Origin: an uncultured Poribacteria bacterium
GTDB lineage: Bacteria; Poribacteria; WGA-4E; WGA-3G
DNA length: 64,000 nt
Direction of reading: 5' to 3'
Assembly: GCA_951828515.1 (NCBI GenBank)
Contig: OX639992.1
Location: 5,310,217-5,374,216, forward strand
A program made the position numbers and the translations under genes. Positions 1 through 64,000 of the stretch are shown piece by piece. The notes beneath the pieces are model-generated. The model made no database searches. It saw only the letters and a list, made by a program, of their open reading frames with translations, and was not told the DNA's origin. Each line of letters begins with the position of its first letter. The first letter of the stretch is position 1.

Positions 1-79
1 TCCTGATAAGAGGATTTTATGGGGTAGGGGAAGACGGTTTCTGATCCTCTGACAACTGAAAGGGTGCGCAGCACTCGTG

Positions 80-108
80 CTGACCGCTGATTGCTGACTG
101 CTGATAGC
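80..108. repeat. CTGAYTGC-type tandem unit tract
   Basis: Degenerate 7-8 base units (CTGACCG, CTGATTG, CTGACTG, CTGATAG) follow one another just downstream of the minus-strand dehydrogenase stop. The same unit family recurs near 5030-5280, 13840-13940, 17250-17370, 18783-18897, 24385-24415 and 52612-52640. No gene is visible in bases 1-107. Confidence 0.6.
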
Positions 109-1193
109 TATGGTGCAATAGCAACGCGAAGTACCTCTTGGCGAAACGCGTGTTCAAATGCGGTGTTAATTTCCGCTAATTGATATGTTTCCCCGATAAG
201 TTCCGCAAATGGGTATCGGCTCCGGTTTTCCTCCACAAAACGTATGGATGCGTCGAGCGCAGTATGATGATAGTTATGAATGCCTCGCAGCGTTACACAC
301 TTCGTGACGAGTTGGTGCGCATCGACAGTGATATGGGCATTTGGGTAGACATAACCGAGTGTCACACATCTTCCGCCAATTGCTAACCACGTAATCAGAT
401 GAGGGATTCCAACCGTCGCACCGCTGACTTCTACACCGAGATCCGCCCCGCGTCCGTTCGTCAGTTCCTTTAGTGCTGATTCAATTTCCACAACGGATGT
501 CTCATCTGGATTGAACGTATGCGTTGCACCGAAGCGTCTGGCAATCTCCAAACGACTTTCGTTGGTATCCACAACGACGACTCCCTCATATCCTTGCTCA
601 CGAAGATAGCATGTCGCATAGATGCCTAACATACCGGCACCGTGGACAACAGCTGTCTCACCGGACTGTGTGCCGATGTTCATCAAGCCGTTGACTACAG
701 TTGAGAGCGCGCAGTTGATAGGGACCGCTTCTTGGTCTGTCATACCGTCGGGGATGTGGTAGATCGCTGTCCCTGGATGCAATAGGATATGCGTGGCGAA
801 CCCACCTGAAAAAGCACCAGCATCTTCACTCCGTGCGTGACCATATTTGAACATCGTCTCGCATTTCTGGGGGAGGTTCCGATTTTCACAATAGTCACAT
901 GTTCCACAAGAAGTCGTGAGACTCCACGTAATCCGATCGCCTTCGCTTAGCACTTCTCCTGTCGCTGAACGAATATGTGTTGGTGCCAGAACAGTTCCAA
1001 CGATTTCATGTCCGAGTATACATGGAATCTCTGCGCCGCGGCGACCCGATACCGTATGAAGGTCGGAGCCACAGATAGTTGAAAGTGAAACGCGGACGAG
1101 AACGTCGTCTGAGGTGGCAGCCATAGGCATCTCGCAAACTTCAAATGGGATACCGACACCGTGAAATTGTGAAATCTGTGCGGATATTTGCAT
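108..1193 (-). CDS. Zinc-dependent alcohol dehydrogenase (MDR family)
   Basis: A 361-residue medium-chain dehydrogenase/reductase that should oxidise an alcohol or polyol with NAD(P). The catalytic zinc site is visible at Cys41 and His62-Glu63 (GHE). The structural zinc cluster is Cys96, Cys99, Cys102 and Cys111, with one residue more than usual before the last cysteine. The Rossmann glycine motif is GAGMLG near residue 185. The C-terminal part (RYPFAEL) recalls from memory the dehydrogenases annotated as phosphonate-catabolism associated, but no phosphonate gene lies nearby, so the substrate is open. The ATG at 1193 has a weak AAGGAA site about 10 bases upstream. It is transcribed alone, divergent from argB. 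Confidence 0.88.
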   Translation of the reverse strand: MQISAQISQFHGVGIPFEVCEMPMAATSDDVLVRVSLSTICGSDLHTVSGRRGAEIPCILGHEIVGTVLAPTHIRSATGEVLSEGDRITWSLTTSCGTCDYCENRNLPQKCETMFKYGHARSEDAGAFSGGFATHILLHPGTAIYHIPDGMTDQEAVPINCALSTVVNGLMNIGTQSGETAVVHGAGMLGIYATCYLREQGYEGVVVVDTNESRLEIARRFGATHTFNPDETSVVEIESALKELTNGRGADLGVEVSGATVGIPHLITWLAIGGRCVTLGYVYPNAHITVDAHQLVTKCVTLRGIHNYHHTALDASIRFVEENRSRYPFAELIGETYQLAEINTAFEHAFRQEVLRVAIAP

Positions 1194-1218
1194 TGTACGA
1201 CTATTCCTTTGCTTCTTG

Positions 1219-1244
1219 CTGTAGGAGCGAGTTGTACTCGCGAT
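1219..1244. repeat. REP-like palindrome, copy 1
   Basis: CTGTAGGAGCGAGTTGTACT followed by CGCGAT. A GTAG head is followed by the stem GCGAGT/ACTCGC around a TGT loop. Copies at 6152, 2430 and 38653 keep the GTAGGAG head while the stem changes on both sides, so pairing is preserved. Confidence 0.7.
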
Positions 1245-1280
1245 TTTACGGTTGCTGACCGCTATTTTGCTACATTTAAT

Positions 1281-1309
1281 TTGACAAACCCAGAAGGTTC
1301 ACGTATCAT
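1281..1309 (+). promoter_or_regulatory. Candidate sigma-70 promoter upstream of argB
   Basis: TTGACA at 1281-1286, a 17-base spacer, then TATCAT at 1304-1309. This is a near-consensus housekeeping promoter in the argB direction, leaving a leader of about 235 bases. The rest of the 1194-1550 gap holds REP copy 1 and no other feature I can support. Assigned by motif only. Confidence 0.4.
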
Positions 1310-1550
1310 ATATTATACACCATTTTATTACAAATACTAAACTTTAGACAAACTGCTCTCTATTCCTTCTCTCTTCCGGCCAAATTCGTAGTCCGTAATG
1401 AAATTAGGTTCTCCCTAAATGGCATAATTTTGCTTCGCAGCGAGAATGCTTTACATTTGGAGGGGTTTTTGCTTGGGCGTTTCTGCAGATAGAAGGAACA
1501 CGTGTCACAGTTCAAATGCCCTCCATGACTCCGCAAGGAATAATTAAAAT

Positions 1551-2426
1551 ATGAACAGAACTGCTGAAGTTCTTATTGAAGCCTTACCGTATATCCGCCG
1601 CTTTTACAACCGACGGATTGTTATCAAATATGGTGGTGCTGCAATGGAGGATGAGAAACTCATCCGCTCCGTTATGCAGGACATTGTACTGATGAAATAT
1701 GTCGGCATCCGACCCATAATAGTTCACGGCGGTGGACCGAGGATCACCACATGGATGGATAAGGTTGGGAAAGTGCCGGAATTTATACAAGGGTTGCGAG
1801 TCACCGATGCGGAAACGGTTGAAATCGCCGAGATGGTGCTTGGGTCAATTAACAAGGAGATTGTCGCTCGGATCAACCAACACGGCGGAAAAGCGATTGG
1901 ATTGTCCGGAAAGGACGCAAACCTGATACTCGCGGAGAAACAGGAGACTCAGATCACCGACGAAACCGGGCAACAAACAGATGTTGACCTGGGGTTTGTA
2001 GGGAAAATCATTGGCGTGAACACCGAGTCGATTATGGCACTCGACAAAGCAGATTATATCCCTGTCATCGCACCGATTGGTGTTGGTATTGACGGACAAA
2101 CCTATAACATCAATGCCGACACAATGGCGGGTGAAATCGCATCCGCGTTCCAAGCAGAGAAGTTGATCGTTCTGACCGATACACGCGGCATCCTCCGTGA
2201 CCTATCGGATACCTCGTCGCTGATGCCTACCCTTCGTATGAGAGAAATAGAACAATTCATCAAGGACGGTTTCATCGCAGGTGGTATGCTCCCCAAGGTG
2301 GAGGCATGCACGACGGCTCTCATAGGAGGCGTTTACAAAACACATATTATTGATGGACGTATTCCGCACTCGCTACTCCTTGAAGTCTTTACAGAAGGCG
2401 GAATCGGGACCGAAATCGTTAGATGA
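1551..2426 (+). CDS. argB: Acetylglutamate kinase
   Basis: A 291-residue amino-acid kinase that phosphorylates N-acetylglutamate with ATP, the second step of arginine biosynthesis, in the cytoplasm. The phosphate-binding lysine and glycines are in IKYGGAAM (residues 25-32). The second glycine loop is VHGGGPRI near residue 64, and the C-terminal nucleotide region contains LTDTRGIL and GGMLPKV. Length fits the family (about 290-300). AAGGAA lies about 10 bases before the ATG. No other arginine gene is in the window, so this is an isolated locus. REP-like copy 3 begins four bases after the stop. Confidence 0.95.
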   Translation: MNRTAEVLIEALPYIRRFYNRRIVIKYGGAAMEDEKLIRSVMQDIVLMKYVGIRPIIVHGGGPRITTWMDKVGKVPEFIQGLRVTDAETVEIAEMVLGSINKEIVARINQHGGKAIGLSGKDANLILAEKQETQITDETGQQTDVDLGFVGKIIGVNTESIMALDKADYIPVIAPIGVGIDGQTYNINADTMAGEIASAFQAEKLIVLTDTRGILRDLSDTSSLMPTLRMREIEQFIKDGFIAGGMLPKVEACTTALIGGVYKTHIIDGRIPHSLLLEVFTEGGIGTEIVR

Positions 2427-2429
2427 GTT

Positions 2430-2455
2430 TGTAGGAGCGATCTCCGAATCGCGAC
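2430..2455. repeat. REP-like palindrome, copy 3
   Basis: TGTAGGAGCGATCTCCGAAT followed by CGCGAC. The stem GCGAT/ATCGC surrounds a CTCCGA loop. It lies between argB and the next gene, whose reading frame runs open back through it. Confidence 0.6.
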
Positions 2456-2508
2456 GCTTCCGTGTAGAACCGGAATTAAAGTCGTTAGATAGGCAAGGAG
2501 AAAAGAAA

Positions 2509-3681
2509 ATGGCGGAAACCAAAAAAATTGCCGCAATCATCACGACGTATTATCAGCACTCACATGCTGATGTAATTGCTACGAAATACATGAAGGGGTT
2601 CCCGACAGATACCGGACATCGGATGCCTCGTGTGGAATTGGTGTCCATGTATCTGGATCAGGTAGACGATCGAGATATCGGTGTGGGTTTAGCAGCCGAG
2701 AATAACGTTCCTATCTATCCAAGCATTCGGCAAGCATTAACGCTCGGTGGGAATGAACTGGCTGTCGATGGTGTGATCCTTATCGGTGAACACGGCGACT
2801 ACCCATATAACGAAATCGGACAGCACATGTACCCGCGTCGCTATATGTTCGAGCAGATTTGTGGTGTCTTTGCATCGAGTGGTAGATCCGTGCCTGTGTT
2901 CTGTGATAAACACCTCTCCTACAATTGGGACGACGCGCTTTGGATGTATAATCGTGCGAACGTGCTTGATGTGCCGTTTATGGCAGGCTCCTCACTACCC
3001 CTCTCTTGGCGGAACCCCTTTTTGGAGCATCCTCTCGATACAGAACTGGCGTCGGCTATCGGTATCGGTTACGCCGGTGTAGAATCCTACGGTTTTCACT
3101 CACTTGAGACGCTACAGTGTATGATCGAACGTCGCCAGGGGGGTGAGTCCGGAATCGTGGCGATCCAGTGTCTGGAAGGGGATGCAGTCTGGGAGGCAGG
3201 TGAGGCTGGCGCGTGGTCTCTCGATTTGGCAGAGCGGGCATGTGCCCAGATCGATAATCGTCCCGATACGACCTTTATAGAGGGTTGCCCAAATCCAACG
3301 GCGTTTCTGCTGGAGCATAGCGATGGATTCCGTTCGGCAGTGCTGATGCTGACCGGGTACGTCTCTGATTTTGCTTACGCGGCGAAGGCGGGTGATACCT
3401 ACTACGCGACGGAGTTTTACCTACAGAACGGACCGCCGCATGCACATTTCAGTTATCTGAGTCTTAATATTGAAGAGATGTTTGTAACGGGAGGACCGCA
3501 GTATCCTGTGGAACGGACGTTACTCGTGACGGGTGTTCTCGATGCGCTTATGCACTCGCGGGCAGAGGGGCATATCCGAATGGAGACCCCACATTTAGCG
3601 GAACTTGCCTATCGTTCCTACGAAAAGTTGCCTATCCGACCGACGGCACCGCGTCCTGAAGGGGCGACAGTAGAAGTGTGA
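2509..3681 (+). CDS. Conserved unknown protein, possibly Rossmann-like
   Basis: A 390-residue soluble protein with no signal peptide or membrane segment. I do not recognise the family. The N-terminus (KKIAAIITTYY) looks like the first beta strand of a nucleotide-binding fold, followed by a strand with VDGVILIGEHGDY near residues 95-105. Cys, His and Asp residues cluster in the centre (FCDKHLSYNWDD). The start is the ATG at 2509, preceded by AAGGAG; the frame stays open back to 2350 but that part reads through argB and a REP-like repeat. It ends two bases from the convergent small gene. An enzyme acting with the nearby oxidoreductase is possible but only by proximity. Confidence 0.75.
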   Translation: MAETKKIAAIITTYYQHSHADVIATKYMKGFPTDTGHRMPRVELVSMYLDQVDDRDIGVGLAAENNVPIYPSIRQALTLGGNELAVDGVILIGEHGDYPYNEIGQHMYPRRYMFEQICGVFASSGRSVPVFCDKHLSYNWDDALWMYNRANVLDVPFMAGSSLPLSWRNPFLEHPLDTELASAIGIGYAGVESYGFHSLETLQCMIERRQGGESGIVAIQCLEGDAVWEAGEAGAWSLDLAERACAQIDNRPDTTFIEGCPNPTAFLLEHSDGFRSAVLMLTGYVSDFAYAAKAGDTYYATEFYLQNGPPHAHFSYLSLNIEEMFVTGGPQYPVERTLLVTGVLDALMHSRAEGHIRMETPHLAELAYRSYEKLPIRPTAPRPEGATVEV

Positions 3682-3683
3682 CT

Positions 3684-3941
3684 TTATCGGTTGCATTTCC
3701 TGTCCTCATGGACAAGATCATCAATAAAATCTATACGTTCCTCTTCGGTCATAGCATCCCAATCTAACCCTCGCGCTGCGCAAATCTTGCGGACTTTTGC
3801 TTCACCATACTTTATCTGTTGGTCATGTTCGGCATGTGCCTGTTCTGCGAGTGTAGTGAGGACCGCAACTTTCTCTTCCGGCGGAATCTGTTGAATAAAA
3901 TCAATAATCTGTTCAGTTGTTAATTTGAGGGTTAATTCCAT
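3684..3941 (-). CDS. Small unknown acidic helical protein
   Basis: An 85-residue cytoplasmic protein rich in Glu and Asp (PPEEKVAVL, TEEERIDFIDDLVHED). The composition and length resemble small antitoxin-like or addiction-associated proteins, but no motif proves this and no toxin gene adjoins. The ATG at 3941 has GGAG about 10 bases upstream; a GTG at 3956 is a weaker alternative. It is convergent with the gene ending at 3681, and a hairpin repeat at 3972-3997 lies upstream. Confidence 0.55.
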   Translation of the reverse strand: MELTLKLTTEQIIDFIQQIPPEEKVAVLTTLAEQAHAEHDQQIKYGEAKVRKICAARGLDWDAMTEEERIDFIDDLVHEDRKCNR

Positions 3942-3971
3942 TTTAAGTGTCTCCACTCAAGCAAAGTGTAG

Positions 3972-3997
3972 TAAGCGCGGTTTTCCAACCGCGCTTA
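3972..3997. repeat. Perfect 11-bp inverted repeat
   Basis: TAAGCGCGGTT, a four-base TTCC loop, and its exact complement. It lies in the 61-base gap between two minus-strand genes and could stop transcription from the oxidoreductase, though no T run follows. The stem recalls the GGCGAGGTT/AACCTCGCC core of the MITE-like elements at 27937 and 57061. Confidence 0.6.
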
Positions 3998-4002
3998 TGG
4001 TC

Positions 4003-5007
4003 TTAGCGTTCTGGACGCGCGGGAACTCCCGTTTCCGCAGATTCGTAGATGAGATCCATCAATTCGGATTGGATAATCCCATTCATTGGATTGGTACGAG
4101 GTTCCGCTCTATCCAAGAGAGTGTCAATAAAGTTGTCATCAGGCGAACCCGCGGACATGTCATCTGTAATCGGAGGTGGGTCCAACGCTTCACTACCTTT
4201 CCAGACGCGGATCCAACCGCCACTCCAGCCATCAACCTCGATCCTACCGTTCTCAAAAACCAACGCCATGTGTGTGCCACCCGGGCTTGGGCAATTACCA
4301 CTCACCGCCATCGCCGCGAGAACACCGCTTTCAAACTTGACGTTAATCGAGGAATTGATGTCAACGTCTCGGTCCTGATTATCTGTATAGGCATAGACTT
4401 CAGCGACTTTCGACTCGACTGCCCAGCAGAGACTGTTCAGGAGATGTGCTCCACTATCGTAAGCCTGTCCACCACCAGAAAGTTTCGGGTTCTGCCGCCA
4501 CGTTCCGGTTGTGCCGCCTTTCCAGCCTTGTGTGATATAGCCAATGACCAATTCCAACTTGCCAAATTCCCCACTACGGATAATTTCTCGGGTATAATAG
4601 AAATTGGGTGTGCATGGCGTATTGTAGCCGATCGTAAGCGTTAATCCGGTCTCTTCCGCCTTTTCTGCGATGGTATACGCATCTTTAGAAGACGTAACCA
4701 TCGGCTTTTCCATCAAGACGTGGCATCCCGCTTCAAGTGCCTGCATCCCTTGCTCAAAGTGGAGCGTGTGCGGTGTAGAGATGACCACGGCATCCGGTGT
4801 CGTCTCTGCGAGCAATTTGCTGATGTCGTCATAAGCACTCGGACGTGGACTCAGGTCAGACAAGTTCCGATCGATATAGCCGTTCGCGATGTCGGTATTC
4901 ACATCGCAGGTCCCGACGATTTGTACGTCGGGATTGGCATTCATTCGTCTGGCGTGGCCTGATGAGTTTCCGCCACATCCAATCATGGCAAGTCGAATTT
5001 TCGACAT
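4003..5007 (-). CDS. Gfo/Idh/MocA family oxidoreductase
   Basis: A 334-residue NAD(P)-dependent dehydrogenase of the sugar or inositol type. The N-terminal Rossmann motif is MIGCGGNSSGHA (residues 8-19). The conserved EKP motif of the family is at residues 100-102, and GGGQAYDSGAHLLN supplies the Asp and His expected near the active site. Length fits a standard member. The ATG at 5007 has an AAGGAG site. The substrate cannot be read from sequence. It lies downstream of a PhyH oxygenase on the same strand but is separated from it by 280 bases of repeats. Confidence 0.9.
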   Translation of the reverse strand: MSKIRLAMIGCGGNSSGHARRMNANPDVQIVGTCDVNTDIANGYIDRNLSDLSPRPSAYDDISKLLAETTPDAVVISTPHTLHFEQGMQALEAGCHVLMEKPMVTSSKDAYTIAEKAEETGLTLTIGYNTPCTPNFYYTREIIRSGEFGKLELVIGYITQGWKGGTTGTWRQNPKLSGGGQAYDSGAHLLNSLCWAVESKVAEVYAYTDNQDRDVDINSSINVKFESGVLAAMAVSGNCPSPGGTHMALVFENGRIEVDGWSGGWIRVWKGSEALDPPPITDDMSAGSPDDNFIDTLLDRAEPRTNPMNGIIQSELMDLIYESAETGVPARPER

Positions 5008-5027
5008 ATTCTCTCCTTGTTTAGTAG

Positions 5028-5282
5028 TTGTCAGCAGTCAGGTGTTTTTGATAGGGTGTTTCACCAGTTTTTTCTTGCGAAAAAACCTTTCAGCGATCGG
5101 TAAAGAAAAGAGGCGTTCTTTAGTGGCTTTCGGCTATCGGCTATCGGCTATCGGCAAAAAAAGAAACGTTCTTTAGTGGCTTTCGGCTTTCGGCTGCCGA
5201 CCGCTATCTTACCGACTGCCGACTGCCGAAAGCCGATAGCCATTCTTGCTGATTGCCGATTGCTGATTGCTGATTGCTCCCA
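5028..5282. repeat. Compound intergenic repeat block
   Basis: A 255-base block built from short units: TATCGGC/TTTCGGC in tandem near 5127-5155 and 5180-5200, then the complementary GCCGAAAGCCGATAGCC near 5222-5240, and TTGCTGATTGCTGATTGCTG near 5250-5280. The ATCGGC arms and GCCGAT arms can fold on each other. The AGAGGCGTTCTTTAGTGGC and AGAAACGTTCTTTAGTGGC segments are direct repeats. No coding potential. Confidence 0.7.
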
Positions 5283-5285
5283 AAA

Positions 5286-6104
5286 CTAAACGATTGGGCT
5301 TTCATACTTAAATTTCGATAAATCGTCAATACGGATCGCACCGTCGCCGAACACCCGGGTAAAGGCATGCCCGTGATGCGACTTCGTTTCGCCATGCATG
5401 TAGCAGACACTGAAGGCGCGCCGCGGAATATCCGTATCGTTCGTGCCAGAACTGTGCAGCATCCAATTGTGGAGTAAAACGACTTCCCCCGCCTTCAACT
5501 CCATCGGGAGTGGTGTCGCCTGCGCGACGATGTCATCAATGTGTTCCTGTGTGAGAAAACCGGATCCATTTTCAGGATTGATGAGCCTGCTATGCGACTT
5601 CGGAATGATATGGACACAGCCATTCTCAATCATTGCTGGATCCAAGGCGGTATAAATCGTAATTTGGGGATCGCGATCGAGATCTCTCCACCTGTCTTGA
5701 TGCCATGTCAGCTGCGTGCCCTCGTGTGCGGGTTTGTTCATGAACATTGCCCGAAAACAGGCAACAGGCGTGTCATCTCCGTAGATTTTCGCGCATACCT
5801 CTTGGAAAACAGGTTTCTGGAGATACTCCAAGAAAATCGGATCGAGTTCAAGATTCTGTATCTTCCGATACAACAACGTGGCACCTTTATGTCCCTTAGA
5901 CTGCGGTCCTGGCGAGTCTTTTCCGGGTGCCCGATCCAGTTGCATCATGATTTGGTCATAATCCAGTGGTGCCTTACCGAGCATGATGTTGTCCATCCGC
6001 TCCTGCAATCTTGCGAATTCGGCATCCGTGGCGACTTGTCCGATGCGCACGTAGCCGTTTTCCTCAAAATGTTCCCACTGTTCATCAGTTATATGGTGTT
6101 CCAT
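5286..6104 (-). CDS. Phytanoyl-CoA dioxygenase (PhyH) family protein
   Basis: A 272-residue Fe(II)/2-oxoglutarate-dependent oxygenase of the double-stranded beta-helix fold. The HxD metal pair is visible in TWHQDRW near residue 140 and the distal His in NWMLHSSGTN near residue 215. An arginine of RRAFSVCYM is a candidate 2-oxoglutarate binder. PhyH proteins hydroxylate varied small molecules, so the substrate is unknown. The start ATG at 6104 follows GGGAGG. REP copy 2 and a pair of ECF-type promoters that point the other way lie upstream. Confidence 0.88.
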   Translation of the reverse strand: MEHHITDEQWEHFEENGYVRIGQVATDAEFARLQERMDNIMLGKAPLDYDQIMMQLDRAPGKDSPGPQSKGHKGATLLYRKIQNLELDPIFLEYLQKPVFQEVCAKIYGDDTPVACFRAMFMNKPAHEGTQLTWHQDRWRDLDRDPQITIYTALDPAMIENGCVHIIPKSHSRLINPENGSGFLTQEHIDDIVAQATPLPMELKAGEVVLLHNWMLHSSGTNDTDIPRRAFSVCYMHGETKSHHGHAFTRVFGDGAIRIDDLSKFKYESPIV

Positions 6105-6151
6105 GCTATGCCTCCCAGTTGAGCATATCGTGGTCCCTCAGCAACCCCTTG

Positions 6152-6177
6152 CTGTAGGAGCGAGCTGTGCTCGCGAT
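6152..6177. repeat. REP-like palindrome, copy 2
   Basis: CTGTAGGAGCGAGCTGTGCT followed by CGCGAT. It differs from copy 1 by T-to-C and A-to-G at paired stem positions (GCGAGC/GCTCGC), so base pairing is kept. Confidence 0.7.
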
Positions 6178-6286
6178 CCCCATTGATCTACTTTTTAATC
6201 TTACGGAAATTGGACTCTACGCCAAAAGTATGTATACAAAAGTATAACATATATTTCAAGAAGTATAAAAGAAAATTACAAAATAA

Positions 6287-6315
6287 TGCAACCCTTCGGT
6301 ACTCAAGTGTCGTCA
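6287..6315 (+). promoter_or_regulatory. ECF-type promoter motif, copy 1
   Basis: TGCAACC at 6287-6293, 17 bases, CGTCA at 6311-6315. The AAC and CGTC blocks at this spacing match the usual -35/-10 architecture of ECF sigma promoters. Copy 2 follows 102 bases downstream inside a direct repeat of about 48 bases (6284-6331 and 6386-6433). Confidence 0.65.
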
Positions 6316-6388
6316 CCCTAATCATTGGATGCAATGGATTTTGGAAAATACTCAGAAAATAAGTTCATTTCCCAATTTTCTAAAAAAA

Positions 6389-6417
6389 TGCAACCTTTCG
6401 GTACCTAAGAGTCGTCA
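6389..6417 (+). promoter_or_regulatory. ECF-type promoter motif, copy 2
   Basis: TGCAACC at 6389-6395, 17 bases, CGTCA at 6413-6417. It is the nearer of two tandem copies before the gene at 6497, leaving a leader of roughly 70 bases. The 6105-6496 gap otherwise holds only REP copy 2 and AT-rich sequence. Confidence 0.65.
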
Positions 6418-6496
6418 CCCTAATCATTGGATGTTAAATTTTAGCCAAGTTGTGACTGGCAAACTTAACAGAATTTCCGCTTTAGAGGAGAAAACC

Positions 6497-6769
6497 ATGC
6501 GATTTATGATGATTAACCTACTCCTTGTTTGTTTGCTACTCTTTGGTATCGCTTACCTCGCTTTCGGTGATACTGAGACCATTTTAAGATCGGCAACTCT
6601 ATCCCGTCTGGTTGTTTCCACCGCGCAGGATCATGACCCTTCCGTTCACAACTTTGGTGAATTCAACTTCAGTTACCTTTGCAGTCGGATTCGTCTGTTT
6701 TGGGGTGATCCTGATTCAATGCAGGTGAACATAGACATAATCTATGGAGAAGACAGTGATGAAACGTAA
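6497..6769 (+). CDS. Short exported protein, apparent truncated paralogue
   Basis: A 90-residue product whose first 25 residues (MRFMMINLLLVCLLLFGIAY) nearly match the signal peptide of the thioredoxin-like protein at 24585, which has the same type of promoter. After the signal the two diverge, and the rest has no recognisable domain. The ATG at 6497 has GAGGAG upstream; the frame is open back to 6329 but that part overlaps the promoter repeats. The 3' end overlaps the next gene by 11 bases. It is probably a remnant left after duplication and loss of the body, though a small secreted product is possible. Confidence 0.5.
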   Translation: MRFMMINLLLVCLLLFGIAYLAFGDTETILRSATLSRLVVSTAQDHDPSVHNFGEFNFSYLCSRIRLFWGDPDSMQVNIDIIYGEDSDET

Positions 6770-7772
6770 CCCTATTTTTTATCTACTCAGTGTACTACTC
6801 GTTTTTGGAATTATCCGTGTCGCTTTTGCAGGAGCCCCAGCAACTACCAAAATCGCATTTACATCGAACCGCGATGGCAATTCCGAAATTTATATTATGA
6901 ATCCAGATGGGTCTGAGCAGGTAAACTTAACCCAACATCGTGCCTCCGATACCAACCCCGTCTGGTCGCCAACAGGTAAGCACATTCTTTTTGCCTCCAA
7001 TCGACGACAGGGAGTGAAAGATCTTTACCTTATGGATGCAGATGGGACAAACGTGCGTAAAGTATTCCAGAGATTAGTGGGTAGAGAACACCCAACCTGG
7101 TCGCCCGATGGAAAACAGTTTGCTTATCACCGATTTAAAAAATTTGCTGTCTACGTCGCCTCAAGTGATGGGAAAGAGGAGGCGAAACTTACGAATGGTT
7201 TGTGGCCCGCGTGGTCACCCGACGGCTCTGAGATAGCCTTTGTTGCCGATGAGGGGTTTGCACTTGATGCTGGAGGAGTGCTCCAAGCCAGGAGTCTCAA
7301 GATTCAGATTATCAATCTACAAACCAATACGGAAGAGATACTTCTTCCAGGAGAGATCTTGATGCACGCCCCCGCCTGGTCCCCCAATAGTACTCAGATA
7401 GTCTTTTCCTGGATAAATCTGGATGCGATCCCCATAGCAGATCTCTTAGCAGGCAAAAATCCGGGGGATACCGCGGCTATCTATGTTGTAAACCGGGATG
7501 GTAGAGGACTACAGCGCATTGTTGCTGCAGATGACGGGGCAACATCTGAGCCTATCTGGGCACCGCAGGCGGATGAACTCGTTTACGAAAAGCGGATCCG
7601 TGGTGCCACACACCTTTTCAAAATCGCTTTGGTCGGAGGTATCTCGGAACAACTCACACACCGGGGTAATAACTTCAGCGCGGATTGGTTCGATCCGGCG
7701 TTTGCCTTACCAGTCTCGCCACAACCACAGTTGTTAACTACGGTGTGGGGAAAAATGAAAATTGGGGACTGA
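6759..7772 (+). CDS. Exported TolB-like WD40/PD40 beta-propeller protein
   Basis: A 337-residue protein with a signal peptide (hydrophobic residues 6-25, ending AFAG). It carries at least five TolB-type blades recognisable by SNRDGNSEIYIMNPDGS, VWSPTGKHILFAS, TWSPDGKQFAYH and AWSPDGSEIAFV. It is therefore an envelope propeller that likely binds protein or glycan; it lacks the N-terminal domain of true TolB. The ATG at 6759 fits GGAG nine bases upstream better than the ATG at 6744. It lies in a putative operon with the sigma-propeller gene at 7879. Confidence 0.82.
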   Translation: MKRNPIFYLLSVLLVFGIIRVAFAGAPATTKIAFTSNRDGNSEIYIMNPDGSEQVNLTQHRASDTNPVWSPTGKHILFASNRRQGVKDLYLMDADGTNVRKVFQRLVGREHPTWSPDGKQFAYHRFKKFAVYVASSDGKEEAKLTNGLWPAWSPDGSEIAFVADEGFALDAGGVLQARSLKIQIINLQTNTEEILLPGEILMHAPAWSPNSTQIVFSWINLDAIPIADLLAGKNPGDTAAIYVVNRDGRGLQRIVAADDGATSEPIWAPQADELVYEKRIRGATHLFKIALVGGISEQLTHRGNNFSADWFDPAFALPVSPQPQLLTTVWGKMKIGD

Positions 7773-7878
7773 ATCTTACAGAAGCAACATCTCACTATTT
7801 TTCAAAGTTTCAGCAATCGAATTGCTTAAGGTTACGGCACTTCTATCAAAGGGGCAATAGTTCCGGAGGAAATTTAGG

Positions 7879-10800
7879 ATGGCACACACCGATGTTGAAC
7901 TCATTCGACGTATACTACAAGGGGATCAGAACGCATTCAGTCCTTTGGTCAAGAAATATCAGAAAGGGGTTCATACACTTGCGTGGCGGAAGATCGGTGA
8001 TTTTCACATCGCACAAGAAATTACGCAAGATGCGTTCCTTACCGCGTATAAGAAACTCGGAACATTGAAGAATCATACCCAGTTCCCAGGCTGGCTTTAT
8101 GTCATCGCGGCAAACCTGTGTCGCGACTATCTGAAAAAGAGTCGTTTACCGATGGAATCCTTAGATACTACCGATGCTAATGAGGTGGACAAAGTGTCAT
8201 ATTCTCAATACGTCGCAGAAAAACAGAAAGCCGATGCCGATGAAACACGGCGTGAAGTCGTCAAGAAACTGCTCCAAAAGCTGCCAGAGAGTGAACGGAC
8301 GGTGATGATGATGCATTACCTTGGCGAGATGACAATCAAATCCATTTCCGAGTTTCTCGGTGTGTCCCAGAACACCATCAAGAGCCGGCTCAGTCGTGCA
8401 CGCAACCGTTTGCGGCAAGAGGAAGACGTGCTTCAAGAGAATCTTGGCAGCTTCCAACTCCCTGATACCTTAGCGGATAACATCATGCAGGAAGTTTCGC
8501 GTATCGCGCCCGTTCCACCTGCAGCGAGTAAACCCGTGGCACCCTTGGCAATTTCTGCGGCTTCTGCTGTTTTGATTTTCCTACTGATGGGTGTTGGCAC
8601 TCAGTATCTCTCCCGCTTCCAGAAGCCTTACAATTTAGATGCAAGATCGGAACCGACGGTTGAAATTATTGACGCAGTTTTTGTTTACGATTCCCCTGCG
8701 AAACCTGCAGTGCGGAGTCAAGCAGGAAGTTCAGTGCTCCCCGGTAAAAGTCCAGGGGCAGGACAGAAATCCGAAGAATCCCTTGTTGCTACGCTGCCTA
8801 TTGACACCGCAGAAGTCCCAACACCCAAACCGCAATGGAATCAAACCAAGGGACCTGAAGGCGGTAGCGTGCGGAACCTGTTCATCGCAGCTAACGGAGA
8901 TTCTTATGCTGGAACAGGGACCGACCTCTATAGATTGGTGGACGATGGAAGTCGGTGGGGTATTGTCAACGCCAACATGCCCTTTAACGGGTCATGGCAA
9001 ATGACAGAATATGATAAGACCCTCTACCTTGTCTCCGATACGGAAGTCCTCGCTTCAATAGATAGAGGCGAGACGTGGAATTCACTCGGCACACGTCCCA
9101 AAGGACAGTTGGTTGATCTTGTCATAACAGATGGCACCCCTGGGGCGCGATCCGATATTGTAATGTACTTGGGACTTGCTGAGGGTGTATTCAGCTCTGT
9201 GGACACTGGGAAATCGTGGATACCCGTCAGTGATCGGTTGGTGGACAAAGAGATTCGCGCAATCACTACTATTGAAGATGTCGTGTTTGTCGGGACGGAT
9301 TCTGGACTGTATCGCCGTAATTCCGAAGGCTGGACGTTATTACCGGTGGATGAAGACCATAAGACCCGCAATATCCGCGCAATGGCAAGTGCCGGGTATC
9401 GACTCTATGTTGCCGTGGGGGACAAGGTGGTGAACAAGGATTTTGGGTTCGGGCTGCCATCGCGAATAGTATGGGAGGCATCTCTGTCCCTATATCGTTC
9501 AACAGATTTGGGAGATTCGTGGCAGACATTAGACTACAGAAAAACAGAAACAGAGCCTTCCCCCCAAGTTAGCATAACGATTCGTGTTGGACCTGCAGCT
9601 CCGGAATCCGCCCAAAATGGCAAGGAGAGTCCTAAGGACGCAGAAACGAAAACGACTTTAATCTTTGAAATGGTAGCAGTGGAAGACAACCTTTTCGTAG
9701 TGGACGACGGAAACGGTTATTATTCAAATGACACGGGGGACACCTGGGTTACTTTGGATTCAAGTATACCGGACATAGGAGATGTTTCCACGCTCGTGTC
9801 TTTGAATGCGAATACCTTCTATTGGAACGGAGAGTCCGGGATTTATCGCACAACCGATACCGGCAAAACGTGGCATCCGTTTAACGCCGGATTGGTAAAG
9901 ACAGCCGTGATGAACTTAGTTTCTGTGCAGAATGTGCTCTATGCTAACGTCGGAGGCACACTTCTCACCTCATCTAATGCAGGCGAGTCGTGGACACCTG
10001 TACTGGTCCCAAGCAGCCTTGGAAACATCATTCAGCTGGCGAGATTCAACGATGTGCTCTATGCAAGAGGTATGGACGAAACAGAACCTCAGCCCCGCCT
10101 CTTTCGCTTATCTACCGAGGATAATCGGTTAACGCCTGTTCCGGGTATGCCATTTTTAAAGAAGACAGACTATACCAAGCTGATGGAAGAACGTTTCAAG
10201 GAAATTCTGCCAGTAACAGACCAGACTGAGGGACAGCAAAACATCCTTGAAGATAATATCCTTGAAGATTTAGATATGGAGGCATTTGTTGAAGACTATA
10301 GTCCGGCCTTAGAGGAGCTCCTGGGTGAAATTGTGAGGTCGGTTATCGGGAATTTCGCTGTCAGTGGTGATACCTACTATATGGAGTATGAGCAAAGACT
10401 CTTCAGATGGAAAACCGGCGCGACAGAATGGGTGGATACCGGACTCATCAATGAATTGCCTGTCGATAGGATTGACAGTGCTAACATGCCTTATTCCCTC
10501 CCTTCCAACCTTGCGGTTTCAGGGAGTACTGTCTACGTCGGTAAATGGGATGGACACCTCTTCCAATCGTTTGATGAGGGAAATACGTGGAACGATGTTA
10601 CGGCGAGCCTCCCCTTTCCTGTTGCACATTTCAAGGGAGTAACCTTTACAGGATCCACCGTTTATGTCGCGACCGATAAGGGAGTTGCGTTCTCCAATGA
10701 TGGCGTTCACTGGCACGCAACAACGGATACAGAAGGCGCGCCTATCCTTATAGAAAGGTTTGCAATAGGCGGGACAACGCTGTATGGGACAAGCGAGCGA

Positions 10801-10947
10801 CACGTGTATCGATTCAAAGAGAATACTGGTGTGTGGGAACAGGTTGCCCCGGAAATCCCAATGCCTATTACCTCTCTTGCTGTTGAGGAGAACGTGCTTT
10901 ATGTCGGTACCGCTGGCAGTGGTGTGTTACGTTTTAAAATTAATTAG
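7879..10947 (+). CDS. Membrane-tethered ECF sigma factor with beta-propeller (paralogue 1)
   Basis: A 1022-residue one-chain sensor-regulator. Residues 5-90 form sigma region 2 (EITQDAFLTAYKKL, FPGWLYVIAANL). Residues 130-180 form sigma region 4 with the helix-turn-helix ISEFLGVSQNTIKSRLSR. One membrane helix follows at about 222-242, then a Pro/Ala-rich linker to about 318. The remaining 700 residues hold eight Asp-box repeats of the form SxDxGxTW, as in sialidase and YCF48 propellers. The topology places sigma domains in the cytoplasm and the propeller outside the inner membrane. ECF sigma factors and Asp-box propellers are each well known; their junction here is what I infer to be a signal-gated, membrane-anchored sigma factor. 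GGAGGA precedes the ATG. Confidence 0.85.
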   Translation: MAHTDVELIRRILQGDQNAFSPLVKKYQKGVHTLAWRKIGDFHIAQEITQDAFLTAYKKLGTLKNHTQFPGWLYVIAANLCRDYLKKSRLPMESLDTTDANEVDKVSYSQYVAEKQKADADETRREVVKKLLQKLPESERTVMMMHYLGEMTIKSISEFLGVSQNTIKSRLSRARNRLRQEEDVLQENLGSFQLPDTLADNIMQEVSRIAPVPPAASKPVAPLAISAASAVLIFLLMGVGTQYLSRFQKPYNLDARSEPTVEIIDAVFVYDSPAKPAVRSQAGSSVLPGKSPGAGQKSEESLVATLPIDTAEVPTPKPQWNQTKGPEGGSVRNLFIAANGDSYAGTGTDLYRLVDDGSRWGIVNANMPFNGSWQMTEYDKTLYLVSDTEVLASIDRGETWNSLGTRPKGQLVDLVITDGTPGARSDIVMYLGLAEGVFSSVDTGKSWIPVSDRLVDKEIRAITTIEDVVFVGTDSGLYRRNSEGWTLLPVDEDHKTRNIRAMASAGYRLYVAVGDKVVNKDFGFGLPSRIVWEASLSLYRSTDLGDSWQTLDYRKTETEPSPQVSITIRVGPAAPESAQNGKESPKDAETKTTLIFEMVAVEDNLFVVDDGNGYYSNDTGDTWVTLDSSIPDIGDVSTLVSLNANTFYWNGESGIYRTTDTGKTWHPFNAGLVKTAVMNLVSVQNVLYANVGGTLLTSSNAGESWTPVLVPSSLGNIIQLARFNDVLYARGMDETEPQPRLFRLSTEDNRLTPVPGMPFLKKTDYTKLMEERFKEILPVTDQTEGQQNILEDNILEDLDMEAFVEDYSPALEELLGEIVRSVIGNFAVSGDTYYMEYEQRLFRWKTGATEWVDTGLINELPVDRIDSANMPYSLPSNLAVSGSTVYVGKWDGHLFQSFDEGNTWNDVTASLPFPVAHFKGVTFTGSTVYVATDKGVAFSNDGVHWHATTDTEGAPILIERFAIGGTTLYGTSERHVYRFKENTGVWEQVAPEIPMPITSLAVEENVLYVGTAGSGVLRFKIN

Positions 10948-10997
10948 CAATTAACGATAGTTAAAACCGAAAACAGATAAAAAAGGAGATTTTGAAA

Positions 10998-12308
10998 ATG
11001 TTAAAAACGATTCGACCCTCCAGACCAATTGTAGCGCAAACTTTTAGTTTGCGACACAGATTACACAAATTAACCGTTTGTGCGACAACCTTGCTCACAA
11101 TTCTATTCATGGCAATGGCAATCCAACTGCCGCTCCATGCAGGCACACCTCAGCACCTCTTGGATGCGGATGCGATTAAGGACCCGGGCAGTTTCGTCGT
11201 GAAACTCCAAGACACGCGTGCACCGGTGTCCGAATGGATCGCATCGCAATTGTCCGAAGATATGCAGTGGGTGTTACTCGGATACAATGGCACAAGCACA
11301 CCCTCCGCTCAGCAGCAGGAAGTATTGCTTTCAGACCTAAATCAGCTGCTTCAAGGGGGTTCTCTCTACGATGCGCAGCGGTTCGCCACTGTTGAACTCA
11401 GCGAACAGACACAGACACTCATCGCAGAAAATCCGCAAAGTGGGGAAGCATTGGTGCGCTTAAACCGGTGTCTTTTAGCAGATGCCTATCCGCACGAACT
11501 TGCCTCACTCTCAGCGCAACAAAGTTCTGAGACTTCCAAAGCGATTGAGGTATGCAGAGACAATTTGCGGCAGCTAAAGCGCGCCCGTGATGACTATAGG
11601 GCTGCCAACGCGGATGCGGATCCGCAGTGGCTTTCCGATCTTTCTCCGCAGTATCTGGACGAAAAAGTTCTCCTCTGCCCGGCAGACCCGACGGTAGGAG
11701 TCCCTGGCGTTCTCACTGAGAATGCATCCGACCCAACACTGCCGTGCAGTTATCTCTACGAGATTCGGTCCTCTGAGAAAGACGGTCAACACATGCTGTG
11801 GACACAGGAAGGTAATATGGTCCCTATCGTTCGCTGTGAACACCACCGTCTCAACTTAAGTCTCGGCGGAAAACTCTATCGCAACGGTCCGCAAAGAGAC
11901 ATCTATGAGAGTAACAAGATGGGGATCTCTGCACTCGCTGACGTTATGCATGGCTTACGTAAACAACACGGAGACGCGTTTCTTAAGACCCAAGCGGGTA
12001 GAGAGAGACTGAAACAAGCGACTCAAGAAATAGTCTTGGAGAAATTCGTGCCAAAACTGCTGAGCGCCTTGGAGAAAGAAATTACCTCTCAGATTGAAGC
12101 ACAACTCGGAAAAGACATTCTCAAAACGCCAATGGGGATGAATATACTCAAAGAAGCCATCCCGCAAGTGAAAACTCAAATTAGGGAACAACTACTGTCC
12201 CAACTCCAAGCGCAACTCGGAGCAGAATTTCTGAAATCGGAAGAGGGACAGGACATACTCCAGCAACTATCGGTTTTGTTGTCCGCTGACGTATTATCCC
12301 TCAATTGA
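10998..12308 (+). CDS. Unknown exported protein, helical C-terminus
   Basis: A 436-residue protein of unknown function. An extended basic n-region (residues 1-30) precedes a hydrophobic signal helix (about 31-48). The middle has LLCPADP and a later SYLYEI, a pattern I recall in exported planctomycete-type proteins. The C-terminal 110 residues are an amphipathic, Gln/Glu-rich tandem of about 35-residue helical units (LGKDILKTPMGMNILKEAIP, LGAEFLKSEEGQDILQQL). The ATG at 10998 follows AAGGAG; a TTG six bases earlier is less likely. Bases 11031-11057, inside the n-region, are a copy of an intergenic palindrome. It lies between a sigma-propeller gene and an ABC permease, and the second copy of that module lacks it. 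Confidence 0.65.
   Translation: MLKTIRPSRPIVAQTFSLRHRLHKLTVCATTLLTILFMAMAIQLPLHAGTPQHLLDADAIKDPGSFVVKLQDTRAPVSEWIASQLSEDMQWVLLGYNGTSTPSAQQQEVLLSDLNQLLQGGSLYDAQRFATVELSEQTQTLIAENPQSGEALVRLNRCLLADAYPHELASLSAQQSSETSKAIEVCRDNLRQLKRARDDYRAANADADPQWLSDLSPQYLDEKVLLCPADPTVGVPGVLTENASDPTLPCSYLYEIRSSEKDGQHMLWTQEGNMVPIVRCEHHRLNLSLGGKLYRNGPQRDIYESNKMGISALADVMHGLRKQHGDAFLKTQAGRERLKQATQEIVLEKFVPKLLSALEKEITSQIEAQLGKDILKTPMGMNILKEAIPQVKTQIREQLLSQLQAQLGAEFLKSEEGQDILQQLSVLLSADVLSLN
11031..11057. repeat. GTAG-headed palindrome inside a coding region
   Basis: GTAGCGCAAACT, three T, AGTTTGCGACAC: an inverted repeat with eight perfect stem pairs in the core. It matches intergenic copies at 26020-26045 and 52339-52364, but here encodes residues 12-20 (VAQTFSLRH) of the exported protein. 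Confidence 0.65.
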
Positions 12309-12383
12309 CTTCAATCTACAATAACATAAGTTCGGTAAAAGAGATGTAACCGAACTCACGTAAAAAACACAGGAGAAATTACC

Positions 12384-13826
12384 ATGTTAACGACATTGAT
12401 TCAAAAAGAGATTATGCATCACATTCTTAGCGTCCGGTTCATCGCGCTCTTGCTAATGTGTGCGCTGCTCATCCCACTCACCCTTTCTATCAATTATCGT
12501 AGATATAGCCAGAACTTAACGGATTATCAGGAGTCCGTGAAACGCACACGCACAGAAGCGGAGGAGAATCCACCGAACGCACAGGATCCAAACACGGAAG
12601 TTTCTAAACTCTTCCTCAAACCGACATCTCTAAGCGTCTTTGCCAACGGTTTAGAGGAGGCACTGCCGACCTATCTTGGGATGACCCGTAACGGCGTTCG
12701 GCAAGGTTCAGCAGGGATTTCTCAGGCATCCGTGGCGTATGCACTCGGAAACCTTGATTTCCTGTTTATTGTGGGTACTGTTTTCAGCCTGCTCGCACTT
12801 CTGTTTACGTCTGATGCTGTTGCCGGAGAGAGAGAGGCAGGCACGCTCCGGATAAATCTGTCAAATCCGCTTCCACGCGATGTGTTTCTGTGGAGCAAGC
12901 TGATCGGTGGATACATCGTGTTCGTTATTCCGTTTTTAGTATCTTTCCTCTTGGGGTTACTCCTGATCGTCTGGCAAGGGTTTCCGCTCGGTGAGCTCAA
13001 TGTTGCCCTGCCGGTGCTCGGTCTCACACTTATCTCGCTGCTCTATATTGCGGTGTTTTTTGCGATAGGTGTCGTCATTTCAACGTATCTCGACAACTCC
13101 AAGACCGCACTGATTGTTGCTTTTACGTTTTGGGTATTTGCGGTGCTGATCGCACCACGAGGCGCGTTTGTCGTCGCGAAACTCGTCGCACCCACGCGAA
13201 CACAGCAGGCTGTGTATATGGAAAAAGCCGCACTTCACAATAACCTGACGAAAGATAAGCAAGACAAGATCAATAAAAAAATGGCTCTAGCTTTTGAGAG
13301 CGGGGGGACTGCCCATATTTCCCTAAACGATCCAGAGACGCAAAAAAGGTTGGATAAACTCAGAGGACCGATTGAGGAACAGTTTCGACTGGAGTTCCAG
13401 AATCAATCGGGTAAAATTGACAGGGACTATCAACGCGAAAAGGATCGACAAGAGCAGGTGGGAGAGATGCTTTCTCGTATCGCACCAACCGCCTCACTCA
13501 CCTATTTTGCGATGAACCTCACACAAACCGGCAAGTTAAAAAGAGACACCTACTTTCAAACGGGTGAACGGTACTACGATCAACTTGATGATACGTATTT
13601 CAGCACAATTTCAGACGACGCACTGGCGCAGATGCTACAAATAATGAATCAGGCGAATGATTCTTCTGAATCCGAAACAGACAAAATCCTACCGCCGCCA
13701 CCCCTGACGGAACCTTCCTTATCGGATACATTGCGTCGGTCTGCAGTGGATGTGTTCTTACTCGGTTTTTTCGCCTTAGTGTTTACGGCGGTGGCGTTCT
13801 TAAAGTTCTTCCGTTCGGATATATGA
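12384..13826 (+). CDS. ABC-2 type transporter permease (copy 1)
   Basis: A 480-residue membrane subunit of an ABC-2 transporter. A first helix at about 18-36 is followed by a large extracytoplasmic loop, then a cluster of four or five helices from about residue 125 to 260 and a last helix at about 455-475. The motif VAGEREAGTLRINLSNPLPR between helices 2 and 3 is typical of the NosY/DUF3526-like group. AGGAGA precedes the ATG. The ATPase partner is probably the gene at 14034. It is near-identical through residue 260 to the permease at 22957, so the two arose by duplication. Substrate unknown. Confidence 0.87.
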   Translation: MLTTLIQKEIMHHILSVRFIALLLMCALLIPLTLSINYRRYSQNLTDYQESVKRTRTEAEENPPNAQDPNTEVSKLFLKPTSLSVFANGLEEALPTYLGMTRNGVRQGSAGISQASVAYALGNLDFLFIVGTVFSLLALLFTSDAVAGEREAGTLRINLSNPLPRDVFLWSKLIGGYIVFVIPFLVSFLLGLLLIVWQGFPLGELNVALPVLGLTLISLLYIAVFFAIGVVISTYLDNSKTALIVAFTFWVFAVLIAPRGAFVVAKLVAPTRTQQAVYMEKAALHNNLTKDKQDKINKKMALAFESGGTAHISLNDPETQKRLDKLRGPIEEQFRLEFQNQSGKIDRDYQREKDRQEQVGEMLSRIAPTASLTYFAMNLTQTGKLKRDTYFQTGERYYDQLDDTYFSTISDDALAQMLQIMNQANDSSESETDKILPPPPLTEPSLSDTLRRSAVDVFLLGFFALVFTAVAFLKFFRSDI

Positions 13827-13832
13827 TGTGAG

Positions 13833-13945
13833 GAGTTATCGGTTGTCGGTCTTCAGTTTTCGGTTAAAGAGGGACACGGCTAAACGAAAACCTCTTTACC
13901 GATAACTGATAATCGATAACTGGCAACTATTTCTCTGAAAACTGA
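13833..13945. repeat. Intergenic TATCGGT/AACTGATA repeat tract
   Basis: Short units GTTATCGGTTGTCGGTC on the left and complementary AACCGATAACTGATAATCG-type units on the right can fold into a long hairpin with about 60 bases between arms. Same unit family as the block at 5028. Confidence 0.55.
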
Positions 13946-14033
13946 TAACCTTAACCATTCCATGATGCACCCATTCTACCTCAAAATTGTATCCTTAATT
14001 ATAAAGGGAAAAAAATAACCTAAGGAGAAACCC

Positions 14034-14768
14034 ATGTTAGAAACCCGTGACCTCACGAAAGTCTATAACGAAAGCGTCTTAGCCCTCAATAAATTGAACC
14101 TGAAAGTGGACGATGGCGAAATCTATGTCGTCCTCGGTGCGAACGGTGCCGGGAAAAGCACGACGATTTCTATGCTGCTGAACTTCATCGAACCGACAAG
14201 TGGCACCGCTTTGATAGGTGACATTGAGATACCGAAGTTTCCACTCGAAGCGAAGAAGCATCTCGCTTACGTTTCTGAGAATGTGGAACTCTATCGCAAC
14301 TTCACAGCACGCCAAAACCTTTCCTTCTTTGCCAAACTCGGTGGACGTAAGAAGGTATCAAACGCCGAACTCGATGCCACGCTTGGACGTGTCGGTTTAC
14401 CGGAGGAAGCCTTTACACGGCGCGTCAAGACCTTCTCCAAGGGGATGCGTCAACGCTTGGGCATTGCAATTGCGATCATGAAAAACGCACAAGCCGTCCT
14501 GCTTGATGAACCGACTTCAGGTTTGGACCCGAAGGGGGGTGCCGATTTCCTGCATCTACTCCGTGAACTAAAGGCGGAAGGGAAAGCAATTTTCATGTCT
14601 ACGCACGACATTTTCCGTGCGAAGGAAATTGCCGACAGGATTGGCATCCTCGTAGAAGGCAACCTGGAGCGGGAACTCACGCGTGAAGAAATCCTTAAAG
14701 AGGATCTTGAGGCACTCTACCTACATTACGTCGCAGGGTACGAACCTGAAGAAGACGCAACAGAATAA
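14034..14768 (+). CDS. ABC transporter ATP-binding protein
   Basis: A 244-residue cytoplasmic ATPase. Walker A is GANGAGKST (residues 37-45), the signature is FSKGMRQRL, Walker B is AVLLDEPTSGLDP and the H-loop is MSTHD. The FSKGM signature and single-domain length are typical of ABC-2 export ATPases. AAGGAG lies before the ATG. It follows the ABC-2 permease at 12384 and precedes a NEW3 protein and a TolC-type channel, which suggests one export complex. The second permease copy at 22957 has no ATPase of its own and may share this one. Confidence 0.93.
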   Translation: MLETRDLTKVYNESVLALNKLNLKVDDGEIYVVLGANGAGKSTTISMLLNFIEPTSGTALIGDIEIPKFPLEAKKHLAYVSENVELYRNFTARQNLSFFAKLGGRKKVSNAELDATLGRVGLPEEAFTRRVKTFSKGMRQRLGIAIAIMKNAQAVLLDEPTSGLDPKGGADFLHLLRELKAEGKAIFMSTHDIFRAKEIADRIGILVEGNLERELTREEILKEDLEALYLHYVAGYEPEEDATE

Positions 14769-14776
14769 GTGATAGA

Positions 14777-14861
14777 ACTTACGCAAACTCTTTGTTGGCG
14801 AGGCTTTAAACCTCGCCAGCGGCTCGGAACACGTGGGGTCGCATAGAAAAATTGCGTAAGT
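14777..14861. mobile_element. MITE-like element, family B
   Basis: An 85-base element with perfect 10-bp terminal inverted repeats (ACTTACGCAA / TTGCGTAAGT) and an internal hairpin core GGCGAGGCTTTAAACCTCGC. No coding capacity. The core is shared with family A elements but the ends are not. Confidence 0.65.
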
Positions 14862-14889
14862 CCTAAGAGATAGAAAGGGGAAGAGAATA

Positions 14890-14985
14890 ATGGAAGACTG
14901 GAGACGAAAATGGAAGAATAGAAGATTGGAAGATTGGAAGGGGGCAACGCGCTTTCACCCTTCCACCCTTCCATCCTTCCTGCCT
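14890..14985. repeat. GGAAGATT/CTTCCACC inverted repeat tract
   Basis: Purine units (GGAAGATTGGAAG) on the left and pyrimidine units (CCTTCCACCCTTCCATCC) on the right form an imperfect inverted repeat that encodes the first 33 residues of the NEW3 protein. Confidence 0.55.
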
Positions 14986-17247
14986 TTGATGGTTGTACTG
15001 GTTTTCATGAGCGCGATCGGAGTTCTACAGTCGCTGAATCCGTCGACTGTATTCGCTGAAGAACTTCCGTCTGCGAACGCGGATAGCAACGGAAAGACGA
15101 AAGAGGAACAGAGCCGCCAAATCCTGATAGAAGTCGAGCGTTTGAAAATGGAATTGGCAAAAAAACTGATGAAAAAGAAGCAGGTCGATCTCGAAAATCT
15201 CAGAGCGATGATGATGGAAGAAGACAACATCGTTACCGTCTCCGAAGTGAACAAAGCCGAGGAGGCTTACGAACGTGCGGTCGATGAATATGAACAGGCA
15301 AAATTGACACTCCAACAGGTCGAACTTGACTCCCTAAAAGATGAGTGGCATATCACTGTTGAAAAGACAAGCCTGTATGAATCCGCCGATGGTCGGGAAT
15401 TATTCTCGATTACCTTGCGGAACAGTTCGTCTCCCGTCACGCTCGTTGAAAGCTCGAAAGTGCTGGGACGGGAGATTATCATCAGTGCACAGATTGACGA
15501 CATCTTCGTCTCGATTAAAGAGCAAGAAAGTTATGGCGCAAGTGGAGCAACTATCACCGAACCTTATGAACAACGGATTGAAACGCTCAGAGAGGGTGAA
15601 TCTGTTACTTTGGAGTTTGAACTGATAAAAGAGAACGTGCGGGATGTCGTCGTTGAGTTGAAATACTCAGATCGCATTGACCAGAAAAACATCCACCTCA
15701 AACAGGAGGATCCCTACATCTCTGTTGTATCCGCACGTCGCTATAAAGAAGGGGATCGGCGACGCTTGGAAGTCGTCGTCACCTACGGTGCCGTGAAAGG
15801 CGAAGCAGAAGAAATAGATACCAGTACCGCACAAGAAATCAATAACATCTACGTTTCTATCAAAGACGACACCGGATCTATCATCGGTTTTCCGTATGAA
15901 TACCGTATTCCGACGTTGAAAGATGGACAAGAAAAGACACTCGATTTTGAACTGCGCCGGAATGTTGATAGTCTCACGGTTAACCTTAAATACCTCGACA
16001 CCGACCATCCCTATAACATCCACCTCGAAGAGGATACACGCCACATCTCCATCCTGAGTGCGAAGAAGTTTCGCGTCGCCAGCAATACAGGTGGGCAAAT
16101 GATGGTGACAATCCAACTGAAAAATACCTCCACAACCGAGGCAATGCCGAGCGATGCGACTCCCGAAGAGATTGCCGCGGCGAATGAGATTCGCTCGATC
16201 TATGTCTCCTTACTCGACGTTACCAATGACACGAACATCGTCAAACCGTATGAAGAGAAAATCCCTGTGCTCGGCTACAACGAAACAGTGGAATTGACGT
16301 TCCAACTCCAGAAAGATGTCGAGAGTTTGAAGGTATCCATGAATTATCCTGAACTTGCCGAACCCGATGCCCGGTTGATTTACCTGCAAAAAGAATCCGC
16401 ACTGGATGTGGTCAACGTCAGTTCACTCCGCTTTTCACAGGAAGGGAACTTGGGGAGCAGCGTCACCTACGACTTGACGCTCGATCGGTTGGCAGAAACC
16501 GAGAATACATTCCAGTTGCGTGTCATTAACCTCCTCAACCGCCTCTCCTTTGAATTCCAAGACCCAGAAACGAAATCTCGTCAGTCGCAGGTAAAATTTA
16601 CGCAGGAACAGTCGAAACGGAATCTATCGTTGATTGTCTATCTACCGGAGGAATTGGATGCCTCCTACCTCGATAGCACGCTTGAGTTTTATGTCGCTGT
16701 GCTTGACGAAGCGGAGGCAAATGAACTCGGTGGTGTCAACAATCGATTGGATTTATCTGCTGACAGGATTGCGAATATACAAGGTGGCGTTGAGCGGTTC
16801 GAGCTGATTCCAAAGGGTGTGCCAGAGATTGAGGTGTTCGTGCCGAACGCGTTTCAGACGATCAAGATAGGCGAAGAGGTCAACATGACAGCGACGCTAA
16901 AGAATATTGGCACCCGCGATCTCGTTGATATCCGCATGCTTGTTGATGTCAACACGGATTGGAAATACACGGTTACGCCTGAAGTTGTCAGCACATTGGA
17001 ACGCAACGAGGAGATAGATATCCAACTGACGTTAAGCCCACCTGCGGACATCGGCGTGGGAGAATATCAAGCGAAGTTGAACGCCGAAGTCACTGTCGAC
17101 AACCGTAAGTTCGAGGCACGCGACCGTTCGATCACGGTGCAAGTCGAATCTCAGACGCAAATGTCGGTGACGACCTTGCTATTCGGTGCGTTGATCCTGC
17201 TGATGATTGGGATTGTTATCGTTACAATCCGCATTAGCCGACGTTGA
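14890..17247 (+). CDS. Exported membrane-anchored NEW3-domain protein
   Basis: A 785-residue envelope protein. A repeat-derived basic N-terminus (residues 1-33) precedes a signal helix (about 33-57). A coiled coil follows at about 75-140, then three repeats of about 115 residues with the signature IYVSIKD...PYEYRIPTL...FEL, a NEW3/CARDB-like beta domain at about 640-750, and one C-terminal helix (about 758-778) ending IRISRR. COG1470-type proteins of this plan are often encoded beside ABC-2 transporters, as here. AAAGGGGAAG precedes the ATG at 14890; the Met at 14989 would give a more ordinary signal peptide. Likely a periplasmic scaffold; no enzyme motif seen. Confidence 0.75.
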   Translation: MEDWRRKWKNRRLEDWKGATRFHPSTLPSFLPLMVVLVFMSAIGVLQSLNPSTVFAEELPSANADSNGKTKEEQSRQILIEVERLKMELAKKLMKKKQVDLENLRAMMMEEDNIVTVSEVNKAEEAYERAVDEYEQAKLTLQQVELDSLKDEWHITVEKTSLYESADGRELFSITLRNSSSPVTLVESSKVLGREIIISAQIDDIFVSIKEQESYGASGATITEPYEQRIETLREGESVTLEFELIKENVRDVVVELKYSDRIDQKNIHLKQEDPYISVVSARRYKEGDRRRLEVVVTYGAVKGEAEEIDTSTAQEINNIYVSIKDDTGSIIGFPYEYRIPTLKDGQEKTLDFELRRNVDSLTVNLKYLDTDHPYNIHLEEDTRHISILSAKKFRVASNTGGQMMVTIQLKNTSTTEAMPSDATPEEIAAANEIRSIYVSLLDVTNDTNIVKPYEEKIPVLGYNETVELTFQLQKDVESLKVSMNYPELAEPDARLIYLQKESALDVVNVSSLRFSQEGNLGSSVTYDLTLDRLAETENTFQLRVINLLNRLSFEFQDPETKSRQSQVKFTQEQSKRNLSLIVYLPEELDASYLDSTLEFYVAVLDEAEANELGGVNNRLDLSADRIANIQGGVERFELIPKGVPEIEVFVPNAFQTIKIGEEVNMTATLKNIGTRDLVDIRMLVDVNTDWKYTVTPEVVSTLERNEEIDIQLTLSPPADIGVGEYQAKLNAEVTVDNRKFEARDRSITVQVESQTQMSVTTLLFGALILLMIGIVIVTIRISRR

Positions 17248-17249
17248 GG

Positions 17250-17372
17250 AATGGTTATCAGCAATCAGCCGCTTCGCTATCAGCAATCGGTAAAGAGAGC
17301 GTTGTGGCGGAGGGAAAACGATTGTAATCGTCACACGCCCTACTGACGGCTGACTGCCGACGGCTGACTGCC
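17250..17372. repeat. Intergenic CAATCAGC / GGCTGACTGCC tract
   Basis: TCAGCAATCAGCC and CAGCAATCGG units on the left, GACGGCTGACTGCCGACGGC units on the right, with GCTGATT/AATCAGC complementarity. It fills the gap between the NEW3 gene and the TolC-type gene. Confidence 0.55.
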
Positions 17373-17390
17373 AACATAATGGAGATTGTA

Positions 17391-18782
17391 ATGAATAAAG
17401 GATTGATGGTTTTCATAATCTGTTTACTTTTGAGTATTGTGGATGTTTCTGCCCAAATACAACGACTCGTCCCACTTCAGCCAGCACGCGCCATCGAACT
17501 TGCTCTACAGAACAACGAGGCGGTGAAACAAGCGGAAAAAGTGGTGGAACGCGCCAAAGCAAACCTCCGTGTCTCTAAGGCTGTTTATCTGCCACAGATA
17601 GGACTCACCGGCGAATATCAACGCCAAAAAGATGGCGATATCGATGACAGAGACTATATCACTCGTGCCCAGGCAAGCATGCTGCTCGCACAATTTGGCG
17701 AAATCCCAGCAGGACTTGATGACGCACAAGAACAGGTGCGGAAAGCCGAGATTCAATACCAACGCGCAAGAAAACACAGCGTTCACACTGTTCGGAATCT
17801 CTGGAACAATATCATCCTCACACAGGAAGAAATTCAGGAACGTCGCGCGATTGAAATGGAACTCAATAAAAAACTGAAAGGTACCCAAATTAAGCACGCA
17901 GAAAAACGGATACCTTTCCTCAGTCGACTCAATACAGAACTTGAGTTGTCGGAGCAGCAACTTGCCATTAATGAACTTCAACGACGGCTTGACGTTGACA
18001 CTGCGGAACTCATCAGTCTCATCGGACTCGATCCGCTGGTAGAAGTTACCCTCTCACAACCCCTGCCTGACGATGATATGACACTCGAAACTGCCGTTGA
18101 ACTCGCACTTTCAAACAACCTTGACTTGCGCGACTTACAAGGCGACATGGTGCGTCAAGAACGCCTCGCCGCAGAGACAATCTGGAACCGATTTCCTGAA
18201 CTTTCTGCTGAAGCACGCTATAAGGATCTTCACGTGCTGCTGGAACAACATAACCCCCGTGTAGGTGCCAGGGGGCAAACATGGGACGCAAAGGCATTCT
18301 ACGATCCGGTGATACTTGACCGGGAGCGAGATAGGTCAAGCATTTTTCAAACAAATCCGCGAACACAAGATGGCTGGGAACTTCGGTTCAACTTCAACAT
18401 TCCGTTATACGATGGAAACAGGACGAAGAACCTGCGTGCCCGAGAACTCGCAGAGCTGGAACGGCTTCAGTTAACGTATATCGAAATAACGAAGTCGATC
18501 CGTGTAGAGGTGCGACGCGATTACCGTGCGGTGGCGAATGCGAAAGAACGGATGGAGATCGAAGAGACACGCGTCAGGATTTTTGAGCAAAGGTTACGAA
18601 CCATCGAACGCGTGCTTGATGAAGTCACGGTTGAAATACCGGGGTATCAAAATCTGACTTACAACGATGCGTTCCAAACACAAGCACAATTTACAGAAGC
18701 ACAACGCGTCTTTTATCAAACACGCCGAGATTACGCGAAAGCAAAGGAACGCCTCCGAGAAACAATGCAATGGATCGAATAG
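17391..18782 (+). CDS. TolC-family outer-membrane efflux protein
   Basis: A 463-residue outer-membrane factor. The signal peptide is residues 1-21 (ending VSAQ). The body has two internally similar halves of long heptad helices, each opening with an ARAIELALQNNEAV or ETAVELALSNNLDL motif, the standard OEP repeat mark. The ATG at 17391 has GGAG six bases upstream; the earlier ATG at 17379 overlaps that site. Following an ABC-2 permease, ATPase and NEW3 protein, it probably forms the outer exit of the same export route. No periplasmic adaptor of the HlyD type is present; the NEW3 protein may fill that place. Confidence 0.9.
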   Translation: MNKGLMVFIICLLLSIVDVSAQIQRLVPLQPARAIELALQNNEAVKQAEKVVERAKANLRVSKAVYLPQIGLTGEYQRQKDGDIDDRDYITRAQASMLLAQFGEIPAGLDDAQEQVRKAEIQYQRARKHSVHTVRNLWNNIILTQEEIQERRAIEMELNKKLKGTQIKHAEKRIPFLSRLNTELELSEQQLAINELQRRLDVDTAELISLIGLDPLVEVTLSQPLPDDDMTLETAVELALSNNLDLRDLQGDMVRQERLAAETIWNRFPELSAEARYKDLHVLLEQHNPRVGARGQTWDAKAFYDPVILDRERDRSSIFQTNPRTQDGWELRFNFNIPLYDGNRTKNLRARELAELERLQLTYIEITKSIRVEVRRDYRAVANAKERMEIEETRVRIFEQRLRTIERVLDEVTVEIPGYQNLTYNDAFQTQAQFTEAQRVFYQTRRDYAKAKERLRETMQWIE

Positions 18783-18897
18783 CAATCAGCAATCAGCCGT
18801 CAGTCGTCAGGTCGGGTTTTCTACGAAAACCCTTTCAGCAGTCAGCAAGAGGGACGTATTCCACGAAAAGCCTCTTCACCGACAGCCGACAGCCATA
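18783..18897. repeat. Intergenic CAGCAATCAGC / CCGACAGCCGACAGCC tract
   Basis: AGCAATCAGCAATCAGCC units, a GGGTTTTCTACGAAAACCC hairpin near 18815-18833, and CCGACAGCCGACAGCC units on the right. The downstream sigma gene's frame is open through it, but the sequence is repeat, not coding. Confidence 0.6.
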
Positions 18898-18912
18898 AAC
18901 AAGGAGAACAAC

Positions 18913-19512
18913 ATGAGAAGTGCTTTAACAATACACACGGAGCTCAACCCTCTCGATGAGCAGGAACTCGTCGCGCGCGTCCAGCGTGGTGATACAGAGG
19001 CGTTTAACCCACTCGTATACAAATATCAACAAAAAATCTATAATCTGATTTACCGGAAGGTTCGGGATCGCGAGACAGCGGAAGACCTTTGCCAAGAGGT
19101 GTTCTTGAAGGCGTGGCAGGCACTACCGAACTTCAAGGGACAATCTGTATTTTATAGTTGGCTTTACCAAATTGCTGTCAATTGTAGTATTGATTTCCTC
19201 CGCAAACGAGATAGGAACATCGTTTTTGCGTGCGAGGAATTACCTCAGAATGCAGACGATTGCCTCCCGATGCTCCAAACACAGCCATCACCTTGTCAAA
19301 TCCTTGAGAAGGAGGAGCTTGGACACATTATCCGCAGTGCTGTACATCGACTGCCATCTGGGCAACGTCGCGCGTTTCGTTTGCGTTACTTGCAGGACCT
19401 CCCGATAAAAGAGATCGCCGCACGCCTAAGCAAGTCGGAAAGCACCGTTAAAACATACTTGTACCACGCCCGTAAAAGACTCCAGGCTCTGCTGCTCCCC
19501 TACCTACAATAG
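18913..19512 (+). CDS. ECF RNA polymerase sigma factor (free, cytoplasmic)
   Basis: A 199-residue sigma-70-family factor with region 2 (ETAEDLCQEVFLKAWQAL, about 50-75; FYSWLYQIAVNCSIDFLRKR) and region 4 (GQRRAFRLRYLQDLPIKEIA, then STVKTYLYHARKRLQ, about 145-190). It directs RNA polymerase to a specific promoter set. The ATG at 18913 follows AAGGAG. The frame extends upstream to 18667 only through the TolC gene and repeats. No membrane segment or anti-sigma gene adjoins, and none of the TGCAAC-N17-CGTCA motifs lies directly upstream. It may act on the same promoters as the tethered paralogues, which share the fold but not close sequence. Confidence 0.9.
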   Translation: MRSALTIHTELNPLDEQELVARVQRGDTEAFNPLVYKYQQKIYNLIYRKVRDRETAEDLCQEVFLKAWQALPNFKGQSVFYSWLYQIAVNCSIDFLRKRDRNIVFACEELPQNADDCLPMLQTQPSPCQILEKEELGHIIRSAVHRLPSGQRRAFRLRYLQDLPIKEIAARLSKSESTVKTYLYHARKRLQALLLPYLQ

Positions 19513-19885
19513 GAGCAGGCTTTAGATAGGATGTGTAAAGTTTTTGACACGCGATTCTGGCAAGGAAAGCCTCCTATAGTATAAACTGTTAGTTTCCTTG
19601 TTTTTGTCCAAGCACATCGGGAGAGAGTTGATCAATGAAAGGTGATCAATACCAGTCCCCACCTGCTTTCAAGAGGGCGGAAAGGTCTCAAATCACAACC
19701 CTCTACCTTTGAAACTCTCACTATAGCAGGAAACGCACTTTTTCAAACGGCCTTGCGTCGGTGAAAAGTGCTAACTTTCGGATATATCTATGCTAATTGA
19801 CTATCGGAAACTATCAGCAAAGACCGTGTTGACGACGGTATCTTGTTTTCCGACTCCTGACTGCTGAAAGCCATTTGAAAAATAA
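19513..19885. other. Gap with degenerate palindrome and repeat units, no gene
   Basis: No convincing gene. A degenerate relative of the GTAGCATAAACT palindrome lies near 19575-19600 (TATAGTATAAACTGTTAGTT), and a CTGACTGCTGAAAGCC unit near 19857-19873. The rest is unassigned. Confidence 0.4.
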
Positions 19886-19914
19886 TGCAACCTTTTGAGG
19901 TCTAAATTACGTCA
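19886..19914 (+). promoter_or_regulatory. ECF-type promoter motif, copy 3
   Basis: TGCAACC at 19886-19892, 17 bases, CGTCA at 19910-19914, placed 43 bases before the GTG of sigma-propeller paralogue 2. This is the best case for direct autoregulation. Confidence 0.7.
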
Positions 19915-19956
19915 CCTCAATCAATAGATGTACACACTTCTGAGAGGAGGCGTGCT

Positions 19957-22917
19957 GTGGAACAAAACGATGCTCAATTCATTTGGCGGGTATTACAGGG
20001 GGACCAGGAGGCATTCAGTCCCTTAGTGAGAAAATATCAGAAGGGGGTTCACGCGCTGGTGTGGCGGAAGATCGGTGATTTTCATATTGCCCAAGAAATC
20101 ACGCAAGACGCGTTTCTCACTGCGTATAAAAAACTCGGAACCTTGAAAAACCATACCCAGTTCTCAGGTTGGCTCTATGTTATCGCCGCAAACTTGTGTG
20201 CTGACTGGTTCCGAAAGAATCGCATGCCGGTGCCGGAATCCGTAGAGGCTACCGAGACTAATGAGATAGACAGGGTTTCATATTCTCAGTATATAGCAGA
20301 AAAACAGGCAGCCGAAGCGGATGAAACGCGCCGTGAAGTCGTTAAGACGCTCCTCCAGACACTGCCCGAAAGCGAACGGACAGTGATGACGCTCCATTAC
20401 CTCGGCGAGATGACGGTCAAATCCATTTCTGAGTTTCTCGGTGTCTCCCAGAATACCATCAAAAGCCGCCTGAGCCGCGCTCGCAACCGTTTACGAAAAG
20501 AGACAGACGTACTCCAGCAGAATCTTGGCAGCTTCCAACTCCCGGATCAATTAACAGAGAACATCATGCGGGAAGTTTCACGTCTGAGTCCGGTTCCTGT
20601 TCCTACGGGTAAGCCGGTAGCCCCCTTGGCACTTTCCGCTGTCTCGGCCGTCGTGCTTTTCCTACTGATTGGGGTTGGCACGCAGCATCTCTCCCGTTTT
20701 CAGAAGCCTTACAACTTCGATGCCACCTCGGAATCGACGGTTGAGATTATTGACGCAGTTTTTATTTACGATTCCCCTGCGAAACCCGCAGTCCGGAGTC
20801 AGGCAGGAAGTTCCGTGCTCCCCGGTAAAAGTCCTGGGGCAGGTCAGAAACCCGACGAATCTCTTTTTGCCACACTCCCCGTCGACACGACAGAGGTCTC
20901 AACCCCGAAACCGCAGTGGACCCAAACTGGGGGTCCCGAAGGCGGCGGGCAGAACTTGTTCATAACATCTAAGGGAGATGCTTACGCCGGAACAGGTGCC
21001 GACCTCTATAGATTGACGGACGATAGAAGTCAGTGGAGTCTTGTCAACGCCAACATGCCCCTTAACGGGTCATGGCGAATAACAGAACGGGACGATACCC
21101 TCTACGTTGTCTCCGATACGGAAATCCTCGCTTCAATGGACAGAGGCGAGACGTGGCATCCACTCGCTCCACGTCCAGAAGGACAGTTGATTGATCTCGT
21201 CATAACAGATGAGGTTCCTGGGGCGCAAGCCAATATTGTAATGTACTTGGCATTCGCTGATGGCGTATTCCGTTCTGCGGACGCTGGCAACTCGTGGACT
21301 CCCGTAAGCGAGCAGTTGGTGAAGAAAGAGATTCGCGCAATCACTGCCGTTGAAAATGTTGTGTTTGTTGGGACGGACTCTGGACTGTATCGCCTCAATT
21401 CGGAAGGCAGCACCTTATTATCGGTGGGTGAATCCCAGAATATCCGTGCAGTGGCGAGTGCTGAGCATCGACTCTATGTCGCCGTAGGGGAAAAGGCTGT
21501 GAACCAGGGCATCGGGTTCGGCCTGCCAGCGCGAATGATATCTGCGACATCTCTGGTACTTTATCGCTCAACAGATTTGGGAGATTCGTGGCAGACATTA
21601 GACTTTATAAAAAGGAAAACAGAGCTATCCTCCCAAGATGGACTGACGATTCATGTTGCTTCTGGAACTTCGGAATCCTACCAAAAGGGTAAGGATGGAT
21701 CCAAAGATTCAGAAACGAAAACGACTTCAACCTTCAAAATGGTAGCAGTGGAAGAAAGCCTTTTCGCAATGGACGATAAAGGCAGTTATTACTCAAGTGA
21801 CGCAGGTGAAAACTGGGTTACCTTGGATTCAAATATACCAGACATAGGAGATGTTTCCAGGCTCGTGTCTTTGAATGCGAATACCTTCTATCGGAACGGA
21901 AAGTCCGGGGTTTATCGCACAACCGATGCCGGCAAAACGTGGCATCCATTTAGCACGGGATTGGTAAATACAAGCGTGATGAATTTAGTTTCTGTGCGGA
22001 ATGTGCTGTATGCCAATGTGGGGGGCGAACTTCTCGCCTCGTCCAACGGGGATGAGGTGTGGACACCTGTCCCAAGCAGCCTCGGAAACATCACGAATCT
22101 GGCGAAATTCAACGATGTGCTCTATGCCAGAGGTATAGGAGGCACCGAACATCCCGTTCAACTCTTGCGCTTATCTACCGAGGACAATCGGTTAAGTCCT
22201 ATTCCGGGGATGTCATTTTTAGGGAGGTCAGACTATACTGAAGTGATAAAAGCAAGGGCTGGAGGTTACCGTAACGTGGAAGAGATCCTGAAGATGATGG
22301 GGGGACTTCTCGGAGGTTTCGCTGTCAGTCGTAATACCTACTATATGGAATATGAACAGAGACTCTTCAGATGGAAGACCGGCACGTCTGAATGGGTGGA
22401 TACCGGACTCATAGACGAAGGTGAATTCATTGATACGGCTGGCAGTTTTAACAATCCCAATTTCATCGGTTTCAAAATCGCGGTTTCAGGGAGAACTGTC
22501 TACGTCGCTAAATTGGACGGACACCTCTTCCAGTCGTTTGACGAAGGAGATACGTGGAACGATGTTACGGGGGAATTTCCGTTTTCTTTTACACATTTCA
22601 AGGCAATAGGATTCGTTGGCTCCGCTATCTACGTAGCAACCGATAGAGGGGTTGTATATTCAAGCGATGGCGCGCACTGGCACGTTACATCCGACCCTGA
22701 AGGTGTGCCAATCGTTATAGACCAATTTGCGGTGAGCGGAACAACTCTGTATGGCGTTACGGAACAACGCGTCTATCAATTAAAAGAAAATTCTGACAGA
22801 TGGAAACAGATGACACCCGAGATTCCGAGTCCTGTTAGTGCTCTCGATGTTGAAGGGAACGTGCTTTATGTTGGGACCTATGGCAGTGGTGTGTTACGTT
22901 TTAAATTAGACGACTAA
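19957..22917 (+). CDS. Membrane-tethered ECF sigma factor with beta-propeller (paralogue 2)
   Basis: A 986-residue paralogue of the protein at 7879, with the same order: sigma region 2 (about 5-90), sigma region 4 (about 130-180), one membrane helix (about 222-243), a Pro/Ser-rich linker and a propeller with eight Asp boxes (for example SMDRGETW, STDLGDSW, SFDEGDTW). The cytoplasmic half and linker are close to paralogue 1; the propeller diverges more and is shorter in the segment after about residue 760, where paralogue 1 has an acidic insertion. It starts at a GTG, with a strong GAGAGGAGG site. The ABC-2 permease follows 39 bases downstream. Confidence 0.85.
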   Translation: MEQNDAQFIWRVLQGDQEAFSPLVRKYQKGVHALVWRKIGDFHIAQEITQDAFLTAYKKLGTLKNHTQFSGWLYVIAANLCADWFRKNRMPVPESVEATETNEIDRVSYSQYIAEKQAAEADETRREVVKTLLQTLPESERTVMTLHYLGEMTVKSISEFLGVSQNTIKSRLSRARNRLRKETDVLQQNLGSFQLPDQLTENIMREVSRLSPVPVPTGKPVAPLALSAVSAVVLFLLIGVGTQHLSRFQKPYNFDATSESTVEIIDAVFIYDSPAKPAVRSQAGSSVLPGKSPGAGQKPDESLFATLPVDTTEVSTPKPQWTQTGGPEGGGQNLFITSKGDAYAGTGADLYRLTDDRSQWSLVNANMPLNGSWRITERDDTLYVVSDTEILASMDRGETWHPLAPRPEGQLIDLVITDEVPGAQANIVMYLAFADGVFRSADAGNSWTPVSEQLVKKEIRAITAVENVVFVGTDSGLYRLNSEGSTLLSVGESQNIRAVASAEHRLYVAVGEKAVNQGIGFGLPARMISATSLVLYRSTDLGDSWQTLDFIKRKTELSSQDGLTIHVASGTSESYQKGKDGSKDSETKTTSTFKMVAVEESLFAMDDKGSYYSSDAGENWVTLDSNIPDIGDVSRLVSLNANTFYRNGKSGVYRTTDAGKTWHPFSTGLVNTSVMNLVSVRNVLYANVGGELLASSNGDEVWTPVPSSLGNITNLAKFNDVLYARGIGGTEHPVQLLRLSTEDNRLSPIPGMSFLGRSDYTEVIKARAGGYRNVEEILKMMGGLLGGFAVSRNTYYMEYEQRLFRWKTGTSEWVDTGLIDEGEFIDTAGSFNNPNFIGFKIAVSGRTVYVAKLDGHLFQSFDEGDTWNDVTGEFPFSFTHFKAIGFVGSAIYVATDRGVVYSSDGAHWHVTSDPEGVPIVIDQFAVSGTTLYGVTEQRVYQLKENSDRWKQMTPEIPSPVSALDVEGNVLYVGTYGSGVLRFKLDD

Positions 22918-22956
22918 CGAAACGGTTAAGAAATAAAAAACAGAGGAGAAATTACC

Positions 22957-24381
22957 GTGTTAATAACATTGATTCAGAAAGAAATTATGCATCACATTCT
23001 CAGCATCCGGTTTGTCGCACTCCTGCTAATGTGTGCTTTGCTCATCCCACTCACCTTTTCTATTAGTTATCGCAAGTATACTCAGAGCTTGACAGATTAT
23101 CAAGAGTCGGTGAATCGCTCGCGATCAGAAGCAAAGGTAAATCCACCGAATGCGCAAGATCCAGATGTAGAAGTTTCCAAGCTTTTCCTGAAGCCCACGC
23201 CTCTGAGCGTCTTCGCAAACGGTTTAGAGGAAGTACTACCTACCTATCTTGGAATGACGCGTAATGGCATTCGGACGGGCTCAACAGCACTTGCGCAAGC
23301 ACCTCTCGCGTATGTATTAGGAAATCTGGATTTCCTGTTTATTGTGGGGACAGTTTTCAGTCTACTTGCACTTCTGTTCACATTTGATGCTGTTGCTGGA
23401 GAGAGAGAAGCAGGCACGCTTCGGATAAATCTGTCAAACCCCGTTCCTCGAGATGTGTTTTTGTGGAGCAAGCTGATCGGTGGATACGTTGTGTTCGTTA
23501 TTCCGTTTTTAGTGTCTTTCCTCTTGGGGTTACTCCTGATCGTCTGGCAAGGGTTTCCACTCGGTGAGCTCAAGATCGCGATGCCAGTGTTCGGTCTGAC
23601 GCTTGTCTCGCTCCTCTATATTGCGGTGTTTTTTGCGATAGGTGTCGTCATTTCAACCTATCTCGACACCTCTAAGACTGCGTTGATCGTCGCTTTTACG
23701 TTTTGGGTGTTTGCGGTGCTGATCGCGCCACGAGGGGCGTTTATCGTCGCAAAACTCGTCTCACCCACCCGAACGCAGCAGACTGTTTATATGGAAAAAA
23801 CAGCAATTCGCAATAACCTGGCGAAAGAGAAACAACAGACGTTGAATAAAAAAATTTTTGAAGCTATGGGGCCGAATCTTGCGCTAACACCAGAGGTGCA
23901 AAAAAAATTGGACAAGATTCGGAAACCGATTAACGAGGAATCTCGACTGAAGTTCCAGAATCAGGTAAACAAGATTGACAAGGACTACCAACGTGAAAAG
24001 GATCGCCAAGAGCACATTGGAGAAATGCTCTCTCGGTTCGTGCCAACGTCCTCTCTCATCTATTTTGCGATAAACTTAACGCAAACGGGTAAACTAAAAA
24101 GGGACACCTACTTTCAAACAGGTGAGAGATACTACAAGCAACTTGATGATTCATATTTCAGTGAAATTTCAGACGACACAATGGCACAGGTCCAAGAAAT
24201 ATTGGATCGACAGGGAAATAATTTTTCTGAATCAGAAGAAATCCCATCGCCCCCAACCTTGACGGAATCCGCTTTATCGGACACAGTGCGTCGGTCTGCT
24301 GTGGATGTGTCCTTACTCGGTTTTTTCGCACTGGCGTTCACAGTCGTGGCGTTCTTGAAATTCCTCCGTTCGGATATTTAA
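22957..24381 (+). CDS. ABC-2 type transporter permease (copy 2)
   Basis: A 474-residue paralogue of the permease at 12384, sharing the N-terminal helix, the VAGEREAGTLRINLSNPVPR motif, the helix cluster (about 125-260) and the last helix. Divergence concentrates in the large extracytoplasmic loop near residues 285-330. It starts at GTG where copy 1 has ATG, with the same AGGAGAAATTACC leader. Forty bases separate it from the sigma-propeller gene, so they are probably cotranscribed. No ATPase gene follows; the one at 14034 is the nearest candidate. Confidence 0.85.
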   Translation: MLITLIQKEIMHHILSIRFVALLLMCALLIPLTFSISYRKYTQSLTDYQESVNRSRSEAKVNPPNAQDPDVEVSKLFLKPTPLSVFANGLEEVLPTYLGMTRNGIRTGSTALAQAPLAYVLGNLDFLFIVGTVFSLLALLFTFDAVAGEREAGTLRINLSNPVPRDVFLWSKLIGGYVVFVIPFLVSFLLGLLLIVWQGFPLGELKIAMPVFGLTLVSLLYIAVFFAIGVVISTYLDTSKTALIVAFTFWVFAVLIAPRGAFIVAKLVSPTRTQQTVYMEKTAIRNNLAKEKQQTLNKKIFEAMGPNLALTPEVQKKLDKIRKPINEESRLKFQNQVNKIDKDYQREKDRQEHIGEMLSRFVPTSSLIYFAINLTQTGKLKRDTYFQTGERYYKQLDDSYFSEISDDTMAQVQEILDRQGNNFSESEEIPSPPTLTESALSDTVRRSAVDVSLLGFFALAFTVVAFLKFLRSDI

Positions 24382-24418
24382 TGTGAGTAGTTATCAGTCT
24401 TCGGTCTTCAGTTTGTGG
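24382..24418. repeat. TTATCAGTCTTCGGTCTTCAG tract
   Basis: Two TCTTCGG/TCTTCAG units, matching the left arm of the repeat after the first permease copy (13840-13860) and a tract at 52615. The duplicated permeases therefore share downstream repeat sequence. Confidence 0.45.
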
Positions 24419-24487
24419 AAGTAACGGAAACTTAAACCTATCTACAAGTGAGAATTTGAGGTCGATTTTTTACTCTGCGGAAAATAA

Positions 24488-24516
24488 TGCAACCTTTTGA
24501 AACCTAAGCTGCGTCA
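24488..24516 (+). promoter_or_regulatory. ECF-type promoter motif, copy 4
   Basis: TGCAACC at 24488-24494, 17 bases, CGTCA at 24512-24516, before the thioredoxin-like gene at 24585. It links that gene to the same putative regulon. Confidence 0.65.
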
Positions 24517-24584
24517 CTTAAATCAACAAGGCAGAGTAATACTTGCAGATTCAACGTAAGCCTATTTAAACAAGGAGAGTAAGA

Positions 24585-25979
24585 ATGCGTTTTCTAATGA
24601 TTAATCTATTCCTCGTCTGCTTGTTCCTGTTTGGTATCGGTTACCTCGCTTTCGGGCATGATGAAACTAAAGCGACACCTGAATCACACACTCGCTATGT
24701 AGGCGATGCCTCTTGGGATGCGGAACTTGAAACATTTTATAAACTTCTCAAGACAGACCCTGAAGCAGCGCGCGTCGAACTCGAGAACGTTGCCAAAGAG
24801 TTATTCGACGAACATCTACTCACTGATGAGTGGGTCGAACTCTTCTACCAAGTCTTCTACCAAATTAGTCTAAAAGAAACTGAACAAAAGGGAGCCGAAC
24901 CTCCTTGGAAACTCATTTCGGATCTCAAACACTTATATGAACTTGGTCTTGAAATGCTCACTGATATGGACCCAGAAAAGTATGCGAAGCAGATACAATT
25001 CCACCGAGATACCCTCAAATACTATACAGAACTTGCTGAGATCGCCGAAGCCGTTGGTGATAAATCGTTGGGATCTGAAGAAGTTACTCCCGACGCGCGG
25101 AATCACGCTTCTCAAACTGAGTCAGAATCGTCTCAAATGGAGAAGCAAATGGTGAAGTTTTATGAACTGGTCTCCACCGATCCGGAGGCGGCACGCAAGG
25201 AACTTGAAACTTATGCCGCAAAGTTCTATCAGGGGCATCCGCTCACAGAAAAGTGGATAGAACTTTTCTTTCGTATGGGTAGTGAAAGGGCAGCGACGGT
25301 CTCAGATATTACCCGCTTTCTGGAAATGACAAAACAGATGCTCACCGACATAGATCCCGAAAAGTATACTAAAGAAATTAAGGAATCGGCTGATAGTTTG
25401 GAGCAACTGAAATTGGTTGCAAAAATGTACGAACGCGATGGGAAGGCTGACGCAAAGATTCCATTCAGTCTAAATTCAACAGATAAGAAGAACGACAAAA
25501 CAGGTAAACAGAAAGGTGCTTCAGTTGTTCCCAAGGTTTCCCATCGCGAGAAAATCGGCAAACCCGCACCGGATTTTGAGGCAATAGACCTGAAGAGTCA
25601 AGAACTCTCGCTGAAGAAATTCCGTGGACAGGTTGTGCTGCTTGACTTCTGGGCAACGTGGTGTATTCCGTGTCTGGCGGAAATACCGCATCTCAAACAG
25701 GTCTACGATAAATACAAAGACCAGAAATTTGAGATTATCGGTATCAGCTTAGACCAAACGCAGGCAGCACTTGCTTCATATATTGAAGAACAGAATATTA
25801 CCTGGCCACAGTTTTTGGATAGCGGTGTTGTTGCCAAAATGTATAGTGTCACAGGGATTCCAGCTACTTTTCTTATTGACGGAGAAGGAATCGTTCGCAA
25901 GGTTGCACTCCGCGGGCGTGCACTTGAGGAAGCTGTCGCGGAGCTGGTGCAGGAGAATCTGGCAAAGCGGATCGAATAA
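24585..25979 (+). CDS. Exported TlpA/ResA-like thioredoxin with duplicated N-terminal domain
   Basis: A 464-residue periplasmic redox protein. The signal helix is residues 5-24. Two related domains of about 110 residues follow (about 45-150 and 185-290), each with TDPEAAR.ELE and HxLTxxWxELF motifs. The C-terminal 140 residues are a TlpA/ResA-type thioredoxin fold (KPAPDFEAIDL, FWATWCIPC, TGIPATFLIDGEG), with the redox pair Cys360-Cys363. TlpA-like proteins reduce periplasmic disulfides or help cytochrome c assembly; the partner here is unknown. AAGGAG precedes the ATG. The HPLxExWVxL part recurs in the gene at 34781. Confidence 0.85.
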   Translation: MRFLMINLFLVCLFLFGIGYLAFGHDETKATPESHTRYVGDASWDAELETFYKLLKTDPEAARVELENVAKELFDEHLLTDEWVELFYQVFYQISLKETEQKGAEPPWKLISDLKHLYELGLEMLTDMDPEKYAKQIQFHRDTLKYYTELAEIAEAVGDKSLGSEEVTPDARNHASQTESESSQMEKQMVKFYELVSTDPEAARKELETYAAKFYQGHPLTEKWIELFFRMGSERAATVSDITRFLEMTKQMLTDIDPEKYTKEIKESADSLEQLKLVAKMYERDGKADAKIPFSLNSTDKKNDKTGKQKGASVVPKVSHREKIGKPAPDFEAIDLKSQELSLKKFRGQVVLLDFWATWCIPCLAEIPHLKQVYDKYKDQKFEIIGISLDQTQAALASYIEEQNITWPQFLDSGVVAKMYSVTGIPATFLIDGEGIVRKVALRGRALEEAVAELVQENLAKRIE

Positions 25980-26019
25980 TTCTTATATCATTTCTAATTG
26001 CATACTTTTCAATATGCGT

Positions 26020-26045
26020 GTAGCATAAACTTTAGTTTGTGCTAC
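26020..26045. repeat. GTAG-headed palindrome, intergenic copy
   Basis: GTAGCATAAACT, two T, AGTTTGTGCTAC: twelve stem pairs including one G-T. Related to the copies at 11031 (coding) and 52339. Confidence 0.65.
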
Positions 26046-26097
26046 CGTTTTTTAATTTTTTCGAGATTTGCCGATCAGAATGAAGGAGCAAATATAA

Positions 26098-27939
26098 ATG
26101 CTTTCCGACCCTTCTCACGCTCCCAACTCAGAACCCGAATCGCGTCCGTCGGCGATCAAAACGCTACGTCGTTTCTGCTTCGTTGCATGGCACGTCAGTC
26201 CATTCGGTGCAATCGCACAGGCACTCATCACGCTCATATACGGGGGCATCCCTATCGGAACCCTGTGGGCGAGTCGAGGACTCGTGAATCTCATCGCCGC
26301 GATTCTTGCCGACGAAGCAGAAGCCAATCTACAGACTGCCGCACCTTGGGTGATTGCTTTGGTCGTTCTGGCAATCCTCAGAAATGTAACAGGGACTTAT
26401 GATAGTTACTTGCGATGGAAGATACAGAACTTCATTAGACTGCACCAGCAGCGCGCTTTGATTGAAGCCGCGACGCACATCGACTTTGACGTTTTCGATC
26501 AACCACAAACCTACGATTTGATACAACGGGCACGACAAGCGCTGGATCATCGACTCACCAATCTCCTGCGATTTCTAACCGAGATCGGGCAACTCTGTAT
26601 AACACTCGTCGGATACGGGGTTCTCCTCTGGATTGCAGATCCGCTGCTTGTGCTCGTAGTCGTTTTACCCGCGATTCCGTCGGCTTGGCTGAAAATTAAG
26701 ACTGCCCAAAGTGGATACATCCATGATTATGATGCCACACCTGTCCGTCGTATGATGGCGTATATGCTCAGTTTATTGCTCGGTTCATCATCTGGGCAGG
26801 AAGTCCGACTCTATGGTCTTTTTAGTCCGATTTTCGGACGCTGGCGAACGAACCATCAAAAGTGGCGGGAAGAATCGCTTGCGAAGGTCTGGCTTCAAGC
26901 AAAAGGCTCCATCGGCACAACGCTCGCTGAAGTGCTTGCCTATTCAGTCGCTATTTTCATACTTGCGGAGCGGATCGTAAATGGCGAACTAACACTTGGA
27001 GATTATGTCGTTCTCATCGGTGCCGCGGGAACGTTCCAAGCGAATCTTGAGAGTCTGCTGAGTGCCATACAAGACATCTTTGAAGATCTGCCCTTGCTTC
27101 AAGATTTACACTTTTTCTTAGAACGTGCGAAAAAAGATCAGAGCCAAGCAGGAACACAACCCTTCCCACAACCCTTACAAGGCGGATTAGAAGTCCGAAA
27201 TCTCCGATTCCGGTACCCGGCGGCAACCGAGGACGTGCTACAAGACATAAACTTTCAGGTGCGTCCGGGAGAGATCGTCAGCATCGTCGGGGTCAACGGA
27301 GCGGGGAAATCAACACTCATCAAATTGCTGCTCGGTCTCTATCAACCCGATGATGGAACAATCCGCTATGACAGTGTGAACGTGAAGTCAATTGAACCCG
27401 AACAGATCGCACTTAACTGTGCCTCCGTTTTTCAGGATTTTGCGCGGTTTCGTCGACCGGTGCGCGAGGAATTGGTGCCAGGTCCATCGAACTACCAAAT
27501 TGATGACGAAACGCTTTGGGACGTTATCAATGCGGTCGGGCTCCAAGAGCGTTTCCAAACCCTTCCTCACGGCTTAGACACATTTTTAGATCCGTCACTC
27601 GGTGAGGAAGGAGAGGGTGCCGAGTTGTCCGGTGGTGAATGGCAAAAGGTCGCACTCGCACGGGCTTTGGTCCGAAATCCGCAAGTCCTTGTCCTTGACG
27701 AACCGACCGCCGCTTTAGACCCACAAGCCGAGGTCGAACTTTACCAACAGTTTGTTGAACTCGCATCAGGACGGATGACATTCCTGATCTCACACCGAAT
27801 CGGATCCGCCCGTCTCGCTGACCGTATCTTGGTATTAGATGCCGGTCGTATCGTTGAAGATGGCACACATGACGCACTCCTCGCGAACAACGGACGTTAC
27901 GCCCAATTCTTCAGAGCACAGGCACGCTGGTATCAGTAG
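26098..27939 (+). CDS. ABC exporter half-transporter A (membrane + ATPase)
   Basis: A 613-residue fused permease-ATPase. About six membrane helices span residues 35-330, with pairs near 40-95, 155-200 and 270-310. The ATPase domain (about 360-613) has Walker A GVNGAGKST, Q-loop SVFQDFARF, signature LSGGEWQK and Walker B VLVLDEPTAALDP. All catalytic motifs are intact. The ATG at 26098 follows AAGGAG. With the next gene it likely forms a heterodimer. The FQDF Q-loop and GEWQ signature recall peptide or antimicrobial exporters, but no peptide gene is seen. Its stop codon TAG is the first three bases of a MITE-like element. Confidence 0.9.
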   Translation: MLSDPSHAPNSEPESRPSAIKTLRRFCFVAWHVSPFGAIAQALITLIYGGIPIGTLWASRGLVNLIAAILADEAEANLQTAAPWVIALVVLAILRNVTGTYDSYLRWKIQNFIRLHQQRALIEAATHIDFDVFDQPQTYDLIQRARQALDHRLTNLLRFLTEIGQLCITLVGYGVLLWIADPLLVLVVVLPAIPSAWLKIKTAQSGYIHDYDATPVRRMMAYMLSLLLGSSSGQEVRLYGLFSPIFGRWRTNHQKWREESLAKVWLQAKGSIGTTLAEVLAYSVAIFILAERIVNGELTLGDYVVLIGAAGTFQANLESLLSAIQDIFEDLPLLQDLHFFLERAKKDQSQAGTQPFPQPLQGGLEVRNLRFRYPAATEDVLQDINFQVRPGEIVSIVGVNGAGKSTLIKLLLGLYQPDDGTIRYDSVNVKSIEPEQIALNCASVFQDFARFRRPVREELVPGPSNYQIDDETLWDVINAVGLQERFQTLPHGLDTFLDPSLGEEGEGAELSGGEWQKVALARALVRNPQVLVLDEPTAALDPQAEVELYQQFVELASGRMTFLISHRIGSARLADRILVLDAGRIVEDGTHDALLANNGRYAQFFRAQARWYQ

Positions 27940-28049
27940 TAAAGTTTAGAATTAATTAGACCCTCTAAAGAGGCGAGGTTGGAAACCTCGCCAGCGGCGG
28001 GGCGGGTTGTTTCGCTGAGCAACTGTCTACATATTTTTCGACTTTACTA
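27937..28049. mobile_element. MITE-like element, family A, copy 1
   Basis: A 113-base element with 9-bp terminal inverted repeats (TAGTAAAGT / ACTTTACTA) and the core hairpin GGCGAGGTTGGAAACCTCGC followed by CAGCGG. It sits between the two exporter genes and overlaps the stop codon of the first. Confidence 0.75.
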
Positions 28050-28069
28050 AATAAAAAGAGGGTTTTCCA

Positions 28070-29869
28070 ATGCAAACGCTAAAGGAAAGTTTCGTCGCTT
28101 ATGCCCGAACTTTAGTCGTTATTTGGCAGAGCGGTTGGTTCGCTGTCTTGGGTATGTTTCTGCTCACCTTATTGCCGGGTATTGTGCCTGCTTGTCAATT
28201 TTTCGTGACAGAACGCTTAGTCAATGCAATCACCGATGCGGTCGGTGATGCAAACTGGTGGCAGACGGTTTTACCGTGGCTCATCGGATTGCTGGGGCTA
28301 CGTATTCTTAGCACGGGTGCCGATCTACTGCGCGAACCGCTGTATACTCACTTGGGTGAAAACATTGAAATCTGGATTAACGACGGTATTGCCCGGAAAG
28401 TCGATACAACAGAACTCATCGAAATACAGACCGCAGAATTTCAAGATTCACTTGAACGGGCACGCGCTGTCTCGGGACTCGCGCTCCAGAATATCCTCTG
28501 GTATTTCGTTGATAGCCTTCAACAACTCATCAGTGTTGTTACGCTCGGCATTGTACTCTGGCGGTATCATCCATTGTTGGCACTACTACCCGCATTGACG
28601 GGGATAGCATCTTGGTGGAGTGACACGCGTTTTTCGGCGGATCTTTACGATTTTGACGTAGAGCAGACCGCCCAACGGCGTGAACGCGATGCGTTAGAAG
28701 GAACCTTGACGGATCGCGGAACAGGCAAAGAAGTCCGGTTATACCAAACCCAAAATGCATGGATAGAACGCTGGCACCGGTTAGGACAATCGCTCATAGA
28801 CGGACAAATGGGGATACGACGACGGAAATTCTCAGTCTGTCTCGCGCTCGATACCACACGCGGGTTGTTATATGCCGGTTCCCTTATCCTTTTGCTGTTA
28901 GAGGTCTTTCAGGGCGATTTGACTGTTGGCACATATATTGCCGCTGCTGCCGCCTTGGTCCAATTAGACGGCATCTGGGACGCTGCCGCCTTTCAATTTC
29001 AGATGATCGTTGAACAGATGCGTCCACTGTTTGGGGATCTCTATCGGTTTCTTAACAGACAGCCCGATACACAATTTCCTGACACAGCCGATACAGAATT
29101 AAATGAATTCGACGGAAACAGGACAGTTCAAGATATTGCAGTAGAAGACATCTCATATTTTTATCCAAACTCGCAAGAACCAGCGTTAACTGATATAACA
29201 CTCACATTCAAGAAAGGCGAACGTGTCGCAATCGTTGGACCCAATGGTGCGGGGAAAACCACACTTGCGCGCGTCCTATTGGGACTCTACCGTCCACACG
29301 CAGGTATCATCCGTGTCGGAGAGATACCGTTGACCGAAGAGAACCGTCGGGCATGGCTAACACAGTGCAGTGCTGTGTTTCAGGACTTTACCCAATACCA
29401 CCTGACCGCACGCGAGAACATCATCTTCGGGGACCTACAACATCCCGAACGCATGGAAGCCGCATCTATCGCTGGGGGTGCTGCTTCGGTGGTTGATGGA
29501 CTCACAGACGGTTACGAGACAGTCCTCGGTCCCACCTTCGGCGGACGCGATCTGTCCGGTGGTGAATGGCAACGCCTCGCAACTGCCCGAAGTTTCATGC
29601 GGGAAACGCCGTGGTTAGTCGTTCTCGATGAACCCACCGCGGCACTTGATCCGCTCGCTGAACAGGCAGTTTACGAACGATTTATTGAACGCAGTGCCGG
29701 ACGCACATCCGTTCTAATTTCGCACCGTCTCTCGTCTGTCCGCACCTGCGACCGGATCCTCGTCATTGATAACGGCACAGTCGTTGAAGACGGAGACCAC
29801 GAGACGCTACTTGCAAAAGACGGGCTTTATGCCCAGTTCTTCAAAGCACAAGCGCAATGGTACGTTTGA
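28070..29869 (+). CDS. ABC exporter half-transporter B (membrane + ATPase)
   Basis: A 599-residue partner of the preceding exporter. The membrane part covers about residues 20-310. The ATPase domain has GPNGAGKTT, SAVFQDFTQYHLTARENI, LSGGEWQRLA and LVVLDEPTAALDP, so both composite ATP sites of a heterodimer could be active. AGAGGG precedes the ATG. The 130-base separation from the first half is almost wholly the MITE-like element, which suggests the pair was once closer together. Substrate unknown. Neither half has a peptidase C39 domain. Confidence 0.9.
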   Translation: MQTLKESFVAYARTLVVIWQSGWFAVLGMFLLTLLPGIVPACQFFVTERLVNAITDAVGDANWWQTVLPWLIGLLGLRILSTGADLLREPLYTHLGENIEIWINDGIARKVDTTELIEIQTAEFQDSLERARAVSGLALQNILWYFVDSLQQLISVVTLGIVLWRYHPLLALLPALTGIASWWSDTRFSADLYDFDVEQTAQRRERDALEGTLTDRGTGKEVRLYQTQNAWIERWHRLGQSLIDGQMGIRRRKFSVCLALDTTRGLLYAGSLILLLLEVFQGDLTVGTYIAAAAALVQLDGIWDAAAFQFQMIVEQMRPLFGDLYRFLNRQPDTQFPDTADTELNEFDGNRTVQDIAVEDISYFYPNSQEPALTDITLTFKKGERVAIVGPNGAGKTTLARVLLGLYRPHAGIIRVGEIPLTEENRRAWLTQCSAVFQDFTQYHLTARENIIFGDLQHPERMEAASIAGGAASVVDGLTDGYETVLGPTFGGRDLSGGEWQRLATARSFMRETPWLVVLDEPTAALDPLAEQAVYERFIERSAGRTSVLISHRLSSVRTCDRILVIDNGTVVEDGDHETLLAKDGLYAQFFKAQAQWYV

Positions 29870-29901
29870 AGACTCACTTATACGAGAACAACTTGGATAT
29901 A

Positions 29902-30033
29902 TAGTAAAACCCATAATTAAGTTTACACTCTGTAATGCGGCGAGGTTAGGGGGAAACGCCCTATCAAAAACACCTCGCCAGCAATGTGGGTTTTGTGTTT
30001 TCAAGAGCGTGCAAGTATTTTCGGGCTTTACTA
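29902..30033. mobile_element. MITE-like element, family A, copy 2
   Basis: A 132-base element with ends TAGTAAAACCC / GGGCTTTACTA (10 of 11 paired), flanked by TA on both sides. The core GGCGAGGTTA...CACCTCGCCAGC is interrupted by a short internal insertion. Confidence 0.7.
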
Positions 30034-30084
30034 TAGTTATCGCATATCTTGACTTCAACACGCATTGTAACGGAGGGCAGCCCA

Positions 30085-31338
30085 ATGAAATTTTACGAAG
30101 GCATTTCAACAGGACTCACTGCCATTCTGGAAGAAAAAATGCGTTCGGCACTCACAATGCTCGGTATCATCATTGGCGTTGCCGCTGTGCTCGCAATGCT
30201 CGCCGTCGGTGACGGTGCGAAAAGCATTGTTATCCAAGAGTTTGAAAAGTATGGCAGCCATTTTACTATTGGACGGAATCCGTGGATTCGGATCGGAGAT
30301 CGCGTAATACCAAATCGCAGCGGTGAACACCTGAAATATGAAGACGTTTTGGCGATCGAAGCCGAGTGTCCAACTGTTGAATCTGTAATCCCGATAGTTT
30401 CTGGTGAAGTGCTCGCCCAAGCTGAAGGTGGTGCAACGAAATGGACGGAATATGATGCGGTCAATTCTTATTTCCCGACTGGGAAGAAGTGGTGGGTTCA
30501 GCAGGGACGATTCTTCTCCGAAGATGAGTTCAATAACCGTAGGAAAGTCTGTGTGCTCGGCTTAGAGGTCGCAACAGAACTGTTTGGAAAACAGAATCCG
30601 ATTGGCAAAGAAATCAAACTTTCACTGCAAGGGGGAAGACCCGACCGTTTCCGCATCTTAGGCGTTATGGCTGAACGTGGAACGAGCCTGCAATACGGGT
30701 TCAGTTGGGACGATATTGTGTTCGTTCCCTTGACAACTGCCCAAGATAGGTTTAAAGGAAAACATCATGTCAATTATATCAGCGTCAGAGCGATGAATGC
30801 CGATGCCATCGAAAAAGCCGCTGAGGAAGTCAAATCTGTTTTAAGAAAACGGCATCGGAATCAAGACAATTTTTTTGATATTAGTTTTCATACCACCGCT
30901 GTGAATGAACTCGATAATATCAGTCGGATTCTCACAATCATGCTCAGCAGTATCGCAGGCTTTTCGCTATTTGTGGGAAGCGTCGGGATTATGAATATGA
31001 TGTTGGTTTCAGTGAACCAACGCACACGGGAAATCGGAATACGCCGCGCCATCGGCGCAAAACGAAGAGACATTTTCTTGCAGTTTTTGATTGAAGCGGT
31101 TGTGATGTGCGGTGTCGGCGGTTTGTTAGGAATTTTTCTCGGTATCGGCACAGGTTATCTTTGTTCATATATTGCTGTCAAAGTCGTTAAGGTAATTCCG
31201 CACTGGCCAGTCGTAATCTCCCTGCACTGGATGACAGTCTCCGTTAGTATCTCCGCCTGCATCGGTATTCTCTTTGGGCTTTATCCTGCAATCCGCGCCT
31301 CACACATTTCTCCAATCGAGGCGTTGCGAACAGAATAA
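30085..31338 (+). CDS. MacB/FtsX-type ABC transporter permease
   Basis: A 417-residue permease of the MacB family. The first helix (about 20-45, SALTMLGIIIGVAAVLAML) is followed by a MacB periplasmic core domain (about 50-265). The last 130 residues have three helices and the conserved cytoplasmic loop REIGIRRAIGAKRRDI. The ATG at 30085 has GGAGGG upstream; the earlier frame start at 30049 lies in leader sequence. Family members couple to a separate ATPase and often to an adaptor and TolC, moving lipoproteins, peptides or drugs by a piston-like mechanism. Neither an ATPase nor an adaptor adjoins this gene. Confidence 0.9.
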   Translation: MKFYEGISTGLTAILEEKMRSALTMLGIIIGVAAVLAMLAVGDGAKSIVIQEFEKYGSHFTIGRNPWIRIGDRVIPNRSGEHLKYEDVLAIEAECPTVESVIPIVSGEVLAQAEGGATKWTEYDAVNSYFPTGKKWWVQQGRFFSEDEFNNRRKVCVLGLEVATELFGKQNPIGKEIKLSLQGGRPDRFRILGVMAERGTSLQYGFSWDDIVFVPLTTAQDRFKGKHHVNYISVRAMNADAIEKAAEEVKSVLRKRHRNQDNFFDISFHTTAVNELDNISRILTIMLSSIAGFSLFVGSVGIMNMMLVSVNQRTREIGIRRAIGAKRRDIFLQFLIEAVVMCGVGGLLGIFLGIGTGYLCSYIAVKVVKVIPHWPVVISLHWMTVSVSISACIGILFGLYPAIRASHISPIEALRTE

Positions 31339-31485
31339 GACTCAATTTCACATCAATTCTGTCTACTTGTGCACGCATCCTCCTTTTCCAACGCTCGCAA
31401 AATCGAAATTACGTCATTCATTTCTCCTTTGATCGCTGTCAATAGCACCAATTTCCTAATCTTGATTCCACTTTATCAAAAATAA

Positions 31486-31514
31486 TGCAACTTCTTAGAA
31501 CCCAAAATCCGTCA
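31486..31514 (+). promoter_or_regulatory. ECF-type promoter motif, copy 5
   Basis: TGCAACT at 31486-31492, 17 bases, CGTCA at 31510-31514, placed 41 bases before sigma-propeller paralogue 3, almost the same distance as before paralogue 2. Confidence 0.65.
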
Positions 31515-31554
31515 CTTAAGTTAAAACAGAGTACGATTCTGGAGGAGGCTGGTG

Positions 31555-34500
31555 ATGGAACACAACGATGCTGAGCTCATTCAACGGATATTACAAGGGG
31601 ACGAGGACGCATTCAGCCCTTTAGTCACGAAATATCAGAAAAGGGTTCACGCGCTGGTGTGGCGGAAGATCGGCGATTTTCACATCGCACAGGAAATTAC
31701 GCAAGACGCGTTTCTCAAGGCATACCAGAAACTTGGGACCTTGAAAAACCATACCCAGTTCCCAGGCTGGCTTTATGTCATCGCAGCAAATTTGTGTTCT
31801 GACTGGTTCCGAAAGAATCCGCCACCAGAACAATCTTTAGAAGTTACTGATATGAGTGAGGTGAATGAAGTGTCATACTCTCGATACATAGCAGAAAAAC
31901 AGGCGACCGAAACCGATGAAACCCGCCGAGGAATCGTCAAGAAACTGCTGCAAAAACTACCAGAGAGTGAGCGAACAGTAATGACGCTTTACTACCTCGG
32001 GGAGATGACAATTAAAGCCATTTCCGAGTTTCTCGGTGTATCTCCAAATACTGTTAAGAGTCGGCTCAGCCGCGCTCGGAATCGTCTAAAGAAGGAAGAA
32101 GACATGATTCAACAAAATCTCGGCAGCTTCCAACTGCCTGCTAACCTAACACAGAACATTATGAACGAGGTCTCACGTATCACTCTCACTCCACCGACTA
32201 CAAATAAACCAGTGATCCCTTGGGTGCTTTCTGCTGCTTCGGCTGTATTGATTTTCCTGTTGATGGGGGCTGGCACACAATATCTCTCCCGTTTTCAGAA
32301 ACCTTACGACCTAAACGCTACATCGGAACGAACGGTTGAACTCATTGAGGCGGTTTTGGTCGTAGATTCACCTGCGAAACCTGCAGTCCGGAATCAGGTA
32401 GGAACATCGGCTGTCCCGGGTAAGAATCCCGGTGCCGGTCAACAACCGGACGCTCGACTTTTTGCCGCAGCCCTTGTTGATGAAACTGAAGTTTCAACAC
32501 CAAAATCGCAGTGGATCCAAACAAAGGGACCCGCAGGGGGGCTTGTCAACACCCTCTTCACTACAACGCGTGGGGATATTTACGCCGGAACCTCCACTAA
32601 TTTTTATAAGATGTCAGACGACGGACATTCATGGAAACTTGTCATCGCTGGAAGTCCAACATCACTCAGCCTGAAAGATTGGATGATGGGCGGCACACAA
32701 CAGATGGTAGAGTGGGACGATACGCTCTACGTCGCTACCAATGGGGAGGTATTGACTTCTACAGATGATGGTGAGACATGGACTTCGCTCGGTGCGCACC
32801 CCAAAGGGCAACCGGTCGGCATTGTCATAATGGATGGACTTCCTGGAGCAGAAGCCGAACTGACAATGAACCTCGCTCTTGTTGAAGGTGTATTTCGTTC
32901 TGTGGATACTGGCACATCGTGGGTACCACTGAATAACGAGAACCTCGCGGGTCGAAAAATTCGTGCAATCGCTGCAGTTGAAAACATCCTTTTTGCTGGA
33001 ACAGACAGTGGACTCTATCGTCTCGACACGGATACATGGAAAAAATTGTCCATTCGTCCAGCAGAAATGTCCGAAAATCAATTCGCTATTCATGCCTTAG
33101 CCGTTGATGAACATCGTCTCTATGTTGCCGCAGGGGACGAACTCACAAACCAGAATCAGATCGGGATGCAACTTAAATCATCACTGACAGGGAATGAGCA
33201 GTGGGCACTTTACCGTTCAACCGATCAAGGCGATACGTGGTATTCCATAAATCCACGGAAGAGACAAGAACATGAGGAAAAGGAGCGGCAAGGTGGACAA
33301 TTTGGGATGAGTTTTCCATTCCCTGGTGCAGAGACAACAGAAATTTATATGCCCAGTATCAAACTCTTCGCGGCGCAAGGGAGGGTTACAGTCGTAGATT
33401 CGCTTGGATCAATTTTCTATTCCCTGAATACCGGGGAAACTTGGGCTGCCTTAGATGTAAAGAGTGGGTCGGGTTACAACGTCCCTCCGCCTGTGCTGAT
33501 GATGGACGCGAACACTTTCTACAAAGGTGCTCCATCTGGGGTTCAGACCACAATTGATGGTGGAAAAACGTGGTATCCGTTTAATAGTGGGATCGTTGGC
33601 ATTCCGGTTCAGACGCTCATCACTGTTAACGATAAACTCTACGCAAATTCAACAAATGGGTTTGTCTCCTCAACGGACGGAGGTGAATCGTGGATGCCGC
33701 TTCCCGGCGGTCTTGACCACGGTGTCTTTATTGAAGCATTTGATGGTGCTCTCTATGTAAAGAGAGCAAATCACATGAATACACCTTCACCGCTACTTCG
33801 ACTGTCTACCGAGGATCATAGCATAGCGTTTATAGAGGGTATGCCCGCTTTTGAAAACATCAATTCACAGAACCCAGGCGAAGAAATCAGCAAGATTCTG
33901 GAGGAAGCACTTACGAAAATCGGTGATCAAAACCCTGAGGAAGGGATGCCACCAAATCTTGAGGATATTGATTTTGAGCAGTTAAATGAAACCATGAATA
34001 AGGTTATCCAAGAACAAGCCTCAGCCGGTATGATGGCGTTTATCGGAAGCTTTGCCGTGAGTAGCGATACTTACTATGTGGAATACGGGAAGACGCTTTT
34101 CAGATGGAAACCGGGTATGAGTGAGTGGCACAACACGGGTTTAGTAGACGAAGGCGAAGACGCTTTCGCATCTCTATTGTCCTCTCCTGACAGTTATTCC
34201 GCTGATGTTGCGACTGCTCATGATTCAATTACTTCTATGGGCTTCAAAATCGCCGTATCGGGCAGTACTGTTTACGTCGGAAAACGGGAGGGACACCTCT
34301 TTCAATCGTTTGATGAAGGGGACACTTGGCACGATGTTACTGCAGGTATCCCGTTCTCTTTTGAGAAATTCAAGGCAATCTCCTTCGCGGGACCAACCGT
34401 TTATGTGGCAACCGACACAGGTGTTGCGTATTCAAACGACGGCACGCACTGGCACGTCACAACCGATGCTGAAGGTAAATCTCTCGTTGTCTCCCGATTA

Positions 34501-34689
34501 GCAGTGGAAGGCACAACGGTGTATGGACAGACCGACCAACACGTGTATCTGTTGAAAGAGGATTCCACTATATGGAAACAGGCGACACCCGAAATTCCAG
34601 GCTCTGTTATCTCTTTCACTGTTGATGGTAACATACTGTATGTCGGCACCGCGAATCGTGGTGTCCTGCGGTTCAACCTTGATGAATAA
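31555..34689 (+). CDS. Membrane-tethered ECF sigma factor with beta-propeller (paralogue 3)
   Basis: A 1044-residue third paralogue: sigma region 2 (about 5-90), region 4 (about 128-178, FLGVSPNTVKSRLSRARNRL), one membrane helix (about 220-242), linker, then a propeller with eight Asp boxes (STDDGETW, STDQGDTW, STDGGESW, SFDEGDTW). An acidic insertion of about 50 residues lies near residues 775-830. GGAGGAGG precedes a GTG-ATG pair; the ATG at 31555 aligns with the other paralogues. Here no ABC permease follows; the next gene encodes a small exported protein related to part of the thioredoxin-like protein. Confidence 0.85.
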   Translation: MEHNDAELIQRILQGDEDAFSPLVTKYQKRVHALVWRKIGDFHIAQEITQDAFLKAYQKLGTLKNHTQFPGWLYVIAANLCSDWFRKNPPPEQSLEVTDMSEVNEVSYSRYIAEKQATETDETRRGIVKKLLQKLPESERTVMTLYYLGEMTIKAISEFLGVSPNTVKSRLSRARNRLKKEEDMIQQNLGSFQLPANLTQNIMNEVSRITLTPPTTNKPVIPWVLSAASAVLIFLLMGAGTQYLSRFQKPYDLNATSERTVELIEAVLVVDSPAKPAVRNQVGTSAVPGKNPGAGQQPDARLFAAALVDETEVSTPKSQWIQTKGPAGGLVNTLFTTTRGDIYAGTSTNFYKMSDDGHSWKLVIAGSPTSLSLKDWMMGGTQQMVEWDDTLYVATNGEVLTSTDDGETWTSLGAHPKGQPVGIVIMDGLPGAEAELTMNLALVEGVFRSVDTGTSWVPLNNENLAGRKIRAIAAVENILFAGTDSGLYRLDTDTWKKLSIRPAEMSENQFAIHALAVDEHRLYVAAGDELTNQNQIGMQLKSSLTGNEQWALYRSTDQGDTWYSINPRKRQEHEEKERQGGQFGMSFPFPGAETTEIYMPSIKLFAAQGRVTVVDSLGSIFYSLNTGETWAALDVKSGSGYNVPPPVLMMDANTFYKGAPSGVQTTIDGGKTWYPFNSGIVGIPVQTLITVNDKLYANSTNGFVSSTDGGESWMPLPGGLDHGVFIEAFDGALYVKRANHMNTPSPLLRLSTEDHSIAFIEGMPAFENINSQNPGEEISKILEEALTKIGDQNPEEGMPPNLEDIDFEQLNETMNKVIQEQASAGMMAFIGSFAVSSDTYYVEYGKTLFRWKPGMSEWHNTGLVDEGEDAFASLLSSPDSYSADVATAHDSITSMGFKIAVSGSTVYVGKREGHLFQSFDEGDTWHDVTAGIPFSFEKFKAISFAGPTVYVATDTGVAYSNDGTHWHVTTDAEGKSLVVSRLAVEGTTVYGQTDQHVYLLKEDSTIWKQATPEIPGSVISFTVDGNILYVGTANRGVLRFNLDE

Positions 34690-34780
34690 TGTGGATAAGC
34701 GATGCGAGATATGAACTATCACGCGCGAATCGTCAGTTTTAATGAATAAAGCAACCTGCAATTGCTGAGGAGGAACTAAA

Positions 34781-35344
34781 ATGATCCGATTTCTTATTCT
34801 TCTCGCGTTTTTTATCATCTTCACAACTGGAAATACTGGCTGCGATCACGACCCTGATGGCGTGGATGAAGAAACGTCAGCCAGCATCGTTGAGAGGTTG
34901 AATGAAGAAGACAAAGCCACCCTTGCAAATAAGTTAAAATCTCTTGATTACCTGTTATCCCGCCCACTTGAGCAGCGGAAAGCAAGGTCAAAAGAATATA
35001 TGCGCAAGTATCTTGAACTCAAAGATAAGGACGATCCAGAAGCATTAGAAGCACTCAGAACCTCTTTGTATATCCACGCTAAGGGCGATCATCCTCTCTT
35101 GGAAGAGTGGGTAGTTCTCACACATAAGATTTTCTGGGAAAAGGAAGCAACTGTGCCGGAGCTTTTGCGGGGGAATCAGATAGAACTCCAAATCGCGCGC
35201 GATAACGATGAAAGTCGGAACTATATCAAGACTTTGGAAGAAAATGCTGAACAACTTGAACACCAGATTAAGGACCTTGAGGACCAGGGGGTGAACCCTC
35301 AAGAATTCAAAATTTCTATAGAAGTCGAGGGTGATGAAGACTAA
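34781..35344 (+). CDS. Small exported protein related to TlpA-like N-terminal domain
   Basis: A 187-residue protein. A signal helix (residues 3-17) ends at GNTGC, so it may be a lipoprotein, although the lipobox is atypical. Residues about 85-160 (HPLLEEWVVLTHKIF, EKEATVPEL) align by eye with the repeated domain of the thioredoxin-like protein at 24585 (HPLTEKWIELFFRM, ERAATVSDI). The C-terminal 50 residues form an acidic coiled coil. GAGGAGG precedes the ATG. No catalytic motif is seen. It follows sigma-propeller paralogue 3 by 91 bases and is likely cotranscribed. Confidence 0.65.
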   Translation: MIRFLILLAFFIIFTTGNTGCDHDPDGVDEETSASIVERLNEEDKATLANKLKSLDYLLSRPLEQRKARSKEYMRKYLELKDKDDPEALEALRTSLYIHAKGDHPLLEEWVVLTHKIFWEKEATVPELLRGNQIELQIARDNDESRNYIKTLEENAEQLEHQIKDLEDQGVNPQEFKISIEVEGDED

Positions 35345-35466
35345 CCCTATTTTTTTATTGTTTCTAACACTCCTCACAATTGGGCATACCAGAACCTGGT
35401 TCCTTTCCGCTGTATGCGTAATTGTAAAATCTACCATAGTTTTTTAAAGTATGGAGGAAGATTAAG

Positions 35467-36021
35467 ATGCGTCAGCTAAAGTGGTCATTTATCTGTTTGT
35501 CAGTTTTATTAGCTACATCGCTCGTTTTTAAGTTTGGGTGTACTACCGAAGAATACGGTAAAACAGGGTTTGATATTGTATTGGCAGTTACCGGCATGAA
35601 ACGGGTTACTTCTGTTTTCAGCGTTATAAACGCATTGCAAAAGATTGATGCATTGGTTATTGATGATGTGACTTACAAGGTAATAGGAGCCACACTGCCG
35701 TTTGGTAGAGTGAAAAATGAATCTCCAGTTACAATAAAGTACCCTTATCAGACTGAAAAGGTTAAGAGCGAAACGACCGAGCCAGTTTTGGAAAATAAAA
35801 TAGGCTGGAATCTGAAGCCTAATGAACCGAAGTACTTTACTGTTCAGGTAAGGGCACTCGCTGAGGCAGATCCCACTAATGGTGTGAATGAAGTAATCTC
35901 AGAGCGCGTAAAAGCGGCTTTAATAGAAGCCGTTGAAATAGTGGGATTTGAAGCGCGTGTGGAGAGCATAGAAGCGCTTGAGGCAACTTCTACGAAGCGT
36001 TACACATTCGGATCCAATTAG
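35467..36021 (+). CDS. Unknown exported protein, probable lipoprotein
   Basis: A 184-residue protein with a signal helix (about 8-22) and Cys25 in FKFGCTTEE, a possible lipid-attachment site though the lipobox is imperfect. The mature part appears to be mixed alpha/beta, with VIDDVTYKVIGATLPFGRV suggesting a beta sheet. No family recognised. GGAGGA precedes the ATG. Codon use is more AT-rich than in the sigma-propeller genes upstream. Neighbours on both sides encode envelope proteins. Confidence 0.6.
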   Translation: MRQLKWSFICLSVLLATSLVFKFGCTTEEYGKTGFDIVLAVTGMKRVTSVFSVINALQKIDALVIDDVTYKVIGATLPFGRVKNESPVTIKYPYQTEKVKSETTEPVLENKIGWNLKPNEPKYFTVQVRALAEADPTNGVNEVISERVKAALIEAVEIVGFEARVESIEALEATSTKRYTFGSN

Positions 36022-36357
36022 CATGAATGTTCCACAATACCATGGAGATACAGATGCGATAAGAATATAGGGATAGATCCCGATAAACACGAAATTGAGT
36101 TTCGTTTCCAAGAGATGTAAATAAAGCTTTTGTAATCCTGTAAATCCTAAAATCCCGTAAATCCTGATTCTGACAATTATCGTCACATATTACAGGATTA
36201 AATTCTTCATCTTCATCCAAGCACACCTTTTCTATTCCTGTAAACGTGCTTTGTAAACCCATCGTTAAATCTTTCGGACAGGATTTGACAATGAGACCTT
36301 AAGTTATTACAATAACCTTTACAATCTCCGAAAACCATACATGCCCAGAAAGTGAAT
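36022..36357. repeat. Gap with AATCCTGTAAATCCT repeat units
   Basis: Bases 36133-36174 hold two imperfect copies of an 18-base unit (TAATCCTGTAAATCCTAA and AATCCCGTAAATCCTGAT), and TTACAGGATTAA at 36189-36200 is an inverted relative. No gene or clear promoter is seen in the rest of the gap. Confidence 0.5.
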
Positions 36358-38364
36358 ATGAAATATAATGTTATAATTATAGTCTTACTACTGCTAATTG
36401 TATCCACACAAACGTCCGCTGCAACTTCAGACGGCACAATCCCTTTCGATTGTCCTGATATACCAGATGCCAAGTTTCAGTTCCACTTTACCCGTGAGCT
36501 CATCGCACTCGCTGCTCCGACAGCACCCTTCAATACAGTGGACAATCTTTACATCCACATCTACGATGATGAAGTCGGTATTTATGATAAACTCGCGCAA
36601 TATTACAACGAGAACTTGAAAGCGAAAAACTGGAACGGCATACAGGAAGATGATAGGGTCCGACTCTATGTCCTGAACGGCGCCACTCTGGAAGGCACGA
36701 GTGAGGATAACACTTTCACGGGCATCTTTGCGGTTATAAAAAATGCTGAGAAGGTCTATCTGCTAAACATTGTCGGCAATGTTCCATCGCAACAGGCAGG
36801 TCAACTCTTAACGAATCTCGGTAAACTCGGTATTGAGATCCCAGAACTGGAATCGCCACCCGCGTTAGACGCTGACGAACCACCTGCTTCTGTACGGGCT
36901 ACTGGGAGCCTTAGCATTCGCATTCCGTTTGTTACTTTTAACGAACAACCCCCATCTTCACCCACGCGGTTCCGCACTGCCGATGGTTCGCAGATCCATG
37001 AAGTTCAGATTCAGGGCAATCATACAATTGATAGGTCGGAGATTCTCGAAACGCTTGAAACTGGTGACGAGGACATCGAAAAAGCAGTAGAAACACTCCG
37101 AAAAAAAATGGGCGCGAAATTAGAGGTGGTAGAGTCGAGTATTAAAGAAAAAGACGGGAAACATATAGCGGTGATTACCGTAAAAGAACGCGCTTCATTA
37201 CGGTCTTCTGGTTCCTTTACAATGAACCCGATGATTAGATTTAACCGGGTCACAGGTTGGAAACTGGGTACGACTGTAAAAAGGGATTTACGAAGAGCAC
37301 GCTTTTCAAATGGAATGCCGACCTCAAATATTTTTGGATATGCAGGTTACGGATTCGGTAACAAAATAACAGATGTCGAAATTGGTATTGATACGATGCC
37401 GTTTGTGACGTACACACAATTTAACAATCCGGAGGGAGATGCTGACAGATGGTATCATGGGTTTGGCATAAATGCCAAGGTACACCGTGTTGCAGACATC
37501 ACACCTGACAACGTGATTCCTTATCGTGTTTCTCATTCTTTGAATGATCCAGGTGCTTTATTTTACAACCTTTTTGGTGCGGAAGACTTGCACAACTATT
37601 ATTTCAAGACTGGCGTTGAAGTAGCGTTCCGATGGGAAAAACTGCCACGTGTGGCGTCTATTCCCGCAAGGCATTTGCTTAAGTTGACACTTCTTGCTGA
37701 AAACCACGAGAGTCTGAAAAAGAGCACGGATTGGCATCTTTTCAACTGGCGTTCAAGGTCAAAGGCACGAGAAAATCCAGCGATAACGCCCGGTCGCATG
37801 CGGAGCGTTATGTTTGAATATGATTTTAACACCCGCCGGAACTACCTCGGTTGGCATAACACTTTCCTTCTTGAACATAGCAGGACAGTCTTCGGTTCGG
37901 ATTTCGATTTTACACGCTACCAACTCCATCTCCGCTATGCACATCCACTCGGTAAACATCGGATACGGACTCGGGCAATCGGTAGTTTTTCAACCGCATC
38001 TCTACCGATTCAACGCCAATTTACCATCGGTGGACCGGGCATATTGAACGGTTATCCGCTCTACGCTTTTGCTGGTGACCGTGGCTATCTCTTCAACGTC
38101 GAATATTTTTACCCCTTACCGGAACTCTTTTTTTGGAGAAACACGCAATCCGATTTTGATTTTAACCTCTTTTTGGTGCTTTTCCTTGATGCAGGTCAAA
38201 CGTGGAATTTAACTGACGAAACGCACACACTTGTGCCGAAAAGCGATGCCGGTATCGGTTTCCAGTTCGGTGAAAGTGATTCCTTCCTACGGTTTAACGT
38301 TGCGAAAGCTTTTGAATCGGAACAAGGTGTGCAATTCAATGTCCTCTGGTTTCATAGTTTCTAA
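36358..38364 (+). CDS. DUF4252-like / POTRA / BamA-type outer-membrane barrel (copy 1)
   Basis: A 668-residue outer-membrane protein. The signal peptide is residues 1-22. Residues about 30-165 resemble DUF4252 (LAQYYNENLKAKNWNG, GIFAVIKNAEKVYLLNIVGN). One POTRA-like unit follows (about 215-285, IHEVQIQGNHTIDRSEIL), then a 16-strand-type barrel of the bacterial surface antigen family (about 290-668), with GGPGILNGYPLYAFAGDRG near the end and a C-terminal Phe as expected for Bam-inserted proteins. The ATG at 36358 has only a weak upstream site; GTG at 36352 is the alternative. Possible role in outer-membrane assembly or secretion. A second copy at 41074 has two POTRA-like units. Confidence 0.8.
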   Translation: MKYNVIIIVLLLLIVSTQTSAATSDGTIPFDCPDIPDAKFQFHFTRELIALAAPTAPFNTVDNLYIHIYDDEVGIYDKLAQYYNENLKAKNWNGIQEDDRVRLYVLNGATLEGTSEDNTFTGIFAVIKNAEKVYLLNIVGNVPSQQAGQLLTNLGKLGIEIPELESPPALDADEPPASVRATGSLSIRIPFVTFNEQPPSSPTRFRTADGSQIHEVQIQGNHTIDRSEILETLETGDEDIEKAVETLRKKMGAKLEVVESSIKEKDGKHIAVITVKERASLRSSGSFTMNPMIRFNRVTGWKLGTTVKRDLRRARFSNGMPTSNIFGYAGYGFGNKITDVEIGIDTMPFVTYTQFNNPEGDADRWYHGFGINAKVHRVADITPDNVIPYRVSHSLNDPGALFYNLFGAEDLHNYYFKTGVEVAFRWEKLPRVASIPARHLLKLTLLAENHESLKKSTDWHLFNWRSRSKARENPAITPGRMRSVMFEYDFNTRRNYLGWHNTFLLEHSRTVFGSDFDFTRYQLHLRYAHPLGKHRIRTRAIGSFSTASLPIQRQFTIGGPGILNGYPLYAFAGDRGYLFNVEYFYPLPELFFWRNTQSDFDFNLFLVLFLDAGQTWNLTDETHTLVPKSDAGIGFQFGESDSFLRFNVAKAFESEQGVQFNVLWFHSF

Positions 38365-38387
38365 TCAGCGTAGCAAGAGGCAATAAA

Positions 38388-38657
38388 ATGCACCGACACA
38401 CCAATCGTATTTTTTCACTATCCTTTGGATTCTGTATTGTATCAATATTGATAGTATCGTCTATTTTTGACGGTCATTTCGCCTCAGCAGCTGTAGTTGA
38501 GAATGCGGAGACGGATGTCTTCACCTTCGTTCGTTTGAAATACAGGGGTTCCTGGGGGCACCGCGGCAAATGGGATACAGATTGGCCCGCTTCAGATCGG
38601 AAAAAACATGCAACTTTTCGGGTGCTCGTTTGTAGTAGTATAAAGGATATATTGTAG
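38388..38657 (+). pseudogene. Truncated DUF4159 gene
   Basis: Eighty-nine codons. The first nine (MHRHTNRIF) resemble the start of the next two genes. Codons about 43-70 (DVFTFVRLKYRGSW, DWPASDR) match the N-terminus of the intact DUF4159 protein at 43674 (DRFTFVRLKYGG, DHPASDR). After ASDR similarity ends at once, and a REP-like element begins within 60 bases. It appears to be a DUF4159 gene that lost about 190 codons. It may still be translated as a short exported peptide. Confidence 0.7.
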
Positions 38658-38678
38658 GAGGGAACTCCGATTCCCGAC
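38653..38678. repeat. REP-like palindrome, copy 4
   Basis: TGTAGGAGGGAACTCCGATT followed by CCCGAC. The stem GGGAA/TTCCC keeps the CTCCGA loop of copy 3 (2430). It overlaps the end of the truncated DUF4159 frame. Confidence 0.6.
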
Positions 38679-38723
38679 ATCTTTTGTGAATACATCCGTT
38701 CCAAACGCATAAGGAGTAATGGA

Positions 38724-39887
38724 ATGCGAAGACATACAAATAGAGCACTATTGCTATCCTTTGCTCTACATATCGGGCTGATGTTAGCGATCTCACCGTT
38801 TCTTGTGAATCATTTTACCATAGAAAAAGAGAGCATATCGGCTGAGATATTGGAGCCAGAATCCGAGAACCCTGTGAAACGACGGGTTCTACCGGCGCGT
38901 TCGCCTGTAGTGCCACAAGTGAACAAGACCGAATCATCACCCACATCCCCTGCTTCACCGGTATACGCACCAGAGGTAAGCGTCCCGAAGGCACCTGTCC
39001 ATGCTGATGTAACGCCTGACATCGTTACTCACGCTGATCTTCCCCACTCAGACGCTCCAAGTCCTGTGTCCAACGCCAGTTTTGGCGAAGACGGCGCGCT
39101 TGCAGGTCCTGTTGTGATTAAGGGACAGCAAGGAATCGGGGTTGGTGGCATCGGAAACAGTGGATATGGGAATGGAAAACACTTGGTTTCCCACGGGACA
39201 GGTGTATCAGATGTAGGATTCGCGACGCTTGATGCCGTAGATGAGGGACTCGGTATCTTCAACACAGACGTGATGCCAGGACACGGATTAATTGGGCAGG
39301 CTTATGTTCCCGGTATCGCTATTGAGCGGATGCCCGATTTTGGGGCTTTGACCCCAGTTTATACCTTTATTACAAAAAATTTAGATGTACCCATAAGAGA
39401 GTACACGCAAGGATTTCCTATACCGGGGAAGCAGATTGTCGTTGAGAATTTCGCGGTTCGGTTCCGCGGTGTGTTGGCTGTAGATACTCCCGGTAGGTAC
39501 GCTTTCTGGCTTTTATCGGATGATGGTTCAAAGTTGTACATTGCCGACACCCTCGTTATCGATAATGATGGAATTCACGGAATAACGCGGAACAAGGGAC
39601 GCAAGGATCTGTCGAAAAATGCCCAGGTATCGTGGCATTTTGAGGGACCTTTCATGGATATGGGTAAACAGGGAAGTATGGAGTTAACAGCCGGGACACA
39701 TCCGTTTGAAATTCAGTACTTCCAAGGACCCCGTTATGAAATCGCGCTTCAATGGTTCTATCAACCCCCAAATTCCTATAGACAGATTGTTCCACCTGAA
39801 GTTATCTATCGCCCGGGTAAGTCGCGCGTGCCAAATGCGTTGAAGAAACTACAGCAACGACTCGAGCATATTGAGCAAATAAACTAA
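38724..39887 (+). CDS. TonB-like anchor fused to PA14 domain (copy 1)
   Basis: A 387-residue envelope protein. Residues 10-27 form an uncleaved-type membrane helix with SFALH, the Ser-x3-His pattern of the TonB anchor that meets ExbB/ExbD. A Pro/Val-rich linker (about 50-130, VVPQVNKTESSPTSPASP) and a Gly-rich stretch (about 140-165) follow. The rest is a PA14-type beta-sandwich (AFWLLSDDGSKLYIADTLVI, LTAGTHPFEIQYFQGPR), which binds glycans in other proteins. The usual TonB C-terminal domain is absent. AAGGAG precedes the ATG. The next, paralogous gene begins one base after this stop. Confidence 0.78.
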   Translation: MRRHTNRALLLSFALHIGLMLAISPFLVNHFTIEKESISAEILEPESENPVKRRVLPARSPVVPQVNKTESSPTSPASPVYAPEVSVPKAPVHADVTPDIVTHADLPHSDAPSPVSNASFGEDGALAGPVVIKGQQGIGVGGIGNSGYGNGKHLVSHGTGVSDVGFATLDAVDEGLGIFNTDVMPGHGLIGQAYVPGIAIERMPDFGALTPVYTFITKNLDVPIREYTQGFPIPGKQIVVENFAVRFRGVLAVDTPGRYAFWLLSDDGSKLYIADTLVIDNDGIHGITRNKGRKDLSKNAQVSWHFEGPFMDMGKQGSMELTAGTHPFEIQYFQGPRYEIALQWFYQPPNSYRQIVPPEVIYRPGKSRVPNALKKLQQRLEHIEQIN

Positions 39888-39888
39888 A

Positions 39889-41058
39889 ATGCGAAGATAT
39901 ACAAACCGTGCCTTATTGATATCGCTTGTGCTCCACATAGGATTGATGTTGGCAATCTCGCCGTTTCTTATGAATCATTTCACCACAGAGAAAGAGAGCA
40001 TATCGGCTGAGATATTCGAGCCAGAGTCCGAGAAGCGAGTGAGACAGCGGGTTTTATCGCCACGCACACCTGTGGTACCACAGGTAAGTGAGACGGAAGC
40101 ATCACCCTCATCCCCTGCTGCCCCGACGTATACGCCAGAGGTGAGCGTTCCAAAAGCACCCGTTCATGCCGATGTAACTCCCGATGTCGTTACGCACGCC
40201 GATCTTCCCCAAGTAGATACGCCGAGTCCTGTCTCCAATACCAGTTTCGGTGAAGATGGAACACTCTCAGGTCCCGTTGTCGCTGAGGGACAGCGAGGAG
40301 CCGGGGTTGGTGGACTTGGGCGCGGGGGACGTGGGACCGGCGGATACGGGAGCGGAAAACACTTTGCAAAAGGGACAGGCGCATCGGATGTCGGACTCCC
40401 AACGCTTGACGGCATAGATACAGGTCTTGGTATCTTTGACACAAATGTGATGGCTGGACACGGATTAATCGGGGAAGTCTACGTCCCTGGTGGTACGATC
40501 CATCGGATGCCGGATTTCGACCTTTTGACACCTGTCTATACCTTTGTTACACCGAACTTAGATGTCTCTAAACGAGAATATACCGAGGGATTCCCGACAC
40601 CAGAGATGCAATATGTTGTTGAGGATTTTGCAATTCGCTTCCGAGGGGAGTTAGCAATCGACACACCCGGATTGTATCATTTCGCGCTTTACTCAGATGA
40701 TGGGGCAAAACTATACATTGACGGAAATCTGGTTGTGGATAATGATGGCGTTCACACAGGGAAGGGGAAACGGGGCAGTATAATGCTCTCAACCGGTGTA
40801 CATCCCGTTGAGATTCACTATTTCCAAGGACCTCGATACTCTATCGCGTTACAGTGGTACTATACCCATTCCAAAGAACCTTTTTCTGAGACGAGGCGTT
40901 CCCGTTCGATAACAACCCCCGCATGGAGCTTGCGATCAGAGTCATATCTGCTCGGAAGGATTGTGCCACCCGAGGTTATCTATCGCCCCAGCAAGCCTGG
41001 TATTCCAGATGCACTGAGGAAACTACAACAACGCCTAAAGAACATCGAAAATGATTAG
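39889..41058 (+). CDS. TonB-like anchor fused to PA14 domain (copy 2)
   Basis: A 389-residue tandem paralogue of the preceding gene: anchor with SLVLH (Ser-x3-His), Pro-rich linker with PVVPQVSETEASPSSPAAP, a longer Gly-rich stretch (GLGRGGRGTGGYGSG) and a PA14 domain (ALYSDDGAKLYIDGNLVVDN, STGVHPVEIHYFQGPR). Near residues 320-345 it has an insertion that copy 1 lacks (FSETRRSRSITTPAW). Only one base separates it from copy 1, with no room for a promoter, so translation is probably coupled. The proximity to two outer-membrane barrels suggests a shared envelope complex. Confidence 0.78.
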   Translation: MRRYTNRALLISLVLHIGLMLAISPFLMNHFTTEKESISAEIFEPESEKRVRQRVLSPRTPVVPQVSETEASPSSPAAPTYTPEVSVPKAPVHADVTPDVVTHADLPQVDTPSPVSNTSFGEDGTLSGPVVAEGQRGAGVGGLGRGGRGTGGYGSGKHFAKGTGASDVGLPTLDGIDTGLGIFDTNVMAGHGLIGEVYVPGGTIHRMPDFDLLTPVYTFVTPNLDVSKREYTEGFPTPEMQYVVEDFAIRFRGELAIDTPGLYHFALYSDDGAKLYIDGNLVVDNDGVHTGKGKRGSIMLSTGVHPVEIHYFQGPRYSIALQWYYTHSKEPFSETRRSRSITTPAWSLRSESYLLGRIVPPEVIYRPSKPGIPDALRKLQQRLKNIEND

Positions 41059-41073
41059 TAAGGGAAATATTAA

Positions 41074-43542
41074 ATGAAATATGCTGTTACAGCTGTTCCA
41101 AAAGTATTGATAGCACTTCTACTTCTCATTAACCCTGCTGTACAATCACAGTCCAACAAGGGCACCGTCGCTTTTGATTTCCCAAATCTGCCATCATCTG
41201 AATTCCAGTTTGATTTAGATAAACGTGTCATTGCCCTCGTGATGGAAGATCCGACCTCCAAAATCGCGTTGCTGTTCAACAATATAGACAACTTACGTCT
41301 CCGCAGTTATCGAAGTCGGTCTGTCAATTTTAAGGAAGTTGTTCAATATTACGGAGAAACCCTGAAAGCGCGCGGCTGGAATACATTAGGACAACCTTTT
41401 CAAGGCGATCTCGAAAACGACAATTTGCATCTCTACACTCTGCAAGTAAATGAGACCCTCCAAGGGGTCTTTGTTATTGTTAAAAGTGGCAACGAGGTGT
41501 ATCTAATAAATATCGTTGGTGAAATCCAGAGAAAACAGCTCGGTGGACTGTTACTAAATCTGCATCAACTCGGTATTGAGATTCCTGAACTGATGTCGGT
41601 AAAACCTCGCGACCTGGAAATCGCACCCCCTCCGCCGCCCTCAACACCTGAAGTTGTCGAGCCAACACCTCCTGTTATAACCGATACTCTTGAAGAGGTA
41701 TCCCCATCGTTACAAGAAACCCAAGAACCGGCAGAGTCATGGGATTGGACTTTTGATGGTGAACGAATTCACGATACTCAAATCCAAGGTGTAGACGAAA
41801 TTGAAAGTGCCAACATTAGGAAAGTCCTTGAAAGTGGATCTGGTGACATCGCTGAAGTCATGCCTATTCTTACAAGCGTGCTGCTCAATAGTTCTAAAAA
41901 GGCATCTTTACGCGTGGAAGAAGTGAATGCCAAACACACTGCGATAATTACTGTGACGGATCTACCGATTACGCGAACACTGTCGTTCCTAAAATCTTTG
42001 AAAATCTCTGGTTCTCAGGCTAACAAGGTCCACAAATCAACAGCCGGCAAGTTGGTTTTACAGGAATTAGATGCGCAACTTTCAGCCGTAGGCACACGAT
42101 TTCTGGCAGGGGATGTCCCTATCCACGAAATACGCATTCAAGGAAATGAGAAGATATCGGAAGCACAGATTCAACAGGCACTTGAAAATGGTTCTGAAGA
42201 CCTTGAACAAGCACTCAAAACACTCTATAAAGCGATGCCCTACTTTGACGAGTTAAACCTACAGGTAGCTGAGGAGAATTCAAAATACGTCGCGACGATT
42301 ATTGTTGATGAAAAACCGCTTTCTACGAATGCATATCTCGGTCTCAATCCACCGCTACATCTCGGATTTAACCGAGTGACGGGGTGGGAAATCGGCACCG
42401 GTTTTGAACTCGGCAAACGAAAGGATGTCGGACCCCTTTGGACGTGGAACATCAGAGATTCATCGAGCGATCAGACTTCAAAGCTTTTTGGAAAGGTGAG
42501 TTATGCATTCGGTAATCCGCATGTCCATTACCGGATGGGTGGCATAGCGAATTGGGGGAAACCTTACATTTGGAATCTCGGACTCACAGCACAAATTCAC
42601 CGTTTGACAGATGTCGTTGCTCCTGAACTTTTTCCGAATTACAACAATCCATTACCCATTTTTCAACGCATCATTGGGACACCAGACCTTCAGAATTACT
42701 ATCTGCGGCAAGGTGCCGAGATCGCAGTGCAGTGGTCACCGGTTATGCCATCCCACTTCTTCAAATTGGCAATGGTTGCTGAATCACACACCAGTCTACA
42801 GAGAAGCACAGATTGGTTTGTTGCCAACTGGGGATCGAAACTCCGTGTGAGAGAGAACCCTCCAATAATCCCAGGCAAAATGCGGAGCCTCACCTTCCGA
42901 TACGATTTGAATAATATAACGAATTCCGTGGGTTGGCACAACACGTTTTTCATTGAACACAGCAATGCGGCTGTAGGGTCCGATTTTGATTTTACACGTT
43001 TCCAATTGCATTTTCGGTATGCTTTCCGTTTAAAGAATAACCGAATCCGAACTCGGTTTCTGTTTGGGTTTTCCGATTCGGCTTTGCCAATTCAACGTCA
43101 ATTTGTCATTGGGGGAATAGCAGGACTCAGGGGGTATCCATGGTATAGATCGGAAAGTGAATCTGGTGATCCAATAACCTACAAAAGCGGACATACGTCC
43201 TCTCCATACACGTTTGCAGGAGACCGTGGGTTTCTGCTCAATGTCGAGTACCACTACCGTTTATCGAATCTATTCAGTTGGAGAATTTTCAAAAATGCAT
43301 TTGGCATTATCTTCTTTGACGAGGGGCAGGTCTGGAATGTATCTGGTCCAGCATATACCTTCGATCCTAAAGGGAGTATCGGCATCGGTCTACAGTTTGG
43401 AGAAGATAAATCTGTTGTTGTCGCTAACGTTCCGGGGATACATTCTGGAAGAGGCGATTCTGTTTTCAGAGTTAACATTGCAAAAGCCTTTGAATCTGGC
43501 ACAGGTATTCAGGTTACGACAGTTTGGTCCAAAAGTTTTTAA
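41074..43542 (+). CDS. DUF4252-like / POTRA / BamA-type outer-membrane barrel (copy 2)
   Basis: An 822-residue paralogue of the protein at 36358. Signal peptide about 1-25 (ending VQSQ); DUF4252-like domain about 30-170; Pro-rich linker (APPPPPSTPEVVEPTPP); two POTRA-like units (about 230-305, IHDTQIQGVDEIESANI, and about 348-420, IHEIRIQGNEKISEAQI); barrel about 425-822 with GGIAGLRGYPWY and a terminal Phe. The extra POTRA-like unit and a longer barrel loop distinguish it from copy 1. AAGGGA lies upstream of the ATG. It probably forms one transcription unit with the PA14 genes. Confidence 0.82.
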   Translation: MKYAVTAVPKVLIALLLLINPAVQSQSNKGTVAFDFPNLPSSEFQFDLDKRVIALVMEDPTSKIALLFNNIDNLRLRSYRSRSVNFKEVVQYYGETLKARGWNTLGQPFQGDLENDNLHLYTLQVNETLQGVFVIVKSGNEVYLINIVGEIQRKQLGGLLLNLHQLGIEIPELMSVKPRDLEIAPPPPPSTPEVVEPTPPVITDTLEEVSPSLQETQEPAESWDWTFDGERIHDTQIQGVDEIESANIRKVLESGSGDIAEVMPILTSVLLNSSKKASLRVEEVNAKHTAIITVTDLPITRTLSFLKSLKISGSQANKVHKSTAGKLVLQELDAQLSAVGTRFLAGDVPIHEIRIQGNEKISEAQIQQALENGSEDLEQALKTLYKAMPYFDELNLQVAEENSKYVATIIVDEKPLSTNAYLGLNPPLHLGFNRVTGWEIGTGFELGKRKDVGPLWTWNIRDSSSDQTSKLFGKVSYAFGNPHVHYRMGGIANWGKPYIWNLGLTAQIHRLTDVVAPELFPNYNNPLPIFQRIIGTPDLQNYYLRQGAEIAVQWSPVMPSHFFKLAMVAESHTSLQRSTDWFVANWGSKLRVRENPPIIPGKMRSLTFRYDLNNITNSVGWHNTFFIEHSNAAVGSDFDFTRFQLHFRYAFRLKNNRIRTRFLFGFSDSALPIQRQFVIGGIAGLRGYPWYRSESESGDPITYKSGHTSSPYTFAGDRGFLLNVEYHYRLSNLFSWRIFKNAFGIIFFDEGQVWNVSGPAYTFDPKGSIGIGLQFGEDKSVVVANVPGIHSGRGDSVFRVNIAKAFESGTGIQVTTVWSKSF

Positions 43543-43673
43543 TCTATAAATGGTCCTATCCGAATCTGGTTTAAGGGTAGACTTAATTCATTTTGTGTGT
43601 TACACTTATCTTCTGAGACGCAAGGATGGATTTCTTACCCAGATGCTGAAACCTACCTTCAAACCGGAAAAAT

Positions 43674-44402
43674 ATGCGAACCATCCAGTTGTTAGCTACT
43701 TTCATCGTGATGTCCTTATCTACTATCCTGCCGAATTCGGAATGTGATTCGGACCGATTCACCTTCGTCCGCCTAAAATATGGCGGTCGACTCACCAGAC
43801 GTAGTAGTTGGCGGGTGGATCATCCTGCCTCTGATCGGAATTTTATCTGGCAACTCCGTAAACAGACGAACATTGATGCAGATCCCCGTGAAAAGATTAT
43901 TGAAGTTGGTGCGACGGAACTTTTTGAATATCCGTTTTCCTACATGTTGGAGGTCGGTAGTCTTAGGTTAAGCCGAAAAGAGGCGAAGAACCTACGAGAA
44001 TATCTCTTACGCGGCGGTTTTATCTTTGTTGACGATTTCCACGGGGAACGCGAATGGGAACGGTTTTACACGGAATTCAAAAAGATTTTCCCAGAACGAG
44101 AGCCGGTGGATATCCCAATATCCCATCCGATTTTCCAATGCTTCTTCAAAATCGAAGAACTCGTTCAGATTCCAGGACTCCGCTCACTCTTTAGTGGACG
44201 CACGTACGAAAGATACGATGGTTATCCAGCGTACTGCCGCGGCGTTTATGACGACAATGGACGGCTTATGATGATGATCAACTTTAATACCGATCTTGGA
44301 GACGCATGGGAGCATGCCGCTGAGAGTTTCTATCCACGCGAGTATTCAAATATCGCATTGCAGATGGGTATCAATGCGGTTGTCTATGCGCTCACGCATT
44401 AA
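43674..44402 (+). CDS. DUF4159 domain protein, exported
   Basis: A 242-residue protein with a signal helix (about 5-20) and a DUF4159 domain over nearly the whole mature length. The family marks are FTFVRLKYGG (about 27-36), LREYLLRGGFIFVDDFHGER (about 108-127), ISHPIF and DAWEHAAESFYPREYS. DUF4159 proteins have no established activity. They often occur with envelope or MoxR-type loci, and here the gene closes a duplicated barrel/PA14 module. The start Met at 43674 has no strong ribosome site (CGGAAAAAT). A truncated sister lies at 38388. Confidence 0.82.
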   Translation: MRTIQLLATFIVMSLSTILPNSECDSDRFTFVRLKYGGRLTRRSSWRVDHPASDRNFIWQLRKQTNIDADPREKIIEVGATELFEYPFSYMLEVGSLRLSRKEAKNLREYLLRGGFIFVDDFHGEREWERFYTEFKKIFPEREPVDIPISHPIFQCFFKIEELVQIPGLRSLFSGRTYERYDGYPAYCRGVYDDNGRLMMMINFNTDLGDAWEHAAESFYPREYSNIALQMGINAVVYALTH

Positions 44403-44495
44403 TACTTCACAATTGAGAGACGCTGATATTTGATAAAATCTTATGGATATGTTATAATTAACTTGTTGTAAACTTTGAATGGATAGCACACTTTA

Positions 44496-44612
44496 TAGTA
44501 AAGCCCATAATTACTTGGACACTACGGATAGGCGAGGATACACTCCTCACCAGCGGTGCTGCAGGTTTCTTTCACTGAACAACTGTCCACACATTTTCTG
44601 ACTTTACTTTAT
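44496..44612. mobile_element. MITE-like element, family A, copy 3
   Basis: A 117-base element with left end TAGTAAAGCCC (preceded by TA) and right end GACTTTACTTTA. The core GGCGAGGATACACTCCTCAC followed by CAGCGG has mismatches in the stem. It ends 25 bases before the PhyH start and so supplies its upstream region. Confidence 0.7.
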
Positions 44613-44637
44613 TATCCGTAAAATGGAGAAAGCATAT

Positions 44638-45411
44638 ATGCTCAGTCGTAAACAGAAGTTAGAGTTTTATGAGAACGGCTATATCTCTGTCCCCGGTGTT
44701 GTTCCACAACTGATGGTAGACGCGGCGCGACAGGCAATTAACCACTCCATCGGTGCGGTTGGTATGAACGAAGGGGACTTAGAGCGTTACCGAGCGCAAT
44801 CCTACTGCAGCGAAATTCGTGAAACCCCTGAGATCGTAGACCTCTTCAATAAAACGCCTATCCTCAAACTTTCGGAGTCATTGATGGGTGAAGGAAACGT
44901 TCAAATCCCGAACTCAGGGCAGATCGCATTGCGTTTTCCGGGTCCGTTGCGCGTGGATCCAAATGAACCACACGGACACCTTGATGGGTTAGGGAGTGGT
45001 AAGAATGGCATGGCAAAAGGGGTTTATCGTCGTGGATTTACCGCGCTCGCCGTGGTTTATCTCGCGGATGTCCCCGAACCGTATAACGGGAACTTCACTG
45101 TTTGGCCCAAATCGCATAGTTTCTTTGCCGACTATTTCAAAAAGGAAGGGCACGAAATATTGGCAGACGGAATGCCAAAACCGGAACTGCCGGAGGGACC
45201 AACGCAGATACTCGGTAAAGCAGGCGATGTCGTCCTGACACATCATCAGATCGTCCACACGGCGGCACCAAACGCTGCGGCTAATATCCGCTACGCTGTC
45301 ATCTTTCGGCTACGGCACGTTGACTGTGAAAAAAATGGTTATGATGCCTACACCGATATTTGGAATGAATGGCCCGGTATTCAAGAAGCAGTCGCCGCAT
45401 CTGATGCCTAA
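44638..45411 (+). CDS. Phytanoyl-CoA dioxygenase (PhyH) family protein
   Basis: A 257-residue Fe(II)/2-oxoglutarate oxygenase. The metal pair is in PHGHLDGL (HxD, about residue 117-119) and the distal His is in HHQIVHTAAPN near residue 200, followed by the Arg of NIRYAVIFR. The ATG at 44638 fits GGAG nine bases upstream better than the ATG at 44623. A terminator of the convergent LamG gene begins 26 bases after its stop. It differs strongly from the four other PhyH proteins in the window, so its substrate is probably also different. That substrate is unknown. Confidence 0.85.
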   Translation: MLSRKQKLEFYENGYISVPGVVPQLMVDAARQAINHSIGAVGMNEGDLERYRAQSYCSEIRETPEIVDLFNKTPILKLSESLMGEGNVQIPNSGQIALRFPGPLRVDPNEPHGHLDGLGSGKNGMAKGVYRRGFTALAVVYLADVPEPYNGNFTVWPKSHSFFADYFKKEGHEILADGMPKPELPEGPTQILGKAGDVVLTHHQIVHTAAPNAAANIRYAVIFRLRHVDCEKNGYDAYTDIWNEWPGIQEAVAASDA

Positions 45412-45428
45412 ACGATTGTTGGGAAAGC

Positions 45429-45458
45429 AAAAAAATGGGCGGCACTGTGATGCCGCCC
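45429..45458 (-). terminator. Rho-independent terminator of the LamG gene
   Basis: On the minus strand, the stem GGGCGGCA/TGCCGCCC (8 bp, 6-base loop) at 45458-45437 is followed by a run of T (complement of the A run at 45429-45435). It lies 10 bases after the stop of the gene ending at 45468. Confidence 0.75.
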
Positions 45459-45467
45459 TGTAACTTT

Positions 45468-46286
45468 CTACCGAGCGTCTTTAATATCGCCCCAAGTGGT
45501 ACTCAATTTGCCGTTCGGATCTACAGCAAAGGGGTTCCCGGGGCCGCTGGCAAGATGCTCAATTTCTTTTTCAGAAAGGGCGCGATGGAACAACAAGAAC
45601 TCATCCATCAGTCCGTTGAAGGGCCATGTAGGTCCCACGGCGGCATCAAACGCGGCTGCTTCTGAACCGATTCCAAGGAACCCGAATCGTGCAATACCTG
45701 CCCCTATGACTTTCGTCGGTGCCCCAATTTTTTCATCCAATTCTCCATCAACGTAGATGCGTTTCTCTTTCCCATCAAACGTTGCGGCAAGATGGTGCCA
45801 CTTGTCATCCGCAACATCAGTTTTACCAAACCAGTCATGGACCGGACAACAGTTGTCAAAAGCGACGAAAGTAGTTGCGGCATTTCCACCTACGTCATCA
45901 CCAACAGCAAAACGGAAAAATTCGCTGCGATCCCATGAGGCAATCATGCCTCTAACCCCCGTTTTTGTCCAAGCGGCAAGGGTAATCTCTTTAATCGGAT
46001 CCTTATACATATGTTCTCGTACCGCAATGTATTGCGTCGCGTTACCCGGGAACTCCATACACTCTCCGACCTTGCCTTTCACAATTTTAAAATCCTTACC
46101 GTGAAGGAATCCATCATTACCGTTGCCAGACACATCCAAGATATCATCCTTCTTGAGGGTATCTTTGTTAAAACTGTAGTAGATGATGAGTTCTTCCTCA
46201 CTGACACTCTGCGCGTGGCTTGCGACCACTGCCCCTGCCAGCATCAAACCCAACACCATCAATCTGAACATAAGAGCAGTATTCAT
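45468..46286 (-). CDS. Exported LamG (concanavalin-like) domain protein
   Basis: A 272-residue protein with a signal peptide (about 1-25, ending SHAQS) and a LamG/laminin-G-3-type jelly roll. The marks are YSFNKDT...DVSGNGNDG (about 38-60), ITLAAWTKT, DKWHHLAATFDGKEKRIYVD and a final GLMDEFLLFHRALSEKEI. Such domains bind carbohydrate or protein at the surface. The ATG at 46286 has AAGGAG; an earlier in-frame start at 46322 lies upstream of that site. It is the last gene of the minus-strand series that begins at 52224. Confidence 0.85.
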   Translation of the reverse strand: MNTALMFRLMVLGLMLAGAVVASHAQSVSEEELIIYYSFNKDTLKKDDILDVSGNGNDGFLHGKDFKIVKGKVGECMEFPGNATQYIAVREHMYKDPIKEITLAAWTKTGVRGMIASWDRSEFFRFAVGDDVGGNAATTFVAFDNCCPVHDWFGKTDVADDKWHHLAATFDGKEKRIYVDGELDEKIGAPTKVIGAGIARFGFLGIGSEAAAFDAAVGPTWPFNGLMDEFLLFHRALSEKEIEHLASGPGNPFAVDPNGKLSTTWGDIKDAR

Positions 46287-46478
46287 TGAGAATCTCCTTT
46301 TTCTACAACAATAAACACACACCCATCGCGTGTTTATGAGTCTTCTCTACATAAGTTACCATTGAGGTAAAATTCGCAATCGCAATTTCATTATACATGG
46401 GTTCTTAAGTAACGGCAAGCAAATTATGTCTCAGGCACTTAAAGTTCTACGAAACTCTTTTCGCATCGCTTATTACCT

Positions 46479-48440
46479 TCATGATACAAAACGAAGCGTT
46501 TGCTCATTGAAACCGTCTGGGCAAAGCACCAATTCTTGGAACATATATGTCGCTTCACCTGTCAATAAGCCCAGGATTGTCCATATACACCCTAAAACAA
46601 AGTCTCCAAGAATCAGTCCGAGAAATAGTGGCACCGCTCTACGATACCCATGAATCCCGCCGTATTTCAAAGTTATCCACTTTACCAACCAACAGACCAA
46701 AAACGGAAACCAGAGGTAGTTGAAATAGTAATAGCCAGCGAGTGGATAGGCAAGTGGATAAAGAGACCACCAAAGAAACCTTAGCCGCAAAGCAGTCCCA
46801 ACAAGGATGAATACTACACCAAAGCCTGTTGCGCCGAGTTGTGCGAAATCTGGATCTGTCGGTTGTTTCAACACTCGCGCAATAGCGTTGTAAGCAAGGT
46901 TTCCCCGCCACGCCCCTGGTCCGCCCCATTTATAGCCGAGTTCAAGGAATGCCCAGAGTGTTACAGCAATTGATAAAAACGTTGCCAACAGACATACCTT
47001 CCAGAGTTTACGCGTATCTATCGCAACGTTGCCTGCGGTAACGTTCGCTCGCTCCGCCAGTTTGAAGCTTTCCAGATAGGCAGGCATCGGTTTGTTTAGG
47101 AATTCTTTCGTGTGTGTCCAATGAGGAGCTGCGACAGTTAGCGTTTGTGCGGAAATACGATGACTTCCAATTGTTGCCACAATGAGTTGGAAAGGACCGA
47201 AGTAATGGATACCATGCATAAGGGGACCAAGTTCAGCCCGCATCCGTGTAAATCCGAACAGGATAAGATAGTAAATGCCGAAAAATGCGAAGGCAAAACT
47301 CAAGGACATTCCAGCTTGATAGCAGAAGCCGATTAAGAAGGCGATGCCTAACAGTGTTCCGCAGACTGCTGTCCGATATTGCATCGGTTCGGTGGCATCG
47401 TCAGGGACTGATGTTGGGTTTATCACGCCTTTCAGGACACGCCATAGATGCTTTCTCGCGAGCCACACTGTTACAACAACGATTCCTAAATACCCGCCTA
47501 ATACCTGCTGATCTGCAAACGGATAGTGTGGGACATTAACACCAACCATACTGCCAACGATGTACTGCAACTTCCATATAAAATAGAAAAACCAGCAGGA
47601 AAAGAGCAACCCAAGCGGAATGAGAAAGGTAAGCCCGATGATAAAAGGGTTTGCTTGAATAGGCATACCGGGCCAGCCTTGGATACTGTTCCAAGGGCGT
47701 TCTATAAAGTGTGCTGCCAGATTATAGGAAAGTGGAATTTTAGGGAGAACAGGGAAGAGAGCATTTAGACCGTTGAGAAGATTGATTGCTCCAGCGATGC
47801 CGAAACCGAGCCATAAGAGCCGGTTTTTGAAAAAGTACGCCTGCGTCATTTCAAAGGGTAAGTAGACTAATGGGTATGTCAATCTTTCCTGTTCTACCCA
47901 TTGCCGGCGGATGATGCTGTTGATACAAATCATCACAAAGCACAGGACTGTTAGGAAGAGCGTCCACCACACTAACGGTTGAATCCACCCTTTGATGTTT
48001 CTTGACGTATAGAATGAAGACTCCCCCGAAAAATAGCCTTCCAATGCTTTTTCAGAAGGTTCAAGCCACTGTGGAAGGTAGCTTAGGAACAAAGTCGCCC
48101 ATTCGTTTTCAGGTGTAGCGAACCACCGAGCGTTGCCCAAGGTGCCAAAAATAGTATGCGTGAAATCCTGTCCGCTCACCGATATAGACACCATCAGAAT
48201 GCTGTAAATTGTCAGCAATTCACCTTGATTTAAGGCACTCGTTGGTGTCCATCGCGTGAACAAAAGATTCAAGGTAATGACGAGGAACAGGCAGAAAACA
48301 GCATTGAAGAATATCGTCATTGTCGTGGGATCGCCGATACCCCACACTGTTTCTAATTGCACAACGAGATAGGCGTTGAGAGGAATAAACACCAAGCCTA
48401 TCAGCACCGCTCGAAGGGTTACGCCGCGTTTAGGAGTCAT
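46479..48440 (-). CDS. Multi-pass membrane protein, DUF6785/DUF6784-like
   Basis: A 653-residue integral membrane protein with about 14 hydrophobic segments. I recall the N-terminal pattern (LIGLVFIPLNAYLVVQLE, then LNQGELLTIYSILMVSIS) and ATPENEWATLF as typical of DUF6785 proteins found in planctomycete-like and poribacterial genomes. The C-terminal third, with the conserved WSLYPLAYPLAGYY, fits DUF6784. Function is unknown; a transport role is plausible by topology. No strong ribosome site lies before the ATG at 48440, and a remnant acetyltransferase frame overlaps the start by 11 bases. LamG genes lie on both sides on the same strand. Confidence 0.75.
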   Translation of the reverse strand: MTPKRGVTLRAVLIGLVFIPLNAYLVVQLETVWGIGDPTTMTIFFNAVFCLFLVITLNLLFTRWTPTSALNQGELLTIYSILMVSISVSGQDFTHTIFGTLGNARWFATPENEWATLFLSYLPQWLEPSEKALEGYFSGESSFYTSRNIKGWIQPLVWWTLFLTVLCFVMICINSIIRRQWVEQERLTYPLVYLPFEMTQAYFFKNRLLWLGFGIAGAINLLNGLNALFPVLPKIPLSYNLAAHFIERPWNSIQGWPGMPIQANPFIIGLTFLIPLGLLFSCWFFYFIWKLQYIVGSMVGVNVPHYPFADQQVLGGYLGIVVVTVWLARKHLWRVLKGVINPTSVPDDATEPMQYRTAVCGTLLGIAFLIGFCYQAGMSLSFAFAFFGIYYLILFGFTRMRAELGPLMHGIHYFGPFQLIVATIGSHRISAQTLTVAAPHWTHTKEFLNKPMPAYLESFKLAERANVTAGNVAIDTRKLWKVCLLATFLSIAVTLWAFLELGYKWGGPGAWRGNLAYNAIARVLKQPTDPDFAQLGATGFGVVFILVGTALRLRFLWWSLYPLAYPLAGYYYFNYLWFPFLVCWLVKWITLKYGGIHGYRRAVPLFLGLILGDFVLGCIWTILGLLTGEATYMFQELVLCPDGFNEQTLRFVS

Positions 48441-48585
48441 CTGTCAGGAATTTTTCCAGATAGATCACATCACGGAAACCACCGGCAAATTTCACATGTT
48501 TTTTGGCGGTCCCAATTTTTTGAAAGCCAAGATTGCTATAAAACCGAAGGGCTCGCGTGTTGTCTGCTATCACTACGTCGTGTGG
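48430..48585 (-). pseudogene. C-terminal remnant of a GNAT acetyltransferase
   Basis: The minus frame reads 51 codons, including ADNTRALRFYSNLGFQKIG, the acetyl-CoA-site motif B of GNAT enzymes, and ends LEKFLTDDS before a TAA that overlaps the start of the DUF6785 gene. A stop lies just upstream, five bases from the end of the LamG gene, and no start codon or motif A is present. The N-terminal two thirds are gone, apparently by a deletion that joined it to the LamG gene. Confidence 0.7.
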
Positions 48586-48589
48586 TTAC

Positions 48590-49339
48590 TTACCATTGAG
48601 TTTTCAGGTATCCCCACATTGTTGCTGCTTTCCCATTTGCTTTGACTGCGAGCTGTATCCCATTATTCATATCGCTTTTGATGTCGTCTACAGAGAGCGC
48701 GACGCTCAAAACCTGAAGTTCATCAATGAAGCCATCAATACCGTTACCGATGCGGAGTGGTGCGTCATTTGTTTCGGGATCTTTCGTGAAATCCCCGGAA
48801 GTTTCCTCTTTACCATTCACATATAACTTCAGGGCTTTTTTATCATAGGTTAATGCCACGTGATGCCATTTTCCATCAACGACATTGGTGGCACTTTCCA
48901 ATTCAACGGCATCTGTGTTACCGTCACTGGCAAAGATACCGTAGATTTTTCCGCCCCACATTTTTAAAGTATAGTTTCGGGTTGCTCGGTCATCCCCTAC
49001 CTGTTTGTAAGCGATGTTCTGCTCACCACCCCCTGTGTCATTTCGGAATTTAACCCACGCGGCGACTGTGAACGTTTTGAGATTCAACGTGTCTGTATGT
49101 TCGACTTCAAGATAAGTTCCGGGCTTAAAACCGACCGCCTTTCCGATTTTACCATCGTCCCATTCCAATTTTCCAGCAGCGATTTTAGCAGTGTGCTCAT
49201 GTCCAGAACTATCAGAAGCTTCATCGCCAGCCCCTTCATCGAAAAGCCAAATGCCAACAGCATCCGGGTGTTGGGCAGAAATAGGCAAACATATTGCGAA
49301 AGTAGAGAGAACAACGATTAAAGACAAACAATATTTCAT
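48590..49339 (-). CDS. Exported LamG (concanavalin-like) domain protein
   Basis: A 249-residue protein with a signal peptide (about 1-22, ending ISAQ). The mature part is a single LamG fold: WLFDEGAGDEASDSSGHEH, FTVAAWVKF, GKWHHVALTYDKKALKLYVN and GFIDELQVLSVAL. AGGAGA precedes the ATG. It shares the fold with the protein at 45468 but not close sequence. Both are probably surface or periplasmic binding proteins. It lies 20 bases after the PhyH gene and is probably cotranscribed with it. Confidence 0.83.
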   Translation of the reverse strand: MKYCLSLIVVLSTFAICLPISAQHPDAVGIWLFDEGAGDEASDSSGHEHTAKIAAGKLEWDDGKIGKAVGFKPGTYLEVEHTDTLNLKTFTVAAWVKFRNDTGGGEQNIAYKQVGDDRATRNYTLKMWGGKIYGIFASDGNTDAVELESATNVVDGKWHHVALTYDKKALKLYVNGKEETSGDFTKDPETNDAPLRIGNGIDGFIDELQVLSVALSVDDIKSDMNNGIQLAVKANGKAATMWGYLKTQW

Positions 49340-49359
49340 TCGATAATTTCTCCTGCGAT

Positions 49360-50196
49360 TTAGGAGTATCCACCGACACCTAACAGCATCCGTTCTTCCA
49401 TATCTGCATCTTCCAGAAAGGTGTGGGTTAACCCATCTTCGGGTTGTGCCCCACCGTGTGGCGATTTACGGAGCCAGGTCGGCGTATAACTTAAAATTAA
49501 CATTCGCCTCTTGGCATTGAGTGTTGGTAACCCACGATGCCAGAGATTGCCGTGGATCAGTACGCCGCCACCGGCTTTCACACGTAGTTCAATCTCGTTT
49601 TCCACAGGTCCATAGACATTCGGTGTCGCCTTGTCTAACCAGTTATGTGATCCTGGGACAATAGCGACTGCACCGGTATCCTCGTTCAAATCATCAAGAT
49701 AGATGAGGCAATCGATGCAGTGTGGACGTGAGAACCACGGTGGAATCGGATTCGAGATCACACGCATGTGTTGATGCCACGGTGTTTGCTGCTCTCGATC
49801 TTCCCCCGGATAACTGATGCGCGCACTCAAACCCCGCAACCGCACAAGCGGTCCCATCATCGCACGGGCAATTGATAATGTCGGTTGGAATTTCAAGAGT
49901 TCTAAGAACGTTTCGTCTTTATCCATCAGATGACGCGGAATGAAGCCCCACCCCCGTTTACCAGCCATCGCACTGTCTCGCTTTTCCGATTCACGTTCCT
50001 CCAAACGATCGAGAGCATCCGTCAATTTTTGGAGTGCATGTCCCTGAAAGAGTCCTTCACGAACGAGATAACCCGTTGCGGCGAACATCTGCAATTCTTC
50101 GAGGTTCGCGTGCACCTCAATTTCCCAATGTTGCCCCGTTTCTGCATTTGGATTGTGCACGTTTAGCACTTCGTACTCAAGTTTATGTCGTTCCAT
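49360..50196 (-). CDS. PhyH family protein with HxH in place of HxD
   Basis: A 278-residue protein of the phytanoyl-CoA dioxygenase fold. The site that normally reads HxD reads WHQHM (TPWHQHMRV, about residue 141-145), so the metal-binding Asp is replaced by His. The distal His is in NLWHRGLPTLN and the Arg in AKRRMLIL. Other PhyH proteins in the window keep Asp. It may bind metal with three histidines, bind a different metal, or be inactive. GAGGGA precedes the ATG. It lies between a Nudix gene and a LamG gene. Confidence 0.8.
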   Translation of the reverse strand: MERHKLEYEVLNVHNPNAETGQHWEIEVHANLEELQMFAATGYLVREGLFQGHALQKLTDALDRLEERESEKRDSAMAGKRGWGFIPRHLMDKDETFLELLKFQPTLSIARAMMGPLVRLRGLSARISYPGEDREQQTPWHQHMRVISNPIPPWFSRPHCIDCLIYLDDLNEDTGAVAIVPGSHNWLDKATPNVYGPVENEIELRVKAGGGVLIHGNLWHRGLPTLNAKRRMLILSYTPTWLRKSPHGGAQPEDGLTHTFLEDADMEERMLLGVGGYS

Positions 50197-50235
50197 ATTT
50201 CCCTCGATTGATTTTACAGTAAAATATGCGATTGA

Positions 50236-50631
50236 TTAGCGGTCTTCAAGACTGACGAATAAATCGCGATATATAGGTAAGGCAAGCTCCAATTTTAACG
50301 CCTCAGTGATTCCAAACCATCCGATCATTGAGTGCTCTTCCGGTTGTAAGCAATCCGGTTCGTCTTTCCAATCCGTTACGACAAATACATGGTAAGTGTG
50401 GTCGTTGTTGGAATCAAATAGCGTCGCGATGTGTTGAAACTGGATTGGTGTAACACCGATTTCTTCCTGCAATTCCCTGATGAGTGTCTGTGTCAGTGTT
50501 TCACCATTTTCGCAGTGTCCACCGATCATATCCCAAACATTCGGATAAGAAGTTCGGTGTTTAGCCCTTTTACCCAACAGAATTTCTTTATTCCTGAACA
50601 AGATTCCGAGGGCGCAAACTTTTGATTCCAT
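50236..50631 (-). CDS. Nudix hydrolase
   Basis: A 131-residue cytoplasmic pyrophosphohydrolase. The Nudix box is complete: GHCENGETLTQTLIRELQEE followed by IGV, with all metal-binding Glu residues. Its substrate could be a nucleotide diphosphate or another X-linked diphosphate; the sequence does not say. AGGAA lies before the ATG. It starts 12 bases after the SDR stop, so the two are likely cotranscribed. Confidence 0.9.
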   Translation of the reverse strand: MESKVCALGILFRNKEILLGKRAKHRTSYPNVWDMIGGHCENGETLTQTLIRELQEEIGVTPIQFQHIATLFDSNNDHTYHVFVVTDWKDEPDCLQPEEHSMIGWFGITEALKLELALPIYRDLFVSLEDR

Positions 50632-50643
50632 GGAATGAATTCC

Positions 50644-51402
50644 TCAAATTGTCGGCATCACATTCCCACCGCACACAGGGATATACGCACCCGTGATGTA
50701 ACTCGCGAGATCTGATGCAAGAAAAAGCACGGTATTGGCTATTTCTTGGGCAGTCCCACGGCGTTGCATCGGAACTTTGCTCCAATAATGTTCGTCGGAC
50801 GCGCTCGCTTCACTCTTTTCGCTGACAGTCCAGCCCGGTGCAACTTGGTTCACGGTAACGCCGTATGCCCCTACCTCTTTGGCAAGCACTCGCAGGACAC
50901 CGTCCATACCTCGCTTACCCGATGTGTAAGCACTCTGCCGTTCAAAATTTTGCATTGAACATTCCGTATTAATGCTAACAACGCGTCCCCATCCCGATTC
51001 AATCATCTGAGGGACAAAGGCTTGTGCCATGTATACATTGTGCAGAACACATGACTGGAACTGACTCTCATAGTCTTCAGCGGACTGCTCTAAAACCGAA
51101 GTCCAGCTATACTGAATTACGGCGTTATTGACGATGATGTCTGCCGTACCGAGTCGCTCTGAGACGGCATCACGCATAGCATTTATCGAATCCTGATTTG
51201 TGACATCCGCCTGCACTACGGCTGCCCGCACGCCTTTGGCGGTGATTTCGTCTCGCAGGAGTCGGGCTGTTTCTTGGTCCCTGTAGTAGCAGATTGCAAT
51301 ATCCGCGCCCGCTTCCGCTAAGGTCCTCACCATAACACGCCCTAACGCGCCTGAACCGCCTGTAATTACTGCTACTTTATTGGAAAGGTCGATCGGAATC
51401 AT
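50644..51402 (-). CDS. Short-chain dehydrogenase/reductase (SDR)
   Basis: A 252-residue classical SDR. The cofactor motif TGGSGALG is at residues 14-21, NNAV stands for the usual NNAG, and the catalytic YxxxK is in AYTSGKRG near residue 155. Thr stands 13 residues before the Tyr, where Ser is usual. The C-terminus has PMQRRGTAQEIANTVLFLAS, as in FabG-like enzymes. Probably NAD(P)-dependent oxidation or reduction of a small molecule; no substrate can be named. GGAG precedes the ATG. The gene lies between a PhyH gene and the Nudix gene. Confidence 0.92.
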   Translation of the reverse strand: MIPIDLSNKVAVITGGSGALGRVMVRTLAEAGADIAICYYRDQETARLLRDEITAKGVRAAVVQADVTNQDSINAMRDAVSERLGTADIIVNNAVIQYSWTSVLEQSAEDYESQFQSCVLHNVYMAQAFVPQMIESGWGRVVSINTECSMQNFERQSAYTSGKRGMDGVLRVLAKEVGAYGVTVNQVAPGWTVSEKSEASASDEHYWSKVPMQRRGTAQEIANTVLFLASDLASYITGAYIPVCGGNVMPTI

Positions 51403-51435
51403 TTCCGCTCCATGTTTTAAAGATCCCTCGCCGTG

Positions 51436-52224
51436 CTACGGCTGTAACAAATCACCAGGGATACGAGACATCGGATAGTTTGCGTCTTCGTCGCGATTCG
51501 CAATAATTTCTGGGATTTCGCTATCCCAATAGTCTGGTACGGTATTCGGACGGCTATGCCATGCGAGAATTAGCGTACGTCGAACACCGGTAAAGTTTTT
51601 GTGGGCAGAGTGTAAGATCCGCGCGTCTGCCATTACTAACGAACCCGCTTTTGCACAGACATCCACTTGATCCGGGTGATCACTGAACATGATAGGATGA
51701 TCTTCATCAATAAACCGCGCTCCCTGCTCATGGGCAGGCACCAATATGTCGTGCAAATCGGTTCGCTTGCGGTGTGACCCCGGAATAACCTTTAAGCAGC
51801 CATTTTCCCGATCCGTATCGGTAAGATAATAATTAAGGAAAATCGTTTGGGGCCACGGTGCGCAGCTGAGCGGATCGTTCCAGCGCATCCAATCTTGATG
51901 CCAATAGAGTGGGGGTCCCCCGGATTCCTTCGTCAGAATAATGATCCCACCAGATGATACAAAATCTCCGAACCCGATCTGTTCCAAAGCATCGCGTGCG
52001 GGTTGCCACTCCAGCAATTTTTGAATATGGGCGTTATCTTCACCGCGGACGTTGACGTGCTGTCCTTGATAGATAACATCCTCCGGTTCCACATGTCCTG
52101 CGATAAGTCGTTCTGATTCGTCTCGGAGTTCCTGTAAAAATTCCTCTGTCAGAACATCATCGACACTGCAGAACCCCTCTTCGATCATTTGCTCCCGTTT
52201 TTGTAAAGTAACTTCAGGTGTCAT
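51436..52224 (-). CDS. Phytanoyl-CoA dioxygenase (PhyH) family protein
   Basis: A 262-residue Fe(II)/2-oxoglutarate oxygenase. The HxD pair is in YWHQDWMRW near residue 107 and the distal His in DARILHSAHKN near residue 205, with Arg in RRTLILAWH. AAGGAG precedes a GTG-ATG pair; ATG at 52224 is preferred by spacing, GTG at 52227 is possible. It heads the minus-strand series of PhyH, SDR, Nudix, PhyH and LamG genes, whose gaps are 12-39 bases. This suggests one small-molecule pathway, substrate unknown. Confidence 0.87.
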   Translation of the reverse strand: MTPEVTLQKREQMIEEGFCSVDDVLTEEFLQELRDESERLIAGHVEPEDVIYQGQHVNVRGEDNAHIQKLLEWQPARDALEQIGFGDFVSSGGIIILTKESGGPPLYWHQDWMRWNDPLSCAPWPQTIFLNYYLTDTDRENGCLKVIPGSHRKRTDLHDILVPAHEQGARFIDEDHPIMFSDHPDQVDVCAKAGSLVMADARILHSAHKNFTGVRRTLILAWHSRPNTVPDYWDSEIPEIIANRDEDANYPMSRIPGDLLQP

Positions 52225-52227
52225 CAC

Positions 52228-52767
52228 ATGCTCCTTTATCTATAAATGTGATTCTGAAACTAAATCTAATCAAGTGTAGCATGAAAACTTGTTTTATTTT
52301 ATACGAATTCGCAGCGGAAAACAATAATTTTTTTCCGCGTAGCATAAACTGCTAGTTTGTGCCAACCCGCCAGGTAGACTATATTAACGCCAGTTTGAAA
52401 AAAAATAGTAGAAGCGAAGGCGGACGCAAATTGAGCAAAAAAGCAATGGAGTCACCCCAAAAAGGTGGTTTTTAGGGAACTAACCCCCTAAATCCCCCTT
52501 ATCAGGGGGACTGTAAGAGCAAATCTGTCTATCCTAAATATTTATCAAACTCACGTTATATTAAGAATAACATCTTTGTTGAAAATTTGGGATGAATACG
52601 CTATAATGAAAGTTATCAGTCTTCAGCCATCGGGTTCACTACGTTCGACCAACTTACCTGCTGTCTGATGGTGTTTTGAATGACAGCAATATCCAAGAGG
52701 TTGATTCAAAATAAGGTAGGGCAGCTATAGGTTTTAACGTTTCTGTCCCTATACTTAAAGAAGGATT
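52228..52767. other. Repeat-rich gap without a gene
   Basis: Contains, in order, a GTAG-headed palindrome (52339-52364, GTAGCATAAACTGCTAGTTT), a GGGGGTT/CCCCCTTATCAGGGGGA repeat (52480-52513) and a TTATCAGTCTTCAGCC tract (52612-52632). No gene or clear promoter in the rest. Confidence 0.5.
52480..52513. repeat. CCCCCTAAATCCCCCTTATC-type repeat
   Basis: CCCCCTAAATCCCCCTTATC followed by AGGGGGA, with the stem TCCCCCT/AGGGGGA. From memory, CCTAAATCCCCCTTA-type repeats are frequent in cyanobacterial genomes. A single copy is seen here. Confidence 0.5.
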
Positions 52768-53178
52768 ATGAATAATCAGTATGAATGTTTTGGTAGAGAT
52801 CTCACAGTGGGTTGTGCTCGAAAACTTATACAAGAGTTATTTAAAGGTCAAACTGTCCGCAGACATGAGGTAATTCGCAGAACCTCCAATGACGCAGATG
52901 CCTACTACCATCGGGGACTTGCAAATATTGGCTTGGAAGAATATGAGGCAGCCATTACTGACTTTGACGAGGCAATTCGCATAAATCCCAACGACGCGCA
53001 TTCTTACTACAATCAAGGCCTTGTGAAGTTTCGCCTCAATCGTCTCAGCAAAGCAGAGGAGGATCTCCAAATAGCATTGCAACTATCTGAACAAATCGAT
53101 GATGCGGAACTCATAGGCAATATTCGGTATCTCCTTTATGAAATCAATTCCCGAACTGTGGAAGGGGCTGATGAATAA
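52768..53178 (+). CDS. Small TPR-repeat protein
   Basis: A 136-residue protein with two clear tetratricopeptide repeats (about 48-115: AYYHRGLANIGLEEYEAAIT, SYYNQGLVKFRLNRLSKAEE) and a probable third C-terminal helix pair. TPRs mediate protein-protein contact. No signal peptide, so cytoplasmic. AAGGA precedes the ATG. Its last eight bases overlap the start of the methyltransferase gene, so the two are translationally coupled, and it may regulate or bind that enzyme. Confidence 0.82.
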   Translation: MNNQYECFGRDLTVGCARKLIQELFKGQTVRRHEVIRRTSNDADAYYHRGLANIGLEEYEAAITDFDEAIRINPNDAHSYYNQGLVKFRLNRLSKAEEDLQIALQLSEQIDDAELIGNIRYLLYEINSRTVEGADE

Positions 53179-54700
53179 ACTCTACTTCGGCGATAACCTT
53201 GAAATCCTACGCGAGATGGACGACGAACAAGTAAATCTCATTTGCACCGACCCGCCTTTCAATAGTGGGCGTGACTACAATGCTTTCATTGACGATTCCC
53301 TCGCGCAGAAGAAGGCTTTTACGGATACATGGACCTGGGATACCGCAGCACAAGAGGCTCGCGCCGATATCGAGCATCGCGCCTACACCAGCGATACTTA
53401 CAACGCCCTCAATAATTGCCTCAAGGGGTACGACCTCGTCTTGCAAAATGCTGTGTCTGGGAGTCGAGGTGAAATGCGGGCGTATCTCGCGTTCATGGGA
53501 CCTCGACTTGCTGAGATGCACCGAGTACTCACCCAAAATGGAAGTATCTATTTGCACTGCGATCCGACTGCAAGTCATTATCTCAAAGGTATTATGGATG
53601 CGATTTTTGGCGCGGAGAATTTTAGGCGAGAACTCATTTGGAATTTGAACACAGCCTCTGGGTATAAAAGTCAAATAAATGGCTTTATACGAGGACATGA
53701 TGTCATTCTTTATTACACCAAGAACACAGATGCTTTTGTATTCAACAAGATTTTTCAACCACATAAACCCGAATATATTAGGCGGTTCAAGAAAGTTGAT
53801 GAACAAGGGCGGCATTATCGGGATGATAGACCAAATAGGGCTCGTCAGTATCTTGACCAAACAAGAGGTGTAGCGTTAACAGATGTCTGGTCGGATATAA
53901 TGTCTTTCCAGCAAAATGCAACCTCTGTGGAACGTCTCGGCTATCCTACACAAAAGCCTCGTATCCTTTATGAACGTATGATAAAAGCCTCCAGCAACGA
54001 AGGCGACATCGTCCTCGACCCTTTCTGTGGCTGCGGCACGACGATTGATGCCGCACACACGCTGCACCGACAGTGGATCGGTATAGACATAACGATCCTC
54101 GCCTTAGATCCAATGCGGCAAAGATTGAAAGACCGGCATGGCTTAGAACCGTCAATGGATTACCAAATCGAAGGCTATCCAACGAACATGCAGGAGGCCC
54201 GCAAACTCCTGAAAGAGGGAGATAAACGCAAATATCACGACTTCTCAAATTGGGCAGTGACGCGACTCGGATTGAAGCCGACGCGAGATGTCAGCGATGG
54301 TGGACTTGATGGTGTCGGGTATGTCACATTATGGAATCCGCGGCGGATGAAGGAGACAGACGCACGCATTCTCGCTGAGGTCAAAACCGGTAGACCTACT
54401 CTCACGCAGGTGCGCGCCTTTTGCCATGTGATGGATCAACGCAACGCAGAAATCGGCATCTTTATCTTACTTGAACCTGTTAGCCCCAGCATGCGACAAG
54501 AGGCTGAAAATATGGGCAGTTTCACGCATAACGGTCAGAAGTATCCGCGCCTCCAATTCTGGCAGATAGACGATGCATATTTTGAGAATCCTAATATCAT
54601 TAACACCCTCGTTCGGATGCCAGCTGAATGGAGAATCCGTCCAAGTCAGAAATCCACACGGCATTTTGCCGGACAGCAGACAGAATTTCTGCGAGGATAG
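53171..54700 (+). CDS. Beta-class DNA methyltransferase fused to nuclease-like domain
   Basis: A 509-residue protein. The DPPF motif of amino-methyltransferases (CTDPPFNSG, residues 27-30) comes before the AdoMet motif (LDPFCGCGTT, about 282), the order of the beta class that makes N4-methylcytosine or N6-methyladenine. The last 150 residues hold GGLDGVG (Asp380) and ILAEVKTGR (Glu403-Val-Lys405), the D...ExK signature of PD-(D/E)XK nucleases of the Mrr type. It could be a single-chain restriction-modification enzyme or a methyltransferase with a DNA-binding remnant. The start at 53171 overlaps the TPR gene; an earlier frame start at 53138 is inside it. Confidence 0.85.
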   Translation: MNKLYFGDNLEILREMDDEQVNLICTDPPFNSGRDYNAFIDDSLAQKKAFTDTWTWDTAAQEARADIEHRAYTSDTYNALNNCLKGYDLVLQNAVSGSRGEMRAYLAFMGPRLAEMHRVLTQNGSIYLHCDPTASHYLKGIMDAIFGAENFRRELIWNLNTASGYKSQINGFIRGHDVILYYTKNTDAFVFNKIFQPHKPEYIRRFKKVDEQGRHYRDDRPNRARQYLDQTRGVALTDVWSDIMSFQQNATSVERLGYPTQKPRILYERMIKASSNEGDIVLDPFCGCGTTIDAAHTLHRQWIGIDITILALDPMRQRLKDRHGLEPSMDYQIEGYPTNMQEARKLLKEGDKRKYHDFSNWAVTRLGLKPTRDVSDGGLDGVGYVTLWNPRRMKETDARILAEVKTGRPTLTQVRAFCHVMDQRNAEIGIFILLEPVSPSMRQEAENMGSFTHNGQKYPRLQFWQIDDAYFENPNIINTLVRMPAEWRIRPSQKSTRHFAGQQTEFLRG

Positions 54701-54744
54701 GTGATTCTTTCGCTGGACCGTAGAATCAGGGGAGAGGCAAGCAG

Positions 54745-55065
54745 ATGATTACTCGCGAGGACATTCAAGCAACTTGTGACGATATTGTTCGTGAATTCGC
54801 GCCACTGCAAATCATTCTCTTTGGATCCTATGCGTATGGCACGCCGACTGAAGATTCAGATGTCGACTTACTGGTCGTCATGGACATTCCGGAATCAGAG
54901 ACGCGCCGTCAAACTATCGAAATTCGCCAACGCATCCCACGCCGTTTCCCTATGGATTTGCTGGTGCGTTCACCTAAAGAAATCGCTTATCGCATCTCAT
55001 ACAACGATTGGTTTCTCCGCGAGATCACGGAAAGAGGTAAATATCCCTTTCTCAAAAACACATGA
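54745..55065 (+). CDS. MNT-type nucleotidyltransferase (antitoxin-like)
   Basis: A 106-residue minimal nucleotidyltransferase. The catalytic motif GSYAYGTPTEDSDVDLLVVM (GSx10DxD) is intact near residues 26-45. MNT proteins paired with HEPN proteins act as antitoxins that AMPylate the HEPN toxin. Here the companion follows only as an out-of-frame C-terminal remnant. It ends ITERGKYPFLKNT, where the final residues are read from HEPN-derived DNA in the wrong frame, so the normal C-terminus seems lost. GGGAGAGG precedes the ATG. Confidence 0.85.
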   Translation: MITREDIQATCDDIVREFAPLQIILFGSYAYGTPTEDSDVDLLVVMDIPESETRRQTIEIRQRIPRRFPMDLLVRSPKEIAYRISYNDWFLREITERGKYPFLKNT

Positions 55066-55288
55066 TTTAGAAACATTGCTGGATTTGATAGTACCTACTA
55101 TTCCCGCTTGGCAGGATTGGTATTCTGACTTTTCAACGATTTCCGAACATGCTGCTGACCCTCGCTATCCCGGTAAGTTCGCTACTATTAGCGAGGCAGA
55201 GCAAGCAGTGGAAATCTGTATCAAGGTGCGTCAAGTGATTCGATCCGAACTGAAACTTCCGCAAAATCAATCAGAAGGACAGGCTTAG
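55043..55288 (+). pseudogene. C-terminal remnant of a HEPN-domain gene
   Basis: The frame reads IPFSKTHDLETLLDLIVPTI and later RYPGKFATISEAEQAVEIC, both typical of the second half of MNT-associated HEPN proteins. The first half (about 50 residues with the KAL-type helices) and any start codon are missing. The remnant overlaps the 3' end of the MNT gene in another frame. A deletion joining the two genes explains this. It may be non-functional or expressed only by frameshifting. Confidence 0.7.
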
Positions 55289-55291
55289 CAC

Positions 55292-56110
55292 ATGGAAAAC
55301 AAAGGACGAACAATAAATATTCCGATACTGGAAATCACCGATCAGGAACGCGCTGAAAACAAACCCACGCCAGAAAGCATTGATGCAGGAGTGCGTCTCT
55401 TACGCGAGGCTGGATTGGTAGTCATTGAAAGCGTTCTGCCACGCGATTGGATAGCAGATCTCGATGTCGCTATGGAAACCGTGCTTAGCAATGAAGATAA
55501 CGGTCATGAGGGTGAGCACCCGATGTTGAAAATGCCGTTCATGGATTCACGTATCATTGATAACCCATTCGCGATACCGATTATGAAAGCAGCAATGGGC
55601 GAAAAAATCTTTGCATATCTGCCTTATGGATGCAACAGCACGCGTCCCGGGAGCGATATACAATGGATTCACCGGGATTCAGGGCAACTTTTTCCTGAAC
55701 TGCCTTTTGCGCTGCCGGTTTGTACAATCGTCGTTAACATTCCACTCGTCGACTTTACAGTGGAAAACGGTGCCACCCAAGTGTGGCCAAGTTCGCATCT
55801 CATTGTTGATGACGCGGCGGTACGCAATTCGCCCTATAACGTTTGTGAAGAAGAACGCGGGGCACAGTACCCCTCTTTTCAGTTAGAGATGCCTGCAGGT
55901 TCTGTTGTGGTCCGCGACATGCGATGCTGGCACCGAGCAATGCCGAACCACTCGCAAACTATCCGGCACATGCTTGCCCTCGTCTATTTCCGGAGGTTCC
56001 ATCATTATCCGGATGCCCCGAAAATCTTTTCTTCGCGGGTTCCGGAAGAGATATGGAAGAACATGTCTGAAGAGTGTCAAGAGATATATCGCTTCCATCC
56101 ACACGATTAA
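55292..56110 (+). CDS. Phytanoyl-CoA dioxygenase (PhyH) family protein
   Basis: A 272-residue Fe(II)/2-oxoglutarate oxygenase. The HxD pair is in WIHRDSGQ (about 125-129) and the distal His in MRCWHRAMPNHS near residue 210, with Arg in IRHMLALVYF. The ATG at 55292 follows AGGACAGG and lies three bases after the HEPN remnant stop. The next gene, a GH43-like propeller, starts 21 bases after its stop and is probably cotranscribed, which hints at a sugar-related substrate. That link rests on proximity only. Confidence 0.87.
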   Translation: MENKGRTINIPILEITDQERAENKPTPESIDAGVRLLREAGLVVIESVLPRDWIADLDVAMETVLSNEDNGHEGEHPMLKMPFMDSRIIDNPFAIPIMKAAMGEKIFAYLPYGCNSTRPGSDIQWIHRDSGQLFPELPFALPVCTIVVNIPLVDFTVENGATQVWPSSHLIVDDAAVRNSPYNVCEEERGAQYPSFQLEMPAGSVVVRDMRCWHRAMPNHSQTIRHMLALVYFRRFHHYPDAPKIFSSRVPEEIWKNMSEECQEIYRFHPHD

Positions 56111-56131
56111 GGAAATAGAGAGAGGAGAAAT

Positions 56132-57031
56132 ATGCAAAGAACGCTGCTGATTCATCCAGAAATGTCTGAAATTGACAGGGAACACGGGTTTTCCAATATC
56201 AACGGACCTTCACTCGTTCGCGTGCCAGAATGGGTAGACCGTTCCAGCGGTGGTCCTTTGGGAAAATATTATCTCTACTTCGCACATCATCGCGGTGCCT
56301 ATATCCGATTGGCTTATGCAGATGCTATTGAAGGACCTTACACGATCTATCGCCCCGGTGTATTGCATCGAGATAATACCGTATTTCAGGGACGCGATCA
56401 TATCGCTTCCCCAGACGTCCATATAGATGAGGAAAATCGCCGCTTCTTTATGTATTTTCACGGAACCTACGGTGGAGGACAGGCAAGTTGTTGGGCGACC
56501 TCCACTGACGGCGTGAATTATACTGCTTCAGATACACTGGATAAACGAAACGGTGCCTACTTTCGGGTCTTTTGGTGGAACGGACACCCTTATGCAACGT
56601 ATCACGGTTGGCTAAGTCGTGCGCAAACCCCAGAATGGACAGCGACGTTCATTCCGCGAGATACACCGCTCTTTCCACGTAAATCGGATGCGGACAATAC
56701 AGGTTTCCCGCGTCATACAGCGAACCTCCTTGAAGGGGATACATTGACTGTTTACTACTCACTTTACGGAGATAGCCCAGAGCGCATCCGTAAAAGCACC
56801 GTGCAGTTGACAGACGATTGGAACGATTGGACTCCATCTGAGCCAATAGAGGTTATCGCGCCAAAATACGATTTTGAGGGTGTAGATCTGCCGATTAGAC
56901 CGTCAACAGGTGGGTTAGATCGCGAACGCGTGCATGAGCTGCGCGATCCAGCGATCTATTGTGAGGATGGAAAAACATGGCTTCTCTACTCGGTTGCAGG
57001 CGAACAAGGCATTGCGATTATTCAGCTGTGA
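56132..57031 (+). CDS. GH43-like five-bladed propeller protein
   Basis: A 299-residue protein with the repeating pattern of GH43/GH117-type five-bladed propellers: NGPSLVRVPEW, KYYLYFAHHRGAYIRLAYAD, HIASPDVHID, RFFMYFHGTYGG and a final ELRDPAIYCEDGKTWLLYSV. Candidate acidic catalytic residues are the Asp of SPDVH (about 92) and the Asp of LRDPA (about 274). No signal peptide is seen, so it would act in the cytoplasm unless exported by another route. GAGGAG precedes the ATG. It could be a glycosidase or a glycan-phosphate processing enzyme; specificity is open. Confidence 0.75.
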   Translation: MQRTLLIHPEMSEIDREHGFSNINGPSLVRVPEWVDRSSGGPLGKYYLYFAHHRGAYIRLAYADAIEGPYTIYRPGVLHRDNTVFQGRDHIASPDVHIDEENRRFFMYFHGTYGGGQASCWATSTDGVNYTASDTLDKRNGAYFRVFWWNGHPYATYHGWLSRAQTPEWTATFIPRDTPLFPRKSDADNTGFPRHTANLLEGDTLTVYYSLYGDSPERIRKSTVQLTDDWNDWTPSEPIEVIAPKYDFEGVDLPIRPSTGGLDRERVHELRDPAIYCEDGKTWLLYSVAGEQGIAIIQL

Positions 57032-57060
57032 TGGGAACAAATTCAGATTTTAACATTTTA

Positions 57061-57174
57061 TAGTAAAATCCAAAAATATGTTTACAGTTCGTCAGTGAAC
57101 AAGAGCCCACCGCCGCTGGCGAGGTTTGTAACCTCGCCCTTGCGTTGGTGTATAAGTAATTACGGGTTTTACTA
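57061..57174. mobile_element. MITE-like element, family A, copy 4 (inverted)
   Basis: A 114-base element with ends TAGTAAAATCC / GGGTTTTACTA, flanked by TA on both sides and in the opposite orientation to copies 1-3. The core is CCGCTGGCGAGGTTTGTAAC followed by CTCGCC. Confidence 0.75.
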
Positions 57175-57243
57175 TAATTGTCTTTCCAAATTCTTATCTG
57201 GATGACCGAGAATGTCTATGCTGATAATACTGATGCTCCCATT

Positions 57244-60200
57244 CTAAGATTCTGGAAGTTTATAGACACCCCGCTTGACCTTTACAATTTCACCTATCCC
57301 CACAAGGCGTGTGAGTTCTGTATTTATTGCCTTTGGGTGTCCTTGAATCGCCGCCGTGATTTCCGGTGTTTTTTTCTCGCCGTCGGCGAGAAGTGCGAGA
57401 ATTTGCTCACGGAAAGGAACACGTGAAGTTTTTCCCATCCTTTGCAAAACTCTATTCGCCTGCCTTGGAGAGCATCCCAGAACCCGCTCTACCTCTTTTC
57501 TGCTGGATTCAGCCGTCAGATTGTCGCGTTCGGTCTCAAATCGTTGGCGTGTCGCTATCACCTCAGCGAGTTTGTCTAACCCACCGGCGACATCGAAATC
57601 TTTCCAGTCAAAAAGGAGCGTTTCAGGTCTGTCGGTGATTTCAGGAATTCGGAACCCCGTAATCAACATAACTTTCTTGTTTGCTGAACGGTTCAGCTGA
57701 ACCAGCTCCATAATCTCTGTGAATATACGGATGACCACTTTTTCATGAACGCTCTGGACGCGCGCGTCTTTGTAACGGTAGGACTTAGGTTCCATTTCAT
57801 AAGAGAGAGGCTCCTCGTCGTTTCCAAAGTAGACCTGAGTGAACTCCAATATGGTGCGAGGTCCTATTTCCGGCATACCAACAATCCAGATGACCTGTGC
57901 CTCCTGAAAAGCGGTTTCCAATCCTTCCAGCCTTCGAAACTCCGTCAAGAAACAGACATTCTCGTTTTTCGCTATGCTTTTCAGCTGCTCAAGTGCATAA
58001 AGAACGGTTATGATCCCATGCTTAATATTCGGATCCCTTTCTATTTCAGTTTGAATTCTGGAAAAAATGTGCTGCCCCGTTTCAGACATCCCGATAACGT
58101 CCCAAGTGCTACTGAAGTCTAAAATTGTCTCCCGTGGATAAATACTGGTCCGAATCTGAAAAACAGAGTTTCCGGGAACCCACGCCATCGGTTGCGTGCG
58201 AAGACTCTCGGTTTCTGCATCCAAGAACGCCCGATGTAAATGTTCACTGTAGAGAATCGGCGCATTGACCAAAAGGTGTTTGACGCTCGGATGGAGTACC
58301 GGCGGTACCCAGAACTGTAGTGCTTCGTCCTCCCATCGCATCGGGGCATCAGCGTCCCGCGTGTAATGTGTAAAGAAATGTCTGAGTTGATGCCAAAACG
58401 TCCAGCTTGGATCCGCACAGACCACTGGGAACTCCTGAATGTTTTCAACAGTCGCCGCGTCCAAAATACCCAACCTGACGGCATCGGCTATTGACATCAG
58501 AATTTTCATGTCTTCGTTCGGCACAAAAGCGTCGAGTCGAAAAAAGGGCAGCCCTTCCGCAGCCAATCTATCCGCTGCTGCTGCGTCCAAAGGAATATAA
58601 GCAGAGATGCCTCGCGCAAACTCGATTGTAAAGCGTGCTAATTCCGCACCGGTCTCCGCATCAATAACTCCGCGTGCGACCACTCTCCCCTGTATATTGA
58701 TGTGGCACATCTGTTGGACAATTTCTTCTTCCAGCCATTCAAAGGTCTGGACCACTGTTCGGAGGCGTTTGGTAAAGCTACCGTCGGATCTGTCTCTGAT
58801 TTCTACCGCATTCAGTAGCGCTATCGCAAAGTTCCCTAAGGCACTGCCTTGCCAGTTGACAACCCACTCCTTCAATGTGGTTCTCGGGAGTTGGCATCTA
58901 AGGAACAATGCATTCTCTCTCTTGACATTGATGATACAGAGGGGTTGTGTTCCATCACGCCTTTCGAGAAGTTGTTCCACTCTTTTGGCATACTGTGGAT
59001 CCAAAAACAGTCGAAAATTCCCTAATATTTGTGCGTGAGTCGTTTGAAATGTAGAGAATTGTGATAGATAGCCACGCTCGCGACATGCTGTATAGACGGG
59101 GCATTGTGGACAGATAATTTCGCTCGGATCCCCTCCCTTTTGCGCAATTGCTTCGCACCGCTCGGGATCCTCACAGACATTTCCACGCTGAAAGGGGGTT
59201 GCCATGCGCACATCAGCGGGGATAGCTTTCACCTGATCCCAGAGATACATCCGATCCCGCCACCCTGTAACCGATCCCACATTTCGGTCTTGAAGAAATT
59301 GCTCAGCTGCTTCCCCAAGTTCAGCACTCGGCACTCTTAAACAGATTGCCTTACGCAGGAAGGGTTCCACTTCACGGGTTTTCTCTACGTCTATATCGGG
59401 AACACATCCGAGGACGCGCACGTTCCTATCAAAAGCACGTTGCACCTGAACATTAATTGCTTCTGGCGTTTCATCAATCTTTTCCGTAGGTTTCGACTTG
59501 TGTAACACCGGAGACGGACGTTTTAGTGATAGTGGACTGAGGGTCCCTTCCCGAACGGCAAGCACCTTATCTTCTATCGGGAGCCCGGTCTTGGGAATCG
59601 GCGGTAGGATACCCGTATCCTTCCAGACATCTGTGATGAGCGTTGCCTCCACAGGGATATCCGTATCAAATGTAGATGCACACATCCACACACCCTCTTC
59701 ATTCTCCCACAAGGAGACCTCTGTGTTACCACTCTCATTACCGTGTCGGTGCCAATAGTGAATGCCATCCTCTTGTCTGACATAAGAGAACCCACGCTTG
59801 AAAAACGCCTCTTTGGCGAGATCAAGTTTACCCGATCCGAGAGAGTAGGGCGCGTCGGGGATTCTCTCCATGTGTTGTAGACTTTGGGAACCAAGTTCGC
59901 GAAGTTTCGCGCGAAGGGCATCGATAGGGGCAAAGAGAACCTCTTTAGGAATCACAGGCGGATCTAACAAATTTCCAAGCAGGATTTCATAACGCCCATC
60001 CCAGCAGTTGTATCCTTTCTCGCCCAAAATTTCAAGATACGCATCGTGGTGGTACGGATTCTCTTCTGATGGGTTCCCTTTATAGACATATACCCGTGCC
60101 TGCATGGTGTTCGGGTGCAGGTACCCCGGTATCCTACAAGAAAAGCGCAACCCACCAGATTTTAACATCGTCAACAACGGGTTCTCGACTGCGTTAACAA

Positions 60201-60624
60201 GTGCTTGAACGCAATCAAGAACGGCATCAGAGGCAGCACAGATGGCTTCATATTTAAAGTCAATGTCATGCCATGGCGCATCATCGCGTCCTGAGGGAAT
60301 ACCTGTATACACTTGCATCCCCCATGACCTATGCCATTGGGTGATATCCCAGTCTGTTGCCTGTTGGCGTTTCAAGAACCGTTCACCCCCAAAAGACCGC
60401 GGGGGGCGGTCGGTTCCAGGAGCCTGCCCTATCGGCATAAAGGAAATGCCTGCCGCTTCCAAGTCTTGCAACATCACAGGGTATCCGTGCGCACAATAGA
60501 CTGTGAAGTGGTAAGGAAGCCCTTTGTAAAACAGAGGCGTTACGGTCGTCTTTCGTTGCTCAAGAGGCTTTTCGTGCCGTTGATGACAGCGGGCAATGAT
60601 ATCTTGCAAGACATCGGGGGGCAT
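57244..60624 (-). CDS. Unknown 1126-residue protein with primase-like and Cys-cluster regions
   Basis: A very large soluble protein not assigned to a family. The N-terminal 280 residues have WHDIDF (Asp120, Asp122) and KSGGLRFSC (155-163), which resemble the DxD and following motif of archaeo-eukaryotic primases (PrimPol). Residues 484-514 hold a Cys cluster, C-x5-C-x14-C-x2-C-x5-C, as in the iron-sulfur domain of XPD/DinG helicases. LCIINVKRE downstream sits where a Walker B IDE would be. The last 60 residues form a winged-helix-like region. I find no Walker A. The ATG at 60624 has GGAG six bases upstream; starts at 60636 and 60678 are possible. Confidence 0.7.
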   Translation of the reverse strand: MPPDVLQDIIARCHQRHEKPLEQRKTTVTPLFYKGLPYHFTVYCAHGYPVMLQDLEAAGISFMPIGQAPGTDRPPRSFGGERFLKRQQATDWDITQWHRSWGMQVYTGIPSGRDDAPWHDIDFKYEAICAASDAVLDCVQALVNAVENPLLTMLKSGGLRFSCRIPGYLHPNTMQARVYVYKGNPSEENPYHHDAYLEILGEKGYNCWDGRYEILLGNLLDPPVIPKEVLFAPIDALRAKLRELGSQSLQHMERIPDAPYSLGSGKLDLAKEAFFKRGFSYVRQEDGIHYWHRHGNESGNTEVSLWENEEGVWMCASTFDTDIPVEATLITDVWKDTGILPPIPKTGLPIEDKVLAVREGTLSPLSLKRPSPVLHKSKPTEKIDETPEAINVQVQRAFDRNVRVLGCVPDIDVEKTREVEPFLRKAICLRVPSAELGEAAEQFLQDRNVGSVTGWRDRMYLWDQVKAIPADVRMATPFQRGNVCEDPERCEAIAQKGGDPSEIICPQCPVYTACRERGYLSQFSTFQTTHAQILGNFRLFLDPQYAKRVEQLLERRDGTQPLCIINVKRENALFLRCQLPRTTLKEWVVNWQGSALGNFAIALLNAVEIRDRSDGSFTKRLRTVVQTFEWLEEEIVQQMCHINIQGRVVARGVIDAETGAELARFTIEFARGISAYIPLDAAAADRLAAEGLPFFRLDAFVPNEDMKILMSIADAVRLGILDAATVENIQEFPVVCADPSWTFWHQLRHFFTHYTRDADAPMRWEDEALQFWVPPVLHPSVKHLLVNAPILYSEHLHRAFLDAETESLRTQPMAWVPGNSVFQIRTSIYPRETILDFSSTWDVIGMSETGQHIFSRIQTEIERDPNIKHGIITVLYALEQLKSIAKNENVCFLTEFRRLEGLETAFQEAQVIWIVGMPEIGPRTILEFTQVYFGNDEEPLSYEMEPKSYRYKDARVQSVHEKVVIRIFTEIMELVQLNRSANKKVMLITGFRIPEITDRPETLLFDWKDFDVAGGLDKLAEVIATRQRFETERDNLTAESSRKEVERVLGCSPRQANRVLQRMGKTSRVPFREQILALLADGEKKTPEITAAIQGHPKAINTELTRLVGIGEIVKVKRGVYKLPES

Positions 60625-61169
60625 TGATAACTCCATCTTTTCACATAAGTTAATAATGTATATTATCAAAAATGTCATTTTTGGTCAAATTTCAAATTGA
60701 TATAAAGTCAATCATAATCAGGATTTATATTACAGTTATATTGGAACATATTTTTTAAAATTAAAATAATATTATAATATCTTTACCAAACTTTATGCGA
60801 TTTACTCTATTTTTCCCAAGACCTATCAGATCCGGTTTGTGTTTCCCTCTTTTTTCCTGAAAAATTTCGTATAATTTTCAGTTGTTTATAGACTTATATA
60901 TTTTTTATTTGATTAATATTTAAAATTGACCTATTATAACTATTTAGTGCATCAGTTGTCTCTCGACCAGTCGTGAGAACCTGAATTTCAGAGGTTTTGC
61001 CAACACTTTTTTCATAACATTTCATATCAGATTTGCGAAATCGTAACCTATTAGGGTTTATGCAATCTGTTAAACGGAGTTCAGGGGAGGTGGAGGCGGA
61101 AAATCAAGATCCAACTGAGCGTTGTTTTCTAAACGGACATTAGGGTTCTCAACGGATGAGGTTGATTCT
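60625..61169. other. AT-rich gap without a gene
   Basis: The stretch from about 60640 to 60950 is markedly richer in A and T than the rest of the window, with TAAAATTAAAATAATATTAT near 60757 and several TATA-like boxes on both strands. It separates the large unknown gene from the small gene at 61170 and could hold divergent promoters or an old integration boundary. No promoter pair is clear enough to name. Confidence 0.5.
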
Positions 61170-61391
61170 ATGAAATTGCGTGTGGGAGATGTGTTAATCG
61201 AGACCGATTACATCGAGATGACCGAACGGGTGGCACACCATACAGTCAAGTTGTTTTTCGTATCGGGGAAAGTGTTAGAAGTTCATTGTGGTGTTAAGTC
61301 AGATGCGCCTGCGGTCTGGAATCAGGACGCTGACGGATTTATCCAAACCCTCCAAAATACTGATGCAGTTAAGCACTTCGGTAAGGAGTGA
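61170..61391 (+). CDS. Small unknown protein, family X member 1
   Basis: A 73-residue protein: MKLRVGDVLIETDYIEM, then VKLFFVSGKVLEVHCGVK and a C-terminal helix. It aligns along its length with the product at 62571 (MKIRLGPITIDPKRV, LQFITGESITVACGVK), so both belong to one small family of probable beta-rich proteins. GAGG lies about eight bases before the ATG at 61170; the frame is open back to 61122. Function unknown. The dockerin-type gene follows 29 bases downstream. Confidence 0.6.
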   Translation: MKLRVGDVLIETDYIEMTERVAHHTVKLFFVSGKVLEVHCGVKSDAPAVWNQDADGFIQTLQNTDAVKHFGKE

Positions 61392-61420
61392 ACCTAACCT
61401 TTTACAAATATTGCAGAGTT

Positions 61421-62050
61421 ATGTCAAAAAAAACAATTTATTCCACCCTCGTTTTCTTGCTGCTGGGGACTACATTTTCTGCAGTGCTTGGACACAGTAA
61501 TCTCCCCACTTTGCTGGAGGATGTTAACAAAGACGGCGTGGTGAATATCCAAGACTTGGTGCTTGTTGCTGCTTCTTTCGGTCAACTTAGAGATCGTAGT
61601 GCTCAGCAGGACCCTGATGTCAATCGCGATGGAGTTGTAAATGTATTGGACCTCGTTCGCGTCAGTAAAAATTTTGGTGAAACTGCACAAAATGAAAATT
61701 CATCTTATCATGATATTCAGGAGTATATCTTTGATAAAAGTTGTGCGAACAGTGCCTGCCATGCCGCTCCTACGAATGCTGGTAATCTAAATCTCACCTA
61801 TGGTTCATCTTATGAAAATTTGATCGGGGAAATACCGCAGAACCCTGCAGCAGTGACTGCAGGTATGAAACTTGTTGACCCTGGCAGCCCAGATAATAGT
61901 TTTCTTCTAACAAAACTAATGGGTTCCACAGTAACAGAACAGGGGGCGAGAATGCCATTCAGTAGTGGGATTTTACACAACGGCAAGGTAGAAGCAGTTC
62001 GGGCATGGATTGCTACCGGTGCACCACAGAAAGGTCCTAACGGGAATTAA
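61421..62050 (+). CDS. Exported dockerin-like protein with cytochrome-type CX4CH
   Basis: A 209-residue protein with a signal peptide (about 1-24). Two dockerin type I/EF-hand-like repeats follow (VNKDGVVNIQDLVLVAASFG and VNRDGVVNVLDLVRVSKNFG, about 33-85), each with calcium-ligand Asp/Asn positions. Then comes FDKSCANSACHAAP (about 104-117), a C-x4-CH site like that of planctomycete-type cytochrome domains, and a final VEAVRAWIATGAP. It could be a cell-surface haem protein docked through a cohesin, but no cohesin gene is seen. The ATG at 61421 gives the complete signal peptide; a GTG at 61388 is upstream in frame. Confidence 0.72.
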   Translation: MSKKTIYSTLVFLLLGTTFSAVLGHSNLPTLLEDVNKDGVVNIQDLVLVAASFGQLRDRSAQQDPDVNRDGVVNVLDLVRVSKNFGETAQNENSSYHDIQEYIFDKSCANSACHAAPTNAGNLNLTYGSSYENLIGEIPQNPAAVTAGMKLVDPGSPDNSFLLTKLMGSTVTEQGARMPFSSGILHNGKVEAVRAWIATGAPQKGPNGN

Positions 62051-62070
62051 CTTCCAATGTAGAGGTTTAT

Positions 62071-62102
62071 CTACATCTTCAATCTCCAGACTGAAGATGT
62101 AG
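62071..62102. repeat. 11-bp inverted repeat
   Basis: CTACATCTTCA, a 10-base loop, and its exact complement TGAAGATGTAG, 20 bases after the dockerin-type gene. No T run follows, so a terminator role is uncertain. The 62103-62340 stretch shows no convincing gene. Confidence 0.5.
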
Positions 62103-62377
62103 GTGGTTAGACGCGCACACATAACCTCGCACGCTAATCTAACGGGCATCCCCTCACTTCAGAGAGGGCATATTCGCCTGTTTACAAGCGGTCTGTTGGG
62201 GCTCTTTCGAGCGAACCTTGCTTTGCAGGATGTGCAAGGCTCAGAAAAACATCCTGCTTTTGTTAACTTTGGAGATAATAACTTGTGTCTGAAGGAATTA
62301 CATCTTGACCGAAAGCAACCCACGTTATAACGGGATACCTCAATTACACAACTCCCGTTTTCGGACATTTGGTCAAG

Positions 62378-62416
62378 AAAAAGGGGGAAGGTATTGCTAT
62401 TTGCTTCCCTCTTTTC
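62378..62416 (+). terminator. Probable rho-independent terminator
   Basis: The stem AAAAGGGGGAAG/CTTCCCTCTTTT (12 pairs including one G-U) surrounds a 13-base loop and ends in TTTT. It could end transcripts from the dockerin-type gene before the second family X gene. The frame that runs through it from 62394 is therefore unlikely to be coding there. Confidence 0.5.
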
Positions 62417-62570
62417 AAAACTTCAAGTAATAGTAGAAAAAGCAGAACAAGACACTTCTTTGAACTACAAAAGAAGAATACATGAAACGCCAAGCAATAG
62501 CAGAAGAAGCAGAACAGGACTTAAAGATACTCAAGATGTCCATGTTTCTCCTCTCTACGAAAGGAACGCC

Positions 62571-62783
62571 ATGAAAATCCGCCTCGGTCCCATAACAATA
62601 GACCCAAAACGCGTGCATCGCTGCAAGCGGATCGGGTCAAGAGTTTGCATACTCCAATTCATAACAGGAGAGTCTATAACCGTAGCATGTGGTGTAAAAA
62701 CACCGGACCGCAATACTATATCATTCCCTGGAACTCCTGAAGACCTAAAAGAACTCTTGGCAAAATATATTCAAGCCAATTAG
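62571..62783 (+). CDS. Small unknown protein, family X member 2
   Basis: A 70-residue paralogue of the product at 61170, sharing MKIRLG/MKLRVG, the central TGESITVACGVK and a helical end (PEDLKELLAKYIQ). No signal peptide or membrane helix. AAAGGAA lies about six bases before the ATG at 62571; the frame continues upstream to 62394 through a terminator-like hairpin and short AGAA-rich repeats, which I exclude. The neighbouring sigma-54-activator-like gene starts 63 bases after it. Function unknown. Confidence 0.55.
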   Translation: MKIRLGPITIDPKRVHRCKRIGSRVCILQFITGESITVACGVKTPDRNTISFPGTPEDLKELLAKYIQAN

Positions 62784-62846
62784 TCAGACAAAAGAATAAT
62801 CGACAAAAGGGAAATCGTCTGTTTATGACAGCGAGCAGATATCATA

Positions 62847-63953
62847 ATGTTAACGCAACAACCCACATTCATTCAATTACCATCGCCTCCTATGCAGGCG
62901 ATTTACAACACAATTCAGCAGGTTAAAGGGGCAAAAATTTCCTCCTTCATTACCGGCGAAAACGGTGTTGGGAAGAAGGGGGTCGCACGATACATCCACG
63001 AAAGTGGACCCCGGCGTGACCAAACTTTTATCACCGTCAACTGTGGTAGGTTCTCCTCAGAACTCCTGCAGAGTGAACTCTTTGGGCATGAGGCAGGAGC
63101 GTTTACAAGCGCAATCCGTCAGCGGCAGGGGGCATTTGAGGTTGCAAACGGAGGCACCCTTTTTTTAGAGGAGGTACTCGAAATGTCGTTGGACGCGCAG
63201 AAAATGCTCCTTCGTGTCTTGGACACAGCAACACTCACGCGTCTGGGAGGAAATGAGTCTTTGCGCGTAGATGTTCACATTATCTCTTCAACGAATAAGA
63301 ATATTCTAAAAGTCCTTAAAGAAAAGGAATTTCGTGAGGATCTGTATTACCGCCTGAAAGGTATGACGTTTCGCTTACCCCCGCTAAGGGAGCGTCCCGA
63401 GGATATCGCACCTTTAGTAGACGCATTTATCAATGAGTTCTCAGCCGAATACGGGAAAAGTGTTAAAGGGGTTACTCCAAAGGCACTTGCCCTTCTTGAG
63501 CAGATGGCGTGGCCCGGGAACATTCGTCAGTTGAGGAGTACAGTTCAGACGGCTGTCGCTCTCGCAACGACTAACAAGCTCGAACCTAAGGATTTCCCTG
63601 ATATTTATCCTGAATTCGTTCAGACCCTTATTGCTATATGGCACACACTTCCCCGGGAAATACAGAATGCAATATGGGAGACCCTCCTTCCGGAGACACA
63701 GTACACAATTAGGCATAAGCTTCCAAAGCAGACAGCAGGTTTTTGGGGTAATCTATCGGTTTCCAAAATGGAGAAAAACATAGAAAACGGGAAATTTCTG
63801 AATATAGAAAATATGAATCAGAATCAAATTCTACGTGCAGTTGCCCAGAAACGTATACAGCAATACGCTTCCCTGCGTGAGGCAGCTGAATCATTAAGCA
63901 TTGATACTCGCACGCTTCAGAGACACGCCCAATGGAAAGAACCAGACGAATAA
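62847..63953 (+). CDS. Sigma-54-activator-like AAA+ protein with altered motifs
   Basis: A 368-residue protein with a central AAA+ domain from residue 10 to about 245. Walker A is GENGVGKKG (37-45), and the loop that touches sigma-54, normally GAFTGA, is GAFTSA (84-89). Walker B reads LFLEE (105-109) instead of LFLDE. The arginine finger region (YYRLKGMTFRLPPLRERPED) and the C-terminal Fis-like HTH (LREAAESLSIDTRTLQRHA, about 341-359) are present. There is no receiver or GAF domain. It may be a divergent activator with weaker ATP turnover or a repurposed regulator. No strong ribosome site precedes the ATG. Confidence 0.82.
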   Translation: MLTQQPTFIQLPSPPMQAIYNTIQQVKGAKISSFITGENGVGKKGVARYIHESGPRRDQTFITVNCGRFSSELLQSELFGHEAGAFTSAIRQRQGAFEVANGGTLFLEEVLEMSLDAQKMLLRVLDTATLTRLGGNESLRVDVHIISSTNKNILKVLKEKEFREDLYYRLKGMTFRLPPLRERPEDIAPLVDAFINEFSAEYGKSVKGVTPKALALLEQMAWPGNIRQLRSTVQTAVALATTNKLEPKDFPDIYPEFVQTLIAIWHTLPREIQNAIWETLLPETQYTIRHKLPKQTAGFWGNLSVSKMEKNIENGKFLNIENMNQNQILRAVAQKRIQQYASLREAAESLSIDTRTLQRHAQWKEPDE

Positions 63954-64000
63954 AGTATTTATTATCATAGCACCTACGATGCCCAAAAGAATTTATGATG

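Follow-up and report, generated by a model that had tools for sequence, protein, structure and literature searches.

The window analysed here is a 64,000-nucleotide stretch of contig OX639992.1 (assembly GCA_951828515.1) from an uncultured Poribacteria bacterium, a sponge symbiont. Among its genes are two that lie head to tail, the second starting 1 bp past the stop codon of the first, and each encodes a protein that joins a TonB-type membrane anchor to a PA14 domain. These two genes and their neighbours are as follows (positions are those of the window).

31552..34689, + strand: ECF sigma factor–TM segment–BNR/Sortilin-like propeller fusion; common upstream neighbour of the operon
36352..38364, + strand: Omp85 barrel protein A, 670 aa; DUF4252-like N-terminal region, POTRA-like segment and Omp85 barrel (Pfam Omp85 1.9e-10)
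38388..38657, + strand: truncated DUF4159 relative; anchor-like N terminus MHRHTNRIFSLSFGFC, with Cys in place of the motif His (SFGFC)
38724..39887, + strand: PA14-headed TonB-type anchor, copy a, 387 aa; TM helix with S12-x3-H16, D-box-like ISAEILEP at residues 38–45, Pro/Gly linker, PA14 at about residues 190–345, conserved C-terminal helix
39889..41058, + strand: PA14-headed TonB-type anchor, copy b, 389 aa; S12-x3-H16, D-box-like ISAEIFEP, linker, PA14, C-terminal helix
41074..43542, + strand: Omp85 barrel protein B, 822 aa; DUF4252 (1.7e-6), weak POTRA, Omp85 (4.3e-8)
43674..44402, + strand: secreted DUF4159 protein, 242 aa; Pfam DUF4159 9e-52; conserved operon member

Both anchors begin with MRR.TNRALL and continue into a hydrophobic helix (ALLLSFALHIGLMLAISPFL in copy a, ALLISLVLHIGLMLAISPFL in copy b) that carries Ser12-x3-His16. 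Reading the sequences, we found neither a lipobox nor a plausible signal-peptidase site beside the helix in either protein, and the helix is predicted to remain uncleaved. Beyond it lies a linker of ~160 residues with 16–17 Pro and 19–24 Gly (the median linker has 159 residues, with 9.4% Pro and 12.3% Gly), followed by a PA14 domain that Pfam (PF07691) placed at residues 234–344 of copy a (50.5 bits, E 2.6e-13) and residues 243–326 of copy b (57.4 bits, E 1.8e-15), in both cases above the gathering cut-off of 24. Past the PA14 domain is a conserved PDALKKLQQRL-like helix. Pfam returned no match in either protein to the TonB C-terminal domain (PF03544/PF13103), which is present in three other anchor proteins of the genome, or to a vWA C-terminal domain, the head being PA14 instead. 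We judged a weak match of copy a to SidD_cat (E 0.0045, under the cut-off) to be due to chance. The first-pass annotation had described two tandem proteins, each with a Ser-x3-His helix at its N terminus, a Pro-rich linker with a Gly-rich part, and a PA14 domain, and all of these elements were confirmed. Among relatives, the anchor copies are in tandem in several and single in many others.

Of 60 related genomes, 50 had homologues, in some cases with a match over the anchor alone or over PA14 alone, and a GTDB scan yielded 65 loci with homologues, nearly all of them named Candidatus Poribacteria; the four matches under other names covered only PA14. Every homologue with an intact N terminus kept Ser-x3-His (74/74, a count from which we left out six homologues lacking the motif that were truncated or of another kind), and both S12 and H16 were invariant in 42 of 42 aligned homologues while most other helix positions varied; these genomes and loci are related, and the counts are therefore not independent events. 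At the two motif sites the codons varied synonymously (TCA, TCC, TCT or TCG for Ser and CAT or CAC for His), indicating that the constraint acts on the protein. As controls we used 260 distinct ORFs with a strong N-terminal hydrophobic stretch, of which four contained SxxxH: one was anchor-derived, and the other three had the motif at the end of the signal peptide. Conservation thus rules out a chance origin of the motif. In the cryo-EM structure of E. coli TonB–ExbBD, the Ser and His of this motif in TonB contact ExbB (PMC12215075). Of the full SHLS motif, the PA14 anchors do not retain the Leu or the last Ser, two positions at which the Ton family also varies (PMC12215075).

These results bear on the simplest alternative, which is that the anchors are ordinary secreted PA14 proteins with a cleaved signal peptide and a coincidental Ser-x3-His. 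Although the N terminus does show signal-peptide n- and h-regions, this explanation is contradicted by the conservation of the motif in homologues compared with its rarity in the controls, and it also sits poorly with the missing cleavage site and with the D-box-like strand; we regard it as extremely improbable.

That strand, which was absent from the first-pass annotation, is a second putative docking element. It reads ISAEILEP and ISAEIFEP in the window proteins, the counterpart in E. coli TonB being ISVTMVTP, and the TonB D-box (QPISVTMVTPAD) is captured by an ExbD dimer (PMC10907165). We predict that the ISAEILEP-like strand is a D-box-like site for docking on ExbD. Located by sequence pattern, it starts 22 residues past the motif His in 71 of 76 homologues. 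A matching strand is found at an offset of 22–23 in canonical TonB_C proteins of the window genome (L040 and L043) and mostly at 22–24 in its DUF4159 and VWA anchors, with the simple pattern giving a different offset for L042 and three VWA anchors.

To characterize the head we modelled the PA14 domain alone, using 45 homologues (pLDDT 67); the full-length fold of anchor b was a poor model (pLDDT 38). The best matches to the PA14 model were carbohydrate-bound Marinomonas PA14 domains (Foldseek E 1e-8; Z 15.5, rmsd 2.6 and 150 aligned against 6XA5), with the PA14 domains of RsgI sensors tied (Z 15.4) and yeast flocculin lectins following (Z about 12). Among homologues the Asp-Asp and Asn-Asp loops hardly vary, Asp-Asp being present in 40 of 41 aligned heads. 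PA14 lectins bind sugar in a Ca2+-dependent manner through an Asp-Asp motif, but DDG is also found in other PA14 domains. As modelled, the head has a lectin-type PA14 fold, and it probably binds sugar. It shares its fold and the Asp-Asp motif with the sugar-binding domain of MpPA14 (6XA5, 6X8A) and the yeast flocculin/Epa lectins, but those heads are borne on surface adhesins, whereas the poribacterial head is carried on an inner-membrane anchor.

The motor that such an anchor would engage is encoded far from the window. There is only one MotA/ExbB gene in the window genome, and two different ExbD genes lie behind it in the same operon; the ExbD has the conserved TM Asp. The product of this sole ExbB gene (L001:1444-2433) bears an N-terminal carboxypeptidase-regulatory-like domain. 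Across the genus, each genome gave exactly one strong ExbB match, any further matches scoring weakly and falling mostly within ORFs that are much longer. Where E. coli ExbB has the Trp that contacts His20 of TonB, the ExbB of the window genome has an aligned Leu, implying that the two contact surfaces are not the same in detail. In sponge Poribacteria, transcription of the homologous motor genes is high, and ExbD* was seen at the cell membrane (PMC5087111). The first-pass annotation had looked to homologous loci for neighbouring ExbB/ExbD genes, and on this point it was not upheld, as we recognised none next to the PA14 anchors of 20 extended and about 60 named loci. Nor was any transducer, canonical TonBs included, found beside the motor operon in the 3-kb loci that we read from the window genome and distant genomes. 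Because each genome of the genus has a single strong ExbB match, and the motor operons that we read have no transducer beside them, the lack of ExbB/ExbD near the PA14 anchors says little against their coupling.

An anchor-profile search of the window genome identified about 15 proteins with a TonB-type anchor, which is a lower bound, and their heads comprised two PA14, three DUF4159 plus one short relative, six VWA and three TonB_C; related genomes had 1–16 matches each. The same genome has 16 matches to the TonB-receptor plug domain. Its six VWA-headed anchors (L008 and L074–L078) fit the vWA force transducers that have been proposed. Because the anchor profile (A1) included other anchor kinds, we rechecked homology using a profile built on PA14 anchors only, and in a test set that had itself been picked with A1 this profile matched DUF4159 anchors at 2e-8 and 2e-7, several VWA anchors at about 1e-5, and TonB_C proteins at 0.06 or weaker. 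What ties the anchors to canonical TonB is therefore their motif, spacing and topology and not a significant score.

In one relative we found a natural chimera (L101:8719-9999), located directly upstream of a PA14 anchor, in which DUF4159 (E 1.6e-50) replaces PA14 while the anchor, linker and C-terminal tail are the same. This chimera supports the idea that one motor probably serves many interchangeable heads. The small DUF4159 proteins encoded upstream of the anchors (n = 7) have an anchor-like N terminus without the linker or the D-box, and five of the seven have lost the motif His, with Cys in the window protein and in L044, and Tyr in L051, L052 and L092; longer or intact copies of the truncated window gene exist in relatives (e.g., L044 and L096). 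The loss of His in these linker-less relatives suggests that it is retained only where the whole transducer is retained.

A further alternative is that nothing is energised and the PA14 proteins are inner-membrane-anchored periplasmic lectins or sensors that inherited a TonB-like segment as a mere membrane anchor. The distance to the motor genes would fit such a reading, as would the Pfam search, which reported no TonB N-terminal family in anchors a and b. For membrane anchoring alone, however, there is no need for Ser and His to be invariant while the rest of the helix varies, or for a D-box-like strand to keep a fixed spacing, and relatives without the linker also tend to lose the motif His. 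We therefore consider a passive anchor quite unlikely, and judge from the sequence features that the PA14 anchors are very probably coupled to the ExbBD motor.

What the anchors act on is suggested by the genes around them. The first-pass annotation had placed them next to BamA-type barrels, and the barrels proved to be Omp85 proteins in a conserved operon, with protein A the conserved upstream neighbour and protein B, whose gene begins 15 bp past anchor b, the conserved downstream one. The usual gene order is ECF-BNR, Omp85, PA14 anchor (one or two), Omp85, DUF4159. Within 300 bp downstream of a PA14 anchor, the next gene encodes an Omp85 in 37 of 59 cases, a DUF4159 protein in 8 and a second PA14 anchor in 3, the commonest gap to the next gene being 12 bp. 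Among solved structures the barrel of protein B is closest, weakly, to TamA-type proteins (best E 7e-4), and the only TamB match of the window genome is far off, outside the window (C1:4991930). Apart from the two window Omp85s, no full protein of their type occurs in the genome. Each of the 40 genomes that encode a PA14 anchor has an Omp85 of this type, compared with a strong match (E<1e-60) in 2 of the 20 that do not, although these related genomes are not independent. Genomes G043 and G047 have a window-type Omp85 with no PA14 anchor detected, and some PA14 anchors have no adjacent Omp85 (L116, L119, L120, L123, L125, L136 and L138), which together indicate that the pairing is not obligatory.

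The ECF-BNR fusion upstream is a possible regulator of the operon. It is one of three single-chain fusions of this kind in the window (7879-10947, 19957-22917 and 31552-34689), each an ECF sigma factor, a TM segment and a long BNR/Sortilin-like propeller, an arrangement that would tie the ECF factor directly to a periplasmic sensor of its own; one such fusion commonly precedes the PA14 operon across relatives. Between the fusion gene and the first Omp85 gene lie two genes for small conserved exported proteins (34781-35344, 187 aa; 35467-36021, 184 aa) without a trustworthy family match. Elsewhere, solitary short PA14 anchors (297–308 aa; L116, L119 and L123), without Omp85, adjoin a site-specific DNA methyltransferase gene in several genomes, and the window contains a similar methyltransferase gene at 53138-54700.

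It could also be that the anchors are motor-driven and the PA14 head works on the cell wall or another glycan, as a Tol-Pal-like tether or remodeller, with the Omp85 genes merely co-regulated. The lectin fold of PA14 is in keeping with this idea, as are solitary anchors without Omp85 (L116, L119, L120, L123 and L125) and a group with PA14-DUF4159 in which Omp85 was not detected (L115, L126–L129, L131, L133 and L135). Against it stands the tight Omp85 linkage of most loci, often with 12-bp gaps or 4-bp overlaps, which extends to another family of the order (L060, L062 and L063), and the restriction of window-type Omp85s in this genome to the PA14 operon. On this evidence we think a cell-wall target with bystander Omp85s unlikely. 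That the Omp85, or its glycan or cargo, is the target is a proposal that we hold in even balance, the partner being assigned from gene order.

Taking the two docking motifs and their spacing, the linker, the lectin-type head, the single motor and the conserved Omp85/DUF4159 operon together, we consider it probable that the PA14 anchors belong with the force transducers of TonB/TolA type, that ExbBD drives them, and that their lectin-like head works, most likely, on an envelope machine built around Omp85; we can hold this joint reading with such confidence because the target is named only as the most likely one. In the mechanism that we infer, the N-terminal helix would dock on ExbB through Ser-x3-His and the D-box-like strand on the ExbD pair, the Pro/Gly linker would span the periplasm, and force would be passed to the head, where the lectin-type PA14 domain and the short conserved C-terminal helix would take hold of a target at either the outer membrane or the cell wall. 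The power source would be the one ExbB-ExbD-ExbD′ motor of the cell, whose genes lie elsewhere and which is presumably common to canonical TonBs, VWA- and DUF4159-headed transducers and the PA14 anchors. The likeliest target would be the co-encoded machine of TamA-like Omp85 barrels, which have DUF4252/POTRA domains in the periplasm, together with the DUF4159 protein, gripped perhaps via a glycan or glycosylated cargo. Of the energised envelope system put forward in the first-pass annotation, the TonB-type anchor (with Ser-x3-His, the D-box-like strand and their constant spacing), the lectin-type PA14 and the Omp85 operon stand, while ExbB/ExbD genes near the loci do not.

Several described systems share parts of this design. 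The anchors resemble TonB of ExbBD-TonB in the Ser-x3-His motif, in a D-box-like strand at nearly the same distance from His and in the Pro-rich linker, but they lack TonB_C, carry a PA14 lectin-type head and are encoded in an operon that has Omp85 barrels and no TonB-dependent receptor. TolA of Tol-Pal has the same kind of anchor and the same three-part layout; unlike it, the PA14 anchors have no TolA C-terminal domain, and neither tolB nor pal was recognised in their conserved neighbourhood. As in TamA-TamB, an Omp85 barrel closest to TamA is paired with an inner-membrane-anchored, periplasm-crossing protein, but here that partner is not TamB-like and the Omp85 bears a DUF4252-like N-terminal domain. 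The closest described kind is the vWA-headed force transducer with a TonB/TolA anchor and motor box, predicted in 2025 in other phyla (PMC12204202, Mol Biol Evol), which shares with the PA14 anchors a TM helix with SHLS-type Ser/His, a motor box beyond the helix, a Pro-rich linker and a C-terminal domain that is neither TonB nor TolA. The PA14 anchors differ in having a PA14 head, in not being encoded beside motor genes and in belonging to a conserved Omp85 and DUF4159 operon, and vWA-headed relatives occur alongside them in Poribacteria. With this prediction in print, the earlier suggestion that such a system had not previously been described holds only in part. In the open-access papers that we searched, we found no TonB paired with a PA14 anchor and no mention of DUF4159; PA14 or DUF4159 heads, the operon pairing with Omp85 and the layout of one motor with many heads were likewise not found there.

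Our results suggest that the ExbB/ExbD motor also powers machines beyond classical nutrient uptake. More tentatively, and with somewhat less than even confidence, we propose that in Poribacteria one ExbBD proton motor serves as a general power take-off for exchangeable periplasmic heads (TonB_C, VWA, DUF4159 and PA14), with the PA14 branch energising a TamA-like Omp85 machine. If PA14-, DUF4159- and VWA-headed anchors do share one ExbBD motor, the jobs powered in this way would be far more numerous than thought, and the heads would be swappable modules. With the PA14 operon, the idea that an Omp85 machine is coupled to the proton motive force becomes testable, and if the PA14 branch energises that machine, this would be the first case of a proton motor directly driving an Omp85 system.
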